From: Candidatus Alcyoniella australis
GTDB lineage: Bacteria > Lernaellota > Lernaellaia > JAVCCG01 > Alcyoniellaceae
Assembly (NCBI GenBank): GCA_030765605.1
Contig: JAVCCG010000035.1
Span: 1 to 63,303, forward strand
Length of the DNA: 63,303 bases
Direction: 5' to 3'
A model generated the notes under the pieces. The model was not told the DNA's origin. It was given only the letters and a program-made list of their open reading frames with translations, and made no database searches. This document shows positions 1 through 63,303 of the stretch, one piece after another. Made by a program: the position numbers and the translations under genes. Numbering within the stretch: the stretch's first letter is position 1; each line of letters opens with the position of its first letter.

Positions 1-233
1 ACCGAGATCAGCAGCTCGAACATTCGCCGTTCGATCTCGCTGACGAACCCATAGAGATCAAAAGCGTCCTCGCGCACAACAGTGTGCACCAACAATCCGA
101 CTTGTTCGCCGACCTCACCCAGGGCGCTAAAGCTGGAAAACGGCAGGTAGAGCCGATAGCCCAGGCCATTGACGTCCAGGATCACGTAGTCCGGTGATTT
201 ATAGGTGAGCTTGCCGCGGATTGTCCTGATCAT
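1..233 (-). CDS. ruvA: Holliday junction helicase subunit RuvA (partial, N-terminus)
   Basis: RuvA binds four-way DNA junctions as a tetramer and recruits the RuvB motor for branch migration. Reading the minus strand from an ATG at 233 gives MIRTIRGKL, then a stretch that includes DVNGLGYRLYLP and EDAFDLYGF. This is the OB-fold domain I of RuvA (the GVGY/GLGY and LYGF regions). About 77 residues are present and the gene runs off the left edge, so domains II and III are outside the window. It lies 46 bases after ruvC in the same direction, the usual ruvC-ruvA order. It is absent from long-ORF lists only because it is truncated. Confidence 0.93.
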   Translation of the reverse strand, partial: MIRTIRGKLTYKSPDYVILDVNGLGYRLYLPFSSFSALGEVGEQVGLLVHTVVREDAFDLYGFVSEIERRMFELLIS

Positions 234-279
234 TTGGCGCGATTCTACACGCGGTCCGCGGCGTCCGCAACTCGCAAGA

Positions 280-765
280 TCAGCGTCCCAACGACTTTAA
301 CTTGCGGCTGTTGATATGGCAGATCGCAACCGCCAGGGCATCGGCCGCATCCTCGGCAGGTTCGCCGGGCAACGACAGAAGCGAGGTGACCATCCTGGCC
401 ACCTGCCGCTTTTCGGCCCGCCCATAACCCACCAGCGCCTTTTTAACCTCGGCCGGCGTGTACTCGAAAACCTCGAGACCGGCCTGGGCCGCAGCCAGTA
501 CGGCTACGCCGCGCGCCTCGCCGAGCTTAAATGCACTCTGTACGTTCTTGGAATAGAAAATCCGCTCGCAGGCCGCTTCGTCGGGCGCGTGGAGCGCGAT
601 TACCTGCACCAGTCCGCCGTGGATCGTGTCCAGCCGCTGTGCAAAGCTGCTGCCTGGAGTGGTCTGGATCAGACCGTTGTCAATATGACGCAGCCGCGAT
701 CCCTGTTCCTCGACTATTCCCCAGCCGGTCACCAGAGAGCCGGGGTCGATTCCTAAAAAGATCAT
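280..765 (-). CDS. ruvC: Crossover junction endodeoxyribonuclease RuvC
   Basis: RuvC is the dimeric, Mg-dependent resolvase that cuts Holliday junctions symmetrically. The 161-residue protein has the RNase H-like fold signature: IDPGS at the N-terminus with the first catalytic Asp (D7), the acidic residue in CERIF near residue 68, and a C-terminal EDAADALAVAICH cluster that supplies the last Asp residues. The basic YGRAEKRQV segment is also typical. Length is normal for the family. The start is the ATG at 765; the upstream Shine-Dalgarno is weak. It sits between yebC (79 bases upstream) and ruvA, and is probably cotranscribed with both. Confidence 0.96.
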   Translation of the reverse strand: MIFLGIDPGSLVTGWGIVEEQGSRLRHIDNGLIQTTPGSSFAQRLDTIHGGLVQVIALHAPDEAACERIFYSKNVQSAFKLGEARGVAVLAAAQAGLEVFEYTPAEVKKALVGYGRAEKRQVARMVTSLLSLPGEPAEDAADALAVAICHINSRKLKSLGR

Positions 766-844
766 CGTAGAAGATCTCGACTTGAAATGTTATCGGGGTC
801 TGTTGATCGAGGTAAACCGAACCGCAACAGGCCGGGCATCCGGG

Positions 845-1591
845 CTAGCCCAAGGCCTCCATCTCCTCATCGGAGATGTCGAAGTTGGCCCAGACGTTCT
901 GGATGTCGTCGCAATCCTCGAGCATGTCCATCATCCGCAGCATTTGTCCGGCCTGTTTGCCGGTGAGCTTGACCGTGGACTGTGGGATCGACGTCACCTC
1001 GGCGCTCGCCGGCTCAAGTCCGGCTTCGACCAGCGCCTGGCGCACGGACTGCATTGCGCTGGGCTCGGTAAGCACTTCGAGCACGTCTTCGTCTTCCGAG
1101 ATATCATCGGCACCGGCCTCCAGCGCCACCTCCATCAGGCTGTCCTCGTCAACCGAACCGCGGTCGAACTGGATCAGACCGCGCTTTTCGAACAGCCAGC
1201 TCACGCAGCCGTTTTCGCCGAGGTTGCCGTTGTTCTTGGTAAGAATATGCCTGATGTCAGCCAGCGCGCGATTGCGATTGTCGGTAAGCACATCGAGCAT
1301 GATCGCCACGCCGCCCGGTCCATATCCCTCGTAGACGATCTCCTCGTAGCTGACGCCTTCGAGATCACCGGTGCCCTTCTTAATCCCGCGATCGATGTTA
1401 TCGTTGGGCATGTTCGAGGCCTTGGCCTTATCGATCGCAGTGCGCAGCCGCGGGTTGCCCTCCGGATCGCCGCCGCCCTCGCGCGCGGCAATCGTTATCT
1501 CACGTATAAATTTGGTGAACAGCTTGCCGCGCTTGGCGTCCGCTGCTCCCTTCTTGCGTTTAATCGTGCTCCACTTGGAATGGCCGGACAT
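845..1591 (-). CDS. yebC: YebC/TACO1-family translation or transcription factor
   Basis: This 248-residue protein opens with the family hallmark [16 protein letters not shown] and continues with the conserved LFTKFIREI and [15 protein letters not shown] segments. YebC proteins were first described as transcriptional regulators. More recent work on bacterial and mitochondrial members supports a role at the ribosome on difficult (proline-rich) sequences. The ATG at 1591 has AGGAG about 8 bases upstream. Its position directly before ruvC-ruvA is a conserved arrangement in many bacteria. A sigma70-like promoter at 1652-1681 is suitably placed. Product certain, exact biochemical role in this organism unknown. 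Confidence 0.95.
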
Positions 1592-1635
1592 CGAAAACGC
1601 TCCTATTTACCTCGGATGCAAGAAGGTAGGTCTCG

Positions 1636-1664
1636 TTGACATTGCGCGAACTGTATAGCATACT
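1636..1664 (+). promoter_or_regulatory. sigma70-type promoter for the histidine kinase gene
   Basis: TTGACA at 1636-1641 and CATACT at 1659-1664 are separated by 17 bases. The predicted start of transcription is near 1671, leaving a leader of about 80 bases before the kinase ATG at 1755. It physically overlaps the oppositely directed yebC promoter, so polymerase binding at one probably excludes the other. Confidence 0.6.
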
Positions 1665-1681
1665 TACGATTAATTTGCCAA
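1652..1681 (-). promoter_or_regulatory. sigma70-type promoter for yebC-ruvC-ruvA
   Basis: On the minus strand TTGGCA (1681-1676) and TATACA (1657-1652) are 18 bases apart, about 60 bases upstream of the yebC start codon. The elements interleave with the plus-strand promoter at 1636-1664. Confidence 0.5.
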
Positions 1682-1754
1682 GCCTTTTTGTACACAAATC
1701 GGGCAGATACGGCGGTTCTACCCTGGTTCGCAACCCACTGCCGTAAGGTCGCCT

Positions 1755-4133
1755 ATGAGGCTGCGTCTCAAACTTCACTTGGTTCTGATCGCGATCTCGA
1801 CAGTGCCGATCGTGGGGCTGACGCTTATCATCCTGTTCTCGCTCAACAGCCTGCAGGATCGCCTGGTATCGGAAAACACCAGCTTGATTCGGGTCAACCT
1901 GGAACGGGAGATTCAATATAAGTCCGAGGATATTGCGCGCCAGCTCGAACTCTATATCGACTCCGTTCCCGAGGCATCCCTCTCGCAACTTCAACAGGAT
2001 CCGCGTTTCAGAAGCCTGGCGATCCAAAGCGTAGGCGCGACCGGATATACCGCTGTGCATACGAATGATGGTTACAGCCGCTTCCATCCCAACCGAGGGA
2101 TTGAAGATACACAAATGCTCGGCGCCGGCGACTATAGCCAGGATTTTCTCGATCTGTTCCGCCGATCGTTGGAGGGCAAGCCGGTCGGCGGGTACTACAT
2201 GTGGCGCGAGGGCTCCCGGGAGCGCGAGAAATATATGGCCTGCACGCCGGTGACCGGGACCGAGATGATCCTCGCGGCCACGGTCTACACCGACGAGTTT
2301 CTCAAACCCGCAATCCAGGCCGAATCGCTGATAATCAGTTGCTGGTTGGACATGACGCAGCAGATCATCGTCTTTACCGCTTTCATCGTTCTGCTCGTTT
2401 TAACGATCGGATATTCGATTAGCAAACTGCTGTTCCGACCGCTTGAGCCGCTGCTCAACGGAATGAAGGCCTTTGGCTCGGGAAATATGTCGTACCGCAT
2501 CGAGGATCGCCGGAAAGACGAGTTCTCCATGGTCAGCCGGGTATTCAACTCGATGGCCGTCAGGATCGAGGCCCAGACCTCGCAGCTTGCAAAACGTACG
2601 ATCGAGGCCGAACGAAGCGAGCGTAGCCAAAGGCTGCTGTTCGAGAGCCTCTATGATCTGGTGATCTACGTCGGTGCCGACGGCCGGATCGTGCGCACCT
2701 CGCCACGGTCGCTGCAAGTGCTCGGCTACGAACCGCACGAACTGGCGAGCCGCCGCTACGACGAACTGGTCGACATCGACAGCGTGCGCTGGATCACACT
2801 TCCCGAATTGGACCAGCAAAAAGACGATCCCGCGGTTTCGGAGATGACGTTGCGTGCCCGCCACAGTTCCGGACTGTGGGTCGACCTGCAGATCAGTGTG
2901 GTCCCCTACCACGAGCCGGACATCGGCGAAGGGGCGATGCTCGTCTGCCACGACTTGTCACGGGAACTACGTCTGGAGGAGACGGTCCAGCTGCTGTCCA
3001 AGGCCGTTGAACAGTCCCGCGAGGGGATCGCCCTGTTCGACCTCGACGGAATACTGCTCTACGCCAACCATACCTACGTCGAAATGCACGGGATGTCGCG
3101 CGCTGAGGAATATATCGGGAAAACTCTCGCACAGATCCATCACGACAACGGAAACGAGGTCGTGGCGCTGATCAAGCGACTGCTCAAGCGCCCGCAAGCT
3201 TTCGATGGAGAGGTCGAGCACCGAACGGAAAACGGGAAGAGCTTCCCTGCCGGCATTACGGTATCAGTTGTTCGCGACGAGGTGGGCCAACCCACCGCGC
3301 TGATGGTTACCCTGCGCGACGTGTCAGAACGCGTGCGTCTGGAACAGGAGCTCAAACGACACTCCGAAGATCTGGAGCGGATCGTTCACAGCCGCACGGA
3401 GCAGTTGGCCGAGGCCAACCATCGGCTCGAGAAGGCGATGCAACAAGTGCTTGAGCTCGACCGGCTCAAGGGCGATTTCGTGGCCCACGTCAGCCACCAA
3501 CTACGCACCCCGCTGAATACGATCATCGGTTTTTCCAGCATGCTGTTGGCCGATCAATCTCTCGAACGGCGTGTGCACGAGGACTTGAAGCACATTTACC
3601 ACGACGCCCAGCGCCTCTCGCGCTTTATCGATTCGATTCTGTTGATGGCCGATATCGAAGCCGGACAGGTCCGCCTGGAACCTACGCGCTTTGACCTCGC
3701 CGAATCGGTGAGAACAGTAATCGAAGCGGTGACCGCCGAGGCTGAGGCCAAAGGTCTGAGCATTGTCGATCTGGTCTCCGGTCGCGACATTGAGATTTTC
3801 GCCGACCGGCGCAAGCTCGACCTCGTGCTGCACAACCTGCTGCTCAATGCGGTGCAGTACACATCCAGCGGCGAAATCGTAGTCGGAGTCCGCACTCTGG
3901 AAAACATGATAACGCTTTCGGTCAGGGACACCGGACCCGGAATTACGGCCGACGAGCTCGATCAACTGTTTGAGCGCTTTTCCAAATCCTCGCACGGAGG
4001 TGGAATGGGTCTCGGTCTACCGATGGCCCAGGCGTTCATCCGCATGCACGGCGGCGAGATCAGCGTTGAGAGCAAACTGGGTGAGGGCAGCACGATTTAC
4101 GTAAGGTTGCCTGCTCAGCCAAAAGATGAATAG
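1755..4133 (+). CDS. Orphan membrane-bound PAS/HAMP sensor histidine kinase
   Basis: A 792-residue two-component sensor kinase. Order of parts: transmembrane helix about 9-30; periplasmic sensor region about 31-195, possibly Cache-like (GYTAVHTNDGYSRFHPN); second transmembrane helix about 200-222; HAMP linker (FRPLEPLLNGMKAFGSG); two PAS-type domains about 295-540; a coiled segment; HisKA with the phospho-acceptor His581 in HVSHQLRTPLN; and HATPase_c with N box HNLLLNAVQYT, G1 box DTGPGI and a GMGLGLPMA lid. It should autophosphorylate His581 and pass phosphate to a response regulator. No response regulator lies next to it, so its partner is elsewhere. The ATG follows an AAGGT ribosome-binding site. 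The ligand cannot be read from sequence. Confidence 0.93.
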   Translation: MRLRLKLHLVLIAISTVPIVGLTLIILFSLNSLQDRLVSENTSLIRVNLEREIQYKSEDIARQLELYIDSVPEASLSQLQQDPRFRSLAIQSVGATGYTAVHTNDGYSRFHPNRGIEDTQMLGAGDYSQDFLDLFRRSLEGKPVGGYYMWREGSREREKYMACTPVTGTEMILAATVYTDEFLKPAIQAESLIISCWLDMTQQIIVFTAFIVLLVLTIGYSISKLLFRPLEPLLNGMKAFGSGNMSYRIEDRRKDEFSMVSRVFNSMAVRIEAQTSQLAKRTIEAERSERSQRLLFESLYDLVIYVGADGRIVRTSPRSLQVLGYEPHELASRRYDELVDIDSVRWITLPELDQQKDDPAVSEMTLRARHSSGLWVDLQISVVPYHEPDIGEGAMLVCHDLSRELRLEETVQLLSKAVEQSREGIALFDLDGILLYANHTYVEMHGMSRAEEYIGKTLAQIHHDNGNEVVALIKRLLKRPQAFDGEVEHRTENGKSFPAGITVSVVRDEVGQPTALMVTLRDVSERVRLEQELKRHSEDLERIVHSRTEQLAEANHRLEKAMQQVLELDRLKGDFVAHVSHQLRTPLNTIIGFSSMLLADQSLERRVHEDLKHIYHDAQRLSRFIDSILLMADIEAGQVRLEPTRFDLAESVRTVIEAVTAEAEAKGLSIVDLVSGRDIEIFADRRKLDLVLHNLLLNAVQYTSSGEIVVGVRTLENMITLSVRDTGPGITADELDQLFERFSKSSHGGGMGLGLPMAQAFIRMHGGEISVESKLGEGSTIYVRLPAQPKDE

Positions 4134-4166
4134 TATTCTTCCCTGCCCGCCTGCAGCGGAGGTGTA

Positions 4167-5891
4167 ATGCAAATCAAGGGACAGAAAGTTTTAATTTTCG
4201 GCGGCGCCGGACTCGTCGGAATCCAGGTCGCAAAAGCGTTGGCCGGACACTCCCCCTCCAAAATGGTTATCGCCAGCCTCCATCGTGGGGAGGCGCGCGA
4301 GACTTGCAAGGAACTGTTGCGAGAGTTCCCGGATATCTGCTTCGAACCGGCGTGGGGCGATATCTTCGTGCGTGACGAGCTATGCGACCGCCGCCGCCGC
4401 GAAGTTGTTGAGGACGACGATTGCCGCGAGGCGCTGTTCGACGACACCTTCGGCCCGCCTGACGCGGCCTACGGCCGCTCGACGATGGTCAAGCTGATCA
4501 CCAAACATCGGCCGGCGATCATCGTCGATTGCGTCAACACCGCCACGGGCATCTCCTACCAGGACATCTTTACCAGCTCGCTGGTGGTCAAGAACGATAT
4601 CGAGAGGCTCAAGGGAGTCGACAGTAAAGACCGGATACCCAAGCAGGTGATAAAAAACCTCGAGGTCCATCTGCTTACTCCGTTGGTGCCGCAGCTGGTG
4701 CGTCACGTGATGCTGCTCTATCGCGCCTGCCGCGAAGCCCATACCGGAATCTACGTCAAGATCGGCACCACCGGCACCGGCGGGATGGGGCTAAACATTC
4801 CCTACACCCACGGCGAGGACAAACCATCGACCAAGCTGATGGCCAAAACGTCGATCGGGTTCGCGCACACCGGCTTGTTGTTTCTGCTCGCTCGTTCGCC
4901 CGATACGCCGATCATTAAAGAGATAAAACCCGGCGCGATGATCGGCTACAAGAACATCGGCTATCGCACAGTGCAGCAGCCCGGCGGCTCCGGGCCGCTG
5001 TGGGTCAGGCAATCGCAAACCGAGAAGCTCGACGAGAAAGGCGTGCTCGACCTCAGCCCGCTCAAGGGACTCGAGCGGCTGCGCAAATATCAGGTGGTCT
5101 GCGTCAATACCGGCGAGAATGGGATCTTCAGCCGCGGCGAGTTCGAGGCGATCACACATTTGCACCAGATGGAGTTCGTCACGCCCGAGGAGATCGCCGA
5201 CATCGTCTCGCTCGAGGTGCTGGGCCGCAACACGGGGTACGACGTGATCTCGGCGGTGGACAGCTCGGTGCTCAATCCCAGCTACCGCGCCGGGTTCATC
5301 CGCCATACCGCAATGGAGGAGGTCCAAAGGCTGGAGGCGGTCAAGGGCCCGTCGGTGGCCATCGGACAGCTTGGTCCACCCCAACTGGCCAAGTACCTGT
5401 TCGAATCGCAGCTGCTCAAGGAGACCTACGGCACGTTGGAGAAGATGCTGCGTAAAAAGGGCAAGAAGGGCGAAAGCGATCGGCCGACTGCGGAAATCTC
5501 ACGGCGGTTGTTCAACCATCTCAAGCGCAGTCCGCACCGCGAGACGATCACCTCAATCGGCATTCCGATCCTGCACCCCGACGGTCGCAATATCTGGCGT
5601 GGCGAACGGATCAAGGTTCCGGAGTTCAAGGGCGAATGGCAGCTTCCCTCAGACCCAGAGAGCATCGATGGCTGGGCCAAACGCGGCTGGATCGACTTGC
5701 GTCCCGAGCACATGGCCTGGTGGCAAAAGACAATGCGCCAGATGCTGCGCTCGCACTACAACCGGGGCCGCAAGTGGTCCAGTGAGTACGTTACGCGCGA
5801 CGCCTACCTGTACGACGAAATCCATATTGGGGAAGTCGTAGCCTGGATCTTTAACAACGATCCGCAGATCGCGGGCTACCGGGTCAAGTAA
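4167..5891 (+). CDS. Large NAD(P)-binding Rossmann protein, function unknown
   Basis: The 574-residue product begins with a nucleotide-binding beta-alpha-beta motif, VLIFGGAGLVGIQVAKAL, the GxxGxxG form of extended SDR/epimerase-like proteins. Next comes an internal segment resembling a substrate domain (VKIGTTGTGGMGLNIPYTHG) and a long C-terminal half (about 300-574) that I do not recognise. The catalytic YxxxK of classical SDRs is not evident. A strong GGAGGTG site precedes the ATG. It follows the kinase by 33 bases on the same strand and may be cotranscribed, although nothing else ties their functions. It ends 6 bases from the convergent SGNH gene. It may be an oxidoreductase acting on a large or conjugated substrate; this is not established. 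Confidence 0.75.
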   Translation: MQIKGQKVLIFGGAGLVGIQVAKALAGHSPSKMVIASLHRGEARETCKELLREFPDICFEPAWGDIFVRDELCDRRRREVVEDDDCREALFDDTFGPPDAAYGRSTMVKLITKHRPAIIVDCVNTATGISYQDIFTSSLVVKNDIERLKGVDSKDRIPKQVIKNLEVHLLTPLVPQLVRHVMLLYRACREAHTGIYVKIGTTGTGGMGLNIPYTHGEDKPSTKLMAKTSIGFAHTGLLFLLARSPDTPIIKEIKPGAMIGYKNIGYRTVQQPGGSGPLWVRQSQTEKLDEKGVLDLSPLKGLERLRKYQVVCVNTGENGIFSRGEFEAITHLHQMEFVTPEEIADIVSLEVLGRNTGYDVISAVDSSVLNPSYRAGFIRHTAMEEVQRLEAVKGPSVAIGQLGPPQLAKYLFESQLLKETYGTLEKMLRKKGKKGESDRPTAEISRRLFNHLKRSPHRETITSIGIPILHPDGRNIWRGERIKVPEFKGEWQLPSDPESIDGWAKRGWIDLRPEHMAWWQKTMRQMLRSHYNRGRKWSSEYVTRDAYLYDEIHIGEVVAWIFNNDPQIAGYRVK

Positions 5892-5897
5892 CTTCAG

Positions 5898-8177
5898 CTA
5901 GTCGATCGGCACCAGTCGATTTTCGATCAACGTTCGTTCGAGCAGCTCGGCGATCGCCTGGTGGCCGACCTGGTTACAGTGCACCAAGTCGTGGGCGAAC
6001 ACGATCTGCGCCACCTCGTAGTTATTGCGCAGATAGCCGTAGACGTCGACGAACGGCACACCCGTCTCCTCGGCGATCTGTTGCATCAGTTCCCGCTGCT
6101 GCGGGATAACTCCCTTAAGGTCCATATTGCGCGCTGCGGATTCACCCCAGTATTCGGCCGCAAGAATCACTTGCGCGCCGCGCCCGCGTTGTTGCGAGAT
6201 CAGCTCGCGCAAGTTCTGCGCATAGTCCTCGGGCGGGTTGACGTTCTTGCTGATGCCCACGCTCGGGCTGTAGCTGCGCACGATCCACATCCGGATGCGC
6301 ACCACCAGGTCGGTGTAATAATTGTAGACGAAACTTTGACGCAGCAGCGATTGCAGCCCGGGCACCCAGCGCTTGCGGTGCTCGCCGCGCTGCATCATTC
6401 GGTGCAGTTCGCGGTAGGTGTAGGGCCCCTCGTCGTGGATCAGGTCGTTACGATTTAGATAGAGGATGCTCAGGTCGAATTCATAGCGCGACAGGTACTC
6501 GTGGTCGAGGATCATCAGTTGGAACGAGTTGTAGCCGCTGACCCCGGAGTTGATTACCTCGAACTCGACGTTCGCTCCGTGGGAGTTCAGTCGGCGCTCG
6601 AGCACCTCGGTAAAAACGTCGCTCAACTCGTCGACGCCGTCGCCGTAGACGTTGGATCCGCCGATAACGATGATGCGAAAAACACCCGGCGGCTTGTCAA
6701 AGGGGATCACGCCGCTGCGGAAATTAACCTCGCGATGGACCTTGAAATCGTCGCGCATCTGAAAATCCTCGCGACGGACGAACAGGCTCTTGGGAATGTA
6801 GAACAACGAATCGTCCGGCACGTACCCACTGCCCAGCCCCATCGGTTGTTCCCAGCGCCGCATTGCCGGTTCGCTGCGCATCCACAGCTCGAATCCAGCG
6901 ACCAGTACTACCAGCCACAGACTCATCAACAGTCCGTAGCCGCGCAGCCTGCTGCGGTTGGCCGTGAGAAATGTGAACTGCAGCAGCAACACGCACAGCA
7001 GCACCGGACCGACAATTGCACGCGGCATGGACAAGCCAACCCACGGCAGGGTTAGCGCCAGCGGCGAGAAGGTCCACAGGTAGCGCCGCACGACCTCGTG
7101 ACCGCCGAAGCGTCCAAGCGCGGCCAGCAGCGTGCCGTAGCCCAGGGCAAAGGCCCAGAGCAAGGCGGCGCAGGCGGACAGCAGCTCGGGCGCGTCCAGG
7201 TCGTAGGGCAGCGCCGCACGACCATACAACGCACCGAGCACCAAGGCGGCAACGGACCAGCGCACCATGCCGCGAGCATCGATGCGGCGTTGCCAGATTC
7301 GCGAGCTCGAGGTCAGCCTGTGGCGAACGCTGAACAGCCCTCTTACAAGAATCGCGCTACGAGCGCGCAAAAATAACGAAATCGCCAACCCCGTCAGCGG
7401 AACGATCGGCTGGTCGGTGTGCCCTTGCCAGATCAGCAGACCGATCATCAGCGGCAGATAATGCAGCGCCAGCTTGTCCAGTATCTCGCGCCACGGACGA
7501 ACAGTGAGACGCGAGACAAGCAGCAAGTCCAGCAACAGCAACAGCGCGCCGATGATCGCCGCCACTGCGCAGACCGGCAGCATGCCCAGCACCTGCACGC
7601 GTCGTGGTTCAAAATCGGTCTGCTCCGATAGTGTGTTCGCGATCGTGTTGTAAACCCTGAAATTGATAAGTTCCAACTCCGAGTCGCCCAGCTCGATCAC
7701 CAGGTCGCGCAGATAGTCGTCAATGCTCTCCACGCGTTCAACGAACTCTCCGTCGAGCATCATCCCCAACTGCTTGCCGTTGGTGTCCAGGCTCAGGGTG
7801 TGACGTCCCGGCTGCAGTAACGCCTGTTGTTCCGGGCCCAGCTCGAAGCGGAAGCGCTTGCCGCTCCTCACGCCGGTAACCTCCAGCGCTATCCCACGTG
7901 CTTGTTGCGCCGTGAATTCGAGAGTCGAACGCTGGTAGAGCGAGCGCACGTGATACATATCCGGATAGAGCAATCGCGCGCCGGGCTCGGGTTTGAATCC
8001 GCCGAGTTCAGCGGGTTTGCGCGAATCCCAGAGCGATTGATAGCGCCAGTACTTGGCGTTTAATCCGGTTCCTTGTTCGACCCAGGCCGTATGTGCGCTG
8101 GATGCGATCAGCGCCAGCAGCAATGCGCACAAGGCCACGCTGAAGATCCGTCGGAGTACGATTAGTCTGCTTTTCAA
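5898..8177 (-). CDS. Polytopic membrane protein with C-terminal SGNH hydrolase/acyltransferase domain
   Basis: Residues 1-30 are a signal-like helix, followed by a soluble beta-rich segment (about 35-190). About nine hydrophobic helices span about 200-455. A C-terminal SGNH/GDSL domain (about 490-759) has block I VIGGSNVYGDG with nucleophile Ser508 (GGS instead of GDS), block II NSGVSGYNS, block III LNRND and the final DLVHCN with Asp730 and His733. Domains of this kind deacylate or acylate surface polysaccharides. The start is TTG: its last three bases overlap the radical SAM stop as TTGA, and no other start keeps the N-terminal helix. This is the last gene of the six-gene block, suggesting a finishing or tailoring step on the glycan or glycolipid made by its neighbours. 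Confidence 0.82.
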   Translation of the reverse strand: MKSRLIVLRRIFSVALCALLLALIASSAHTAWVEQGTGLNAKYWRYQSLWDSRKPAELGGFKPEPGARLLYPDMYHVRSLYQRSTLEFTAQQARGIALEVTGVRSGKRFRFELGPEQQALLQPGRHTLSLDTNGKQLGMMLDGEFVERVESIDDYLRDLVIELGDSELELINFRVYNTIANTLSEQTDFEPRRVQVLGMLPVCAVAAIIGALLLLLDLLLVSRLTVRPWREILDKLALHYLPLMIGLLIWQGHTDQPIVPLTGLAISLFLRARSAILVRGLFSVRHRLTSSSRIWQRRIDARGMVRWSVAALVLGALYGRAALPYDLDAPELLSACAALLWAFALGYGTLLAALGRFGGHEVVRRYLWTFSPLALTLPWVGLSMPRAIVGPVLLCVLLLQFTFLTANRSRLRGYGLLMSLWLVVLVAGFELWMRSEPAMRRWEQPMGLGSGYVPDDSLFYIPKSLFVRREDFQMRDDFKVHREVNFRSGVIPFDKPPGVFRIIVIGGSNVYGDGVDELSDVFTEVLERRLNSHGANVEFEVINSGVSGYNSFQLMILDHEYLSRYEFDLSILYLNRNDLIHDEGPYTYRELHRMMQRGEHRKRWVPGLQSLLRQSFVYNYYTDLVVRIRMWIVRSYSPSVGISKNVNPPEDYAQNLRELISQQRGRGAQVILAAEYWGESAARNMDLKGVIPQQRELMQQIAEETGVPFVDVYGYLRNNYEVAQIVFAHDLVHCNQVGHQAIAELLERTLIENRLVPID

Positions 8178-10069
8178 GACTGTTTCTGTCCGTTGCGGAT
8201 CAGCCCTTCGAGCTGTGCTACGCGTGCGCGCAGCTCGCTCTCCAGGTTCAAGGCGCGCTGCTTTTCCAGGAAGCCGTCTGAATATGCGCCGAGCACCTCG
8301 CTCAACGTGGCTTCTCCGACCTCGAAGCGGTCGATATTCGACGGGCTGAACGGGTCGATGTCGAGCTGATCGTCGAAAATCTCGATTTGCAATCCGCTGA
8401 GATCAACGTTTTCAACCAGCTCGAGCAAGCGGCTCGGGGATGGGTCGCACGCCCGGGCCAGGGCCGCAATCGACATGACGCAGATCTGTTGAGATGAGAG
8501 CAGGTCCAGGCCCGCAAGATGTGAGCGCCAGAGCATCCGACCGACCTGCTCCGCGTCGCGGACCAGGGTCCGTGCATCGTCCGCGATCACGATCAGCGCC
8601 TCGGGGATCTTGTCGATCAGCTCGCGTGACGTGCGGTACCAGTCGTCGCACGAGCAGATCACCAGGTCGGCCCCCTGCCCTTTAACCACCTGCGGATTAC
8701 GCGACTCGGTGGAGATCAGATAGAGCGTGTTAAGGATCCTGCCCAGCAGCTCACAATCCTGTGCCGACTCCCGGCCGGAGACGCTGAACCCTGTCAGGCC
8801 GATAATCGGCCTGCCGAACAACTCGACCATGCGTCGTACCGTGCGATCCCAACGGAAGTATTCCAGGCCGTGGCGCTCGAAGCTCGGCTCCAGCAGCAGC
8901 CCGTCCCACGGACGACGCAGAAGCTCGAAATTCATCTGCGGGCCGACCAGCCCGCGATCGAGGGCGATTTGCCAGATCTGCGTTCCGGGCATCGGAGCCA
9001 AGATGTTGACGTCGGCCTGGTCGATCTTGCGCTGAAGCATGTTGCGGCTGATAAAGCGATAGGTCGTCAGCACGTCCTCGCGGGTCTCGCCGGGCACTCC
9101 GACGATGAAGCTCAGCCCGGTCTTGATTCCGGCCGCGGACGCGCTGTCAACGCTTTGCTGATTTTGTTCGGGAGTGACGTTGCCCTTGAGGAATTTGAGC
9201 ACAGGTCCGGAGCACGACTCGGCGCCGAAAGTGATGCGCTCAAATCCCATCCGCCTGAGCAAAAGCGCCAGCTGTGGATCGGTCAAGTCGGCGCGCACTG
9301 CGCCGGAAAGCTTCAGCCGGCCGATCAACCCGCGTTCGTCCATCAGTTCGGCGATTTGTTCAAGCCGTTTACGGTCGGCGGTGAACAAATCGTCGTAGAT
9401 GTGCACTTCGGTGGCGCCGTAGTTGTCAGCCAGCCGTTGCAGTTCGTCGACCACCCGCTGCGCGCCGAACGAACGGTAGCCGCCCCAATGCACAGCGGAA
9501 GAGCAGAATGCGCATTTGAACGGACAGCCGCGGCTGGTCATTACGTGTGCCGGACCGCCGGTGTAGCCCAACGCATCGAGGTCCGGCAACGGTACGCTGT
9601 CCAGCGGATCGATCAGCGCGCGTCCGGGAGTCTCTACCAGCTCGCCGTTTTCAAGCCAGGCTAGTCCGTTAATCGAGCGCAGTTCCTCGCGTTGCAGTCG
9701 ACCGCTGTGCCTTAGCGCTGTCAGCAGCTCGAGCAGCGTCCGCTCGCCTTCGCCGATCACCGCCAGGTCGAAAACGGGCAGCAGGCTCTGCGGACATGTC
9801 GAGATATGCACGCCGCCGATGATTAGCGGCACGCCCAGTCTCGAGCGAATCCGCGCCGCGTGGTCCACGGCACGACCGTAGGCTGCCGAGGAGCATGAGA
9901 TTCCGACCACGTCGGGATTCCAGCGGATCAGTCGTTCGACGTCGTCGGTCACCAGCGGCTCGAAGTCCAAATCCGCTGCGCGCAGGTACGACACCAGGTA
10001 GCCCAGGCCCAACGGGTGGTACCACGACAAGTCGCCCGGCTCGCGACTGAGCAACAGCCCGAGCTTCAT
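8174..10069 (-). CDS. B12-binding-domain radical SAM protein (copy 1)
   Basis: About 631 residues. An N-terminal cobalamin-binding Rossmann-like domain (HPLGLGYLVSYLR, VGISCSS, LIIGGVHIS, LAVIGEGE) occupies about 1-140. It is followed by the radical SAM TIM barrel with the cluster motif CPFKCAFC; the three Cys are near 182, 186 and 189 counted from the ATG. A further C-terminal region of about 200 residues is unrecognised. Class B methylases and ring-modifying enzymes have this architecture, so C-methylation or a related radical reaction on a sugar, lipid or polyprenyl substrate is likely. Start is the ATG at 10069 or the GTG at 10072; both touch the stop of the upstream glycosyltransferase. 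It is clearly paralogous to the gene at 16201-18195 (shared AQRV, DDLF and LEQIA motifs), which begins the same block. Confidence 0.9.
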   Translation of the reverse strand: MKLGLLLSREPGDLSWYHPLGLGYLVSYLRAADLDFEPLVTDDVERLIRWNPDVVGISCSSAAYGRAVDHAARIRSRLGVPLIIGGVHISTCPQSLLPVFDLAVIGEGERTLLELLTALRHSGRLQREELRSINGLAWLENGELVETPGRALIDPLDSVPLPDLDALGYTGGPAHVMTSRGCPFKCAFCSSAVHWGGYRSFGAQRVVDELQRLADNYGATEVHIYDDLFTADRKRLEQIAELMDERGLIGRLKLSGAVRADLTDPQLALLLRRMGFERITFGAESCSGPVLKFLKGNVTPEQNQQSVDSASAAGIKTGLSFIVGVPGETREDVLTTYRFISRNMLQRKIDQADVNILAPMPGTQIWQIALDRGLVGPQMNFELLRRPWDGLLLEPSFERHGLEYFRWDRTVRRMVELFGRPIIGLTGFSVSGRESAQDCELLGRILNTLYLISTESRNPQVVKGQGADLVICSCDDWYRTSRELIDKIPEALIVIADDARTLVRDAEQVGRMLWRSHLAGLDLLSSQQICVMSIAALARACDPSPSRLLELVENVDLSGLQIEIFDDQLDIDPFSPSNIDRFEVGEATLSEVLGAYSDGFLEKQRALNLESELRARVAQLEGLIRNGQKQS

Positions 10070-12054
10070 CACTGAGACACCCGCTCGTCAGCATCCTGGA
10101 TGCAAATGCGTTGCACGAGCACTGTCAGTTCCTCGGTGTAGCCATCGTGCAGCACCTCATCGGGGATGAATCCCTCGGAGAAGCGCAGTCCGACCCGCAA
10201 CACGTCGCGATCGAGCAGGTCGTTAGGGATCACTCCGTGAATCCAGTAATTGGCGGTCTGGTCAAGATCGCGGCAGTTGACGTCCCGCCCCTCGACCGTC
10301 AGACAGGCCTGCGTCGTGCGGTCTTGAAAGTACGGAGCGTAGAAGTAGAAGATCGACTGCACGAACGGCTCCCGTTGGTGATGTTTGAGCTTAACCTCGG
10401 CCGAGCGTCCGATCCAGCGCTGATTCTCGATCTCGCGCAGCCATCCGTCGAGCAACTGTTCGCGAGAAAACGCGTCGTCGATAAAATCGACGCAGCTGGA
10501 TAGGCCCGCCCCTTGACGATCACGTTCCAGAGAATAGACCGCGACATCGAAGCGCGGATCGTGGGGGATGTTCTTGATTTCGACCTGCTGGAACATCTGC
10601 TCCGCAGTATTGCGCACAGCGCGCTCGGGATCCCAGATCTGCTCCTGGTACAACACGAGCCACATCCGCTCGAAATACTGCGACAGCTTTTCCAAACGCT
10701 GTTGCACCACCTTCTGCGGAATGTTCGCAGGTTCGGTGAAGTTTCCAAGGATCGGGATTACCGGCACCTCACCGTCGAAATAGTGAAAGAAGGCGATACT
10801 GGAATAGCGGTTGAGCACCACCACGCAATCGCGGCCGCGTTGCGCCTGTTCGCTGATCTCAAACGCCGCATGTCGCCATGCCTCACGCCGATAGTTCGGA
10901 CCATCATAGATATTGAGCGTCGAGCCGAGCAACAGCGCAATTACCGCCGTGGCAAGCAGCGACGCGGCCGGCCGGCTGCGATGCCAAAGCAGGGACAACC
11001 CACCGGCGGCCAGAATCGCGAAGAACGGCATCCAGCACAGAAAGTACTTGGGTCGGAACACCTGCTTGAACGAGGCGAGCAACAGCAAAATGACGATCGG
11101 CAGCAGAACCATCACCGCGATCAGCCCGCGATGGCGCGGATGCCGAAAATCGCGCCAGGCCCCCAGGGCGATCGAAAGCAGCAGCGGAGCGCCCAAAACA
11201 AAGGCGGCCGCTGTATAGCTTTTAACGCCCGGATCAAGATTGACGTAGGGCAGCGTGGCCATGCTCCATTCGCTGCCGCCGAACACGATGAATCCCAGCA
11301 AAATGATCAAGCGTTGAATCAGCGGGAAAGTCTCGCGCTGCTGCTCGAAGCCGGCCTGTAGCATGAACAACGGCAACTGCGGAAGGAACGCCAGCGCGAT
11401 GGCGAGCAGGGCCAGGCCCTGCAGCAACCAGGCGCGTCGACTGCGGAAATAGAGCAACGTCGCCATGGTCTGGCCGAAGATCACCATCGGCATGTAGTAA
11501 TGGGTGTACATCCCCAAGGCCGAGGCCGCGATGTAGACCGCCCATGAGCTTAGCCGCAACGAAACCATCATTCGCAAATAGGCCAGCGAGCTGAGCACCA
11601 CCAGCAGCACAAACAGGCTTTGGTAGCGGTTCTCCTGACTGTAGTAAACGTGCAGCGGCCACAGCGCAAACAGCGCCGTTGACAGCATTCCCACCCGTCG
11701 TCCAAAAAGTTCGCGGCCCAGGAAGTAGATGAAGGGCAATACCGCGATGCCGAACAGCGCGGCAAAGATGCGGATCCAGTAATCCGATTCTATGAACATC
11801 GTCCAGCCGCCGATCACCAGGTAATAAAGCGGCGGGCTGGCGTCGTGTAACTGGAATTGCAACAGCGACATCAGGCGCGACTGGCTGACGTAGATCGTCA
11901 GCGCCTCGTCGGTCCATAACGATTGATAGCCCAGCTTGTAGAGGCGCAACACGGCGCCGACAACAACGATCAACAGTACGCCGACCAGCGTGCCCCGGCT
12001 GTTGTCGAAACCGGATTTCAGCCTTCGCAAAGTCGTGGGGCCGTTCGCTATCAT
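10069..12054 (-). CDS. GT39/ArnT-like membrane glycosyltransferase with C-terminal beta domain (paralog C)
   Basis: A 661-residue polytopic enzyme of the PMT/ArnT (GT-C) superfamily, which transfers a sugar from a polyprenyl-phosphate donor on the outer face of the inner membrane. Visible signatures are the acidic loop-1 motif WTDEALTIYVSQ with the likely catalytic Asp, ASPPLYYLVIGGW, and YSQENRYQS, followed by about ten hydrophobic helices to residue 390. The final 250 residues are soluble and include CVDF, then LLDGWLREIENQRWIGRSAE, a motif repeated in the next two genes. The ATG overlaps the upstream TGA as ATGA. The acceptor and sugar are unknown. Arising with its two neighbours by tandem duplication is inferred from shared order of motifs. 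Confidence 0.86.
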   Translation of the reverse strand: MIANGPTTLRRLKSGFDNSRGTLVGVLLIVVVGAVLRLYKLGYQSLWTDEALTIYVSQSRLMSLLQFQLHDASPPLYYLVIGGWTMFIESDYWIRIFAALFGIAVLPFIYFLGRELFGRRVGMLSTALFALWPLHVYYSQENRYQSLFVLLVVLSSLAYLRMMVSLRLSSWAVYIAASALGMYTHYYMPMVIFGQTMATLLYFRSRRAWLLQGLALLAIALAFLPQLPLFMLQAGFEQQRETFPLIQRLIILLGFIVFGGSEWSMATLPYVNLDPGVKSYTAAAFVLGAPLLLSIALGAWRDFRHPRHRGLIAVMVLLPIVILLLLASFKQVFRPKYFLCWMPFFAILAAGGLSLLWHRSRPAASLLATAVIALLLGSTLNIYDGPNYRREAWRHAAFEISEQAQRGRDCVVVLNRYSSIAFFHYFDGEVPVIPILGNFTEPANIPQKVVQQRLEKLSQYFERMWLVLYQEQIWDPERAVRNTAEQMFQQVEIKNIPHDPRFDVAVYSLERDRQGAGLSSCVDFIDDAFSREQLLDGWLREIENQRWIGRSAEVKLKHHQREPFVQSIFYFYAPYFQDRTTQACLTVEGRDVNCRDLDQTANYWIHGVIPNDLLDRDVLRVGLRFSEGFIPDEVLHDGYTEELTVLVQRICIQDADERVSQ

Positions 12055-14069
12055 TGCAGCTCAATCCGCTGGACGTTGATCGACTTGGGCTCCATATCAC
12101 CGTCGCCGTACACGTGGTTCGAGATGAAGAATTGCTCGGAGATCAGCTCGACCTCGAGAATCGGCCTCCACTTCAGGTCGCTTGGAAGCACGCCCTGGAT
12201 ATCAAATATCCCGGTGCTTGTGACGTAGAGGCTGTTGACTACCCTGCCCTCTGCCGTCAAATGCACGAAAAACGGCACTTGCTCGAAGTGACCGGTGTCG
12301 ACGAAGATCTGCGCCGAGAGCCGATCGGCGCCCTTGGTCCATTGCAGCCAAGCCTTGGCCCGCGGACCGATCCAGCGCCATTGCTCACCACCCGAGCTCC
12401 AACCATCGTCGAGTTGCAGGAAGTGGAAATCATCCTGCATAAAATCGATGCAGGGTGTGAACTCGCGCCAAAGCACCTCGGGCCGTGTGGTGTAGAGCTC
12501 GAGCTTGAAGCGCGGCTCAAGCTGCGGATCGTTTCCGCGGAAATTATCGCAGCCGATCGGATACAGCTCTTGATCGATCCGCTGTCGCAGCAACCGTTGC
12601 GGGTCGGTTCGCTCGGGGTAGGCGCTGATGATCCAGACCCGCTCGAGCCCTGAAATATATTGCTCGAATGCCGCGTCCACGGCCTGGGCGTCGATTGCCA
12701 CTGGTTCGGAGCCGTCGGGCATAGGATGGAACCCGGTCACCGTACGCATTGGAATGTGCAGGTCGAAGTAGTTGTCGAAACACAGCTCGTTGAGCCGATT
12801 AGGCAGCAGAACGCCGTCACCGGTGCGCGCCCGCTGCTCGATCAGCTCGGCCGCCCCGGGCCAGTCCTCCTTGAGAATCAGCGGATGCTGATACTCGCGC
12901 AGGCCGGACCAGGTGGGGATTGCCGCGACGCAGACAAGCAGCATCGCCGCCAATCGGCTGCGCCGCCAGGCCGCCTCGGCTCCGGAGGCAAACAGCAGGC
13001 ACGCCATGGGAAGCAGCACCACCAAATAGTAAGGCTTGAACAGGCTGATCGGTTTGTTCAACCAACCGTGCTCCAGCCCCAGCGTCACCGCGACGATCGC
13101 GCCGATCAGCATCAGCAGGCCAAGCGGCAGACCGAGTCTGATCAGACCATGACCAATCTCGCGCTTGCGTCCGCGAAGGGCGCCTACGCCCCACAGTGCC
13201 AGGAACGGCAACAGCGCCAGGGTGAGGATCGTCAGGTGCAAAGTTATATCGAGCTTGTCCAGACCGAACAGCTCGCTGACACTCAGCGGCAGGCGTAGCG
13301 GCGGATGCCAATCGGTGTAGCCCATGGTCAGGTAGACCGGCGTCATGGTCAGGACCAGGGGCAGCGGCAGCAACGACACCACTCCGTGGTAAGCCTTGGC
13401 CTGCTGCATTACGTGGCCGATCCAGGGCGCAAATAGCAACCCGACCATCAGCCAGGACAACGCAAGTCGCCCCAGGCCTTTAACCTTTTTACAGTAGATG
13501 ATGGTCACCAGCAGCTCGACGGCGATCACCAGCACGGAGAAGGCGTGGGTATAGAGCATCGCCGCGCTAAACAGAATGAATCGTCGTCGGTCGACGGACG
13601 TTCCGCCGTCCATCGAACGCACGAGGTAGAGCATGCTCAGTACAGCGCACAGCCCAAGGAACGCCGGGTAGCGCGCCTGCTGCGAGAGGTGTACGTGCAG
13701 CGGAGTGATCATCAGCCACAGTGCGGCCAACAGCGACGCCGGGCGCGAGAGCGCTTCGCGACCCAGCCGATAAACCAGCGGCACGCTCAGCGCGCCGCAG
13801 ACCGCCGAGAAAGCCCTGATCCACTCTACGGAGCTGCCCAGGCGTCCCCACAAGTATGCCAGCAGGTGATAAAGAGGCGGGTTGGGATCGATCGAAGCCT
13901 GTAGCGAGAGGAATTGCAGCAACCCCAGTCGACGGATCGGCTCGATGGTCGTGGCCTCGTCGGTCCACATCGGCTGCTGGCCGATATCGTGCATCCGCAG
14001 GGCGAAGGCTGACCCGGCCAACAGCGCGTAGAACGCGGCCGTGCGAATATCGCGGCTCTCGATTTTCAT
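12051..14069 (-). CDS. GT39/ArnT-like membrane glycosyltransferase with C-terminal beta domain (paralog B)
   Basis: A 672-residue GT-C enzyme with the same plan as its neighbours. Loop 1 carries MWTDEATTIEPI; the luminal segments DPNPPLYHLLAYLW and LSQQARYPAF match the family. About ten transmembrane helices extend to residue 400. The C-terminal soluble domain has CIDFMQDDFHFLQLDDGW, then RWIGPRAKAWL, and ends with SINVQRIEL. Start ATG overlaps the preceding gene's stop (ATGA at 14066-14069), and its own stop overlaps the next start the same way, so translation is coupled. Divergence from the other two copies is large enough that each may use a different donor or acceptor. Confidence 0.86.
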   Translation of the reverse strand: MKIESRDIRTAAFYALLAGSAFALRMHDIGQQPMWTDEATTIEPIRRLGLLQFLSLQASIDPNPPLYHLLAYLWGRLGSSVEWIRAFSAVCGALSVPLVYRLGREALSRPASLLAALWLMITPLHVHLSQQARYPAFLGLCAVLSMLYLVRSMDGGTSVDRRRFILFSAAMLYTHAFSVLVIAVELLVTIIYCKKVKGLGRLALSWLMVGLLFAPWIGHVMQQAKAYHGVVSLLPLPLVLTMTPVYLTMGYTDWHPPLRLPLSVSELFGLDKLDITLHLTILTLALLPFLALWGVGALRGRKREIGHGLIRLGLPLGLLMLIGAIVAVTLGLEHGWLNKPISLFKPYYLVVLLPMACLLFASGAEAAWRRSRLAAMLLVCVAAIPTWSGLREYQHPLILKEDWPGAAELIEQRARTGDGVLLPNRLNELCFDNYFDLHIPMRTVTGFHPMPDGSEPVAIDAQAVDAAFEQYISGLERVWIISAYPERTDPQRLLRQRIDQELYPIGCDNFRGNDPQLEPRFKLELYTTRPEVLWREFTPCIDFMQDDFHFLQLDDGWSSGGEQWRWIGPRAKAWLQWTKGADRLSAQIFVDTGHFEQVPFFVHLTAEGRVVNSLYVTSTGIFDIQGVLPSDLKWRPILEVELISEQFFISNHVYGDGDMEPKSINVQRIELQ

Positions 14070-16204
14070 CGATCCGCCTTTCGCAGAGCCACGTTGCGCA
14101 CCTGCAGCGACTTGACGGAGTAATCGCCTGGAAATCCGACTTCGGCCGGAACGAACCAGCGGTCGGCGTGCAGCGTGACGTCGATCAGCTCGCCCATCGC
14201 GCTCGTATCAACTTCGCCCGACACAGTGTAAATCCCGCTGCTGTCCATCAGCCGCGAGGCCGTCGGCTCCCCGTCGACCAGCAGTTCAAGGCGCAACGGG
14301 CCGTCGAGCAGCTCGCGGGCAATGTAAACCTCGACCTCGATCAACGCTTGACCGGGCGGATCGATATTGCGCAGCCGCAGCTCGGCCTGCGGTCCGATGA
14401 AGCGAAATCCGTTGAGCACCTCGTCGAACCAGCCGTCTGCGAGCTGCAGCATCTCGTGAGGACCGCTGAAGTCGATCTGCGAGCTGAATCCCGCAACCAA
14501 CTGCTGTGGATCGTGCTCAAAGCGCTTGACGCAGAAGCGCCGCAGTCCGTAGCGCTCACAGTGCACTACCTGCGGGACGTACCCGGCCCGCGCCAGGGCG
14601 CGCCCCAGGCGGTCGCGGCCGTCAAGCCCGGGCGGATCATAGAACTCGCCGTGGTAATCGATCAGCCACAGCGCGCCGCCCGACGCGGTCAGCTGCGCTG
14701 CCAGCTGCTCGCAACGCGGGACGTAGACACTGTCGGGCAGGTCCCATTCGTTGTATCCGATCAGCCAGTGCTGTTCGTTATGCCCCTGGTAATAACGATT
14801 GAACGGGATTCCCTTGAGCAGATGGTAGTAGGCGATGAAGTCCTGATCCTCGGCCTGATCCTCGATCAACCGTGCGACGCCGCGCCAATCCTGGCGCGCG
14901 TAGTCCGGATGAAAGTAGTACTCGCGCAAGCTGGCCGCAGTGGTCAGGCCCAGATAGGCCGCCAGGCAGACGCACAGCACGCGGGTTGCGCCCCCCTTAC
15001 GCCAGAGTCCGACCAGCGCCACCGAGATCAGCAGCAGGGCCAGCGGTAAATAGGGAGCTGCGTAGCGCGCCTCGTAAACGTGCATGGCCAATGCTGCGCC
15101 GATAATGCCCAAGGTCGGCACTGCGCCCAGCAATAGGATCGATCCCACGCGCTGACGTTCGGGACGCAGCAGCAGCACTCCGAGCGCCACCAGTCCCCAG
15201 ATCGGCAGCATCACCAGCGCGGCGATCAACGCGTAGCCATGGAAATCCGAATCAATCAGCGAACGCAGTGGTTCGATCAGCCCGAAAGTGCGATCAGGAG
15301 TGGGCGTTAGCATTAGTTGCGAGGCGATGTTGAATATCCCGCGCAGCGTGGGCAGCGGCGTGAGCCACGGCGTGCCCTTGAGGATTTGCATTGAGAACAT
15401 CTTGGCCCAGGGTAAAAACGCCAGGCCGATCAGCGCCACGGCCAGCAGTGCCAGTCCGGCGGCGCGGATTGATCGCCGTAGGGCGGAAATCCAGGCGTTG
15501 GCCGCGGAGAGGCCGAAGGCCTTGGGAGCCGCAAGCTGTGAGGATTGGGCAATGCCGAGCAGTGTTGCGGCCGATGAGGCTCCCCTGCCCGCTGCGCGCG
15601 AAACCACATAGCCTTGGGCAAGTGCGATCAGTGCAAATGAGGCCACTGCCAGCCAGGCGAAATAGTGGGTGTAAATCGCGGCTGTGCCGCACAACACCAG
15701 TGCGGCGAAAGAACTCCAACGCGGACGATGCAACAGACCGACAAACGCAATCTGGGCCGCCAGCACCAGTGCGATCACCAGCGCGTTGTAGCGGACTTCC
15801 TGGCTTAAGAAGATCAGCATCGGGCTGCAGGCGACGAGCAATGCCGTGACCAGCGCCTCGGCCCTGCCCGCCAGACGCAGGGTCAGCAGGTAACTTAGAT
15901 AGACCGTCAGGCTGCCCAGCAGCACCGAGAACAGGCGCAAGCCGAAATCCGAGACCAGCCCCAGCGCCATCCAGCCCTTGAGCAGCGTATAGCTGAGCAT
16001 CGGGTTGGAATCGATCAGCGCCATGCGTTGCCAGATTACGTCGAGTCTTTGCGAGGCGACGATCACTTGGCTGATCTCGTCGTCCCACATCGATTGGCGG
16101 GTCAGCGCAAACAGCCGTAGACCAACGGCGAGGGCTATTATCCCGGCCAGGGACCAGGCGGCGCGCCGCCCTGTTCGTTCAGCGCCCGCGGGCTCGCCTC
16201 TCAT
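14066..16204 (-). CDS. GT39/ArnT-like membrane glycosyltransferase with C-terminal beta domain (paralog A)
   Basis: A 712-residue member of the same trio. Signatures: MWDDEISQVIVASQ in loop 1 (acidic pair shifted to DDE), DSNPMLSYTLLKGWM and LSQEVRYNAL. The membrane region extends to about residue 430 and contains an Ala/Gly/Ser-rich cytoplasmic insert around residues 200-240 that the other two lack. The C-terminal domain has QIDFSGPHEMLQLADGW, FIGPQAELRL and a late SLQVRNVAL strand. It begins with an ATG overlapping the radical SAM stop (ATGA at 16201-16204). Being the first transferase in the block, it may act first, but that is only inference from gene order. Confidence 0.86.
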   Translation of the reverse strand: MRGEPAGAERTGRRAAWSLAGIIALAVGLRLFALTRQSMWDDEISQVIVASQRLDVIWQRMALIDSNPMLSYTLLKGWMALGLVSDFGLRLFSVLLGSLTVYLSYLLTLRLAGRAEALVTALLVACSPMLIFLSQEVRYNALVIALVLAAQIAFVGLLHRPRWSSFAALVLCGTAAIYTHYFAWLAVASFALIALAQGYVVSRAAGRGASSAATLLGIAQSSQLAAPKAFGLSAANAWISALRRSIRAAGLALLAVALIGLAFLPWAKMFSMQILKGTPWLTPLPTLRGIFNIASQLMLTPTPDRTFGLIEPLRSLIDSDFHGYALIAALVMLPIWGLVALGVLLLRPERQRVGSILLLGAVPTLGIIGAALAMHVYEARYAAPYLPLALLLISVALVGLWRKGGATRVLCVCLAAYLGLTTAASLREYYFHPDYARQDWRGVARLIEDQAEDQDFIAYYHLLKGIPFNRYYQGHNEQHWLIGYNEWDLPDSVYVPRCEQLAAQLTASGGALWLIDYHGEFYDPPGLDGRDRLGRALARAGYVPQVVHCERYGLRRFCVKRFEHDPQQLVAGFSSQIDFSGPHEMLQLADGWFDEVLNGFRFIGPQAELRLRNIDPPGQALIEVEVYIARELLDGPLRLELLVDGEPTASRLMDSSGIYTVSGEVDTSAMGELIDVTLHADRWFVPAEVGFPGDYSVKSLQVRNVALRKADR

Positions 16205-18195
16205 TTGCGACCGCGTTTGCTCCGCGCCTCGGCCTCACGTTGGGCCAGGGTCTGTTCGTCGTCGATCATTCGTTGCTCGATGATCCGGTGCCTGCGTTCG
16301 CGCTTGTCTCCGTGCATGCGATCGAGCTTCCAATTGTTGCTCAGGATTCCGGCCAATACGCCGCGCGCCGGGCTGAAGCTCAGCCAGGGGTCGGTCTCGG
16401 GCCGGAAGATGCTGAGGCGGAAGTGCTTGCGTTGCAGGATGTCGCGAATATCGGGGAACGGTTCGCCGGGTACGGTCTGTTCGAAGTAAGCTTGGCGGTT
16501 GACCATCAGCGCGCGCTCCGAGAATACAAGCAGGTTGCGCGCGAATGCATTTTCGGGCATGAAATGCGCTGTGGGCGCGTGGGTCGTGTAGTCCGCATCC
16601 TCGAGGAAGTGGTGCCAGATGATGCTCTTGAGCCGCTCGGGATCAAAGTCGGCCGTCGCCTTGAAGTAGGCGGTGAGCGTCTTTTTCCACCCATCGCGTG
16701 GAATGCGATGCAGGTGTTTGCGGCCGACCTGCTGAACGTGCAAAGGCTCGAGCGCATCGCAGATCTCGGGCGTTGGATCGTAGAGCCCGAAATCAACCGC
16801 GATCAGCTTGTCGAAGAAACCGGTGGCCAGGCATTGCTGGGCCCACTGCTTTGCGAGCTGCGGCCCGTCGGCGTTGCCCGCCAAGTCGGTCACGTCGAGC
16901 AGTCCGACGATCATCATCTCGTTGAGCTTCATCATCCGCTGGCCCAGCCGCGTCAGATCGTCGAAAAAGTAGAAGTTGGTCTTGGGTAGCTTGCGCCCCA
17001 TGTAGAACCGCTCCCATGGGTAGCGCAGTTGCTCGAAATCCATCTGCTCGGACACCAGGCCCCGCTCCAGAGCTTGGTCCCAGATCTTGGTGCCGGGAAA
17101 CGGCGTCAGAGTGTGCATCTCAAAGTAATCGATCTTGCGATCGCGCAGGTTGCGCAGGATGAATTCATAGGTGGTGAACAGATCCTCCGTGCTCTCATCG
17201 GGTGCGCCCTTAATAAAGCTGGGGCCGACCTTGATTTGATAATCGAAGCACAGGTCGAGGGCTTGCTGATTCATCTCGGCGGTGACCGAATCGCCCTTGA
17301 GGTAGCGCAGCACCGGGTCGGAACACGATTCCGCACCGAACGTCACGCGCTTGATGTTCATTCGTTTGAGCTGTTCCAGAGCCTCTCGATCGACGAGGTT
17401 CGCGCGGATCGTACACGAGAACGAGATCTCTTTGTGCCAACCGTGCTGCACGATACCATCGGCGATCTGCTCCAGACGTTGTTTGCGCGCGATGAACAGG
17501 TCGTCAAAAAAGTGGATCTCTTTGCAGTCGTAGCGCTCGACCAGCAGCTCGATTTCCTCGATCACCCGCTGTGCCGAATGCGCCCGATACTTGCCCCAAA
17601 ACGCCTGTGACGAGCAAAAGGAGCAGTCGTAGGGACAGCCGCGGCTGGTGAACATATAGGCCGGCTCGCCCTTGTACCCGACCAACGAACGATCGGGCAT
17701 CGGCAGATCGTCAAGCGATTCGACCAGCGGCCTGCGCTGGTTCACGCATACACCGCCGTCTTCGTCGTGATAGCAGATGCCCTTGACGTCTTTGAGCATC
17801 TCGGGGTCCAGCGCTTTCCACTGCACCAGTTGCAGCAGCTCGACCGCTGTCAACTCACCCTCTCCCAGTACTCCGATCTGGAACTCCTCGGGCAGAGTGT
17901 GCGGCATTACCGTGATATGCACACCGCCGATCCAGACCGGCACACCTAAGCGTTCCTTGATTTGGACGGCCATGCTGCGCGCCAGACCGAAGTTGATCGA
18001 GCCCGAGCTGATCCAGACCAGGTCCGGCGCCAGCGAGATGACCTGCTCCAGGCTGTCGGCCACCTGCAGGCGCACTCCATCGAGCTCGCGATGAATGTAG
18101 GCGCCCAGCGAGGCGAAACACAGCGGCCGGAAGGTCGTATAGTCCTGTTCGCCGATCGCCATCAGGCCGCAGATTCGCAAGGGTGATTTGCTCAT
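16201..18195 (-). CDS. B12-binding-domain radical SAM protein (copy 2)
   Basis: A 664-residue protein with an N-terminal cobalamin-binding domain (CFASLGAYIH, VWISSGSINFGLA, VWIGGVHITV, IGVLGEGE). The radical SAM domain has the cluster motif CPYDCSFC (Cys187, Cys191, Cys194) and a DDLF strand. The C-terminal third is about 220 residues with no motif known to me, ending in a basic tail. It is the promoter-proximal gene of the 5898-18195 block. Copy 1 at the other end shares its layout, so the three glycosyltransferases are bracketed by two related radical enzymes. Activity should need S-adenosylmethionine, a 4Fe-4S cluster and probably cobalamin. The substrate is unknown. Confidence 0.9.
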   Translation of the reverse strand: MSKSPLRICGLMAIGEQDYTTFRPLCFASLGAYIHRELDGVRLQVADSLEQVISLAPDLVWISSGSINFGLARSMAVQIKERLGVPVWIGGVHITVMPHTLPEEFQIGVLGEGELTAVELLQLVQWKALDPEMLKDVKGICYHDEDGGVCVNQRRPLVESLDDLPMPDRSLVGYKGEPAYMFTSRGCPYDCSFCSSQAFWGKYRAHSAQRVIEEIELLVERYDCKEIHFFDDLFIARKQRLEQIADGIVQHGWHKEISFSCTIRANLVDREALEQLKRMNIKRVTFGAESCSDPVLRYLKGDSVTAEMNQQALDLCFDYQIKVGPSFIKGAPDESTEDLFTTYEFILRNLRDRKIDYFEMHTLTPFPGTKIWDQALERGLVSEQMDFEQLRYPWERFYMGRKLPKTNFYFFDDLTRLGQRMMKLNEMMIVGLLDVTDLAGNADGPQLAKQWAQQCLATGFFDKLIAVDFGLYDPTPEICDALEPLHVQQVGRKHLHRIPRDGWKKTLTAYFKATADFDPERLKSIIWHHFLEDADYTTHAPTAHFMPENAFARNLLVFSERALMVNRQAYFEQTVPGEPFPDIRDILQRKHFRLSIFRPETDPWLSFSPARGVLAGILSNNWKLDRMHGDKRERRHRIIEQRMIDDEQTLAQREAEARSKRGRK

Positions 18196-18207
18196 AATAT
18201 CCGTGTG

Positions 18208-18236
18208 TTTTTACCAGAAGGCCGGGCTTGTGCCAA
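18208..18236 (-). promoter_or_regulatory. candidate promoter of the six-gene block
   Basis: Minus-strand TTGGCA (18236-18231) and TAAAAA (18213-18208) are separated by 17 bases, between the murJ stop and the radical SAM start. The predicted leader is only a few bases long and no strong Shine-Dalgarno is seen, so initiation may be nearly leaderless or the block may be read through from murJ. Confidence 0.35.
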
Positions 18237-18247
18237 GCTTGCGGAAG

Positions 18248-19939
18248 CTATGGACGCCTGCGAAGTCTCCTGGAGACGATCTGTATTATACGCCCCAGTT
18301 CCGCCGGCAGCAGCAAAGCCGCGGCCCCGGCGTAGAGCACGAGGGCTGCTAAAATCGTCAGCAACAGGCCGCCGGCCTCGAACAGGAAGCCGCGTCCGTT
18401 GTTCACCAGCCCGATCCGCTGCGCCCCCCAACAGCCGAGAACCAGCGGTACGCAGGCAAGCGCAATGCGCGCCGTGGAGCCCAGTACCAGTCGCGCTCCG
18501 AGCCTGCCCACGCGCCTACGCAGAATCCATAACAGCAGCCCCAGGTTGAGAAACGCCGCTGCGCTGGCCCCCAGCGCCAGTCCGCCGTGGTCCAGGTCGG
18601 CCAGCGAGAAGTGCTGCGTGGTCCAGGCCACGGCATTGCGCAGGCCGACGATCGCGCCCGATCCCTGGACGTATGGCACACGGCCGATGAAACAGAGGCC
18701 GCAGACGATGTTGGCAAAGAATGCCGCAGCAGCGCAAAGCACCGGAGTCAGCGTATCCTTCATCGCGTAAAACGCGGGAACCACGATGCGCAGCGCGGAG
18801 AACGCCACCAGCCCCACAGCGTAGCAGGCCAGCGCCAGTGCCGTGGCCTGGGTGGCCGCATCGTCGAACTCCCGACGCTGGAACAGCACGGCCACGATCG
18901 GCTCGCGCAGCATGATCAACCCCAGCGCCGCGGGCAGCGTAATGAAGATGATAATCCGCAGATAAAGATTGAGCGTGCCCTTCATTCCGCTTAGGTCGTT
19001 GGCCGAAATCTGCCTGCTCATCGCCGGCAGCGCGGCAGTGCCGATGGCCACGCCGAAAATCCCCAGCGGCAGCTCCATGATGCGGTCGGCGTAGTATAGA
19101 AAACTCACCGAGCCCTCGCGCAGCAGCGAGGCGAAGAACGTATTGACCATCACGTTGAGGTTGGTCACTCCCAGTCCGAAAATCGCCGGCAGCATCAGCA
19201 TTCCGATTTTACGAAGCTCGGGCAGGTTCCAGGACAGGCTCGGCCGCGGCAGGAAACCGCGTTTGGCCAGGAACGGCAGTTGCAACGCGAGCTGCGCAAC
19301 TCCGCCGACAAGCACTCCAATCGCCAGGGCGTAGATCCGCTCGGTGCCGAACAGCGGGCCGAGCCCGACCATCCCAAGGATCATGCAGATGTTCAGCGCC
19401 ACCGGCGCCAACGCCGGAGCTGCGAAGTGGCCAAGGGAGTTGAGCACTCCCATGCACAACGCCACCAGCGAGACGAAAATCAGAAACGGGAACATCAGGC
19501 GCAACAGATTGACGGTCAGCGCAAACTTCAGCGGATCGTCGCCGAACCCAGGGGAAATTACGCGCACCAGCCACGGGGCCAGCCAGATCCCGAGCACAGT
19601 CAACAGCACCAGCAGGCTCAGACCCATGCTGAACGCGGCCGAGGTCAGTTGCTTGGCCCGCTGCTCCCCCTGCCTGTCGAGGGTCTCGGTGAACACCGGG
19701 ATGAAACTGACGGTCAGCGAACCCTCGCCCAGCAGCCGACGCAGCATGTTTGGAATGCGGAAGGCTACAAAGAACGCATCGGCCGCCGGACCGGCGCCGA
19801 AGAACAGCGCAATCACCATATCGCGAACATAGCCCAGCACACGCGAGAGCATGGTCGCCGAACCAACGACCCCGGCGGCGCGGGCGATGCGCGTGTTCTC
19901 AGATGACTCCGGCCGCTGGCTATTCACGCTGTTTGTCAC
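18248..19939 (-). CDS. murJ: Lipid II flippase MurJ (MviN)
   Basis: MurJ moves lipid-linked peptidoglycan precursors across the inner membrane. The protein has the MOP-superfamily pattern of about 14 transmembrane helices and N-terminal family motifs: ATMLSRVLGYVRD, ADAFFVAFRIPNMLRRLL with its charged cavity residues, and GEGSLTVSFIPVF. Two starts are possible: a GTG at 19969, or the GTG at 19939, which has GGAGA about 10 bases upstream. I prefer the latter, giving about 563 residues. It ends 52 bases before the radical SAM/glycosyltransferase block on the same strand. Its upstream region is shared with the divergent rpsT promoter. Confidence 0.93.
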   Translation of the reverse strand: MTNSVNSQRPESSENTRIARAAGVVGSATMLSRVLGYVRDMVIALFFGAGPAADAFFVAFRIPNMLRRLLGEGSLTVSFIPVFTETLDRQGEQRAKQLTSAAFSMGLSLLVLLTVLGIWLAPWLVRVISPGFGDDPLKFALTVNLLRLMFPFLIFVSLVALCMGVLNSLGHFAAPALAPVALNICMILGMVGLGPLFGTERIYALAIGVLVGGVAQLALQLPFLAKRGFLPRPSLSWNLPELRKIGMLMLPAIFGLGVTNLNVMVNTFFASLLREGSVSFLYYADRIMELPLGIFGVAIGTAALPAMSRQISANDLSGMKGTLNLYLRIIIFITLPAALGLIMLREPIVAVLFQRREFDDAATQATALALACYAVGLVAFSALRIVVPAFYAMKDTLTPVLCAAAAFFANIVCGLCFIGRVPYVQGSGAIVGLRNAVAWTTQHFSLADLDHGGLALGASAAAFLNLGLLLWILRRRVGRLGARLVLGSTARIALACVPLVLGCWGAQRIGLVNNGRGFLFEAGGLLLTILAALVLYAGAAALLLPAELGRIIQIVSRRLRRRP

Positions 19940-19956
19940 CGCGACGCATTCTCCAC

Positions 19957-19986
19957 TTGACAACAGCACGGCCTTTTGTGCATTAT
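19957..19986 (+). promoter_or_regulatory. sigma70-type promoter for rpsT
   Basis: TTGACA at 19957-19962 and CATTAT at 19981-19986 with an 18-base spacer, giving a leader of roughly 55 bases before the TTG start of rpsT. The -35 element lies inside the extended 5' part of the murJ reading frame, which supports the shorter murJ start. Confidence 0.55.
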
Positions 19987-20047
19987 TTGCGCCTCAAAAT
20001 TGAGTCGACCGGGCTGAGCAATCGCCCCGTGCGACATGGAGGATGCA

Positions 20048-20323
20048 TTGGCCAATCATCTGTCTGCAATCAAACGCCACCGCCAGAGCGAAAAGCGTCG
20101 CATGCGTAACAGCATGGTTAAAACCCGGGTAAAGACCGAGACGAAAAAGGCTCTTGCAACGTTCGAAGGAAATGATGCCGAAAAGATCGAGGTTGATCTG
20201 CGCGACGCGATCAAGACCATCGACAAGGCGGCATCCAAAGGCGTGCTGCATCACCGCACCGCTTCACGAAAAATCGGTCGACTTTCCAAACGCGCCGCCA
20301 AGGCCAAGGCTGTCCAGGAATAG
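20048..20323 (+). CDS. rpsT: 30S ribosomal protein S20, TTG start
   Basis: S20 binds 16S rRNA early in 30S assembly. The 91-residue product reads ANHLSAIKRHRQSEKRRMRN after its initiator, followed by the basic helical sequence of the family (KAASKGVLHHRTASRKIGRL). The nearest ATG in frame (20036) would add four residues foreign to the family and would overlap the ribosome-binding site. GGAGG at 20038-20042 is correctly spaced (5 bases) from TTG at 20048, so TTG is the start. E. coli rpsT also starts with UUG, where it contributes to autoregulation; whether that holds here is inference. It is convergent with holA and divergent from murJ. Confidence 0.95.
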   Translation: MANHLSAIKRHRQSEKRRMRNSMVKTRVKTETKKALATFEGNDAEKIEVDLRDAIKTIDKAASKGVLHHRTASRKIGRLSKRAAKAKAVQE

Positions 20324-20343
20324 TTCCGAAACATTCTTAGACT

Positions 20344-21375
20344 TCATTGACGTTGCCCGCGGCCCGTCCCGGCCGCGCGGCCAAGTTTTAACATCAGCCG
20401 CTCCATAATCAGTCCTGGCGCCAGTCGGCTCGACTTAAGCATTTGATCGGTTTGATACAGGCGTCGCAGGCACTGCTCGAGGGTCGGCTCGTCGAACGAT
20501 CGCACCTGACCGATAAACTGCCTTATCAGAAACGGCCGCACGCCGATCGACGCCGCCAGATCGGACAGGTCATCTCCGCGTGCGTTGGCTTGCACGCCTT
20601 GCAGCAGCTGGCTGTAATGCCTGACCAGCAACGGCATAATCTGTAACGGGTGGGTGCCCTGCCCGAGCATGCCGTCGACCAATACCAGCGCCTGCTCGAC
20701 CTGCCCGGCCGCCAGATGATCGGTCAGCTTATACAGGGCGTCGATCCGCACGTCGGCGACCAGCGCCCGCAGGTCCTCGATCTTGATCTGCTTGCGCTCC
20801 CCGGCGTAAAGCGCGACCTTCTCCAGTTCCGCCGCGATCTTTCCCAAATCGGAACCGATGGCACGGGCGAGAAAGGCACGTCCTTCGGAATCAAGCACGA
20901 TACCGCGTTGCGCGGCCAGCTTGTCGATCCAGCCGGGCAGCTCGCGCTCGCGCGGTGGTTTGAACTCAGCGGTCGCGCCGTGTTTATTCACGGCTCGGGT
21001 CAGTGCCGGCGCGGCGCGCTTGCCCGCGGCGGTGAGCAGCAGCAGACAGCTGTCGACCGGGGCTGCGAGGTAATCCTTGAGCGGTCCCAGATCGTGGTCC
21101 TTGAGCCGGTCGACGCCGTCGATTCGCACAATCCGGCGCTTGGCCATCATCGGCACGGTCCTGGCGTTCTCGATCAGCAGCCCGATCTTGGCCTCGCCTG
21201 CCTGCACCCGATCCAGGTTGAAGTCCCGCGGGGCGTTGTCCAGAGCCAGCTCGGTCAGCCGGGAAGCCACGAGCTCGACCAGGAAAGCTTCTTGGCCGTG
21301 CAGCAGGTAGACCGGCTTGAGTTTATCTGGCGCGAGCTTTGGATCGAGCAGCGCGGAGAGATTAGTAGAAGCCAT
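20344..21375 (-). CDS. holA: DNA polymerase III delta subunit HolA
   Basis: The delta subunit opens the beta sliding clamp in the clamp-loader complex. The 343-residue length is normal. Conserved features are the N-terminal VYLLHGQEAFLVE segment (Walker-like region of the delta AAA+ fold), the RIVRIDGVDRL strand, and a C-terminal collar domain with HPLQIMPLLVRHYSQLL. The start ATG at 21375 lies inside the end of lptE (14-base overlap), so the two are translated together. The last gene of the leuS-lptE-holA operon. Confidence 0.92.
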   Translation of the reverse strand: MASTNLSALLDPKLAPDKLKPVYLLHGQEAFLVELVASRLTELALDNAPRDFNLDRVQAGEAKIGLLIENARTVPMMAKRRIVRIDGVDRLKDHDLGPLKDYLAAPVDSCLLLLTAAGKRAAPALTRAVNKHGATAEFKPPRERELPGWIDKLAAQRGIVLDSEGRAFLARAIGSDLGKIAAELEKVALYAGERKQIKIEDLRALVADVRIDALYKLTDHLAAGQVEQALVLVDGMLGQGTHPLQIMPLLVRHYSQLLQGVQANARGDDLSDLAASIGVRPFLIRQFIGQVRSFDEPTLEQCLRRLYQTDQMLKSSRLAPGLIMERLMLKLGRAAGTGRGQRQ

Positions 21376-21892
21376 CGAACAGCCTGTCGTGTATCTGCTC
21401 GGCGATGGCCGCGGCCATCTGGTCCAGCGCCGTCTGCTTGGCGGCCTCGGAGGCGAACGGATCGGACGTCACTTCGTACTCGCGGCGCTCGGAGACGTTG
21501 GGGTCGTTCCACAGCTTGTGTCCGCTGCTGTCCTCGACCACGACCTTGCAGCTCATCACCGCGCGATACTCCACGGCCAACTCGCTGATCGAGAAGCTGA
21601 TCGGGCTGGTGCGAAAGCTGTTGATCGTGCCGTAGACCACGGCGTCGGCCTGTTCCACATCCGAGACGATCACCCACCCGGTCTTGCTCAACTCGAGGAT
21701 CAGCGCATCGGTCAGGCCGTCCTCAATGCCCGCCTCGAACGTCTTATTGGCGAAGACCGGTACGGCCAGGCTCTTGATGCGCACCGGCAGGTTGTGGCCG
21801 CGCCGGGGCAGGTGGTAGCCGCAGCCTGCAAATACAAATATCAGGACCAACGCCGTCAGCCAGCGGGCCAGCGGCTGTACGCGAGTTCTCAT
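21362..21892 (-). CDS. lptE: LPS-assembly lipoprotein LptE
   Basis: LptE plugs the LptD barrel that delivers lipopolysaccharide to the outer leaflet. The 176-residue protein has a lipoprotein signal with lipobox FAGC followed by GYHLPRRG, the usual CGYH-type start of mature LptE/Rlp[16 protein letters not shown] segment and a C-terminal region [19 protein letters not shown] also match the family. The ATG overlaps the leuS stop (ATGA). Its presence implies an LPS-type outer membrane. Unlike the surface lipoproteins in this window it has no aspartate spacer after the Cys, consistent with an inward-facing location. Confidence 0.88.
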
Positions 21893-24384
21893 TTTGCGAC
21901 TACGTTGACCAGCTTACCGGGCACCCAGATCACCTTGCGAACCTGGAGACCTTCGATGTGGCGCTGTACATTGGACGATTCCAGAGCCGCCTGCTCGGCC
22001 TGTTCGCGCGAGGCGTCGGCCGCCAGCAGGATCCGCTCGCGTACCTTGCCGTTGACCTGAACCACGACCTCTACGGTCTGCTCGATGCACATCTCGGGAT
22101 CGTACTTTGGCCAGGCGCGGGTCAGCAGCGGATCGTCATAACCCAAACGGTTGGCCAGCTCGTCGCAGATGTGCGGGGTGAACGGCGAGAGCAGCATGAC
22201 CGTCGTTTCGACGGCAAAGCGCATTACAGCCGCCGCTTGGGGGCCAACGGCCTGCTCGGGCTTGATCGCGTAGATCTCGTTGACCAACTCCATGATCGCC
22301 GAGATTGCGGTGTTGAGGTGGAAACGTTCGGCAATGTCGTCGGTAACCTTTTTAATCGTCTGGTGAGTCTTTCGCAGCAAGGCGTCGAGTTTCTCCTCGC
22401 CGGTCAGCTCACCGCTCTGGGGCTGCACGCCGTCGATCACGTCGAACCAATCGTGGACCATTCGCCAGACGCGGCTCAGGAAGCGGTGCGCGCCCTCGAC
22501 TCCGGCATCGGACCATTCCAGGTCGCGCTCCGGCGGGCTGGCGAAGAGAATGAACAGCCGCGTGGTGTCGGCCCCGTAGCGCGAGATGATCTGGTCCGGA
22601 TCGACAACGTTGCCCTTGCTCTTGGACATCTTGGATCCGTCTTTGATCACCATCCCTTGGGTCAACAGCCGGGTAAACGGTTCGTCGACCTCGACCAGGC
22701 CGATATCGCGCATTACCTTGAGGAAGAATCGCGCATAGAGCAGGTGCAGGATCGCGTGCTCGATGCCCCCGATGTAGAGGTCGACCGGCATCCAGTAGCC
22801 AACGGCCTCCGCGTCGACCATTCCGCGGTCGTAGTGCGGCGAGCAATAGCGGGCGAAGTACCAACTGGACTCGACGAAGGTGTCGAAGGTGTCGGTCTCG
22901 CGCCGCGCCGGGCCGCCGCATTTTGGGCAGCTGGTGTTGGCCCAACCCTGGATCGTCTCCAGCGGGCTGCCCCCCTCGCCGGTAAGCGGCACGTCCAGCG
23001 GCAATTCGACGGGTAGCTGATCGATCGGCACGGTCTGGGTGCCGCAGTCCTCGCAGTAGATGATCGGGATCGGCGCGCCCCAGTAGCGCTGGCGGCTGAC
23101 GCCCCAATCGCGCAGGCGATAACTAAAGGATTCTCCACCGCAGCCGATCTTCGCCAGCTCGGCGGTGATCGTCTCGATGGCGTCGAGGTTGTTCATGCCG
23201 TTGAACTTGCCGGAATTGACCAGCAGGCCCTCGTCAACGTAGGCCTCGCTCATGCGCTCGGGGGTCAGATCGAGATCGTCCGGCGGAGCGATCACAACCT
23301 TGAGCTCCAGTCCGTAGCGCTTGGCGAACTCGAAATCGCGCTGGTCGTGGGTCGGTACGGACATCACAGCGCCGCTGCCGTAGTCCATCAGGACGAAGTT
23401 GGCGGCGTAGATCGGCATGCGGAACCCGGTGAACGGATTGATGCAATGGGCTCCGACAAAGATCCCCTCTTTCTCGTACTCGTCGCTGGTGCGCTTCTCT
23501 TTATCCTCGAGGATCACCCGCGTGGCGAATTCGCGGACCGCCTGCTCGTGCTGCGTGCCCTTGCTCAGCTCCTCTACCAGCGGATGCTCGGGGGCGAGCA
23601 CCATGAACGTCGCGCCGAAGATCGTATCCGGTCGGGTGGTAAATACATCGATCGATTCTTCGCCGCCCTCGATTTTAAAGATGATCCGCGCGCCCTTGCT
23701 CTTGCCGATCCAGTTGCGTTGCATGGTCAACACGCGCTCGGGCCAGTTCTGACCAAGTTGCTGCGTCATCTCCAACAGCTCGTCGGCATACTCGGTGATG
23801 CGGAAGAACCAACCCTGCTGCTGCTTGACCGTGACCTGCGTATTGCAACGCCAACAGCCGCCATCGACCACCTGCTCGTTGGCCAGCACGGTGTTGCATT
23901 TGGGACACCAATTGACGTAGGAGCGCTTGTTGTAGACCATCCCGCGTTCGTACATCTTGGTGAACAGCCACTGCTCCCAGCGGTAGTATTCCGGATCGCA
24001 GGTGGACAGCTCGCGCGACCAATCATAGGAGTATCCCAGGCGTGTCAGTTGCTCGCGCATCATGCGGATGCACTCGCGCGTCCAGTCGTCGGGATGGCTC
24101 TGGTTTTGGATCGCAGCGTTCTCGGCCGGCATGCCAAACGCGTCCCAGCCGATGGGATGCAGCACGTTGTAGCCGCGCATGGTCATAAAACGGCTGAGCA
24201 CGTCGCCTATACTGTAATTGCGTACGTGACCCATGTGGATCTTGCCCGAGGGATAGGGGAACATCTCGAGCAGGTAGAATTTTGGTCGCTGGTCGTCCTC
24301 GGATACCTGGAAGAGACCGCTCTCCTCCCAGACCGCCTGCCAGTGTTGTTCCATGCCTGTTGTAGGATCGTATTTGGCATTCAT
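21889..24384 (-). CDS. leuS: Leucyl-tRNA synthetase
   Basis: A class Ia aminoacyl-tRNA synthetase of 831 residues, normal bacterial length. The HIGH-type motif is [13 protein letters not shown] near residue 50; the KMSKS motif is [12 protein letters not shown]. The CP1 editing domain lies between them with the conserved [12 protein letters not shown] and the aspartate-containing [11 protein letters not shown]. Zinc-type Cys pairs (CPKCNT, CWRC; CEDCG, CPKCGG) are visible. The C-terminal anticodon-binding domain ends in VNGKVRERI and [14 protein letters not shown]. The ATG has AGAGGTT upstream. A strong terminator hairpin ends about 30 bases before the start codon, leaving little space for its own promoter. 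Confidence 0.97.
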
Positions 24385-24412
24385 CTGAGTAACCTCTCGC
24401 TGAGCCCCTTAC

Positions 24413-24446
24413 AAAATAAAACGCGCCGAGCGTTTACCCGACGCGT
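24413..24446 (-). terminator. Rho-independent terminator (possible leuS leader attenuator)
   Basis: On the minus strand ACGCGTCG pairs with CGGCGCGT (8 bp with one T-G pair, 10-base loop), followed by TTTATTTT. It follows the exported-protein gene at 24471 and lies 29 bases before the leuS ATG. Confidence 0.7.
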
Positions 24447-24470
24447 CAAAGTTCAGGTTCGGTCAGCCGG

Positions 24471-25049
24471 TCACTTGTAGTCGGTTACAGGCGGACTCGG
24501 CTCGGCGTCGGGAATCGAGAGTTGATCGCCCTGCTTGGCATCGGGGCACTCCTCGTCGGGAATCATCGGGCTGAAGATATGGTTGCTTTTCATCTCCCAA
24601 TACATCTCGAACGGCAGTTCCCCGGCCTTCATCTGAAAAACGATTTTACCGCTGTTTTCGTAGTCGATCGGGCCGCTGCCGAAGATGAAAAGCTTCTCCT
24701 CGTAGGTCTCACGGAAGCTGGGATTGGTGTGCGAGAGCATGATCGGCAGACCGCGCTTACGGTCTGACATCTTCCACTTGGTCTCGCCGTCCTCGACGTA
24801 GAGGATATCTTGCACTTCCAACTCGCCCTTGCCGTAGACGCTGATGAAGAAGCTGATGTTCTTCAGCCCCGAGGAGTCCCATACCAGCATCAGGTCACGG
24901 ATCGATCCGTGGACTTGGTCGCCGAAAACCTCGGAGGTATTGGGTCCGAAATAGACCTGGCAGCGGTGCTCCCTGGTAAGCGCCATGGCCGGCAGCGCTA
25001 TGGCAAGCGTAAGCAGAGCAATCAATCCGAGGGTCGTCGCAGTACGCAT
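24471..25049 (-). CDS. Exported protein of unknown function
   Basis: From the ATG at 25049 the product is 192 residues with a Sec signal peptide (MRTATTLGLIALLTLAIALP, then AMA). The mature part appears beta-rich (CQVYFGPNTSEVFGDQVHG, FFISVYGKGELEVQDIL). One Cys lies near the mature N-terminus and another near the C-terminus (DEECPDAK). The longer frame from 25103 would place 18 polar residues before the signal and is rejected. A near-consensus promoter lies upstream and a terminator downstream, so it is probably monocistronic. No family recognised and no aspartate linker. Confidence 0.75.
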   Translation of the reverse strand: MRTATTLGLIALLTLAIALPAMALTREHRCQVYFGPNTSEVFGDQVHGSIRDLMLVWDSSGLKNISFFISVYGKGELEVQDILYVEDGETKWKMSDRKRGLPIMLSHTNPSFRETYEEKLFIFGSGPIDYENSGKIVFQMKAGELPFEMYWEMKSNHIFSPMIPDEECPDAKQGDQLSIPDAEPSPPVTDYK

Positions 25050-25090
25050 GTGCTTCAAAGCCTCCGAAAAAGGTATTTCGCGGTTAGATC

Positions 25091-25119
25091 TATATAAAGA
25101 CAATATTGAACGCTGTCAA
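25091..25119 (-). promoter_or_regulatory. sigma70-type promoter for the exported protein gene
   Basis: Minus-strand TTGACA (25119-25114) and TATATA (25096-25091) with a 17-base spacer, one of the best matches in the window. It sits about 42 bases upstream of the ATG at 25049. Confidence 0.75.
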
Positions 25120-25202
25120 CAATGATCGTACGGACAATTCGTAAAAAAGCAGCGGACTTATAGCTTGATCCGTCCCTGTAAAACCCGATGGGCTCTCAGA
25201 CG

Positions 25203-26597
25203 CTAAATGCCGCAGCTCGAAGAATCGTCCGAGCTGTCTGAACTACGCGTGGAGCCCTCGTCGAGCCCCACACAACTTGCTATCTCGGTGCAGGTGTCCG
25301 CGCCCAGGATGCAATCCACCACGGTCTGCTTGAAGTTTTCGCAGGTGTCCAGGCACTCGCCCATGGTCGCGAAGCCGATGTCGCTTCCCAGACTACAGGT
25401 GCTGATCCGGTCGCAGACGATCCGGCAGTCATCAGCACGATCGTCGCTGGTATCGTCGTCATCGTCGTCTATGACGTCGTCGTCGTCGTCATCGTCAGGG
25501 CCGCTGTAGAGGCCGTAGATCTGCTGTACGCCGTCGCGGTCGCCGCAGGCCAGGTCGTGGTCGCACTCGCCGGGCCAGCCGTAGCCGTACATTACATGGT
25601 CGTCGTAGGAGTCGTCGTAGATGTCGCCCAACAGCAGAAAGTGGCCGAACTCGTGCAGAGCGATGGTGCGCACGTCGTACTTGCCCGCGGCGCAGCCGGT
25701 GGACCATGAATATTGCAGATTGATGCCCATGTCGCACTCGGCGATGATGCCGGTCTGCGGGTTGTACCATGCCATAACCATTGCCAGAGTGCCGCTCTTA
25801 AGATCGAGGTAGCCGAAAAACACCTCGTTCGTGTTGTTTGACGTGTAGTCGTTGACCGTGGTCGTACCGTTATCGCTTATTTCCCAGGCCGCGCCGGAGT
25901 GGAAAAGCGACCAAGTCGGAGAGGCGCTGTTGATCTGGCCGCCCTCTCCGGAGATGTTGGGATTGTTTTCGTTGTATCGATAGTCCTGGCGCGTGGGGTT
26001 TGACAGCGACCAGTGGTAGCCCTCGTACTCGTAATGGCAGCCCTTGGAGGGCGGATCAGCGTTGTCGCAGCCCGGCGGAGGATTGTAGAACGTAGGTTGG
26101 GGCAGGTAGTTCAACGGATTGCCGGCCAGCGCGTCGTCTACGGCCGAGGTCAGCAGATCGATCGAAACGCCGTACTCGCGCACCTGGCCGTCGGTAACGC
26201 TGAGCTTGCCCTGGATACGTCCGACCAACGGGAAATCGCGGTGATCGCGCAAAAAGACCACGACCTGCTCGCCGACATGGAACCGCGGGCTGTCTTCGAC
26301 CCACAGACCGAGCTGGTCCAGTTCTCCACCAAGCACTTCAAAGGAAACAGTGTCGGCCGGCTCTCCAGCCAGGGTTTCGATGGTCTGTAGTTCGACCGAG
26401 GTTCTGATCAGATCGCCATCAGGGTAGCTGTGCACCCCGCTGACAACGCCGTGCACCACGTCTTGGGACTGGAGCACGATATCGGATAAGCTCTGTTTAA
26501 CGATCATCGCCCGGGCGTCGAGCGCAACGGCAAATATCAGCAGCAGGCTGACCAAGACGGCGATGCTTAGGTGAAAAACGTGGCCACTTTTACTCAT
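25203..26597 (-). CDS. Secreted zinc metallopeptidase, Asp-rich linker and terminal CGI
   Basis: A 464-residue exported protein. Parts in order: Sec signal peptide 1-31 (ending ALDARA); an N-terminal domain with VHGVVSGVHSYPDG; a metzincin/matrixin-like catalytic domain with HEFGHFLLLGD (His315, Glu316, His319, and Gly-Asp in place of the third metzincin His position); an aspartate tract (about 367-385); then a Cys-rich region of five or six Cys (CRIVCDRISTCSLG, CLDTC, CILGADTC) and a Ser/Asp tail ending SSSCGI. The third zinc ligand may be the Asp of LGD, as in some metzincin relatives. Strong GAGGAAA site before the ATG. The terminal CG-X after an acidic stretch recurs in two other exported proteins here. 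Substrate unknown. Confidence 0.82.
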   Translation of the reverse strand: MSKSGHVFHLSIAVLVSLLLIFAVALDARAMIVKQSLSDIVLQSQDVVHGVVSGVHSYPDGDLIRTSVELQTIETLAGEPADTVSFEVLGGELDQLGLWVEDSPRFHVGEQVVVFLRDHRDFPLVGRIQGKLSVTDGQVREYGVSIDLLTSAVDDALAGNPLNYLPQPTFYNPPPGCDNADPPSKGCHYEYEGYHWSLSNPTRQDYRYNENNPNISGEGGQINSASPTWSLFHSGAAWEISDNGTTTVNDYTSNNTNEVFFGYLDLKSGTLAMVMAWYNPQTGIIAECDMGINLQYSWSTGCAAGKYDVRTIALHEFGHFLLLGDIYDDSYDDHVMYGYGWPGECDHDLACGDRDGVQQIYGLYSGPDDDDDDDVIDDDDDDTSDDRADDCRIVCDRISTCSLGSDIGFATMGECLDTCENFKQTVVDCILGADTCTEIASCVGLDEGSTRSSDSSDDSSSCGI

Positions 26598-26796
26598 CTG
26601 TTTGTTTCCTCGCGTTGTTGCCCCTTTAAGTATCAGCGCCTCTTACAAGTTTAACACAGCTTACGTATTTCGCGGTCCGGTTGATTACTCGTACTGATTT
26701 TAGGCAAAATGTTTCAACCTTGCTTCGGCGCTTGATTCAGAGGTATCTTGTCCGGCGCAAATTCAACCAACTACTAGTTAGGGCTGAGATACTCCA

Positions 26797-27935
26797 ATGA
26801 AAACCAGACTACTTTACACTCCCGGACCAGTTCCGATCCATGAGCAGACCCTGCTGGCCATGGCTCAACCGATCATCCACCACCGCGCGCCCGAGTACGC
26901 CCAGTTGCTCGAAAAAGTACGCGGTCAGCTTAAAACGCTGTTCGGCACACAGCAGGAGGTGCTGATCCTCGCGTCCTCGGGCACCGGCGCCATGGAGGCC
27001 GCGGTGAGCAACCTGCTGTGCCCCGGCGACCACGCATTGGTGATTCTCGGCGGCAAGTTCGGCGAGCGCTGGACCCAGATTTGCGAGGCCTACGGCGTCG
27101 AGACGACCAACATCGACGTCCAATGGGGCAGTGCGGTCGATCCCGAGCAGGTCAGACTGGCCCTGGAGGCCGACCCGCAGATCAAGGCCGTCTATTGCCA
27201 GGCGAGCGAGACCAGTACGGGCACGCGCCATCCGGTGGAGCAGCTTGCCCAGCTGACGGCCCAGCGTGAGGATACCGTGCTGGTGGTCGATGCGATCACC
27301 GGTTTGGGAGTGTTCCCGCTGCCGATGGACGAGCTGGGAATCGACGTACTGATCACCGGCAGCCAGAAGGCCCTGTCCCTTCCACCGGGACTGGCGATGA
27401 TTGCTCTATCGGAAAAGGCATGGAAACTCAGCGAGTCTTCCACCCTGCCCCGCTTCTACTTCAACCTGGCCAAGGAACATAAGGCGATCTCCAAGAACAG
27501 CTCGGCCTACACTCCGGCGGTGAGCCTGGTGGTCGGACTATCCTCGGTGCTCGACCGTTTCCTCGAACCGGGGCTAGATGAACTTTACGGCCGTACCGCG
27601 TTGTTCGCCCGCGCGTTGCGCGAGGCGGCCTTGGCTCTGGGGCTGAAGCTGTATTCCAGCTCGCCAAGCGATGCGGTGACCGCGATTTACTCGCCCGAGA
27701 CAATCGATGCGGGCAAGATCGTCGCCGGACTGCGCGAGGGCTATTGCATTACCGTGGCCGGCGGACAGGACCAGGCCAAGGGCAAGATATTCCGCGTGGG
27801 CATGATGGGCAACGTGCGCGAGCGCGACGTAGTCGGACTAGTGGCCGCTCTTGAAAACGTCCTCGCCGATTTGGACTACGAGTTCGAACGCGGCGCCGGA
27901 CTGCGCCGGGCATCGGAAATTCTCGGAGAGCGTAA

Positions 27936-27939
<4 letters not shown>
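26797..27939 (+). CDS. Class V aminotransferase (serine/alanine-glyoxylate type), likely phosphoserine aminotransferase role
   Basis: A 380-residue PLP enzyme of the class V alanine-glyoxylate/serine-pyruvate aminotransferase family. Seen: LYTPGPVPIHEQ at the N-terminus, SSGTGAMEAAVSNL for cofactor phosphate binding, VVDAITGLGVFPL with the Asp that contacts the pyridine nitrogen, and TGSQKALSLPPGLA with the Schiff-base lysine. It overlaps serA by 4 bases (ATGA), so the pair is coupled. Classical SerC is not in the window. In several lineages this family member beside serA is thought to supply the phosphoserine aminotransferase step; that assignment here is inference from context. Serine-glyoxylate transamination is the alternative. 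Confidence 0.85.
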
Positions 27940-30819
<2,880 letters not shown>

Positions 30820-30838
30820 ACCCGGGTAGCATTACGGC

Positions 30839-30867
30839 TTGACAAAGCTTGGCGTGATATCTAGTTT
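30839..30867 (+). promoter_or_regulatory. sigma70-type promoter for the tRNA pair
   Basis: TTGACA at 30839-30844 and TAGTTT at 30862-30867 with 17 bases between. Predicted transcription start lies about 9 bases before tRNA-Lys. Confidence 0.6.
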
Positions 30868-30882
30868 TAGCGCCCAAAGTTT

Positions 30883-30955
30883 GGGCCGTTAGCTCAGTTG
30901 GTAGAGCAGCGGACTTTTAATCCGCAGGTCGCAGGTTCGATCCCTGCACGGCTCA
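30883..30955 (+). tRNA. tRNA-Lys (anticodon TTT)
   Basis: A 73-base cloverleaf: acceptor GGGCCGT paired with ACGGCTC (one G-T), D arm AGCTCAGTTGGTAGAGC, anticodon stem GCGGA/TCCGC around loop CTTTTAA with anticodon TTT, and T arm GCAGGTTCGATCCCTGC. CCA is not encoded. Confidence 0.97.
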
Positions 30956-30963
30956 TCAAGGAT

Positions 30964-31038
<75 letters not shown>

Positions 31039-31125
31039 CCACCACAACCCCGCGACCCGTACGTGCGGCTCAATCGACGCTTAGCTGCTCATCAAAATCC
31101 TGTAAATCGATGGGGGGAACTGCCA

Positions 31126-32364
31126 ATGAATTCACATCGTCTCCACGCGTTGCCTATCTTGCTGTTGCTTCTGCTCTCGCTGTTGATCGTCGCGTCCTGC
31201 TCCACGGATTCCGATGACGACGACGATGATTCCGTTAACGATGACGACGACGATGATGACGATGATATCGGCGACGACGACGCTGACGACGATGACGATG
31301 ATGACGACGATCCGCCCCCCGATCCGCTGGATTGCCCGGCCGTGTTGGTGCGGCAGCCCTACCTGCAATTGGGAACAACCACCGGCATGAGCGTGCTGTG
31401 GCGATCCGATGAGACGGGCGATTCGTTGGTCGAATACGGCACGACCGCGGATTTGGGCAAGTTCGTCTACGACGAAAACTGGGTTACGAAACACGAGCTG
31501 GCAATCACCGGGCTTGAGCCGAACACCACCTATTACTACAGGGCGCGCACGTGTCTTGATCAGACCAGCGTGGACTCGTTCCGCACAGCGCCTACCAGCG
31601 CCGATCCGCTCAACTTCGTGGCTTTCGGCGACAACCAGAGTGGCTATGAGACCTTCACCGAAATCGCCTCGCTGATGGAAATGGAAGATCCGTACATGGC
31701 GATCTCTGTGGGCGACATCGTGGACGACGGCTGGGTCGAGGAAGACTACGATCAGCAGGTCTTCACCCCCGCGCAGTCGCTGTGGCGCTCCACGCCGTTT
31801 TTCGTTTCGATCGGCAACCACGAGGGCGGATCGCCGCTGTTTCAGGATAATTTCCGCTTTCCCGGTGACGGCAAGCTTTACTACTCATTTACCTACGGCA
31901 ACGTGTTTTTCCTGTGTCTTGAGCAGGACACCTGGCACTTCACCTTTCCCGGCACGCAGCAGTATGAGTTCATGGTCGCGGCGCTTTCCTCCGAAGAAGC
32001 GCAGAACGCGGAGTTTCGCGTGGTCTTCTTCCACACCCCGCCCTGGTGCGAAGGCTGGGAGGGCTATGAGGGCGAGAAATTAATTCGCCTGTTCATCGTG
32101 CCGCAGATGGAAAATTACAACGTCGATGTTTATTTCAACGGCCATACGCACGATTACGAGCGCGGCCTGCGCAACGGCGTTGCCAGCTATATCATCGGCG
32201 GCGCCGGCGGCGGTCTGGATAGCTGGGCGCGCGATGTAGAGCACATCAGCGTGTACGAAGCGACGCACCATTTTATGAGCGTACACGTCGCGGACCAGAC
32301 CATGACCTTAGACGCGATCAATCTCGACGGCGAGGTGTTCGACACCTATCAGATCATCCACTGA
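31126..32364 (+). CDS. Surface lipoprotein metallophosphatase with poly-Asp tether
   Basis: From the ATG at 31126 (GGGGGGAA upstream) the product is 412 residues. It has a lipoprotein signal with lipobox VASC, then a 35-residue tract that is almost all Asp, then a purple-acid-phosphatase-like fibronectin-type domain (QPYLQLGTTTGMSVLWRSDE, ITGLEPNTTYYYRA) and a calcineurin-like metallophosphatase domain. Metal-site motifs: AFGDNQS, SVGDIVDDGW, SIGNHEGG, FFHTPPW and FNGHTHDYERG. It is expected to be a lipid-anchored phosphoesterase displayed on the cell surface, with the acidic tract as spacer. The in-frame upstream ATG at 31030 falls within the tRNA-Glu gene and is rejected. Substrate unknown. 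Confidence 0.88.
   Translation: MNSHRLHALPILLLLLLSLLIVASCSTDSDDDDDDSVNDDDDDDDDDIGDDDADDDDDDDDDPPPDPLDCPAVLVRQPYLQLGTTTGMSVLWRSDETGDSLVEYGTTADLGKFVYDENWVTKHELAITGLEPNTTYYYRARTCLDQTSVDSFRTAPTSADPLNFVAFGDNQSGYETFTEIASLMEMEDPYMAISVGDIVDDGWVEEDYDQQVFTPAQSLWRSTPFFVSIGNHEGGSPLFQDNFRFPGDGKLYYSFTYGNVFFLCLEQDTWHFTFPGTQQYEFMVAALSSEEAQNAEFRVVFFHTPPWCEGWEGYEGEKLIRLFIVPQMENYNVDVYFNGHTHDYERGLRNGVASYIIGGAGGGLDSWARDVEHISVYEATHHFMSVHVADQTMTLDAINLDGEVFDTYQIIH
31213..31311 (+). repeat. GAY trinucleotide tract encoding poly-Asp
   Basis: Near-continuous GAT/GAC codons interrupted by a few Ser, Val, Asn, Ile, Gly and Ala codons. Mixed GAT and GAC use limits simple slippage, but in-frame length changes remain plausible. 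Confidence 0.85.
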
Positions 32365-32376
32365 CCTGGATTAATC

Positions 32377-33033
32377 ATGAGGCTTCCACTGCGAAGCACA
32401 ATCCGTCCGCAACTACTGCGTCATCCGCGACGATCCGTGCTCGACACGCTACAGCGGGTACGCCCGCTCCTCGCACCTGCGCTAATTGCCTGCCTGCTGC
32501 TGGTCGGTACGCTGTGCTTACCGGCTCGCGCCGATTCCCCGGAACCGGATTGTTCAAGTGCTCAGCCGCTACAGACCGTATCGATCAGCGTCGAGATCAA
32601 CGCCGATCCCGCGATGGTCTACCCTTATTTGGTGGATGAGGACAAGATCGTGCGCTGGAACGGCATCGACAGCATGGTCCACGTCAGCTTTCCCAACAGC
32701 GGCTGCCCCGTGTTGGGCAAGCGGATGTTGATCACCATCGACTTTATCTCCAACCCCTCAATGCTGATGGAGTTCGTGGAGGTCGATCCGGGTCGCCTGG
32801 TTAAGATCGCCTTTATCGACGGAATGCTCGGCGGCTGGTTCGTCTACCGTCTGGAGCCCCTGGCAAACGGCGGCACGCGCCTGATCAACGAGATGTCGAT
32901 CCAGCCCAACGGCAGGGTTTTCGGGGTGCTGTGGCAAATCTACGGCAAGACCATGTACCACAACAAAATGCGATGCTACTGGGCCAAGCTCAAACAGGTG
33001 GTGGAGCAGGACCTGGAGCAAATACAAAAGTAG
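32377..33033 (+). CDS. Exported SRPBCC/START-like ligand-binding protein
   Basis: A 218-residue protein with a long basic N-terminus, a hydrophobic signal segment (about 33-51, LIACLLLVGTLCLPARA) and one SRPBCC-type domain of about 150 residues. Visible fold signatures are VSISVEINADPAMVYPYLVD (first strand and helix), VRWNGIDS, a central GCPVLGKRMLITIDFI hairpin, FVYRLEPLANGGTRLINEM and a long C-terminal helix ending VEQDLEQIQK. Such domains enclose a hydrophobic ligand. It starts 12 bases after the metallophosphatase and may be cotranscribed. Ligand unknown. No aspartate tract and no terminal CG-X. Confidence 0.72.
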   Translation: MRLPLRSTIRPQLLRHPRRSVLDTLQRVRPLLAPALIACLLLVGTLCLPARADSPEPDCSSAQPLQTVSISVEINADPAMVYPYLVDEDKIVRWNGIDSMVHVSFPNSGCPVLGKRMLITIDFISNPSMLMEFVEVDPGRLVKIAFIDGMLGGWFVYRLEPLANGGTRLINEMSIQPNGRVFGVLWQIYGKTMYHNKMRCYWAKLKQVVEQDLEQIQK

Positions 33034-33037
33034 TTGC

Positions 33038-33472
33038 TTATTTTCCTGCCGTCTCGTAACCGATGGTGGAGAAGTAGATCGCCCGGTCGAAGAACAGCAC
33101 TACCCGATTGTTCAGTTCCAGGGCGCTGTGCAGATCGATCACAGTATCCAGCAGTCCGTCGCGCAGCACCTTGAGCCATAGGTGACGCTTGATCAAGACC
33201 ATCGCCTGGATTACCTCGGACAGGGCAAGGCCTTCCTTCCTGAATTGACGGCCGATGCTGGTGTAATGCTGTTCCACATCCTGTTTGGTAGTTTCCTTGC
33301 CGATCCATTTGCCCAGCTCGCTGTAGACTGAATACGTTCCCTCATACAGCTGCTGTTCGTCAAATTCAGCATAGGTCGGCGTCTGCTGATTTGACCGTAT
33401 TTCTTTGATCCAGCGTTTTGTTAGATCATCGGCGTTCTTTTCGATGAGCTCGACCAGCCTGTGGTATAGCAT
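33038..33472 (-). CDS. RsbRD N-terminal-like sensor protein
   Basis: A 144-residue all-helical protein resembling the N-terminal domain of RsbRD-type stressosome co-antagonists (MLYHRLVELIEKNADDLTKRWIKEI, then YEGTYSVYSELGKWIG). No STAS domain follows, so it is a stand-alone sensor or globin-like domain. AGGGGG precedes the ATG. It is convergent with the SRPBCC gene (4 bases between stops) and divergent from the nitronate monooxygenase gene. Partner unknown. Confidence 0.7.
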   Translation of the reverse strand: MLYHRLVELIEKNADDLTKRWIKEIRSNQQTPTYAEFDEQQLYEGTYSVYSELGKWIGKETTKQDVEQHYTSIGRQFRKEGLALSEVIQAMVLIKRHLWLKVLRDGLLDTVIDLHSALELNNRVVLFFDRAIYFSTIGYETAGK

Positions 33473-33669
33473 CGCGTTCCCCCTCTTAAAATATTCAGCA
33501 GCTTAATCATATCATTGCCTCAACGCGGCGTTTAGTTTAATTGCATCATGCGACCGACGTTGGCGTGGAATTACAGCTGTGTCTGGGCAAGTGAATATCG
33601 GATCCGGATGCACTTCCCACCCACCGGGCATTTCAGTATACTGTGGCGCCGATTTCACAAGGAGCACCT

Positions 33670-34710
33670 ATGAAAACGCGGATAACAGAACTGTTTGGAA
33701 TCAAGTACCCGATCCTGCTCTCCGGAATGAGCTTTGTCAGCAAGCCCGAGCTGGTGGCCGCGGTCTCCAACGCTGGTGGATTGGGGATTTTGGCAACGGG
33801 TACCCTCAACGCAGATCAGACCAGAGAATACATCAAGAAGATCAGAAGCTTGACCGACAAGCCGTTTGGCGCCAACGCCACGCTGCTGTTCCCCGGCGCA
33901 TACGAGAACGCCAAGGTGATTCTCGAAGAGAAGGTGCCGGTGATCAACTTTGCCCTGGGCAAGGGCGACTGGATCGTCAAAGAAGCCGCGACCTACGGCG
34001 GCAAGGTCATTGCCACGGTGGTCAACTCACGCCACGCCAAGCGCGCCCAGGAATACGGGTGCGACGCGGTGATCGCCACGGGGCACGAGGCCGCGGCCCA
34101 TGGCGGCGACGTGACGACCATGCTGCTGGTTCCCAGGCTTTCACAATTGCTCGATATCCCTGTAATCGCCGCCGGCGGCATCGGCGATGGACGCGGACTG
34201 GCCGCGGCGCTTGCTTTGGGTGCCGAGGGTGTCGCCATGGGCACGCGCTTTGCCAGCACCGCTGAAAGCCCGGTCCACGATTCGACCAAGCAGATGACGA
34301 TCAAGAAAGACGTTACCGAGACTTTCTACACCAACCGCTTCGATGGCGTTCCGGCACGAGTAATGGATACGCCCGGCGCGCGCAAAGCCATGCGCCGTCG
34401 CGTAGGACTGTGGAGCGCTTTCCTCAACTCCTTTGCCATTGCCAAGGAGATGCAGGTCCCGTACTACAAGCTGTTCCTCCAGACAATGAAGGCCGGCCTG
34501 AAAACCACGATGCAGCTGGCATACCTGGCCAAAGGCTTCCGCGGCTTCCGGCTCTCAACGGTCGAAGGCGATTTGGACGAGGGCGTCTATCCCATTGGAC
34601 AGGTCATGGGCCTGGTGCAGGACGTACCCACGACAGCCGAGCTGATAGAACGTATCGTGGCCGAGGCCAAGCAGGCCAACTCCGCTTTGGCGAAGAAACT
34701 CGCCGACTGA
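33670..34710 (+). CDS. Nitronate monooxygenase/2-nitropropane dioxygenase-type flavoprotein
   Basis: A 346-residue FMN TIM-barrel protein. It starts at the ATG at 33670 with AAGGAG upstream, not at the longer frame. Signatures: YPILLSGMSFVSKPELVAAVSNAGGLG at the N-terminus, NATLLFP, GCDAVIATGHEAAAHGG with the His of the family motif, PVIAAGGIGDGRGLAAALALGAEGV and MGTRFA for FMN phosphate binding. Members oxidise alkyl nitronates; some are enoyl reductase-like. A strong terminator follows. A TATACT hexamer about 25 bases upstream of the ATG may be its -10 element, though the -35 is poor. Confidence 0.88.
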   Translation: MKTRITELFGIKYPILLSGMSFVSKPELVAAVSNAGGLGILATGTLNADQTREYIKKIRSLTDKPFGANATLLFPGAYENAKVILEEKVPVINFALGKGDWIVKEAATYGGKVIATVVNSRHAKRAQEYGCDAVIATGHEAAAHGGDVTTMLLVPRLSQLLDIPVIAAGGIGDGRGLAAALALGAEGVAMGTRFASTAESPVHDSTKQMTIKKDVTETFYTNRFDGVPARVMDTPGARKAMRRRVGLWSAFLNSFAIAKEMQVPYYKLFLQTMKAGLKTTMQLAYLAKGFRGFRLSTVEGDLDEGVYPIGQVMGLVQDVPTTAELIERIVAEAKQANSALAKKLAD

Positions 34711-34740
34711 TCGTTTTTGCAAATTAGATCGATTCCCTGA

Positions 34741-34764
34741 AGGGGCCGTTCGCGGCCCCTTTTT
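34741..34764 (+). terminator. Rho-independent terminator of the flavoprotein gene
   Basis: AGGGGCCG and CGGCCCCT form a perfect 8-bp stem closed by a TTCG tetraloop, followed by TTTT and an AT-rich stretch. Confidence 0.9.
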
Positions 34765-34780
34765 ATTCTTTTTCAATTTA

Positions 34781-34794
34781 GTGACCTTTGTCAC
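34781..34794. promoter_or_regulatory. CRP/FNR-like inverted repeat upstream of the PilZ gene
   Basis: AGTGACCTTTGTCACT has 6-base arms. Its core is GTGA-N6-TCAC, the CRP-family half-site spacing. It lies about 112 bases upstream of the PilZ start in the otherwise gene-free 34765-34905 interval. Binding protein not known. Confidence 0.4.
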
Positions 34795-34905
34795 TTCGCA
34801 ATCAGCGTCAAGATCGAATAATAGTTTTGAAATGTGGGCATCTTGCCCGCATCTCGGCGCAGCAGCAATGATCCAAAATCCTCCGCAAAAATTGGTGGGG
34901 GCCCT

Positions 34906-35277
34906 ATGTCCATGGATCAGCGCGAGCACCGTCGAGTATTCAAGGCATTGTTGGCGAAGATCAATTATTCCGGCGGGGAGTGCTTTGGCTATGTGCACAA
35001 CCTGAGCAAGACCGGTTTCGGCATCACCACCGACCACAACATCCCGATGGCCAGCGAAGTATTGATCGACGTCAAAATGCCCCCCAAGCGTATAATCCGC
35101 ACGGGCGGACGCGTAGTCTGGCAGCGCACGCTGCCCCCCGGTTCTCCCAACGGTTACATGGTCGGCGTCAAGTTGGTTCTTGCACCGCCGGAATATTCAG
35201 AATTCATCGAGGAGCTGATTAAAAAAGAGGACGAGCTGCTGTCGGTGGTCTCTGGAAATAAAAAGGGGCCGAACTAG
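34906..35277 (+). CDS. PilZ domain protein
   Basis: A 123-residue single-domain protein with the c-di-GMP-binding signatures of PilZ: DQREHRRVFK (RxxxR) at the N-terminus and NLSKTGFGITT (D/NxSxxG) about 30 residues later. Beta strands GRVVWQRT and YMVGVKLV follow, then a short acidic C-terminal helix. Asn replaces the more common Asp in the second motif. It likely binds cyclic di-GMP and transmits the signal to an unlinked partner. The start ATG follows GGTGGGGG; the longer frame from 34834 has no ribosome-binding site. Its 3' end contains the terminator of the convergent gene. Confidence 0.87.
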   Translation: MSMDQREHRRVFKALLAKINYSGGECFGYVHNLSKTGFGITTDHNIPMASEVLIDVKMPPKRIIRTGGRVVWQRTLPPGSPNGYMVGVKLVLAPPEYSEFIEELIKKEDELLSVVSGNKKGPN

Positions 35278-35281
35278 CCCC
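35258..35281 (-). terminator. Rho-independent terminator inside the PilZ 3' end
   Basis: Read on the minus strand, GGGGC and GCCCC flank a 7-base loop and are followed by CTTTTTATT. It ends the convergent lipoprotein gene at 35305 while its bases also encode the last residues and stop of the PilZ gene. Confidence 0.65.
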
Positions 35282-35304
35282 TGCCCAATTGGCGTAGGTG
35301 CGAG

Positions 35305-36132
35305 CTATTCACCGTAATAGACCAGAATATTGTCCACCCGGCCGGTTCCGGCCCGATATTGGTCGATGAAAATCCCCATGCTTCCCAGTTCGCCCGATCC
35401 GACTCCGGCGTTGACCCATCCCAGATCGCTGCACTGCCCGCTTTGGCCGTTGACCGTAACGCTGTGAGTTTGGCTGCCGATCCGCGCCTGGATCAGCACG
35501 TGCACCCAGCTGCCCGGATCGTGCGATCCACAGACCACCACCGACTCCTCGCCGTCGATCGTTACCACCTGTCCGGCGATGACGATCGCGTATACCTGGT
35601 TAAGCGAGCCCTCGCCGATCAGAACTACGCCCAGGTTGTCGCCTTGGTCGAGTACCGCGTCGAACTCCGCGCTGATCGTACCGCTGGTCAGCCCGCCCAC
35701 GGCCCAGGGCGAAACAGCAGTGATGTCCGATGGCACGTCGGCGTCAAGCTGCAGCGACTTGCCCCATCCGGTGCGCGAGTAGACGATCTTGGCCTGCGCC
35801 GTTCCACCGTTGTCGTAGACTTGCCAGGGCTCGCCGGGCGGCGATCCCGATTCGTGTCGCTCCCAATCCTCGGAAAAAATCAGCTCGCCGTAATCATCGT
35901 CATCGTCGTCGTCGTCATCTGATGAGTCGTCGTCCGCTGAATCGTCGTCATCTGGCGAATCGTCGTCGTCTGATGAATCGTTCTCGTTAGCAGCGTCGTC
36001 GTCCTCGTCGAACCAATTCACGGGTCCTTCGCCGTCGTTGAAGTTGCAGCCGGCAAACAACATAACAACGACAAGCAGCGCGCTCGTTGCAAGCAACCTC
36101 CGCCCAATGGCCGATGCGCGAATTATCGACAT
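35305..36132 (-). CDS. Lipoprotein with Asp/Ser tether and LamG-like beta domain
   Basis: A 275-residue lipoprotein with signal ending LFAGC. After the Cys come about 20 residues, then a 45-residue acidic tether of Asp, Ser, Ala and Glu. The remaining 200 residues look like a concanavalin/LamG-type jelly roll: SEDWERHESGSPPGEPWQVY, SGTISAEFDAVLD, SWVHVLIQARIGS, DNILVYYGE at the end. Domains of this form often bind carbohydrate, but no catalytic residues can be assigned. Convergent with the PilZ gene. Confidence 0.78.
   Translation of the reverse strand: MSIIRASAIGRRLLATSALLVVVMLFAGCNFNDGEGPVNWFDEDDDAANENDSSDDDDSPDDDDSADDDSSDDDDDDDDDYGELIFSEDWERHESGSPPGEPWQVYDNGGTAQAKIVYSRTGWGKSLQLDADVPSDITAVSPWAVGGLTSGTISAEFDAVLDQGDNLGVVLIGEGSLNQVYAIVIAGQVVTIDGEESVVVCGSHDPGSWVHVLIQARIGSQTHSVTVNGQSGQCSDLGWVNAGVGSGELGSMGIFIDQYRAGTGRVDNILVYYGE
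35893..36009 (-). repeat. GAY/TCN-rich tract encoding an Asp/Ser tether
   Basis: Minus-strand GAC/GAT codons in blocks of three to nine, separated by Ser-Ser, Ser-Pro or Ser-Ala pairs, giving an imperfect 4-6 codon periodicity (SSDDDD, SPDDDD, SADDD). Confidence 0.8.
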
Positions 36133-36187
36133 GCGATTATTTTACCACCATCCGCCCAATCGAGTATTTTGATCCGCCGGACGAGCA

Positions 36188-36216
36188 TTGTTTTAGGACC
36201 GTTCGGCAGCTATATT
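36188..36216 (+). promoter_or_regulatory. sigma70-type promoter for the carboxypeptidase gene
   Basis: TTGTTT at 36188-36193 and TATATT at 36211-36216 with a 17-base spacer, 43 bases before the ATG at 36260. Confidence 0.55.
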
Positions 36217-36259
36217 CTTTGGCGTAGATCCGCCTGCCCAGAACCACGAGGACGTAAAT

Positions 36260-37762
36260 ATGGACATCGAACCGACCTACAAGAACGTCATCGAACAATA
36301 CGCCAAGATCTCTAGGCTGCAGGGCGCCACGGCGATCCTGCACTGGGACCACATGGTCAACCTGCCTCCCAAGGGCGTTGCCAAACGCGGCGAGCAGCTG
36401 GCCATCCTCGAGGGGTTGGTCCACGAGTGGGTCTGCTCACCGCGCTTTGTCGAGGGGATCAACCAGCTGCATGAGGTGCGGGACGAGCTTGATTTTGATC
36501 AACAGGCCAACGTGCGCGAGCTCAAACGCGAGGTCGACCGCGCGACCAAGGTTCCGCCGAACCTGGTCCAGGAATTGGCGCGGCACGGTACGATCAGTCA
36601 CCAGGCATGGGCCGAGGCGCGCAAGAACTCCGATTTCGCCGCGTTCGCCCCTTACCTGAAAAAGATGATCGAGCTGCGCAAGCAGGAGGCGGCCTGCCTG
36701 GGTTTCGCCGACCGTCCCTACGACGCATTGCTCGACCTGTTCGAACCGTACGCCGACGAGGCGAGCACCAAGGCGCTGCTCGATGATCTGCGCGGCCGGC
36801 TGGTGCCGTTCCTGCAAAAGATCTTGGCCAAACCCAAACACGACCTGGGCGTGATCGTGGGCAAGAACTATCCCATCGACAAACAACGCGAGTTCGGACT
36901 TAAGGTGATCAAGCAGTTCGGCTTCGACTTTGAGGGCGGACGCCAGGACATCAGCGTGCATCCGTTCTGCACCGGCTCACTGGGCGACGTGCGGATCACC
37001 ACGCGCTTTTACAAGGACGACCTGCGCCCCTCGCTGTTCGGCATGATGCACGAGGGCGGACACGCGCTCTACGAACAGGGAATCGATCCCGCGAACGTCG
37101 ATACTCCCTTGGGCGAATCGGTCTCTTTGGGCGTCCACGAGAGCCAGAGCCGGATGTGGGAGAACCTCGTGGGTCGCGGCCTGCCGCTGTGGAAGCACTT
37201 CTACGGCGACCTGCGTCAAACCTTTCCCGAGGCATTGAGCTCGGTGGGCCTCGATGAATTCTACAAGGCGATCAACGTTGTCGAGGGATCGCTGATTCGC
37301 GTCGAAGCGGACGAGGCGACCTACAACATGCACATCATCCTGCGCTTCGAGCTCGAGAGCGAGATGTTCAACGGCGGGATCGAGGTTGAGGATCTTCCGC
37401 AGGCCTGGAACTCCAAGATGAAGCAGTACCTCGATGTGGACGTGCCCGACGACGCTCAGGGCGTGTTGCAGGACGTGCATTGGTGCGAGGGTATGATGGG
37501 CTACTTCCCGACCTACACTTTGGGCAACCTCTACGCCTCGCAGCTGTTCGCCAAGGCCTCGCAGGATCTGGGCGACCTGGGCGAGATGTTCGCGCAAGGC
37601 GAGTTCAAGCCGCTGCTGGACTGGCTGCGCACCAACGTCCATAGCCAGGGCAAACGCTACGTCGCCTCGGAATTGGTAGAACGCGTCACGGGCAAACCGC
37701 CGAGCGCCGAGGACTTCATGAAATACCTCGAGACCAAGTTCGGCGCGCTGTACGATCTGTAG
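36260..37762 (+). CDS. Thermostable carboxypeptidase, family M32
   Basis: A 500-residue cytoplasmic metallocarboxypeptidase related to carboxypeptidase Taq. It removes C-terminal residues with broad specificity (not Pro). Seen: ATAILHWDHMVNLP at the N-terminus, the zinc motif HEGGHALYEQG (His264, Glu265, His268) and the downstream HESQSRMWENLVGR segment that supplies the third ligand (Glu) and family signature. Further motifs include RVEADEATYNMHIILRFE. Length is typical. Single-gene unit between a promoter and a terminator. No signal peptide, unlike most of its neighbours. Confidence 0.95.
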   Translation: MDIEPTYKNVIEQYAKISRLQGATAILHWDHMVNLPPKGVAKRGEQLAILEGLVHEWVCSPRFVEGINQLHEVRDELDFDQQANVRELKREVDRATKVPPNLVQELARHGTISHQAWAEARKNSDFAAFAPYLKKMIELRKQEAACLGFADRPYDALLDLFEPYADEASTKALLDDLRGRLVPFLQKILAKPKHDLGVIVGKNYPIDKQREFGLKVIKQFGFDFEGGRQDISVHPFCTGSLGDVRITTRFYKDDLRPSLFGMMHEGGHALYEQGIDPANVDTPLGESVSLGVHESQSRMWENLVGRGLPLWKHFYGDLRQTFPEALSSVGLDEFYKAINVVEGSLIRVEADEATYNMHIILRFELESEMFNGGIEVEDLPQAWNSKMKQYLDVDVPDDAQGVLQDVHWCEGMMGYFPTYTLGNLYASQLFAKASQDLGDLGEMFAQGEFKPLLDWLRTNVHSQGKRYVASELVERVTGKPPSAEDFMKYLETKFGALYDL

Positions 37763-37789
37763 CCCGAATCATTCACGGAGCTTCTACTG

Positions 37790-37821
37790 CGGCGCGGCCG
37801 ATGGTCGCGCCGTTTTCTTTT
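37790..37821 (+). terminator. Rho-independent terminator of the carboxypeptidase gene
   Basis: CGGCGCG (37790-37796) pairs with CGCGCCG (37806-37812), followed by TTTTCTTTTTT. Confidence 0.85.
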
Positions 37822-37824
37822 TTG

Positions 37825-39753
37825 CTAAAACGATGACTGCAGCGTGAGAAACACGCTGCGTCCGGGCAACGGCAGTCCGCGCACGTCGACCATCCGATCA
37901 TCGGATAGGTTTTTAACCTCGGCGCCAATGCGGAAGTGTTCGCCCGCGCGCACGATCAATCCGGCGTTGAGCACCTGGCGCGGTTCGAGCAGCTTGGTGT
38001 TGGCTCGGGTAACATAATTGCCGCTGATAAATCGGTACTCGGCGAACAGCGTGCACGGCTCGATCAGCAGTTCAACCTTTCCCGCTGCCTTGTGTCGCGG
38101 CCGTCCCGGAATCTGATTGCCGCGGCGGTTGGGTTCGTCCGTGTCGTCGATGGCATCGGTGTAGGTGTATGCCGCGGAGAGCGCCAGGCAGTCCACCGGC
38201 CGCAGGGCCGCCCTGCCCTCGTACCCGCTGATGATCGCCCGACCGATGTTGAACGGCTTGTAGCGAAAACCCGAGAGCAGCAGGTACTCGATCAGATCGT
38301 CGATCTCCGAGCGGAAGTAGACCGCCTCGGCGTTGAAAATCCGAGTGTTGAACTGCACCCCGCCGTCCATGCTCCAGGCGCGTTCTGGCTTGAGCTGCGG
38401 GTTGCCGACCACGAAACCCTGATTGAAATACAGCTCGTAGAAATTCGGCGCGCGAAAACTGCGCCCGGCGTTGGCCTTGATCGTCAACCACGACAACGGC
38501 TTGAGCGCCATGCCGAGCTTGGGCGACCATTGGTCGCCCGCTTCGCTGGCCGAGTCGTAGCGCACGGCAGGCACCACGGTCAGCAGCTCGCCCCAGAGCA
38601 TGATCTGATCGCGCAAGGCAGCTGACCAGGTTGTTCGCTGTGGGTCGTCGAACTGCTCGTCGCGCAAAATATCCAGGCGGTATTGTCCGCTGAGCAGCCA
38701 AATCTGGTGCGCGCCCCAAACGTATTGCAGGGCCTGCCTGACCTCGGGCGCGTACTGCCGTTGGTGCGAGTCGATGGCAACACCAGTGCCCTCGCCCGCC
38801 TGATCGCCATAGCTCTGGTCGGCAAAGATCAGCGAGCCGCCGCTGGTGAGAGTCAGGCCGGGCAGCACTTCGGCCAGCGCCGACTTGACGGTCAGCATTT
38901 CGCGCAGCTGCTCGGAATAGGCGTGAGGCGTGGGAAAGGTCACCAGACCGGGCATGCCGCGCCGCGAGCTGACCAACTCGTTTTGCACTGAAACGTCCAG
39001 CATCTTGGTCGCTGCGAATCCGGCCTTAATCAACAGCCCGCGGCTGTCAAACCCGTTGTTGCGGCGCACGTCCCTGCGATCGTCCGAGTCGTCAAGCTCA
39101 GTGCCGTTGTTGCTGACAAATGGAAACGCGCCCGACGAGTGCAAATAGCCGATCGAGGCCAGATAGCTCCATTTCTTGAGCTGCGCGCTACGCGCCGCTG
39201 ACAGTCGCAACGTATCGAACGAGCCGTAGCTGACGCCTAAAGTATTGGCCTCGCCCGTACCGGCCTTGCGCGTGACGATGTTGACCACGCCGCCCACAGC
39301 GCCCTCGCCGTAGAGCGCGGACTCGCCGCCGCGCAGCACCTCGATGCGTTGGATGTGTTCGGCCGGGATCGAGCTGAAGTCCACTCCGCCGCCGCTGGCC
39401 GGGTTGACCCGCACGCCGTCGATCAAGACTACGACTTGGTCCGCGCTGGTCCCCCGGATCGAGATCGTCGAGAGCTGGCCCAGGCCGCCGAAGTCGCGCA
39501 TGTGAACGCCCACGGCCGAGGAGAGCATCTCCTCGGTGGTCGCCATGCGACCGGCATAGCTCTTGGCATCGATCACCTGCACGAACGCCGGAGGATCCTC
39601 CACCGATTCGTTGAGCGCCTCGGCGCTGACAACCAGCTCGGGCAGCGTGTAGCCTGGCGGCTGTTCGTCCGCATCCTCTTCAGCGCGCAGCGGCGCACAG
39701 ACCAGCAACACGGCCCACAGCGCCGCTGCAAGTATCAGCTCTCTTTGTCTCAA
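37825..39753 (-). CDS. TonB-dependent outer-membrane receptor, BtuB-like (cobalamin)
   Basis: A 642-residue receptor. Signal peptide 1-24, a TonB-box-like ELVVSAEAL near 39-47, plug domain about 50-165 (FVQVIDAKSYAGRM, STISIRGTSADQVVVLIDGV, ALYGEGAVGGVVNIVTRKA) and a 22-strand-type barrel ending in FLTLQSSF with terminal Phe, as expected for BAM recognition. It starts with TTG (39753-39751), overlapping the previous stop as TTGA; no ATG preserves the signal peptide. It is the last gene of an operon headed by a cobalamin riboswitch, so cobalamin or a corrinoid is the probable cargo. By size and plug sequence it is close to BtuB. Confidence 0.9.
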   Translation of the reverse strand: MRQRELILAAALWAVLLVCAPLRAEEDADEQPPGYTLPELVVSAEALNESVEDPPAFVQVIDAKSYAGRMATTEEMLSSAVGVHMRDFGGLGQLSTISIRGTSADQVVVLIDGVRVNPASGGGVDFSSIPAEHIQRIEVLRGGESALYGEGAVGGVVNIVTRKAGTGEANTLGVSYGSFDTLRLSAARSAQLKKWSYLASIGYLHSSGAFPFVSNNGTELDDSDDRRDVRRNNGFDSRGLLIKAGFAATKMLDVSVQNELVSSRRGMPGLVTFPTPHAYSEQLREMLTVKSALAEVLPGLTLTSGGSLIFADQSYGDQAGEGTGVAIDSHQRQYAPEVRQALQYVWGAHQIWLLSGQYRLDILRDEQFDDPQRTTWSAALRDQIMLWGELLTVVPAVRYDSASEAGDQWSPKLGMALKPLSWLTIKANAGRSFRAPNFYELYFNQGFVVGNPQLKPERAWSMDGGVQFNTRIFNAEAVYFRSEIDDLIEYLLLSGFRYKPFNIGRAIISGYEGRAALRPVDCLALSAAYTYTDAIDDTDEPNRRGNQIPGRPRHKAAGKVELLIEPCTLFAEYRFISGNYVTRANTKLLEPRQVLNAGLIVRAGEHFRIGAEVKNLSDDRMVDVRGLPLPGRSVFLTLQSSF

Positions 39754-40904
39754 TCGATTACCGTCAGGGTGTCCGGTCCGTCGTTGACCACAAAACTCTC
39801 GACCTTCTCGCCGCTAAGCGGATCGATGGCGAACAGCCGGTCGTGGTTGAATTCCGTGACCCACAGCAGACCGTCGGGCGACAGGGTCAGGCCGCTGATC
39901 ATGCTCAAGCCCAGAGGATCGTCCTGGTCGCGTAAATCGACTTGATACACTTGTTCGCCGCTCTCCAGGTCGATTGCCGTGAGCACGCCGTTGCGTGCAT
40001 TGCCCAACCAACCCAGCCCCTGCTCGTCGATCAACATCTCGATCGGCGCGCCGTTGACCTCAAAGTCGCGCACCAGCTCGAGGGTCTGCGGATCGATCGC
40101 CTCAACGCGGCCGTTGCCAACGAAACCGTCCTGTTGATCGTAGTCGCCCGCGCTGACCGCCCACAGCAATCCGCGCTGCAAATCCTCGACCAGTCCGACC
40201 GTATCGCTTCCCGTGAGGGTCAGATCCGCAGTCTGGTTGCGCTCAGCGCGATCGATGACGATCACCACTCCCGGCCCGTTGGCTGTGAAATCGCCGTCAA
40301 GGTTGGGCAGCGCCACGAACACCCGCTGGTCGACAACGAGCAGGCCGCTGTGACGAGCCCAGCCCTCGTCGCCGGGCAGCTGAAATTCCTCGGGTAGCGC
40401 GATGCGCGCCAGCTCGCGATCTTCAGCATTGATCCCGGTCGACAGGTCGTAGAGCGATACGTCCTGTTCCATGAAGTTGGCGATCCAGGCCAGACCCTGC
40501 GAATCGAAGTCCATTGCTATCGGGTTGCTGCCCGATCCGACCGATATCTCACGCTGTACTTGCAGCTCGCCCTGGTCGTAGACCACCACCGAGTTGGACA
40601 GCGAGCACAGCGCGTACAGTTCGCCGCTGTGCAGCAGCGTCTGCGTGATCGATTGGCCCGTGGCGCGAACGTCGTCGAGCAGCACGTACTCTCCAGGGCC
40701 CTCGACCTTGAGCACCGAGAGCGTCTCGCTCAGACCGCCGCCGATTACCAAGGCGTACGGATAGGGCGCATCGTCATCGTCGTTCAGGTCAATCGGCTGA
40801 TCTTCATCGACCGCAGGATCCTCGCAGCCCGCTAAAACCAAAATCAGCATGCAGCAAAGCAGCGATGTTAATACCTTCGAAAGTTCGTTCTGTCGACGGG
40901 ACAT
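39750..40904 (-). CDS. Beta-propeller surface lipoprotein of the B12 operon (BtuG-like role)
   Basis: About 384 residues from the ATG at 40904 (a TTG two codons earlier is possible). The lipobox is VLAGC, followed by a short acidic spacer (DLNDDDD). The rest is built from repeated four-stranded blades of the YncE/NHL type: IAMDFDSQGLAWIANF, PIEMLIDEQGLGWLGNARNG, SGLTLSPDGLLWVTEFNHD. In Bacteroidetes the propeller lipoprotein BtuG captures cobalamin on the surface and caps BtuB. The propeller fold, lipid anchor, riboswitch control and adjacency to a BtuB-like receptor suggest the same job here; no sequence identity with BtuG is claimed. It ends overlapping the receptor start. Confidence 0.8.
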   Translation of the reverse strand: MSRRQNELSKVLTSLLCCMLILVLAGCEDPAVDEDQPIDLNDDDDAPYPYALVIGGGLSETLSVLKVEGPGEYVLLDDVRATGQSITQTLLHSGELYALCSLSNSVVVYDQGELQVQREISVGSGSNPIAMDFDSQGLAWIANFMEQDVSLYDLSTGINAEDRELARIALPEEFQLPGDEGWARHSGLLVVDQRVFVALPNLDGDFTANGPGVVIVIDRAERNQTADLTLTGSDTVGLVEDLQRGLLWAVSAGDYDQQDGFVGNGRVEAIDPQTLELVRDFEVNGAPIEMLIDEQGLGWLGNARNGVLTAIDLESGEQVYQVDLRDQDDPLGLSMISGLTLSPDGLLWVTEFNHDRLFAIDPLSGEKVESFVVNDGPDTLTVID

Positions 40905-40906
40905 TT

Positions 40907-41809
40907 TCAACTACCGCAAGCCGCGTTATCGCTGCCCACGGCGGACTGATGATCGAGGTCATCGTCATCAGCGGAATCGTCGTCGTCAGCAACTTGGTCG
41001 TCATCTTCGTCATCGTCCGAGTCATCGTCGCTAGAGTCGTCGTCATCCGCAGCCGTACTGCCGTGCAAATATCCGATTGCCTCCAGATCGGTTCCGCCCG
41101 AGCCGTACGTGGGATACACGTCAAAGATCGGATTGTCCTGCGCATAACCCAACCGCGTTGCCGTATCGCTGTAATCGCCCGAGCCCGGAACGTCGACGAT
41201 CCGCACGAAGTTGATCCGCTGCAGGTCCACCTCACCGGAGAGCACCAGCGCGTCGCTCTGCAGATCCTCCAGGTCGAACCCCGTGCCCTCGGAAACGTCG
41301 TAGGCGTTGGCGTGTCGTCCGGCAAGGTTGAAGACATCGGTCGGATCGATCAGCCCGTAGGCGCCCACCGGCCCGTCGATCAGCGAGACGCAGGGGAAGC
41401 GCGCGAAGCTCTCGCCATCGGTGGAGACCTCGACGTACGACAGCTCGGCGAACAACAGACCGTCCGAGGTAAATCCGTTCTCAAAGACGACGATATCCGC
41501 TCCCTCGCCGTTGCTGATCAACCCATCGAAGGTCAGGGTGATCTCGCCGGGAGGCTCCGTGGATCCCTGCGCGCGTTCCCCAAGGGAGACGATGTCGATG
41601 TGCTTGCCCGTGGCCGGGCCCAGCGCCTTTTCCGGGTGTTGCCAGGCCAGGTCAACGCCATCGGCAGGCAGGTAGTCCAGGTATCCGCTGGCCCAACCGA
41701 GGATATGCGGATCGTCTTTATCGATGCCGGTTTGGTCGAACGGTCCCGCCGCAGAGACGATCGGGATCAACAACAACACAAGAATTGTAACTAGGCTTCC
41801 CGCACGCAT
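40907..41809 (-). CDS. Secreted cell-surface protein of the B12 operon, Asp-rich tail and terminal CGS
   Basis: From the ATG at 41809 (AGGAAA upstream), 300 residues: Sec signal peptide MRAGSLVTILVLLLIPIVSA, a beta-rich domain of about 230 residues (ALGPATG, GEITLTFDG, GADIVVFENGF, ELSYVEVSTDGESFARFP, INFVRIVDV), then an Asp/Ser tail of about 40 residues ending NAACGS. I recall proteins with the VFENGF and VEVSTDG motifs beside TonB receptors and YncE-type lipoproteins in B12-regulated loci. It is the first gene after the riboswitch. The terminal CG-X parallels two other secreted proteins here. A corrinoid-binding or receptor-assembly role is inference. Confidence 0.8.
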   Translation of the reverse strand: MRAGSLVTILVLLLIPIVSAAGPFDQTGIDKDDPHILGWASGYLDYLPADGVDLAWQHPEKALGPATGKHIDIVSLGERAQGSTEPPGEITLTFDGLISNGEGADIVVFENGFTSDGLLFAELSYVEVSTDGESFARFPCVSLIDGPVGAYGLIDPTDVFNLAGRHANAYDVSEGTGFDLEDLQSDALVLSGEVDLQRINFVRIVDVPGSGDYSDTATRLGYAQDNPIFDVYPTYGSGGTDLEAIGYLHGSTAADDDDSSDDDSDDDEDDDQVADDDDSADDDDLDHQSAVGSDNAACGS

Positions 41810-41921
41810 ATCGGTTTCCTTTCGCGCGTGCGAGACCGAGAGCGGAACGAAGGCTTTTTGTTTGATCTTGCTTGGCCGACGATCCACAACCGATCTCTTG
41901 TTCCTCGAGGATCATGGTTGT

Positions 41922-42071
41922 GCGGTGCGGCCAGGTTTCCTGGCTCTGGAGTCAAGCGCCCTGTCCCGCCTTCCCAGCGCCCTTGCGCCAGTGGCTTTCG
42001 GAACAGTGCATCCCCCATCACAGTGGCGGGTCCGCGCCGGTCTTTCACCGGCTTCCCTCGAACCGCACCGC
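41922..42071 (-). ncRNA. Cobalamin riboswitch
   Basis: Minus strand, about 150 bases. P1 is closed by a perfect 9-bp pairing, GCGGTGCGG (42071-42063) with CCGCACCGC (41930-41922). Inside are the conserved elements in order: GGGAAGCCGGTGAAAGACCG, then CGGACCCGCCACTGTGA, then a second GGGAAGG helix region, then the B12 box GAGCCAGGAAACCTGGC (41946-41930). This is the class-I AdoCbl-type core. The following 110 bases up to the ATG at 41809 hold a possible hairpin (ACAACC with GGTTGT) and a CCTTCG segment that could pair with CGAAAGG at the ribosome-binding site; no U-tract terminator is present, so control is probably at translation. The 85-codon frame across this RNA is not a gene. Confidence 0.95.
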
Positions 42072-42084
42072 ATAAGTTGTATCT

Positions 42085-42112
42085 AGTCTATAACGACGCT
42101 ACCTGAAGTCAA
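42085..42112 (-). promoter_or_regulatory. Promoter of the cobalamin-uptake operon
   Basis: Minus-strand TTGACT (42112-42107) and TAGACT (42090-42085) with a 16-base spacer. The predicted start near 42078 is a few bases before P1 of the riboswitch. Confidence 0.6.
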
Positions 42113-42121
42113 GCCGCCGGA

Positions 42122-43642
42122 TCAGCAGCCGCAGCCGTCAGCATCGTCGTCATCGTCATCGCCGCTCTGATCGTCGTCGTCCGACGAGTCGTCGTCATCG
42201 TCGTCGCCGGAACCCTCGAGCACTTCGAGCTGCTGCACCAGCTGAGCAGTCTGTTCGTCGGAATCGGTCACGATCAGCGCCACACTGTAGGTGCCTGGCT
42301 CGTTGTAGATATGTTCGGGTATGACCCCCTCACCCGCAGTCCCGTCGCCGAATTGCCAGGAGTAGTTGGCCAGCTCATCACAGGGATCAAAGCTATCCGA
42401 GCCGTCGAAGCGCACTGTCTGGCCCGTAGTCGCAGGCAGCGGATCGATGGTGAATGCCGCCGTGGGCTTGCCGATGCCGGGTTTAAAAATTTCATATGTT
42501 TCCCAGGTGACCTCCGTGGCGCCGATCATCGTGAACCGTGCGCGGTCGAAGTCCACCTCGACCAGCAACACGTGCATCATCCCCAGGAACTTATCGGTGA
42601 ACCAGGCCATCCCGCCGATCGGGTTGACAAAGGCGCCGGCGCCGCCGGAAACGAAGTAGACCGTGCCCTCGCTCTGCTCCACCTGATGGTCGTTGTAGAT
42701 CGGCACGGTGCGCTCGTACATGTGATCGTGAGATCCGAAGGCCGCGTCAATGTGGTACTGGTCGAACAGCGGAACGAGGTACTGCTGCACCTCGGGTTCC
42801 GAGCCGTGGGTCGTGCCCGAGGAGTATGCCGGACGGTGGAAGAAGGCGAATTTCCACAGTGCGTCACTGCCGCCGAGCTGATCGTGCATCCAGGACTGCT
42901 GAGTGAGGTATTGCGCTGCGCCGTGCTCAGTGTCCAGCGCCAGGAACAGCGCGTTGCCGTAGCGTAAGCTGTAGAAATCCTCGGTCGCGGTGCGGTCGTT
43001 GATTGGCAGGGCGTACTGGGGCAGATACTTCGATCCGCCGCGGTCCTCGTGGTTGCCCCATACCGGCATCAGCGGGCAGTACGCCATATCGCCCGGATCG
43101 AAGAAATCATCCCAGCCGTCCTGATTGTCTCCCTCTTTGATTGCGTCGCCGTTGAACAGCATGAAGTCCGGCGATTGGTCGGTGGCCACGTCGAGCAGCG
43201 TGGGCCACCAGATCGATACGCCATCGCCCACTGTCGAACGACTGTCGCCCAAAAGCACGAAGCTGTAGGATTGACACACGTCGTCCGGAAGTGGTGCGGT
43301 AACGATATTCTCAATGCCGCTGCTGTGACCTGCTCCGTCGCCCACGCGCACCTGATAGACCGTGTTCGGCTCGAGCCCCGTGGCCTCGGCCACGTGCAGA
43401 ATTCCGTGCCCTCCTGAATACGAATAACTATAACCCTCCACAGAGTCGGCCAGCTCGCCAATACCGTATTCCAGAACACTGCCTGTAACGCTCACATCGG
43501 TGCGCCACACAGCGGTGATGGAGGTTGACGGATCTTGCTGCCAGGAGAAATGCAGTTGATCCGGGTTCGACGACGGTCCTGCCAACACGGCCATTGGAAC
43601 CAAGCATATTGCACAGGCAGCCAGAAATCGTACGATTCGCAT
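42122..43642 (-). CDS. Secreted metallophosphatase with PKD domain, Asp-rich tail and terminal CGC
   Basis: About 506 residues from the ATG at 43642, which has GGAG 7 bases upstream. Signal peptide about 1-22 (ending AVLAG), purple-acid-phosphatase-like N-terminal domain (LHFSWQQDPSTSITAVWRTD, GLEPNTVYQVRV), and a calcineurin-type phosphoesterase with LLGDSRST, NGDAIKEG, WGNHEDRGG, FFHRPAY and GSHDHMYERT. A PKD domain follows at about 400-475 (FDGSDSFDPC, YSWQFGDG). The last 30 residues are Asp-rich, ending DADGCGC. The signal lacks a lipobox, so the terminal Cys motif rather than N-terminal lipid is the candidate anchor. Paralogous in plan to the lipoprotein at 31126, with the acidic spacer at the opposite end. 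Divergent from the 43788 gene. Confidence 0.86.
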   Translation of the reverse strand: MRIVRFLAACAICLVPMAVLAGPSSNPDQLHFSWQQDPSTSITAVWRTDVSVTGSVLEYGIGELADSVEGYSYSYSGGHGILHVAEATGLEPNTVYQVRVGDGAGHSSGIENIVTAPLPDDVCQSYSFVLLGDSRSTVGDGVSIWWPTLLDVATDQSPDFMLFNGDAIKEGDNQDGWDDFFDPGDMAYCPLMPVWGNHEDRGGSKYLPQYALPINDRTATEDFYSLRYGNALFLALDTEHGAAQYLTQQSWMHDQLGGSDALWKFAFFHRPAYSSGTTHGSEPEVQQYLVPLFDQYHIDAAFGSHDHMYERTVPIYNDHQVEQSEGTVYFVSGGAGAFVNPIGGMAWFTDKFLGMMHVLLVEVDFDRARFTMIGATEVTWETYEIFKPGIGKPTAAFTIDPLPATTGQTVRFDGSDSFDPCDELANYSWQFGDGTAGEGVIPEHIYNEPGTYSVALIVTDSDEQTAQLVQQLEVLEGSGDDDDDDSSDDDDQSGDDDDDDADGCGC

Positions 43643-43787
43643 TTTCATTCTCCGTGGAGGCCGATTTTTAACTATCCAATTGTGGAACACCTATGCCCTG
43701 ATTGCAAAGCGTTCTGCTCACAACCGATTGTCATCGCTTGAGCGTAAGATTTGTGAAACACGGCGTTCAATTGTTAAGATCCAGTCG

Positions 43788-44975
43788 ATGAAACGACTGT
43801 TGCTGATCGCGATTATCGGAGTGTGTTTCTTAGTACTCTGCGCCTGCGACAAGCACGGCGAGGTCAAGGTCGGTTCCGGCGAGCTCGCGCTGTCCGATCC
43901 CCAACCCAGCGTAAGCCCGCCATGTGCAAGAGCGGTGGTCACCTCGGGTTTGGGCTACGGTTGGGAGCGCCTCAACCACCGGCTGAGCCTGTGGCGGATC
44001 ACCCCGGAGTTTGGCGGCCTGTGTCCGCCGAAGGTGCCGGACGACGCGTCGCTGGGTATGGCCGTTGTCGGCGGCAGTTTCACCACGGGCACGCTTTTTC
44101 GCGACAACCCCTGGTTTGATTACGATTACTTCAGCGTGGACTCGCCGCAGGTTCGCTTCATTCCCGGACGCGCCGTGTTGTACGTCACCGGCCCGGAGTT
44201 CATCACCGAAGAACAGCTGCAAATTCAGCTGCCAGACCTGGGTGAATTCGTACCGAGCACAGCCGTTGCGCTGGTCCAGGGCATGGAGATCTACACCGGC
44301 GTCGAGCAATCCGATCCGGAGTTCCCCGCTGATTACGACCCGGCACTGGGCTATACATCCAAAGGGCTTGGTATACGCCTAAGTCGACCTGAGCTTACAA
44401 ACGGACGCGCGACGTTCGATGTTCGGGTTCGCTGCCAGGCAGCGGTGGCTGATCGCGACGACATGAACGCGGCGGTCCCGCATTCGACAACCCGGATGGT
44501 GGTCGATTACCTGCTGGTACTGATCGATCAGGGTGCGGCAATCGAGCAGTCCCACGGCTACACCCTGCATTACGATAAACCCAAGCTACTTCGCGAGCAG
44601 CAGATCGACCATGCTACGGCCGAACAGCGTCGTGTGGAGTTGCAAGGAACGCCCGGGCTGCAAACCGCTTTCATCGGCCTGGCCGGATTCAACTGGAAAC
44701 TGTTCGAGGGGGCGCGCGGCGACTACCTGCGCGCTCTGAGCTGCCGGGCGCGTTTGGCACAGTACGATCCTGCCTCAGGCCTGGCCGTGGTCGACCTCGA
44801 CGGCTACGCCTCCCACGCGAGCATTATCGCCTACGAGTCGATGGTCAACGATTTCTCAGCCGATGTAGTACTGGTCCAACTCGCATCAGGAAGCGCCCTG
44901 CCCCAATCACTCAGCGGATCGTTCGAGGTCGGCAGCACACGCTTCGACTTGGCGTTAGGGCCTGAGAGCCAATAA
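43788..44975 (+). CDS. Lipoprotein of unknown function
   Basis: From the ATG at 43788 the product is 395 residues. The signal MKRLLLIAIIGVCFLVL ends in lipobox LCAC, with Asp after the Cys; in enterobacteria Asp at +2 retains lipoproteins in the inner membrane, but the rule may not hold here. The mature protein has no aspartate tract and no recognised domain; it alternates beta-like segments (GMAVVGGSFTTGTLF, RFIPGRAVLYVTGPEF) and ends in DLALGPESQ. Frames beginning upstream at 43680 are hydrophilic and unsupported. It converges on the glycosidase-like gene with 21 bases between stops. Confidence 0.7.
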   Translation: MKRLLLIAIIGVCFLVLCACDKHGEVKVGSGELALSDPQPSVSPPCARAVVTSGLGYGWERLNHRLSLWRITPEFGGLCPPKVPDDASLGMAVVGGSFTTGTLFRDNPWFDYDYFSVDSPQVRFIPGRAVLYVTGPEFITEEQLQIQLPDLGEFVPSTAVALVQGMEIYTGVEQSDPEFPADYDPALGYTSKGLGIRLSRPELTNGRATFDVRVRCQAAVADRDDMNAAVPHSTTRMVVDYLLVLIDQGAAIEQSHGYTLHYDKPKLLREQQIDHATAEQRRVELQGTPGLQTAFIGLAGFNWKLFEGARGDYLRALSCRARLAQYDPASGLAVVDLDGYASHASIIAYESMVNDFSADVVLVQLASGSALPQSLSGSFEVGSTRFDLALGPESQ

Positions 44976-44996
44976 CGTGATCTTTCAAAATCGCGG

Positions 44997-47468
44997 CTAA
45001 CGGTAGCTGATCTCCACTTCCACCGAGTCGCCGGCTGCCAGGTCAAAGGGAACCGTTACCCGGTTGACGCCCCAGCGTTCGAAGAGCTCATACCCCGCGA
45101 GATCATGCTCCACTCCGTCGATCCATAGTCCGGCGATTGCGCCGATTACAGAAATTGCCAGCTCGATCTCGAGCGCCACTCCATTAGAACCCACCACTAC
45201 GCTGCGCGCGCCGCCGCTGTCGCTTACCTCTACGTCGAGCCCGCCCTGGCCGTAGGTCAGGCCGCTAACGTCGGCGTGATCCCATTGGCGGGGCAGATGG
45301 ATCGTCAGCGCGGCGCGGCCGTGCGGAGCGTCGGGGCGATAGCCAAATAGGTAGTCCAGCAGCGCGTCGCCGTAAATTCCGCCCTCCCACGGTCGATAGC
45401 GCGAGGTCAGGTCGCAGACAAGGCCGAAGGGCTCCCAGAGGTAGGCGAAACGACCGTAATCGTCGGCTACCTGGGCCTCGCCGGTATTGCCCGTTGATCC
45501 GAACACGTCCAGCGAGGATAGGAATAGTTGCTCGGCACGCGGGTGGTCGATGGCGCTCAGTCCGCTGAGCACGTAGCCCTGGGACATCCCGGAGAAGATC
45601 CCGCTACGGATTCCCATCAGGTCCATCAGCAAGGTGTACATCGGATCGGTATAGCTGATCACCGTCCCGTCGCTACGGCCGAACCAGTCGGTCAAGGTCA
45701 GCAGCGACTCGATCGCCCGCTCGTCATCGGGTGCGGCGTATCCGGTCCACAGCGGCTTGGTCGCCACATCCTCGTAGGGCTGTGGCCAGGGCTCGAGCGT
45801 ATTGACGTCAACGATCGAGGCGTAATAGCCACCGTGGGGGTCATCGACCCAGTAGTGCTCCTCAGCTCCCTGTCGCACTCGCTGAGCCATCAGCTCGAAC
45901 TGCTCGGCGTCGGCCTCGTATCCCAGCTCGCGGGCCACTTCGGCGGCAAACAACGCCGCGGGCACATAGAGAAACGACGAGTTGGAACTCAGATGCGTCT
46001 CGTACATCGAGTCGCCGAACCACATCCCGTAGGCCGCCTGCATCAACAGCCGGTAGGTCTCGTCGTCGGAAAACGGCAGCAGCCAATCGTCGCGAAAATC
46101 CTGATGCAGCAGGCAATGCTTTAATAGCCCATAGCGCTCGGCCAAAGGCGTGAAGTCGCCGGTGGCGCGGTACAGCTCGCGGTATTGCAACACGATGTAG
46201 CTTGGCGTCTCTGCTCCGGTTCGTCCGTGCATCGTGCTCATCGCATCCCAATCGGGCTGTGCGGGCAGCTCGGAGATGTCGAGGTCCAAGGCCATCGAGT
46301 TGGAGATATTGCCGCGCAACAGTGCGGCTGCCCAGTAGTAATCGAGCATCGCGGCCACATCCTCGGAGCGGCCGATGGGCGTGAAGAAAACCGTGGGGCC
46401 CATGATGTCTCTGATCCAGGTGCCGCCGTACTCGCTCATCACCGCACTCGCGCCTTGTGCTGTCTGCTGGGCGCGGATCGTCACTTGCAGGCCCTCGATC
46501 AGATCGTCGAAACGCTGATTATTTGTGTTGACCTGCGCCCCCTGATCGGACCAGGCGTACCAGGCGTCGCGGGTCGATTCCAGCAGGCTTTCAGCGCCCA
46601 ACGATTGGACCACGTTGAGGATCGGTTCCGGACTCTGGTCTCCATTGACAAAGGCTAGCACCACCGGAACAGCGGCCTCTTCTCCGGGTCCCAGATCTTG
46701 TACGGGCAACACCAGGCTCTGATCTTCGAACCAACCCTGACGCCCGGGGTGCGCCACGTAGATGCTCTCGTCGCCGTTTTCCTCGTGCAGCATTACGCCG
46801 TCGGGCGATCCGAACACCGTCCCGATCTTAAGGCGCACATCGCGCACGATTTGCGAGCCCGGATTATGCACCACGCAGATGCGCACGATGGCGTCGATCG
46901 GCAGGGACTTTTCCGCCTCTGCGCCCTCAACCAGCGGAGCGAAATCGACCGTCCATAGGTCCAGCGGTCCGGCAACCGAGCGTGTGATGTTGATCGCCGT
47001 GCGCCTCACGCGCCAGGCGCTCTGGTCCTCGTAGGCCAACGGAATTCCGTAAGCGTGCAGGCTCAGCGACTTGTCGGAGAACCAGTGCACGTCTTTGTGG
47101 TAATCCGGTCCGCTGATGTTATGCAGACTGTTCAGCGGGAGATTGGTGCTCAGCAGTGAAAAGGTATGACCGTTGCCCAGACCAAGCTCGCCGATATTGC
47201 GCAGCAGCGGCGGATTGTCCGCCTCGACCTGCATGCTCCAAAGTGAGCGATCCTGCAACCAGGGTCGATCACGGAAGAAGCGCGGAAGGATGTCAGCGTC
47301 CGCGGTCGAAGCTTCGCCGGGAGACTCGAAGTCGTCGTCGCCATCGTCGTCAACTTGGTCGTCATCGTCGTCACCATCCGAGCCGTTGCCGCAGGCGAAC
47401 AACAACACGGCACACAGCGTCAAGAGCAGCACGATCGCCGACAGCTTGTAAGGCGATGAATATTGCAC
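44997..47468 (-). CDS. Glycoside-hydrolase-like lipoprotein with (alpha/alpha)6-type domain
   Basis: About 823 residues from a GTG at 47468, with AGGGGG suitably placed upstream; the TTG at 47519 would add 17 polar residues. Lipobox LFAC is followed by GNGSDG and an Asp tract. The next 300 residues are beta-rich (supersandwich-like). The middle and C-terminal part resembles an (alpha/alpha)6 barrel: YGGTWIRDIMGPTVFF, TPSYIVLQYRELYRATGDF, GYYASIVDV, YGRFAYLWEPFGLVCDL, RPWEGGIYGDALLDYLFG, then a C-terminal beta domain (ALTIHLPRQWDHA, GVALEIELAISV). This plan fits GH15/GH63/GH65-like enzymes. Catalytic acids cannot be assigned safely. Expected at the cell surface, degrading polysaccharide. Confidence 0.78.
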   Translation of the reverse strand: MQYSSPYKLSAIVLLLTLCAVLLFACGNGSDGDDDDDQVDDDGDDDFESPGEASTADADILPRFFRDRPWLQDRSLWSMQVEADNPPLLRNIGELGLGNGHTFSLLSTNLPLNSLHNISGPDYHKDVHWFSDKSLSLHAYGIPLAYEDQSAWRVRRTAINITRSVAGPLDLWTVDFAPLVEGAEAEKSLPIDAIVRICVVHNPGSQIVRDVRLKIGTVFGSPDGVMLHEENGDESIYVAHPGRQGWFEDQSLVLPVQDLGPGEEAAVPVVLAFVNGDQSPEPILNVVQSLGAESLLESTRDAWYAWSDQGAQVNTNNQRFDDLIEGLQVTIRAQQTAQGASAVMSEYGGTWIRDIMGPTVFFTPIGRSEDVAAMLDYYWAAALLRGNISNSMALDLDISELPAQPDWDAMSTMHGRTGAETPSYIVLQYRELYRATGDFTPLAERYGLLKHCLLHQDFRDDWLLPFSDDETYRLLMQAAYGMWFGDSMYETHLSSNSSFLYVPAALFAAEVARELGYEADAEQFELMAQRVRQGAEEHYWVDDPHGGYYASIVDVNTLEPWPQPYEDVATKPLWTGYAAPDDERAIESLLTLTDWFGRSDGTVISYTDPMYTLLMDLMGIRSGIFSGMSQGYVLSGLSAIDHPRAEQLFLSSLDVFGSTGNTGEAQVADDYGRFAYLWEPFGLVCDLTSRYRPWEGGIYGDALLDYLFGYRPDAPHGRAALTIHLPRQWDHADVSGLTYGQGGLDVEVSDSGGARSVVVGSNGVALEIELAISVIGAIAGLWIDGVEHDLAGYELFERWGVNRVTVPFDLAAGDSVEVEISYR

Positions 47469-47517
47469 TGTAGACCGCCCCCTGTTTCGTCGATTATTGC
47501 AGGACAGTATACAGCAC

Positions 47518-47546
47518 AAAGGCCCGCCACGAGATCACGGCAGGCC
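47518..47546 (-). terminator. Terminator after the 47570 gene
   Basis: Minus-strand GGCCTGCC pairs with GGCGGGCC (8 bp, one T-G), with a 10-base loop, followed by a short TTT. It separates the 47570 gene from the glycosidase-like gene. Confidence 0.5.
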
Positions 47547-47569
47547 CATACCTAAACAGATTGTGGCGG

Positions 47570-48073
47570 TCAGCCCAGCCTGGCGCTGATCATAAACTCG
47601 GGCATGGTATTGAGCTTGAAGTAGACGATCCCCTCGCTGATTACCTTTCCGCTGCCGATCTCGGTGATTTTACCGTAGCAGGTGGTATGCGTGCGGTGTA
47701 GGTTCCAGGGGCGGATGTCGACCTTCTCGCCGACGTAGTGATACTTCTTGCCGTTGGCTTCGAAATTGAAGGTATAGCGGATTTTGCCTTCCTGGAAGTA
47801 GCGCAGCTCAAGGGTTCCCTCGCACGGCGCGTCCTGGCACAAGCCGCCGACCGTGACCTTGCCCCGAAGCCAGTTCATCATGAACTGGTCTCCCAGCGGA
47901 TTGATAAAACGCTCCATGCGCTTGTTGCCCCAGGTGACCTCGAAATGCATCGGCAGCTCGCCCTCGGGCCCCGCGCCCTTGGCGAATGTATGAGTGCCGC
48001 TCATCTTCTCGTCCATCATGAAGCCTAAGCGCTGCTCCTTTAACATCTGAATCATGTCGGCAATACGTCCCAT
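47570..48073 (-). CDS. Conserved protein, possible lipocalin-like beta-barrel
   Basis: A 167-residue cytoplasmic protein without signal peptide. After an N-terminal helix (IADMIQMLKEQRLGFMMDEKM) it alternates beta strands: LPMHFEVTWGNKRM, GTLELRYFQEGKIRYTFNFE, KKYHYVGEKVD, GKITEIGSGKVISEGIVYF, and ends FMISARLG. The pattern of amide-like strands followed by a TT-Y-x-K-I segment reminds me of the barrel domains found with some GMC oxidoreductases and patatin-like proteins, but the match is weak. Two Cys (CQDAPC) lie mid-protein. Located between tpx and the glycosidase-like gene on the same strand. Confidence 0.65.
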   Translation of the reverse strand: MGRIADMIQMLKEQRLGFMMDEKMSGTHTFAKGAGPEGELPMHFEVTWGNKRMERFINPLGDQFMMNWLRGKVTVGGLCQDAPCEGTLELRYFQEGKIRYTFNFEANGKKYHYVGEKVDIRPWNLHRTHTTCYGKITEIGSGKVISEGIVYFKLNTMPEFMISARLG

Positions 48074-48133
48074 CTCATATCCTCCCGCCCATACGCCGGG
48101 CCAGCAAGCTAAATGGCATTTCGGGTTGATCTT

Positions 48134-48150
48134 ATGACGCTACGCGTCAT
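48134..48150. repeat. Short perfect inverted repeat
   Basis: ATGACGC and GCGTCAT flank TAC, in the 178-base interval between tpx and the 47570 gene. No U-tract on either side, so an operator or RNA hairpin is more likely than a terminator. The rest of the interval holds nothing I recognise. Confidence 0.45.
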
Positions 48151-48251
48151 GGGGATATTAAGCGATTGCATCACATCGTGCAATTCTTCGGGATAATTTA
48201 TTACTTTGCCGCCTGGACCCGGCAGGTCGTCGCATACGCGGTGGCAATCGC

Positions 48252-48767
48252 TCAGATCAACTCGGCCACCCGTGCGATAACCTCGTTGTAATCGGGTTCC
48301 GCGGAGATCTCCGGCACGAGCTGCACGTAGCGCACTACCCGTTGCTCGTCGACCACGATTACCGCTCTGGCCAGCAGCCGCAATTCCCCGATCAGCAGAC
48401 CGTAAGCCTCGCCGAACGACGCGTATCGGTGATCCGACAGCGTTCGTACGGCCTCGACTCCGGCTGCGCCGCACCAGCGTTTCTGAGCAAACGGCAGGTC
48501 CATACTTATCGTGAGAATCTCCACATCCGCCCCCAGTTCGACTGCCGCTTTGTTGAACGTACGCGTCTGCATGTCGCACACCGGGGTGTCCAATGAGGGC
48601 ACAACCGAGATGATCAAGGTCTTGCCGGTGATCGCATCAAGGCCGACCTGCTGCATATCGTTGTCGAGCAATTTAAAATCGGGCGCCTGCGCTCCGACCT
48701 GGATCAGCTTTCCGATCAGCGTCATTGGCGTGCCGTTGAGCGTCACCGCGTTTGAATTTTCATCCAT
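48252..48767 (-). CDS. tpx: Thiol peroxidase Tpx
   Basis: An atypical 2-Cys peroxiredoxin of 171 residues that reduces lipid and other hydroperoxides with thioredoxin. Peroxidatic Cys64 lies in SLDTPVCDMQT and resolving Cys99 in KRWCGAAG, the normal spacing for Tpx. The APDFKLLDNDMQ and YGLLIGELRLLARAVIVVD segments are typical. Ribosome-binding site AGGGGGAA. Unlike the peroxiredoxin at 59387, both redox residues are encoded as cysteine. Confidence 0.95.
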   Translation of the reverse strand: MDENSNAVTLNGTPMTLIGKLIQVGAQAPDFKLLDNDMQQVGLDAITGKTLIISVVPSLDTPVCDMQTRTFNKAAVELGADVEILTISMDLPFAQKRWCGAAGVEAVRTLSDHRYASFGEAYGLLIGELRLLARAVIVVDEQRVVRYVQLVPEISAEPDYNEVIARVAELI

Positions 48768-48860
48768 TATTTTCCCCCTTTAAAACTTCCATTTATTGAG
48801 ATAGTTCCACATCGACAACGGCGGGAATAATGATCTTGGACATAAGATCTTGAATCGTAA

Positions 48861-49649
48861 TCAGCTTTGGCAGTCCGGGCAGTAGAAGGTGCTGCGCTGG
48901 GCCTGGACGCTACGCTTAATGGCAGCGCCGCAACGCTTGCAGGTCCGGGACTCGCGGCCGTAAACAGCAAGGCGTTGCTGAAAAGTCCCCTGCTCTCCAC
49001 GTGCGTCCTGAAAATCGGAAAAGGTCGTGCCGCAACAATCGATGGCCCAGATTAATACGCGGCGCGTTGCATTGTGCAGTCGCCGCACCTGCGCGCGATT
49101 AAGGGAGCCGGCGGGCGCGAACGGGCTGAGCTTGGCGCGATGCAAAATCTCCGAGGCGTAGATGTTTCCCAGGCCGACCAGCCGATCTTGGCGCATCAGC
49201 CAGACCTTGAGCGGCTGTGTGCTGCCAGATAGCAGCTTGGCCAGCGCAAAAGGCGTGAACCCATGGTCCAGCGGATCCAAGGCGTTTGGCAGCAGCTCAT
49301 CAAGCGATCGGTGCATGGTGATCGTGCCAAAGCGCCTGGTGTCGGAAAAGATAAGATTACCGTGGTCGAGCTCGAGGATCGCCCGCGGCCGTTGATCGAC
49401 TTGTCTTTGGAACAACAGTCTTCCGGTCATCCGCAGATGAACGCACAGCCATTGCTCGGCTCCGCGATGCTTAAGCTCGATGACGATTTGTTTTCCCGCG
49501 CGAAAGATATTCTCAATCTTCCCCTTAGCCGCTGCCAGGTCCGGGCTCTCCAGTTTGGGATCGAGGATCTGCACGCGTTTAAGTCGTCGGCCGATCACCA
49601 ATGGACCAAGCTGTCTGACAATGGTTTCGACTTCGGGTAATTCAGGCAT
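48861..49649 (-). CDS. mutM: Formamidopyrimidine-DNA glycosylase
   Basis: Removes 8-oxoguanine and formamidopyrimidines from DNA. The 262-residue protein starts MPELPEVETIVRQL with the catalytic N-terminal Pro and Glu3. It has the helix-two-turn-helix region (LVGLGNIYASEILHRAKLSP) and a C-terminal zinc finger with Cys pairs CKRCGAAI and FYCPDCQ, and QRSTFYCPDC supplies the Arg of the finger. Length normal. It is the second oxidative-damage gene next to tpx on the same strand. Confidence 0.95.
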   Translation of the reverse strand: MPELPEVETIVRQLGPLVIGRRLKRVQILDPKLESPDLAAAKGKIENIFRAGKQIVIELKHRGAEQWLCVHLRMTGRLLFQRQVDQRPRAILELDHGNLIFSDTRRFGTITMHRSLDELLPNALDPLDHGFTPFALAKLLSGSTQPLKVWLMRQDRLVGLGNIYASEILHRAKLSPFAPAGSLNRAQVRRLHNATRRVLIWAIDCCGTTFSDFQDARGEQGTFQQRLAVYGRESRTCKRCGAAIKRSVQAQRSTFYCPDCQS

Positions 49650-49701
49650 TTATTTAATTCAGCGGCTTTGATCGAGGCTGCGGCAAAGCAATGGTCATCG
49701 C

Positions 49702-50874
49702 CTAAATCGCGCCATCCTGCCGCAGCTTGGCGATCTGCTCCGGCTCAAATCCCAGCTGGGCCAGCACCTGGTCGGTATGCTCTCCAAGAGACGGAGAGGG
49801 CGCGATCGACGGGCGTTGATGGGAGGCAAAGCGGACCGCGCCGTAGGCGCCATGCAGCGTTCCCTCGCTAGGATGCTCAATGCTGCTGATCGCTTGGCGG
49901 CCTGACCAAAGTTCATGGGTCGGGACCTGCTTGAGATCGAGTACCGGCTCGCAGCAAACGTCGTGGTCGCGCAACAGCTCGATCCACTCGTCCTGGGTTC
50001 GACTGGAAAAGATCGCCTGCAATTCGGCCTTGACCTGTTCGGCACGTTCACCGGTGGCCATTCCGTCGTCTGCCAAGTCCGGTCGATTTACCAGCTCGAC
50101 GAACGGCCTGAAGAATTTTGGCTCGAGCGCGCCCAGGGCCATGAATCTGTCGTCGGCCGTGCGATAGATGTTGTAACAAGGGTGCAATCCGTTGAGCATC
50201 ATATCTCCGGGCCCCGGAGCCTGCTGCCGCAAATAAGCCTCGTCGAGGTAGGGCGAGACCAGGCTCAGGGCCGATTCGGCCAGCGAGACGTCCACGTGAT
50301 CGCCCTGAGCACTGCTCTGGCGCTGCACGACCGCAGCCAGAGCTCCCAGTGCGGCGTAAATCGCTCCGCTGATATCGGCGAGCTGCACACCGGGCACGGT
50401 TGGCATACCCTCGATGCTGCCGCTGATTCCCAACACACCGGCCAGAGCGATGTAGTTCAGGTCGTGCCCGGCCCGTTGACGATGCGGTCCGTCCTGACCA
50501 TAGCCCGAGAGCGAGACGTAGATCACTTGGGGAAATCGCTCGCGTGCCTGCTCGTAGCCGATTCCCAACCGCTGCATCACGCCGGGACGGAACTGCTCGA
50601 CCACCACGTCATACTGCTGGATCAGCCTCCAATAGATCTTCTGGGCGTCGGGATTCTTTAAGTTCAGCGTGATCGAACGTTTGTTGTGATTCAGCGAGGC
50701 GAAGAACGTGCCTTGCTCGCTGTTGAGCGGCGGCATCCAGCGGGCGTAATCCCCGCCGTCCGGCGGCTCGACCTTGAGCACTTGCGCTCCGAGGTTGGCC
50801 AAAATCGTCGTGGCAAAGGGCCCGGGCAGCAGCCGGGTCAGATCGAGCACCCTTACGCCGCGCAATGGTCCCAT
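49702..50874 (-). CDS. CaiB/BaiF family CoA transferase
   Basis: A 390-residue class III CoA transferase (alpha-methylacyl-CoA racemase/formyl-CoA transferase family). Seen: GPLRGVRVLDLTRLLPGPF, VEPPDGGDYARWMPP, FFASLNHNKRSITLNLK, VVVEQFRPGVMQRLGIGY, the catalytic-Asp region GYGQDGPHRQRAGHDLNYIA and TVPGVQLADISGAIYAALG. The ATG overlaps the stop of the enoyl-CoA hydratase by one base (TAATG). Either racemase or CoA transfer is possible; pairing with a hydratase suggests branched-chain or bile-acid-like acyl-CoA catabolism, which is inference. Confidence 0.9.
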   Translation of the reverse strand: MGPLRGVRVLDLTRLLPGPFATTILANLGAQVLKVEPPDGGDYARWMPPLNSEQGTFFASLNHNKRSITLNLKNPDAQKIYWRLIQQYDVVVEQFRPGVMQRLGIGYEQARERFPQVIYVSLSGYGQDGPHRQRAGHDLNYIALAGVLGISGSIEGMPTVPGVQLADISGAIYAALGALAAVVQRQSSAQGDHVDVSLAESALSLVSPYLDEAYLRQQAPGPGDMMLNGLHPCYNIYRTADDRFMALGALEPKFFRPFVELVNRPDLADDGMATGERAEQVKAELQAIFSSRTQDEWIELLRDHDVCCEPVLDLKQVPTHELWSGRQAISSIEHPSEGTLHGAYGAVRFASHQRPSIAPSPSLGEHTDQVLAQLGFEPEQIAKLRQDGAI

Positions 50875-51683
50875 TACTTACCCTTGAATACCGGGTCGCG
50901 CCTCTCGAGCTTTGCGGCAAAGGCCTCGAATGGATCCTCGGCGATGATCACCGTGGACGCGGTCACCGACTCGTATTCCAACGCTGCGGACAGCGGCATG
51001 TCCATCGAACGCAAAAAGACCTTTTTGGCCGACTGCACGGCCAGCGGCGCGTTGGCTGCAATTTGCGCGGCCATTGCTTCGGCTTTGTCCATCAGCTCGT
51101 CGGGCTCGACCACGATCTGCACCAGACCGATGCGCTCCGCCTCGTCAGTGTCGATCTGCTCGCCGGTATAGACCAGTCTTCGTGCTTGCGGTTGGCCGAT
51201 CAACTTGGCCAGACGCGCACAGCCTCCCATGTCCGGCTGCATCCCCAGTTTGACCTCGGGGATCGCGAACAGCGTGCCCCTGGCCGCGATGCGGAAATCG
51301 GCCACCAGGCTCAGCTCGAATCCCGAGCCTAAAACGTGGCCGTGAAGCGCGCCGATCAGCGGGAACGGTATGTTGGACATTTTCTCGTACGACGACCGAT
51401 AGCGTCGAATCAGGTCCCACATCCCCCGCGTCAACGTGGCTTTATTTTGCTCCTGCATCAGCGATAGCAGCTCGTTGTTTTCCAGCGAGAGGTCGATCCC
51501 CGCGCAAAAGCTCTTGCCCTCGCCGCGCAGGATCCCGCAACGTACGCCCTCCATCGCATTGAGCTCGTCGGCAGCCGTGCCTAATTCTTCCCACATCACC
51601 GAGTTCATCGCGTTGCGTTTGTCAGGTCGATCGAGGATCACGTGGCAGATATCGCCCTTGCGCTCGATGCGAATTGTTTCCAT
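50874..51683 (-). CDS. Enoyl-CoA hydratase/isomerase family protein
   Basis: A 269-residue crotonase-fold protein starting at ATG 51683 with AAGGAGG upstream; the longer frame is rejected. Motifs: VILDRPDKRNAMNSVMW, CGILRGEGKSFCAGIDLS (oxyanion hole), LIGALHGHVLGSGFELSLVADFRIA (second oxyanion Gly), FAIPEVKLGMQPDMGGCARL. The position usually holding the first catalytic Glu is Ser-Gly-Phe here (GSGFELSL), whereas the second region EVKLGMQPDMGG retains an acid, so isomerase-type chemistry is possible. Coupled to the CoA transferase. Confidence 0.9.
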   Translation of the reverse strand: METIRIERKGDICHVILDRPDKRNAMNSVMWEELGTAADELNAMEGVRCGILRGEGKSFCAGIDLSLENNELLSLMQEQNKATLTRGMWDLIRRYRSSYEKMSNIPFPLIGALHGHVLGSGFELSLVADFRIAARGTLFAIPEVKLGMQPDMGGCARLAKLIGQPQARRLVYTGEQIDTDEAERIGLVQIVVEPDELMDKAEAMAAQIAANAPLAVQSAKKVFLRSMDMPLSAALEYESVTASTVIIAEDPFEAFAAKLERRDPVFKGK

Positions 51684-51729
51684 GTAAACCTCCTTGGTCG
51701 ATGCGGATATCCTACCCGCGGATATGGTA

Positions 51730-52260
51730 CTAAACAAATGAGAGTCGACGGTTAAAAAGATCGCGCAACTTGACGCGTTTTAACGCACCGTCAGCTAGCT
51801 GTGATTGCAGCTCGCGCAGCCGCTCCTCGGTCGGCCCGATGGTAAAACAGCATTCGCTGTCAATGTTCTCGATCAGCGGGCCGTTGTCGTTCAGCGGACA
51901 GATGTCGCGCAGCTCCAGGCACCCTTGCTCGCCGAATTCCAGCCAGCGTAGCGGCAGCCCCTGTGTGCGACAGACGTAGGGTCGTGCGGAGTAAATCCGG
52001 CAGCGCCCGTCATCGCCCTGGAAAGCGCAGCGTCCTTCCGGTGCAGGTTGCTGCGTGGCCAGTACGCGGGGATACTCGTGCATGATCCGCAGCGCCTCGA
52101 TCTCGAAAACAGTGAGCTCGTCCTGGCAGCATTCGCAGCAACCCGATCGGCAGACCAGCCGCGTCCCGAGCAACCCGCTGATCTTTTCGGACTGGTGATC
52201 GACCTTGTCGTGCAGACTGCGTAGCTCTTTGAGGATATTCTCGTGTTGTGTATGGACCAT
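51730..52260 (-). CDS. YkgJ-family cysteine-cluster protein
   Basis: A 176-residue cytoplasmic protein with the zinc/iron-chelating YkgJ domain: CRSGCCECCQDE near residue 37, then CAFQGDDGRCRIYSARPYVCR and a later CLELRDICPL. The family (UPF0153) is probably metal-binding with unknown function. The N-terminal helix may be a coiled coil (ENILKELRSLHDKVDHQSEK). Divergent from the HIT gene. Confidence 0.85.
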   Translation of the reverse strand: MVHTQHENILKELRSLHDKVDHQSEKISGLLGTRLVCRSGCCECCQDELTVFEIEALRIMHEYPRVLATQQPAPEGRCAFQGDDGRCRIYSARPYVCRTQGLPLRWLEFGEQGCLELRDICPLNDNGPLIENIDSECCFTIGPTEERLRELQSQLADGALKRVKLRDLFNRRLSFV

Positions 52261-52299
52261 TTTCTGCGATCATCCTTTGCCGCGTCGCGTGCTCAACGG

Positions 52300-52328
52300 T
52301 TGCAGCGGCTGTTGCGGCGTCATAATCT
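52300..52328 (+). promoter_or_regulatory. Candidate promoter for the HIT/kinase pair
   Basis: TTGCAG at 52300-52305 and TAATCT at 52323-52328 with 17 bases between, 62 bases before the HIT ATG. Confidence 0.45.
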
Positions 52329-52390
52329 ATTGTGTGACGTTCGACCCGGTGGTCGGACGTTAAGCGAACAGCAACAACCTGGATTGACAG

Positions 52391-52846
52391 ATGCCCGACG
52401 ACCTGCGTGAGCATTGTATATTCTGCGACATCCTACGCAACGAGGCCCCGGCCCACAAGATAGCGGATAACGAGTTGTCGCTTGCGATCCTCGATATCCA
52501 ACCCCTGGCCCGCGGGCATTGTTTGGTGATTCCCAAGCGCCACGTGCAGTGGTGGCACGAGATGACAGTTGCGGAGACCGCCTCGCTGTTCACGCTGGCG
52601 CGCGAGGTGGCCCTGCGCATCGAGCGCGAGCTGCGGCCCGAGATGGTGATGATCTACGCGCGGGGTAAACGTATTCCGCATACGCATCTGTTCGTGGTGC
52701 CCACGAGCACCGGAGACGCCGTGGACCGACACTTCAACGCCCTGGAGGGCTGGCAGGAATCGGCCGGCAACGCGGCCGAGCTCGCCGATCAAGCGAACTT
52801 GGCCCGAACAGCCGATCTGTTGCGAACCCATGAGGAAGATCGATGA
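52391..52846 (+). CDS. HIT-family nucleotide hydrolase
   Basis: A 151-residue histidine-triad protein that probably cleaves AMP-linked substrates. Seen: CIFCDILRNEAPAHKIADNE at the N-terminus with the Cys pair that can bind zinc, ARGHCLVIPKRH, and the triad IPHTHLFVVP. The triad is HxHxx with Phe where the third His usually falls, an atypical form. Its stop overlaps the kinase start (ATGA). Confidence 0.88.
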   Translation: MPDDLREHCIFCDILRNEAPAHKIADNELSLAILDIQPLARGHCLVIPKRHVQWWHEMTVAETASLFTLAREVALRIERELRPEMVMIYARGKRIPHTHLFVVPTSTGDAVDRHFNALEGWQESAGNAAELADQANLARTADLLRTHEEDR

Positions 52847-54390
52847 GTAAATACGTTCTGGCGCTCGACTCGGGAACCCAGAGCTCACGCGCGCTGTTGT
52901 TCGACGAACGCGGCGAGGTTTTGGGCAAGGCCCAGCACAAGCATGCTCCGATGCTGCACCCTACTCTCGGAGCGGTGGAGCAGGATCCGCGCGACATCCG
53001 CGGCTGCCTGTTCGCATCGATCAAACAGTGCATCGCCGAATGGGGTGGCGATACCAGCCAAATCAGCGGCGCGGCCCTGACCACCCAACGCAACACGATG
53101 TTGGCCACAGACGCAGCGGGCGAGCCGCTTTGCAACTTGGTCTCGTGGCTCGACCGGCGCAGCGCGGGAATCGATTCCGAGCCCTCGTCGCTGATCCGTC
53201 TGGTTCTCAAGGCGATGGGCAAAAACGGCCTGGTCCCGCGCCTACTGTCAAAATCGGTTCCCAGGCAGTGGCGCGAAAGCGCACCGCAAATGCTCGAACG
53301 CGCGCACTGGGTGGCGCCGATCGAGGCCTGGCTGCACCATCAGCTTACCGGCGAGATGGCACTGGCTCCCGGCGGCATTGCCGGACCCTGGCCGCTGGAC
53401 ACTAAGAAACGGTGCTGGACCGACTCGGCGATCATGTACAAGCTGCTCGGGTTTAAGCACGAATGGTTGCCGCGGATCGTGGAGGCCGGCCAACTTATCG
53501 GACGTCTGACCCCGGAAGCAGCGCAGCTTTGCGGCCTGAATTCCGGGCTGCCGATCTACTCCTGCGGCGGCGACAAGCAGGCCGAGGCCATGGGTGCGGG
53601 GGTACGCTTGGGGCGCAAGGACGTGGCCGCGGTGAGCCTGGGTACCGGCTCGTCGATCAGCGTGCCCTGGCCCAAGGCGCTGACCCACCGCAAATACGAC
53701 TACATCACCATGGCCTCGTGCGAGCCCGGATCGTGGTCGCTGGAATACCTGCTGTTTCGCGGAATCTGGACGGTGCGCTGGTTTGCCCAGGAGCTCGGCG
53801 GCGACTTGATCAGCGAATCGGATATCAGCGGCGAGCCGGTGGAGGCACTGCTGTGCCGCGAGGCCGAAGGGGCGCCGGCCGGTTCGGACGGATTGCTCAC
53901 CTGGCCGCGCTGGTCGCCGACCTTGCAACATCCGCATGAGACCGGAACCAGCGTTGGCTTTCGCGAGACCCACAACCGCGGGCACTTCTTCCGCTCGCTG
54001 CTCGAGGGGATTGCCTACGACCTGCGTCGCGGCCTGGAGATCGTCGATCGCGCCACCGGGTCGCCGGTTAAGACATTGGCGGTGGGAGGCGGAGGATCGC
54101 GTTCGGATGTGGTGGTGCAGATTTTGGCCGACGTAACGGGTCTGCCAATTAGACGGCCTCACTCCGAGGAGCTGGCGGCTCGAGGCGCTGCAATTGTGGC
54201 CGCGGCCGCCTCCGGTCTGCATCCGGACCTCGAAACCGCGGTAGAGACGATGGTGCCCGACGCGCCGCTGGTCGAGCCGATTCCTGAAAATCATCGGCTG
54301 TACCAGCGGATCTACCGCCGGGCTTATCTGCCTGGTTTGAAGATACTGCGCAAGACATCCGACGCCCTGGCGAGCGCCTACAGGATCTGA
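52843..54390 (+). CDS. FGGY-family carbohydrate kinase
   Basis: A 515-residue sugar kinase of the xylulokinase/glycerol kinase superfamily. N-terminal phosphate-1 motif LALDSGTQSSRALLFDERG; substrate-domain segments QDPRDI and VSWLDRRS; GGDKQAEAMGAGV and VSLGTGSSISV in the second domain; adenosine-binding LAVGGGGSRSDVVVQILADV. The substrate cannot be deduced. Translationally coupled to the HIT gene, and its stop abuts the stop of the convergent glycyl radical gene with no intervening base (TGATCA). Confidence 0.9.
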   Translation: MSKYVLALDSGTQSSRALLFDERGEVLGKAQHKHAPMLHPTLGAVEQDPRDIRGCLFASIKQCIAEWGGDTSQISGAALTTQRNTMLATDAAGEPLCNLVSWLDRRSAGIDSEPSSLIRLVLKAMGKNGLVPRLLSKSVPRQWRESAPQMLERAHWVAPIEAWLHHQLTGEMALAPGGIAGPWPLDTKKRCWTDSAIMYKLLGFKHEWLPRIVEAGQLIGRLTPEAAQLCGLNSGLPIYSCGGDKQAEAMGAGVRLGRKDVAAVSLGTGSSISVPWPKALTHRKYDYITMASCEPGSWSLEYLLFRGIWTVRWFAQELGGDLISESDISGEPVEALLCREAEGAPAGSDGLLTWPRWSPTLQHPHETGTSVGFRETHNRGHFFRSLLEGIAYDLRRGLEIVDRATGSPVKTLAVGGGGSRSDVVVQILADVTGLPIRRPHSEELAARGAAIVAAAASGLHPDLETAVETMVPDAPLVEPIPENHRLYQRIYRRAYLPGLKILRKTSDALASAYRI

Positions 54391-57351
54391 TCAGGACAGT
54401 CCGTACTCCGCCCGTTCGATCAGCTCGACCTGCATGTCGTGGTTGAGGGTGACGAAGTAGGCGTTGTACCCGGAGATGCGCACCAGCAGCTGAGGGTACT
54501 GATCGGGATGGGCCATGGCATCGCGCAGAGTCTGCGAGGTCAGCGCGTTCATCTGCATCTGCATTCCGCCGAGCTCGAAATAGCCGTGAACGTATGCTTG
54601 CATCCGTTCTACAGCGCGCTCGCGCGAATCGTTGATCCCCGGAAAAACTTTAACGTTAAAGGCGATATTGTTGCTCAAATTGGCCGGATCCAACGCGGCC
54701 ACGTCGCGCAGATTGTCCAGCAGCTCGCGCGATGCTCCCGGCTGGGGCGTGAGCCCGGGGGTGAACGCCTTGCCCGCCATCCGCCCCGATGGCAGAGCGC
54801 CGGTCAAGGTGCCGAATGCCACGTGGTTGGACATCGACCAGAATCCCGTGGTGTACGGTCCGCCGCGGAAGTTGCGTTGCGCGGCGTAGAACTCGCGGGC
54901 CACCGCGGCAATGCGATCGGCCATCTGCACGGCCTCGGCGTCGCCGGATCCGAACAGCGGCACCTTGTGCTGCGCCCTGGACCTGATCACCGAATCGTCG
55001 GCAAAGTTCGAGTCGATCGCGCGCTTAAGATCGGAAAAGCTCACTTGAGATTTGTCGAACACCATTTGCTTTATCGCCAGCATTGAGTCGGTGACGTCGG
55101 CCAACCCGATGTTGGCCGTGCCGGTGGTGTTGTACAGCGCTCCGCCGGCGCTGGCGTCGCGGCCGCTGGAGATGCAGCCATCGATTAACGATGAAAGCAG
55201 CGGAGTGGGACGGATCAGCGCATGAGCCTCGCCCAGCAGGTTGTTGTACTCGACGGCCTGTTGCATGCAGAACCGGTACTGAGTCACGAACGCCTGGAAG
55301 AAATCCTCGAACTTTTCGAAAGCGCCGTTGTGGACGCTGCCGGTGCGCGGTCCGACCTGCCAGTTCATCAGCGGGTGACGGCCGTTGTTCAGCGCCATCT
55401 CCAGCGCCGCCACCATGTTCATCATCATCGCTCCGGTGTGCCCCATATGTTTGCCGGAGAGGGTCGGCTCCACGCAGCCGGTGGCCGACCAGTCGCGCAC
55501 GTGCTCGGGCGGATAGCTAAACTGCTCCAGCCCGGCGAAGACCGCCTTGTCGTTGTGCATCGAGGGGGTGGCCGAGGTGATCAGGTTTACCTCGCACAGC
55601 CTGCGCAGATAGGCGTCGCTGTTCTTGTCGGCGTGGTATCGCGCGTTAACGTTGGGGTCGCGGATCGCCAGTATCTCGGTGACCTTGAGCAGCACGTAGG
55701 TCATATCATTGACAGCGTCGTCTCCCTGCTGATCGACTCCGCCCAGGGTGATCGCCTGATCCGACGAGCTGCCGCCGAACAGATAGTTGCCGATGTCCGG
55801 AATCAGCGGCAGATGATCGGTGCAGGACATATACAAACAGCCGACCAGCTCGATTGCCTTGCGCACGTACGCCTCGCGTTCGGACTTCGATTCGAGCTTG
55901 CAAATCTCAGCGGCGAAATACGGCTGTAGGTATTGGTCGAGCCGTCCAAGCGACAGGCCGGTGTTGGTGTTCTCCATGTGCAGCGCAATCCAAACGATCC
56001 AGATCGCGTTGATCGCCTCGTCCAGGGTGCGCGCCGGGTTTTTTGGAACATGAGCACAGATCGCGGCCAGCCGCTCGAGCTCGGAGCGGCGGCCTTGGTC
56101 CGACTCGGACTGCGCCAGGCTAGCGGCGTGTGCTGCGAGGTTGGCTGCGTAGTCTTCAAGCCCCTGTAGGCAGATGCGCATCGCCTCGAGGTTCGTGCGT
56201 TGCTCTCCATCACCGTTTTCGATTGCATTGATCCGGCTCTGGATTTGATCGATGATGCCGGATGTTCCCAGTTTGAGCAGCTTGGGGAAATCGGGAATCG
56301 TGTGCGATACGCCCACCGACTTCCAGATGAAGTACACGGCGAAACGCTCGTCGATCTGCTGACACAGCGGCTTGTCGTGAACCTTGCGCACCTGCTCTCG
56401 CACGTTGCGCTGGGCCCAAAATGGAAATACCTCGTGGTGCAGCGTATCAACGGTCTGGGCGGAGATGTCGTAGGGGTTGAGCTCGCGCATCGGCAGCGAG
56501 AGCAGCTCGCCCCAGATCAACGTCCCGTGCGTATCAGGGTAGATCACTACCCCGATCTGCTCGGCCGTGGTCGTGCCTGCGAGCAAGTTGTGCTCGTGGA
56601 TCATCGGCTTGCGCTGTTGCATCAGGTGCCTGAAGGCCTGCGCCTGGCGCAGCTGCGGTGCCCAGGTACGGCCTTGCTGATCGGTCTCGAATCCGTTTTC
56701 CTTGAACCAGGCGGTGAGCAGCCGGGGGCGTTCGGCGCAGATCCGCGGGCGGGTATTAAAATGGACCTCCAACAGCCGCCTGAACCTGGGGAAGTCCTCC
56801 AGCGTGTATTGCGACAGGTACTGCTCCTCGAGAAACTGCACTCCCGAATCGTTCTGCGCACAGCGTAACGGCTCCGGATCCCGCAATGCGCGCGGCCTTT
56901 GCGCGGGCTGCGATTCGCCGGCAGTGCTCGCCGTCTGGGCGGCGGCGCGACGCTGGCGACGGGATTCCATTTTCGCCTGCTTCTTTCCCAGCAACAGCGA
57001 CAGATAAAAATTGAACAAGCTTAGGTACGACATGTTGCCGACCACCCGCAGCTTGTTCTTCATCAACAGGTTGAGAACCTCATTGGGGGTGATCTGCAGC
57101 ATGCGGCGCACCAGGTCGTCGTTGCCGAAGATCATTACCGCATTCGCATCGTCCGGACACGGTGACGCGACCCGCACTTTGCCCGATTTAAAAACCACCG
57201 CCAGATCGACGGTGGATTGCTCGGTCTTGATCCCCAGCGTAAAATCGATCGGCCCCTGGTCGCTGTAAAGCCGCTTTTTGAGGCTCGGGCGTAGGTTGTA
57301 GTTCAGCGCCAGGGCATGTAGCAGGATTCGAACCAGCAATTGAGTACGCAA
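54391..57351 (-). CDS. Glycyl radical enzyme (eliminase type) fused to an N-terminal SCP2-like domain
   Basis: 986 residues. The C-terminal 800 form a glycyl radical enzyme: active-site loop ATGCVEPTLSG with Cys626 and base Glu628, and radical loop RISGYNAYF with Gly961. The GCVEP form belongs to dehydratases, decarboxylases and lyases, not to pyruvate formate-lyase (which has Cys-Cys). Residues about 25-125 resemble an SCP2 sterol-carrier domain (PIDFTLGIKTE, AVVFKSGKVRVA, MIFGNDDLVRRML, KNKLRVVGNM), joined by a basic, low-complexity linker (about 128-165). Start TTG at 57351. No radical SAM activase lies within this window, yet one is required. The fusion suggests a hydrophobic or lipid-like substrate. 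Identity of the reaction is unknown. Confidence 0.86.
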   Translation of the reverse strand: MRTQLLVRILLHALALNYNLRPSLKKRLYSDQGPIDFTLGIKTEQSTVDLAVVFKSGKVRVASPCPDDANAVMIFGNDDLVRRMLQITPNEVLNLLMKNKLRVVGNMSYLSLFNFYLSLLLGKKQAKMESRRQRRAAAQTASTAGESQPAQRPRALRDPEPLRCAQNDSGVQFLEEQYLSQYTLEDFPRFRRLLEVHFNTRPRICAERPRLLTAWFKENGFETDQQGRTWAPQLRQAQAFRHLMQQRKPMIHEHNLLAGTTTAEQIGVVIYPDTHGTLIWGELLSLPMRELNPYDISAQTVDTLHHEVFPFWAQRNVREQVRKVHDKPLCQQIDERFAVYFIWKSVGVSHTIPDFPKLLKLGTSGIIDQIQSRINAIENGDGEQRTNLEAMRICLQGLEDYAANLAAHAASLAQSESDQGRRSELERLAAICAHVPKNPARTLDEAINAIWIVWIALHMENTNTGLSLGRLDQYLQPYFAAEICKLESKSEREAYVRKAIELVGCLYMSCTDHLPLIPDIGNYLFGGSSSDQAITLGGVDQQGDDAVNDMTYVLLKVTEILAIRDPNVNARYHADKNSDAYLRRLCEVNLITSATPSMHNDKAVFAGLEQFSYPPEHVRDWSATGCVEPTLSGKHMGHTGAMMMNMVAALEMALNNGRHPLMNWQVGPRTGSVHNGAFEKFEDFFQAFVTQYRFCMQQAVEYNNLLGEAHALIRPTPLLSSLIDGCISSGRDASAGGALYNTTGTANIGLADVTDSMLAIKQMVFDKSQVSFSDLKRAIDSNFADDSVIRSRAQHKVPLFGSGDAEAVQMADRIAAVAREFYAAQRNFRGGPYTTGFWSMSNHVAFGTLTGALPSGRMAGKAFTPGLTPQPGASRELLDNLRDVAALDPANLSNNIAFNVKVFPGINDSRERAVERMQAYVHGYFELGGMQMQMNALTSQTLRDAMAHPDQYPQLLVRISGYNAYFVTLNHDMQVELIERAEYGLS

Positions 57352-57404
57352 TTTGATGGTTCTCCAGATTCGGGATTAACAGGCTCGATTTTTGTATATC
57401 ACGA

Positions 57405-58796
57405 TCACGACGCAGACACACTGGCAACCTGTTCCCTGGCGACCTTGCGACGAATCACGATCGATGCCCAGAACGCGGAGAGCAGCCCGGAGAAAACGCC
57501 GGCCACGACCATCCCGATCAGCACGCCCTTAAAGCCATAGAGCTTCGCGCCGAACCAGGCCATAGGAAGTTGCAACACGAACAGACGGATCACCGAGTTC
57601 GCAGCGCTGTCGATCGGTCGATTGATCGCGTTCATCGCACCGATGGACGTCATACACATCCCGCGGAAGGCAAAGGAAATCGGCATGATGATCAAGTAGA
57701 TTGCCAGCTCGGCCATTACCGCGGCTTCGGCGGTAAAGATCTTGGATAGTGGCCTGGAAAATACTGCCAGGGTCACCATGCAGAACAATCCCCAGATCAA
57801 GCAGCTGACAAAGCCGATGTGCAATGCCGAGCTGACGCGATCAAAGGAACGCGCTCCCCAGTTCTGACCGATGAACGGAACGATCGAGGCGCCCATGGCG
57901 ATCAACGGAATGGCGGCGAAATGCTCGATCCTGCTGCCGGCGCTGAACGCCGCCACGCTGGAGTTGCCGAAGCCGCTGACGATGTTGATGATGATTCCGG
58001 CGGCGATCGGCATCAGCATGTAGCTTCCCGCCGCTGGAAATCCGACGTGGCAAATATCGGCCCAAGATCTGAGCAGACCGCGTATTCTCAGTGATTCGCG
58101 ACGCAGCATCTGTTTGCGGTAAATTAGAATGTACAGCGAGGCGCACAGCGCCACCGAACGGCTGATCACCGTGGCCAGGGCCGCGCCCTGAATCCCCATT
58201 GCCGGCACCGGTCCCAGACCGAAGATGAACAGCGGATCGAGCAGCGCGTTGAGCCCCAAATCGGCGGTCATGATGATGCTGGGCGTGAGCGTGTCGCCGG
58301 TGGACCGGATGGCGTTGTTGCCGATGATCGGGATCACCACGAACAGCATGCCGGTGAACCAGATGTTCATATAGTCCATCACCAGCGGCAGCGTGCTCTG
58401 ATCGGCGCCCATCAGCTTGGCGATCCGCTCAAGTGAGATATAGCCCGCCACCAGCAGGATGAACGTCATCAGCAGACCCAGCAGCAGCGCGTGCATGGTG
58501 TAGCGCAACACGCCGCTTTGGTCGCCCCTGCCGATCGAACGCGAGAGCACCGACGCGGCTCCGGTTCCGATCCCCATCACCAGACCGTGAATCACCATCA
58601 CCATCGGGAAGGTGTAGCCCATCGCCGCCAGGGGTTGCGTGCCAAGGCGCGAGACAAAATAGGTGTCGGTGATGTTGAACATCGCGCCGGCGACGAAGCC
58701 GATCATCATCGAGGCGCTCATCCGTAAAAGGGTCGGGCCCACCCTGCCCTGGACCAGCGAGTCCAGACGGCCGGTCGTGTTTTGTTCGGACGACAT
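57405..58796 (-). CDS. MATE-family multidrug/metabolite efflux transporter
   Basis: A 463-residue inner-membrane antiporter with 12 predicted helices in two bundles. Motifs include MIGFVAGAMFNITDTYFVSRLG, ALAAMGYTFP-type first-bundle residues (QPLAAMGYTFPM), SRSIGRGD, and the second-bundle FGNSSVAAFSAGSRIEHF and GQNWGARSFDRV. MATE proteins exchange Na+ or H+ for cationic or other organic compounds. A broken TetR-type regulator lies 8 bases upstream of its start codon, an arrangement usual for regulator-pump pairs, so expression may now be unregulated. Confidence 0.92.
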   Translation of the reverse strand: MSSEQNTTGRLDSLVQGRVGPTLLRMSASMMIGFVAGAMFNITDTYFVSRLGTQPLAAMGYTFPMVMVIHGLVMGIGTGAASVLSRSIGRGDQSGVLRYTMHALLLGLLMTFILLVAGYISLERIAKLMGADQSTLPLVMDYMNIWFTGMLFVVIPIIGNNAIRSTGDTLTPSIIMTADLGLNALLDPLFIFGLGPVPAMGIQGAALATVISRSVALCASLYILIYRKQMLRRESLRIRGLLRSWADICHVGFPAAGSYMLMPIAAGIIINIVSGFGNSSVAAFSAGSRIEHFAAIPLIAMGASIVPFIGQNWGARSFDRVSSALHIGFVSCLIWGLFCMVTLAVFSRPLSKIFTAEAAVMAELAIYLIIMPISFAFRGMCMTSIGAMNAINRPIDSAANSVIRLFVLQLPMAWFGAKLYGFKGVLIGMVVAGVFSGLLSAFWASIVIRRKVAREQVASVSAS

Positions 58797-58804
58797 CGGC
58801 GGAA

Positions 58805-59118
58805 TCAGCGCTCCTTGGAAGCCCTACGGTGAGGGTTGTTTATCGCCGTTATTCTCCCCTGTGTAAACCCGGCGATGAAATCGACGTACTCTTCGAGCTG
58901 ATCGTCGCTCAGCGGAATCCTTTTATCATGTCGATCTGGTTGGGGCCGAAGCTGAAGTGAACGCATTGGCCGAGCAAGCTGCGCAGAAACTGCCGCAGCT
59001 TCTGCTCGGCGGTCATCTCGGCGTGAGTGGCAGCGCTAAATCCCTTTTCGCTGAACACGGCGCATGCCGCATTGAGAATGCCGACCCTGGTCTGGTCGCC
59101 GTCCTTGCGCGTTCCCAT
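58805..59118 (-). pseudogene. Decayed TetR/CecR-type regulator of the MATE gene
   Basis: From ATG 59118 the frame gives GDQTRVGILNAACAVFSEKG, the first helix of a TetR DNA-binding domain, and ATHAEM. It then jumps to TAEQKLRQFLRSLLGQ, a segment that belongs in the ligand domain. The helix-turn-helix and much of the core (roughly 90 residues) are missing. The frame stops at 58909, but in the next frame the sequence continues with LSDDQLEEYVDFIAGFTQ and GRITAI to a stop at 58805, the normal C-terminus of CecR-like regulators. So an internal deletion plus a frameshift have inactivated it. It directly precedes the MATE gene. Confidence 0.75.
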
Positions 59119-59386
59119 TGTGATTTCCCATATCCAATGCTTAATTAGAACAGAGATTTTAATTCCACATATTATGTTAGGTCGTAAGATTTCACCCTTT
59201 CGACCATCGAGCAGCCGTTTTGTTGCAATGATTACTTACAGCGAATGGTCAAGTATGTTTTACATTATTAAATCTTATTGAAAACACAACTAGCATCAGC
59301 TTGCAAAGCTGCACCATATGGCGCGTTTGATAATGCCCTGTCGATCGGGTGAGACAATGATAACCACAATTTCTCAGGGAGGGACT

Positions 59387-60100
59387 ATGGCGGCAGACGG
59401 ACCACAAGGCTGTGTCGAGGCGGCTGAGGGACCGATTATTCCCAAACCGGATATTTCTCAATCGCCCGCGGGCGATCCAGTAAAGGAGACGGCCAAGATG
59501 CAAGTTATGGTGGGCAAAGAGGCGCCCGATTTCGGCGCGAACGCTTTTTTCAACGGCGGTTTCACCAGCGTCAAGCTCTCGGACTTCAGGGGCAAGTGGG
59601 TGTTCCTGTGCTTCTACCCCGGGGACTTCACCTTCGTCTGACCCACGGAATTGTCTGCGGTCGCAGGCAAAGCCGCCAAGTTCGAGGAGCTGGGAGTTCA
59701 GGTTTTGGCGTGCAGCACTGACAGCCGTTTCGTTCATAAAATCTGGCAGGAGCAGGAGCTGTCCAAGATGGTGGACGGCGGATTTCCGTTCCCGATGCTT
59801 TCCGACGCCGGCGGCAAGATCGGCTCGGTCTACGGTATCTACGACGAGGCCGCGGGCGTTGACGTGCGCGGCCGATTCATCATCGACCCCGATGGAGTGA
59901 TCCAGGCGATCGAGATCCTGACCCCGCCGGTGGGCCGCAAGGTCAACGAATCGATCCGCCAACTCCAGGCGTTCCAGCACGTGCGCGCCACCAAAGGCGC
60001 GGAAGTCTGCCCGGCCGGTTGGGAGCCCGGTGATCCGGTGCTCAAGGTCGGCCCGGAACTGGTGGGCAATGTCTGGAAGGTCTGGAAGCCCGGCGAATAG
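59387..60100 (+). CDS. Selenocysteine-containing peroxiredoxin (AhpC/Prx1 type), TGA = Sec85
   Basis: A 237-residue 2-Cys peroxiredoxin if TGA at 59639-59641 is read as selenocysteine. The frame before it reads [16 protein letters not shown] and after it [18 protein letters not shown]; family members have FTFVCPTE, so the TGA replaces exactly the peroxidatic Cys. Resolving Cys208 is in GAEVCPAGW, as in Prx1/AhpC. The start ATG at 59387 follows AGGGAGGG. There is an N-terminal extension of about 45 residues ([18 protein letters not shown]) before the Prx fold. Reading frame and conservation are intact on both sides, and a SECIS hairpin follows the TGA. A pseudogene with a nonsense mutation is far less likely. 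It should reduce peroxides; SelA, SelB, SelC and SelD must be elsewhere. Confidence 0.92.
59639..59670 (+). promoter_or_regulatory. Sec codon and bacterial SECIS element
   Basis: After TGA (59639-59641) and a 9-base gap, TTGTCTGC (59651-59658) pairs with GCAGGCAA (59663-59670) in an 8-bp stem with one T-G pair, closed by the loop GGTC (59659-59662). The GGUC loop and the 17 bases between TGA and the loop closely match the E. coli fdhF SECIS that SelB recognises. Confidence 0.88.
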
Positions 60101-60133
60101 TCCCCAATCCGATCGACAGGGTTCGCACATCCG

Positions 60134-60160
60134 CCCCCACGTATTGCGCGTGGGGGTTTT
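60134..60160 (+). terminator. Rho-independent terminator of the peroxiredoxin gene
   Basis: CCCCCACG (60134-60141) and CGTGGGGG (60149-60156) form an 8-bp stem with a 7-base loop, followed by TTTTCTC. Confidence 0.85.
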
Positions 60161-60173
60161 CTCATGTTGGTTC

Positions 60174-60839
60174 CTATTCAGGCTTGCGCATCAGGCAGAC
60201 GCCCTGTGTCGGGAACTCGCAGTCCCATCCCAGGCTCTGCGCGATCCAGCGCAGCGTCAGCTCGGCGTAGAACACAACGTGCGTCGGGTCGCGGCGAAAA
60301 TGCCAGTTCGCAAAATCTTGCGTCTCATCGATCAAGCAGGTGCTCAGGCCCAGCCATCCGCCGGGCCGCAGCAGCGCATCAAAGCGGGCGAACTCCTCAT
60401 CCGGCCGATGGAAGTGCTCAATGGTCTCGCTGCAAACTACCAACTCATATTTCGCTGCCAGCGCCGCGGGGTCGGGATGAAAAAACGGATCGTACAGCTT
60501 CATCCGATGCCCGGCCTCACGCAGCATTGCGGCCAGGGTCGAGTCCGGACCCGATCCGTAGTCAAGCCCGCTCTGCGCCGGTTCAAGTCTGGCCAGCAAC
60601 GGATCGACCAGCTTGGAGAGGAACTTGCGGTGGCCCGGATCCGACGAATCGTTTTGGTGCAACAGGTATCGCCGGTACTCCTCCTCCGCTGTCGGCCGCT
60701 GCCGTGGATGCAGATAAATCGCAGCGCACCGCGCGCAACGCAGGTAATTTCGACCATCAACGCTTTTCAGCATCGATATGTCGCGCGCCGCGCAGACCAC
60801 GCATGCCGCGCCATTTTGTATAAAAGTATTTTTACACAT
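60174..60839 (-). CDS. SAM-dependent methyltransferase with N-terminal zinc ribbon
   Basis: A 221-residue class I methyltransferase. Residues 13-40 carry two Cys pairs (CVVC and CARC) of a zinc ribbon, then a region EEYRRYLLHQND. The SAM site is LDYGSGPDSTLAAMLREAG, with post-motif ETIEHFHRPDEEF and GWLGLSTCLID. This type methylates small molecules or sugars. It is followed on the same strand, upstream by 20 bases, by the asparagine-synthetase-like gene. Substrate unknown. Confidence 0.82.
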   Translation of the reverse strand: MCKNTFIQNGAACVVCAARDISMLKSVDGRNYLRCARCAAIYLHPRQRPTAEEEYRRYLLHQNDSSDPGHRKFLSKLVDPLLARLEPAQSGLDYGSGPDSTLAAMLREAGHRMKLYDPFFHPDPAALAAKYELVVCSETIEHFHRPDEEFARFDALLRPGGWLGLSTCLIDETQDFANWHFRRDPTHVVFYAELTLRWIAQSLGWDCEFPTQGVCLMRKPE

Positions 60840-60859
60840 CGTTGGGCTTGGGCAATAAG

Positions 60860-62722
60860 CTATGTGGCTGAAAGTTTTTCCAACATCGCCACTGTCTGCT
60901 GAATCGTCAGCAAGCCGAGCACCTGCTGCAACATCCGCTTAACATTACGTTGTGATGTGATCAGTAAAAACGGAGCCTTCAACTTCAGATACGAGTGATC
61001 CGCGCCCTCAATGCCCAACACCGTCTCGGCCACATCTAGCAGCAGCCCCACTCGCTGCGGCCTGATGCTATCGAGTAGGCGTTCATTCTCGATCAGCTTG
61101 CGCACCTGCGGCCAGCAACGTCTGATGGCGGTCACCTGCCAACCGGCACCGACGCATGGGTTGTGCAGTCCCTTCTCAGCTACCCTTAGGTCTGGGAAGG
61201 TGCTGCGTGCGATCATCCGCGCGTCCCAGCGTGCGCTGTTGAACGGCAGCGTTGCCAGCTCTGGATCGAGCCTTACCATCATCTCGAAATGTACCCGCTC
61301 CTGAGATCTGTCATCCAGAGAGAGTTGCTGGTAGGCCCGCACCAGATCGATATTGAACAGTGGATTGAAATCGACACCGATTAGATCATTGTGCAACTTC
61401 GCGTGGCCGCCCCACCGCGGCAGTGTTTGGCGCAAATACAGAGCATCAATGAAATGGCCTGCATCCAGACCGCGCTGCCTGAGGTCTTCCAACCATTGCT
61501 CGGCCCGTCTGCGCTGGCTGTAGAATAAATCCCACGGCAGAAGCCAGCCGAAATTGTCCCAGTCCTGCACGTATACTCTAGCCGAGGGACCCACGGCGGA
61601 TGGGCGCATTTTACGAAACGTCTCGCCGATCCTACCCAGGGGGCTGTCCGGAAGCGGGCCGATCCCCAGTGAGGCACGCCGGTAGAGCTCTCCTCCTAGG
61701 CCATTGATTCTGATCTGTGTTTCATCGTTGGTCGACACCTTCAGATCCCAGGCGTTGAGCGAACCCTCGGTGACCAAAACGTGGCGTTCAATCGATCCCA
61801 TCAGATCGTACTCATCGCCAAGATCCTGTCGCTCGAAATCAAGCCCTTTCTGTTTGGCGATCATCGATGCCGAGGCCACGTCGCCGTGCTCCTGCGGCGC
61901 ACGGATCATGAACTTATCGACCTTATCGATCAATCCGGCGTTGTCCAGCATGCTGAGCACGAGTCGGCTGTCCTTTCCGCCGGTGAGTGCGCCGATCACT
62001 GGGCCCTTCGCGCCTTCGAGCCATCTGGTGTTTTTCGACAAGGTTTGGGCCAAGCGGTCCCAATCCTGACCGCCTGCGGGATTGCGATTGAGAAAGAACA
62101 GAGGATCGAGTTCATGTTCCTCCACTTTACCCGTGGACGTTTTGATCTCCAGGTATTTGTCCGACGCCACAAAGCGCACGTCCTGGACAGCCGTACCATC
62201 AGTGCAATATGGAAAAGTGCGTGTGATTAAAGTCGCCAAGGTATCCTGATTTGGGATCAACGGCCGATCCAAGGCCCGCAGCACCTCCCACAGTAAGCGC
62301 CCCCGGTTTGACAACGCGATCAATTCCGGCTGATCCAAAACAAACAGCATCTGCGTGCCGATTGCCGAACTCCCGGCCACGACTCGTTGTTCCGAAGCCA
62401 ACACCCCGGACCACTCGCCGTTGTAGTCGTTCCAGATGTCGGTAAATTTGCCGTGCAACAGCTCGGCTGCACCCAAAGGGTCGCCTGTGTCGCGGCTCAT
62501 CCCGTAACCGGCCACAATCGCCGCAGCACTGTCCTGCTGTTCGTACAACGAGGTCCGGTTCAGCTTGTCGCCCTTTTGCCAGAACCAGATTTCTACGTTG
62601 CCGATGGTATTCCGCTCCGAGCGATCGTAATTGAAAGGCAACACTGATCCCAACCGATCTGTGCGATCCGCGAGGGGCCGCAGTTGGTTGCGATAGACTA
62701 CAGTCAAATAAGCGCAAGGCAT
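60860..62722 (-). CDS. Asparagine-synthetase-like ATP-dependent amide ligase
   Basis: A 620-residue protein with an N-terminal glutaminase-like fold and a C-terminal synthetase domain. The pyrophosphatase loop is GALTGGKDSRLVL (family SGGxDS). The N-terminus is MPCAYLTV, so there is no Cys immediately after Met; glutamine-dependent members need MC, so this one probably cannot hydrolyse glutamine. Members like this occur in capsule, antibiotic and exopolysaccharide loci, forming amides on sugars or peptides. Neighbours are a methyltransferase and a GT4 gene, fitting a surface-polysaccharide locus. Confidence 0.8.
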   Translation of the reverse strand: MPCAYLTVVYRNQLRPLADRTDRLGSVLPFNYDRSERNTIGNVEIWFWQKGDKLNRTSLYEQQDSAAAIVAGYGMSRDTGDPLGAAELLHGKFTDIWNDYNGEWSGVLASEQRVVAGSSAIGTQMLFVLDQPELIALSNRGRLLWEVLRALDRPLIPNQDTLATLITRTFPYCTDGTAVQDVRFVASDKYLEIKTSTGKVEEHELDPLFFLNRNPAGGQDWDRLAQTLSKNTRWLEGAKGPVIGALTGGKDSRLVLSMLDNAGLIDKVDKFMIRAPQEHGDVASASMIAKQKGLDFERQDLGDEYDLMGSIERHVLVTEGSLNAWDLKVSTNDETQIRINGLGGELYRRASLGIGPLPDSPLGRIGETFRKMRPSAVGPSARVYVQDWDNFGWLLPWDLFYSQRRRAEQWLEDLRQRGLDAGHFIDALYLRQTLPRWGGHAKLHNDLIGVDFNPLFNIDLVRAYQQLSLDDRSQERVHFEMMVRLDPELATLPFNSARWDARMIARSTFPDLRVAEKGLHNPCVGAGWQVTAIRRCWPQVRKLIENERLLDSIRPQRVGLLLDVAETVLGIEGADHSYLKLKAPFLLITSQRNVKRMLQQVLGLLTIQQTVAMLEKLSAT

Positions 62723-62913
62723 TATTGTGTTCCCTCAAATTCATAGTACGGTCTTCTGGGCCGATTCTAAGTGCAGCTTCGCTTGCATGCAACGCTTGGG
62801 GCGGCCGTGGCAGCCACACATCTCCCTGCTGTTGCGCTCAGAGTTTCGTCCCGGGCGATGCAATGGTAGTATTGCGTTGTTTCTGATAATTTCTGCTTTT
62901 GAGGTCTTGTTTC

Positions 62914-63303
62914 TTGTCGGAAACCACTTCTAAATATCGCACGCTGAACCTATTTTTTACCCGTGGAGTGGGACTGGAAAGCTGGCGCTCGATCGGCATG
63001 CTCGATCGCGAATTAGCCATCTACAAAAAAATCGTCGAACACGGTTGGCAAGTACGACTAATCAGTTACGGCAGACCTAATGCAGCAGAGCCGCCGATTC
63101 TACCTGCGGGAATTGAGGCAATCGCGCTTCCCGGCAATTCCAACCCAACGATCACCAGCCTGCGGGCGGCTTCGTTGCTCAGCTCGCTGAACCTGACCGC
63201 CGACATCTGCAAATCCAATCAGCTCGACGGATCGTGGGCCGCGATCATGTCCGCCCGCAAGACCGGCGCGCGCTCCATTGCCAGGGGCGGTTACCTGTGG
63301 TCG
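62914..63303 (+). CDS. GT4-type glycosyltransferase (partial, N-terminus)
   Basis: Open frame to the right edge, 130 residues. The start is TTG at 62914 with GAGG 9 bases upstream; no ATG fits upstream. Sequence: LNLFFTRGVGLESWRSIGML, LAIYKKIVEHGWQVRLISYG, ADICKSNQLDGSWAAIMSAR, IARGGYLWS. These match the N-terminal Rossmann domain of GT-B family 4 glycosyltransferases (family phrases of the type FFTRGV, K-x-NQ, RxGY). The retaining C-terminal domain is outside the window. The 190-base gap before it contains an inverted repeat GCAAT-N6-ATTGC (62860-62875) and no other signal I trust. Confidence 0.8.
   Translation, partial: MSETTSKYRTLNLFFTRGVGLESWRSIGMLDRELAIYKKIVEHGWQVRLISYGRPNAAEPPILPAGIEAIALPGNSNPTITSLRAASLLSSLNLTADICKSNQLDGSWAAIMSARKTGARSIARGGYLWS

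Follow-up and report, generated by a model that had tools for sequence, protein, structure and literature searches.

A cobalamin-riboswitch operon outside Bacteroidota encoding a predicted BtuH-BtuG-BtuB-type cobamide-capture system

The window analyzed here, 63,303 nucleotides from Candidatus Alcyoniella australis (contig JAVCCG010000035.1, from position 1), carries a riboswitch and three genes that a first-pass annotation, made from the sequence alone, had read as a cobalamin-capture operon with the surface logic of Bacteroides BtuG-BtuB. BtuG has been reported to be exclusive to Bacteroidetes (PMC6143338), and the locus raises the question of whether a capture system of this kind exists outside Bacteroidota, and of what its proteins are related to. 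The evidence assembled below indicates that the locus very probably serves to capture cobamides and import them across the outer membrane, as an operon of the BtuH-BtuG-BtuB type known from Bacteroides, here in a host outside that phylum. The riboswitch, the BtuG-like propeller, the BtuB-like receptor and the capture logic of the earlier interpretation held, while its view that the accessory proteins differ from those of Bacteroides did not.

Riboswitch, leader and gene order

A search with the covariance model RF00174 located a full-length aptamer (model positions 1-189) on the minus strand at 41913-42081, with 103.3 bits (E 9.3e-25) against a gathering score of 31.5 bits, confirming the annotated B12 riboswitch. 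Just upstream of this match, at 42085-42112 of the minus strand, lies a promoter-like pair (-35 TTGACT, -10 TAGACT; 9 of 12 consensus bases), whose position fits but which is weak taken alone, since one such pair was found where 1.2 would be expected by chance. With a model built from the riboswitches of related loci, the window's own included, the aptamer spanned 41913-42101.

Behind the aptamer, and also on the minus strand, follow the genes for a secreted surface protein (SURF, 40907-41887, 326 aa), a beta-propeller lipoprotein (PROP, 39750-40910, 386 aa) and a TonB-dependent receptor (TBDR, 37825-39753, 642 aa), and neighboring genes are joined by 4-nt TTGA overlaps. The aptamer and this gene order are direct observations, and the coupling of the three genes and their coordinates were retained as first annotated. 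The translation start of SURF is probably ATG 41809 instead of GTG 41887; the ATG comes with a Shine-Dalgarno sequence (AAAGGAAACC) and a signal peptide (MRAGSLVTILVLLLIPIVSAAG).

Since no minus-strand terminator was found between the aptamer and the first gene, a transcription-termination platform was dropped, and control at translation would be the better guess for the leader. In the minimum-energy fold, a predicted hairpin (GCACGC...GCGUGC, 41802-41831, minus strand) encloses the first gene's AUG and Shine-Dalgarno sequence (AAAGGAA) and may form a translational expression platform, which stays putative because the leader that follows the aptamer showed no excess stability over its shuffles (z -1.1). 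In the relatives L017-L019, the Shine-Dalgarno sequence lies in or adjoining short complementary arms near the aptamer.

The propeller and the receptor

In PROP, a lipobox (LAGC) precedes an acidic linker and the propeller; the PROP gene adjoins that of a BtuB homolog, and both lie behind the cobalamin riboswitch. Its AlphaFold2 model (pLDDT 89.8) was compared with 350,542 PDB chains by Foldseek, and ranks 1-14 were all occupied by Bacteroides BtuG1, BtuG2, BtuG3 or their orthologs (TM about 0.73/0.79), nearly all of them cobalamin-bound, with an S-layer protein at rank 15 and YncE at rank 44. Consistently, a profile of module-linked propellers retrieved every one of the Bacteroides BtuG structures (1e-17 to 1e-20) as well as YncE (7.6e-12), with an archaeal S-layer propeller outscoring the BtuG structures, and hhalign aligned PROP to BtuG at 92.8% (4e-7). 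The single PROP sequence gave only generic propellers and no BtuG match at E <= 1 by phmmer. PF16819 (DUF5074), the label carried by Bacteroidota relatives, had no match in PROP at E <= 0.1, nor any in the window's genome or class. The agreement of Foldseek, the family profile and hhalign supports the earlier assignment, and the modeled fold of PROP is closest to BtuG.

TBDR combines a TonB-box-like LPELVVSA with Plug and TonB-dependent barrel domains, and each of the 7 genomes of the class that were searched has a close ortholog. Its best NCBIfam model is the B12 receptor TIGR01779, at 209.7 bits, far below the equivalog cut-off of 599.7, and its top solved structures are E. coli BtuB and Bacteroides BtuB1. 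In a maximum-likelihood tree, TBDR joined 14 riboswitch-module receptors of other phyla with a support of 97/99, a grouping limited as a test by the choice of these receptors for matching TBDR. It stood apart from FepA, CirA, FhuA, FecA and the genome's other TonB-dependent receptors, and after this tree TBDR was no longer read as a siderophore or sugar receptor. E. coli BtuB, a B12 receptor known from experiment, fell in the siderophore-receptor group and Bacteroidota BtuB formed a third group, so that the tree shows descent of TBDR from neither. The tree clade, together with the TIGR01779 and structure matches, sustains the annotation of TBDR as a BtuB-like receptor.

The first gene and its BtuH-like domain

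SURF carries an ordinary Sec-type signal and a conserved domain (41048-41746, minus strand), finishes at the C-terminus in an acidic tail with ACGS as its last residues, and gave neither a Pfam match nor a PDB match by sequence. Its structure model is of moderate quality (pLDDT 76), and the sole PDB match below 1e-3 by Foldseek was 8blw_B, that is, BtuG1 (E 3e-6), with a TM of 0.46 and a high rmsd. In BtuG1, a BtuH domain follows the propeller at the C-terminus (PMC10404256), and BtuH2 binds B12 (PMC8941943); the BtuG1 fragment was confirmed as a BtuH domain by its match to 7BIZ. A profile comparison of SURF with real BtuH proteins from Bacteroidota plasmids gave 97%, E 1.2e-10 and 35% identity over only about 81 columns. 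Searching PDB directly, whether by single sequences or by SURF profiles, returned no BtuH, so that the link between the two rests on structure and profile comparison. The BtuG1 fragment used as query found nothing in the genomes of 290 relatives or in viral contigs.

Two residues with which BtuH2 contacts its ligand have counterparts in the SURF alignment. In detail, Asn399, which contacts the phosphate, aligns with the Asn of a VFEN motif that is invariant in 63 of 63 SURF relatives, and Phe401, which contacts the lower ligand, aligns with a Phe kept in 89% of them. While these two equivalents are kept, none could be placed in SURF for Gln333, His476, Tyr510, Trp511 and Trp577; the last four are corrin-ring contacts of BtuH2.

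The BtuH-like domain also occurs fused to a propeller in one protein, as in BtuG1, at two related loci (L077 of KSB1, and L085); the fused L077 protein aligned in register with the BtuH domain of BtuG1, with a score near zero. Further, the Persicobacter psychrovividus plasmid pPP3 (L186), from Bacteroidota, carries a riboswitch of the same class with a stand-alone BtuH, a receptor and a DUF5074 propeller, that is, the same three kinds of gene. Judged from its sequence and structure model, SURF is a divergent BtuH domain, the other surface B12 binder of Bacteroides, and the claim of different accessory proteins was given up on the strength of the BtuG1 hit, the BtuH profile comparison and the pPP3 genes.

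Since propellers and discoidin-like sandwiches abound and searches from a single sequence are weak, the locus could be a plain btuB operon in which two unrelated proteins of the surface resemble BtuG and BtuH only by generic propeller and jelly-roll similarity. We consider this very improbable, given that BtuG fills ranks 1-14 of 350,542 chains, that the one significant match of SURF is a chain with a BtuH domain and the profile comparison reaches 1.2e-10, and that the fusions repeat the BtuG1 layout and the same gene trio stands on a Bacteroidota plasmid.

The only named relative of the SURF domain, for which Pfam holds no model, is the Leptospira "adhesin" LIC_13355. Its NCBIfam model NF033170 was matched by all 63 aligned SURF relatives (best 3e-20), whereas SURF itself reached 14 of 120 bits, far below the curated cut-off. 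For LIC_13355, laminin and plasminogen were reported as binding partners (PMC11891782), and the match of the whole family would fit SURF being an adhesin or host-interaction lipoprotein of that kind, merely co-regulated with the other genes. Scarcely any weight is given to this reading, because riboswitch-linked relatives occur in environmental Myxococcota, Sumerlaeota and others, the SURF domain is fused to a propeller in two loci, and SURF is homologous to a crystallized B12-binding domain.

Distribution, cobamide demand and known systems

To place the BtuH-like SURF in a wider context, its relatives were collected in a scan of GTDB genomes, which gave 398, of which the best 80 were examined. 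These came from Myxococcota, Sumerlaeota/BRC1, CSSED10-310, Fermentibacteria, KSB1, Electryoneota, Binatota and Planctomycetia, and one source, filed under the name Deltaproteobacteria FR_14, is a relative of the window's own class. The riboswitch model detected a cobalamin riboswitch at 61 of the 80 loci, each upstream, on the same strand and within 5.8 kb. RF00174 matched 88 times in about 307 Mb (50 of these genomes), so about 0.1 of 80 loci would be expected to carry one by chance within 10 kb upstream; the recurring linkage is directly established. At the 19 loci without a detected riboswitch, the gene lay close to a contig end in at least four. A receptor was encoded at 33 of the 80 loci, a propeller at 23 and both at 19, some propeller matches being weak, and in three relatives the receptor gene lay apart from the other two. 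The L023 operon runs on into BtuF, CobU and CobT homologs, a periplasmic binding protein and CobU surround the gene in L022 and L030, and FecCD permeases occur in other loci.

With related modules in at least eight other phyla, the proposal of a capture logic outside Bacteroidota gains ground, and the BtuH-BtuG-BtuB system, widespread and not a one-off, appears far commoner than reported. The B12-binding domain of BtuH was reported to have only low structural homology to known structures (PMC8941943), and searches of the open-access literature turned up no paper that describes BtuG or BtuH from these phyla. On balance we favor the view that BtuH-BtuG-BtuB capture is common to at least eight further phyla and that the SURF domain represents a large family of proteins that bind cobamides outside the cell and have a nucleotide-loop Asn as their signature.

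CbiC, a hallmark of corrin synthesis, is needed by both corrin pathways. None of the 7 genomes of the class has it; that of the window is 98% complete and also yielded no CobU above the cut-off. The same genome has one strong BtuC-type permease, located in an unlinked BtuFCD-type operon (contig C85), and its BtuF shares 34% identity with the riboswitch-linked BtuF of L023. Missing CbiC and possessing one BtuFCD-type importer, the organism is therefore most likely a cobamide importer. A second riboswitch precedes a lipoprotein combining Big_2 and a propeller, and the same pair occurs in relatives. Two radical SAM proteins of the window, encoded at 8174-10072 and 16201-18195 on the minus strand, each carry a B12-binding domain; their supply by the operon, as first suggested, is plausible because the genome lacks CbiC, and no tie of these genes to the operon was found.

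Cobalamin riboswitches also control cobalt transporters, and the riboswitch might be real while SURF and PROP handle, in place of intact cobamides, free precursors of corrinoids, cobalt or a different metal chelate required only at low B12; moreover, a BtuG fold match is no proof of ligand, and the corrin-contact residues of BtuH2 were not placed in SURF. This is judged unlikely, as BtuG-like and BtuH-like domains with a BtuB-like receptor indicate corrinoids and homologs of BtuF, CobU and CobT turn up alongside the family. Cobalt alone would be of no help to an organism without CbiC, and since BtuG2 also binds cobinamide (PMC10404256), precursor binding would be a subset of cobamide capture.

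For the favored cobamide-capture operon, we infer ligand binding, surface exposure, a lid complex and the direction and level of regulation as follows. At low intracellular levels of adenosylcobalamin or another cobamide, the aptamer would be empty and the operon on. The secreted BtuH-like SURF, probably held at the surface by its acidic, cysteine-containing tail, would catch cobamides; the lipidated PROP would bind the corrin over its central cavity and act as a lid on the BtuB-like TBDR, as in BtuB2G2. TBDR would then import the cobamide with TonB energy, and the BtuFCD-type ABC importer encoded on contig C85 would carry it into the cytoplasm. As cobamide rises, the riboswitch would close and turn the operon off, probably by masking the ribosome-binding site of SURF.

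Such an assignment places BtuG-like and BtuH-like proteins, a BtuB-like receptor and the riboswitch in many uncultured and predatory lineages, predicts how B12 auxotrophs of soils, sediments and fens compete for cobamides, offers a likely function for hundreds of "hypothetical" secreted proteins, and suggests Leptospira LIC_13355 as a candidate B12 binder.

Among known systems, BtuJ/DUF4465, a riboswitch-controlled surface B12 binder of jelly-roll type known from several phyla (PMC12751083, PMC13398666), resembles what is predicted for SURF. A DUF4465 identity was dropped for SURF: neither SURF nor its 63 relatives matched this Pfam family, DUF4465/BtuJ is absent from the structural matches listed for SURF, and the NTPAY motif is missing by eye. 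LIC_13355 shares with the SURF family the model matched by all 63 members, and differs in having been studied only for laminin and plasminogen binding (PMC11891782) and in the 14 of 120 bits reached by SURF.

Closer likeness is found to BtuH2 (7BIZ) and the BtuH domain of BtuG1 (8BLW; PMC8941943), with which SURF shares the core SLGxGGxI..F..I.NG.G.DF.VF.N.F..E..V.VS.D, secretion, the Asn399 and Phe401 equivalents and a place adjoining propeller and BtuB genes. In contrast to BtuH, SURF is stand-alone and shorter, lacks PKD repeats and recognizable corrin-ring contacts, and has the acidic cysteine-containing tail in place of an N-terminal lipid. The operon as a whole resembles BtuB2G2 and BtuB1G1 of B. 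thetaiotaomicron (PMC6143338, PMC10404256), which likewise unite a riboswitch, a TonB-dependent B12 receptor and a propeller lipoprotein in one operon. However, PROP is about 15% identical to Bacteroides BtuG, its host is non-Bacteroidota and its N-terminus bears an acidic linker where Bacteroidetes lipoproteins have their export signal, while TBDR lies nearer to the Myxococcota, CSSED10-310 and Binatota receptors than to BtuB of Bacteroides. In P. psychrovividus pPP3, the same three kinds of gene stand behind a cobalamin riboswitch, there in Bacteroidota and in the order BtuH-receptor-propeller, whereas the window has the order BtuH-propeller-receptor.

Acidic C-terminal tails of secreted proteins

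Throughout the class there are secreted proteins whose C-terminus consists of an acidic stretch and, after it, (G/A)CGC-stop or a close variant. In the window, such ends are carried by the protein encoded at 42122-43690 (minus strand) and by the BtuH-like secreted protein of the operon, SURF (40907-41887, minus strand), in which the variant is ACGS. The corresponding DNA pattern yielded, with nested matches counted, 5 matches in this genome and dozens in three relatives, while the reversed-pattern control yielded 0 matches. This tail may be a C-terminal signal for sorting or anchoring of a kind not yet described.

Second riboswitch-propeller locus and genes around the operon

Elsewhere in this genome, a second cobalamin riboswitch (L016:9777-9900, G000:C20) precedes a lipoprotein gene (L016:8217-9665, minus strand) whose product combines Big_2 and propeller domains, and similar riboswitch and propeller lipoprotein pairs were found in relatives (loci L023, L027, L154, and L155). 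In the FR_14 relative, the receptor gene (L027:4804-6724, G005:C2) is split into two overlapping frames, reflecting either a frameshift or an assembly error.

Close to the operon, both in the window (44997-47519, minus strand) and in the genome of locus L017 (L017:3907-6588), lies the gene of a large acidic-linker lipoprotein that weakly resembles six-hairpin glycosidases or melibiases. The window also includes a cluster in which two radical SAM proteins, each carrying a B12-binding domain (8174-10072 and 16201-18195, both minus strand), occur together with membrane mannosyltransferase-like proteins.

BtuH-like domains in other lineages

The Leptospira LIC_13355 lipoprotein family (NCBIfam NF033170) is related to the BtuH-like domain; laminin and plasminogen binding was reported for this family, with no mention of B12 binding by LIC_13355 in that paper (PMC11891782). 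On a plasmid of Persicobacter sp. JZB09 (L187:3944-11219), two cobalamin riboswitches accompany three tandem secreted proteins with alike N-termini, at least one of which contains a BtuH domain. Further, the propeller and the BtuH-like domain are joined in a single protein in a KSB1 MAG (L077:8957-10876) and in a deltaproteobacterial MAG (L085:8624-10555), a layout like that of Bacteroides BtuG1.
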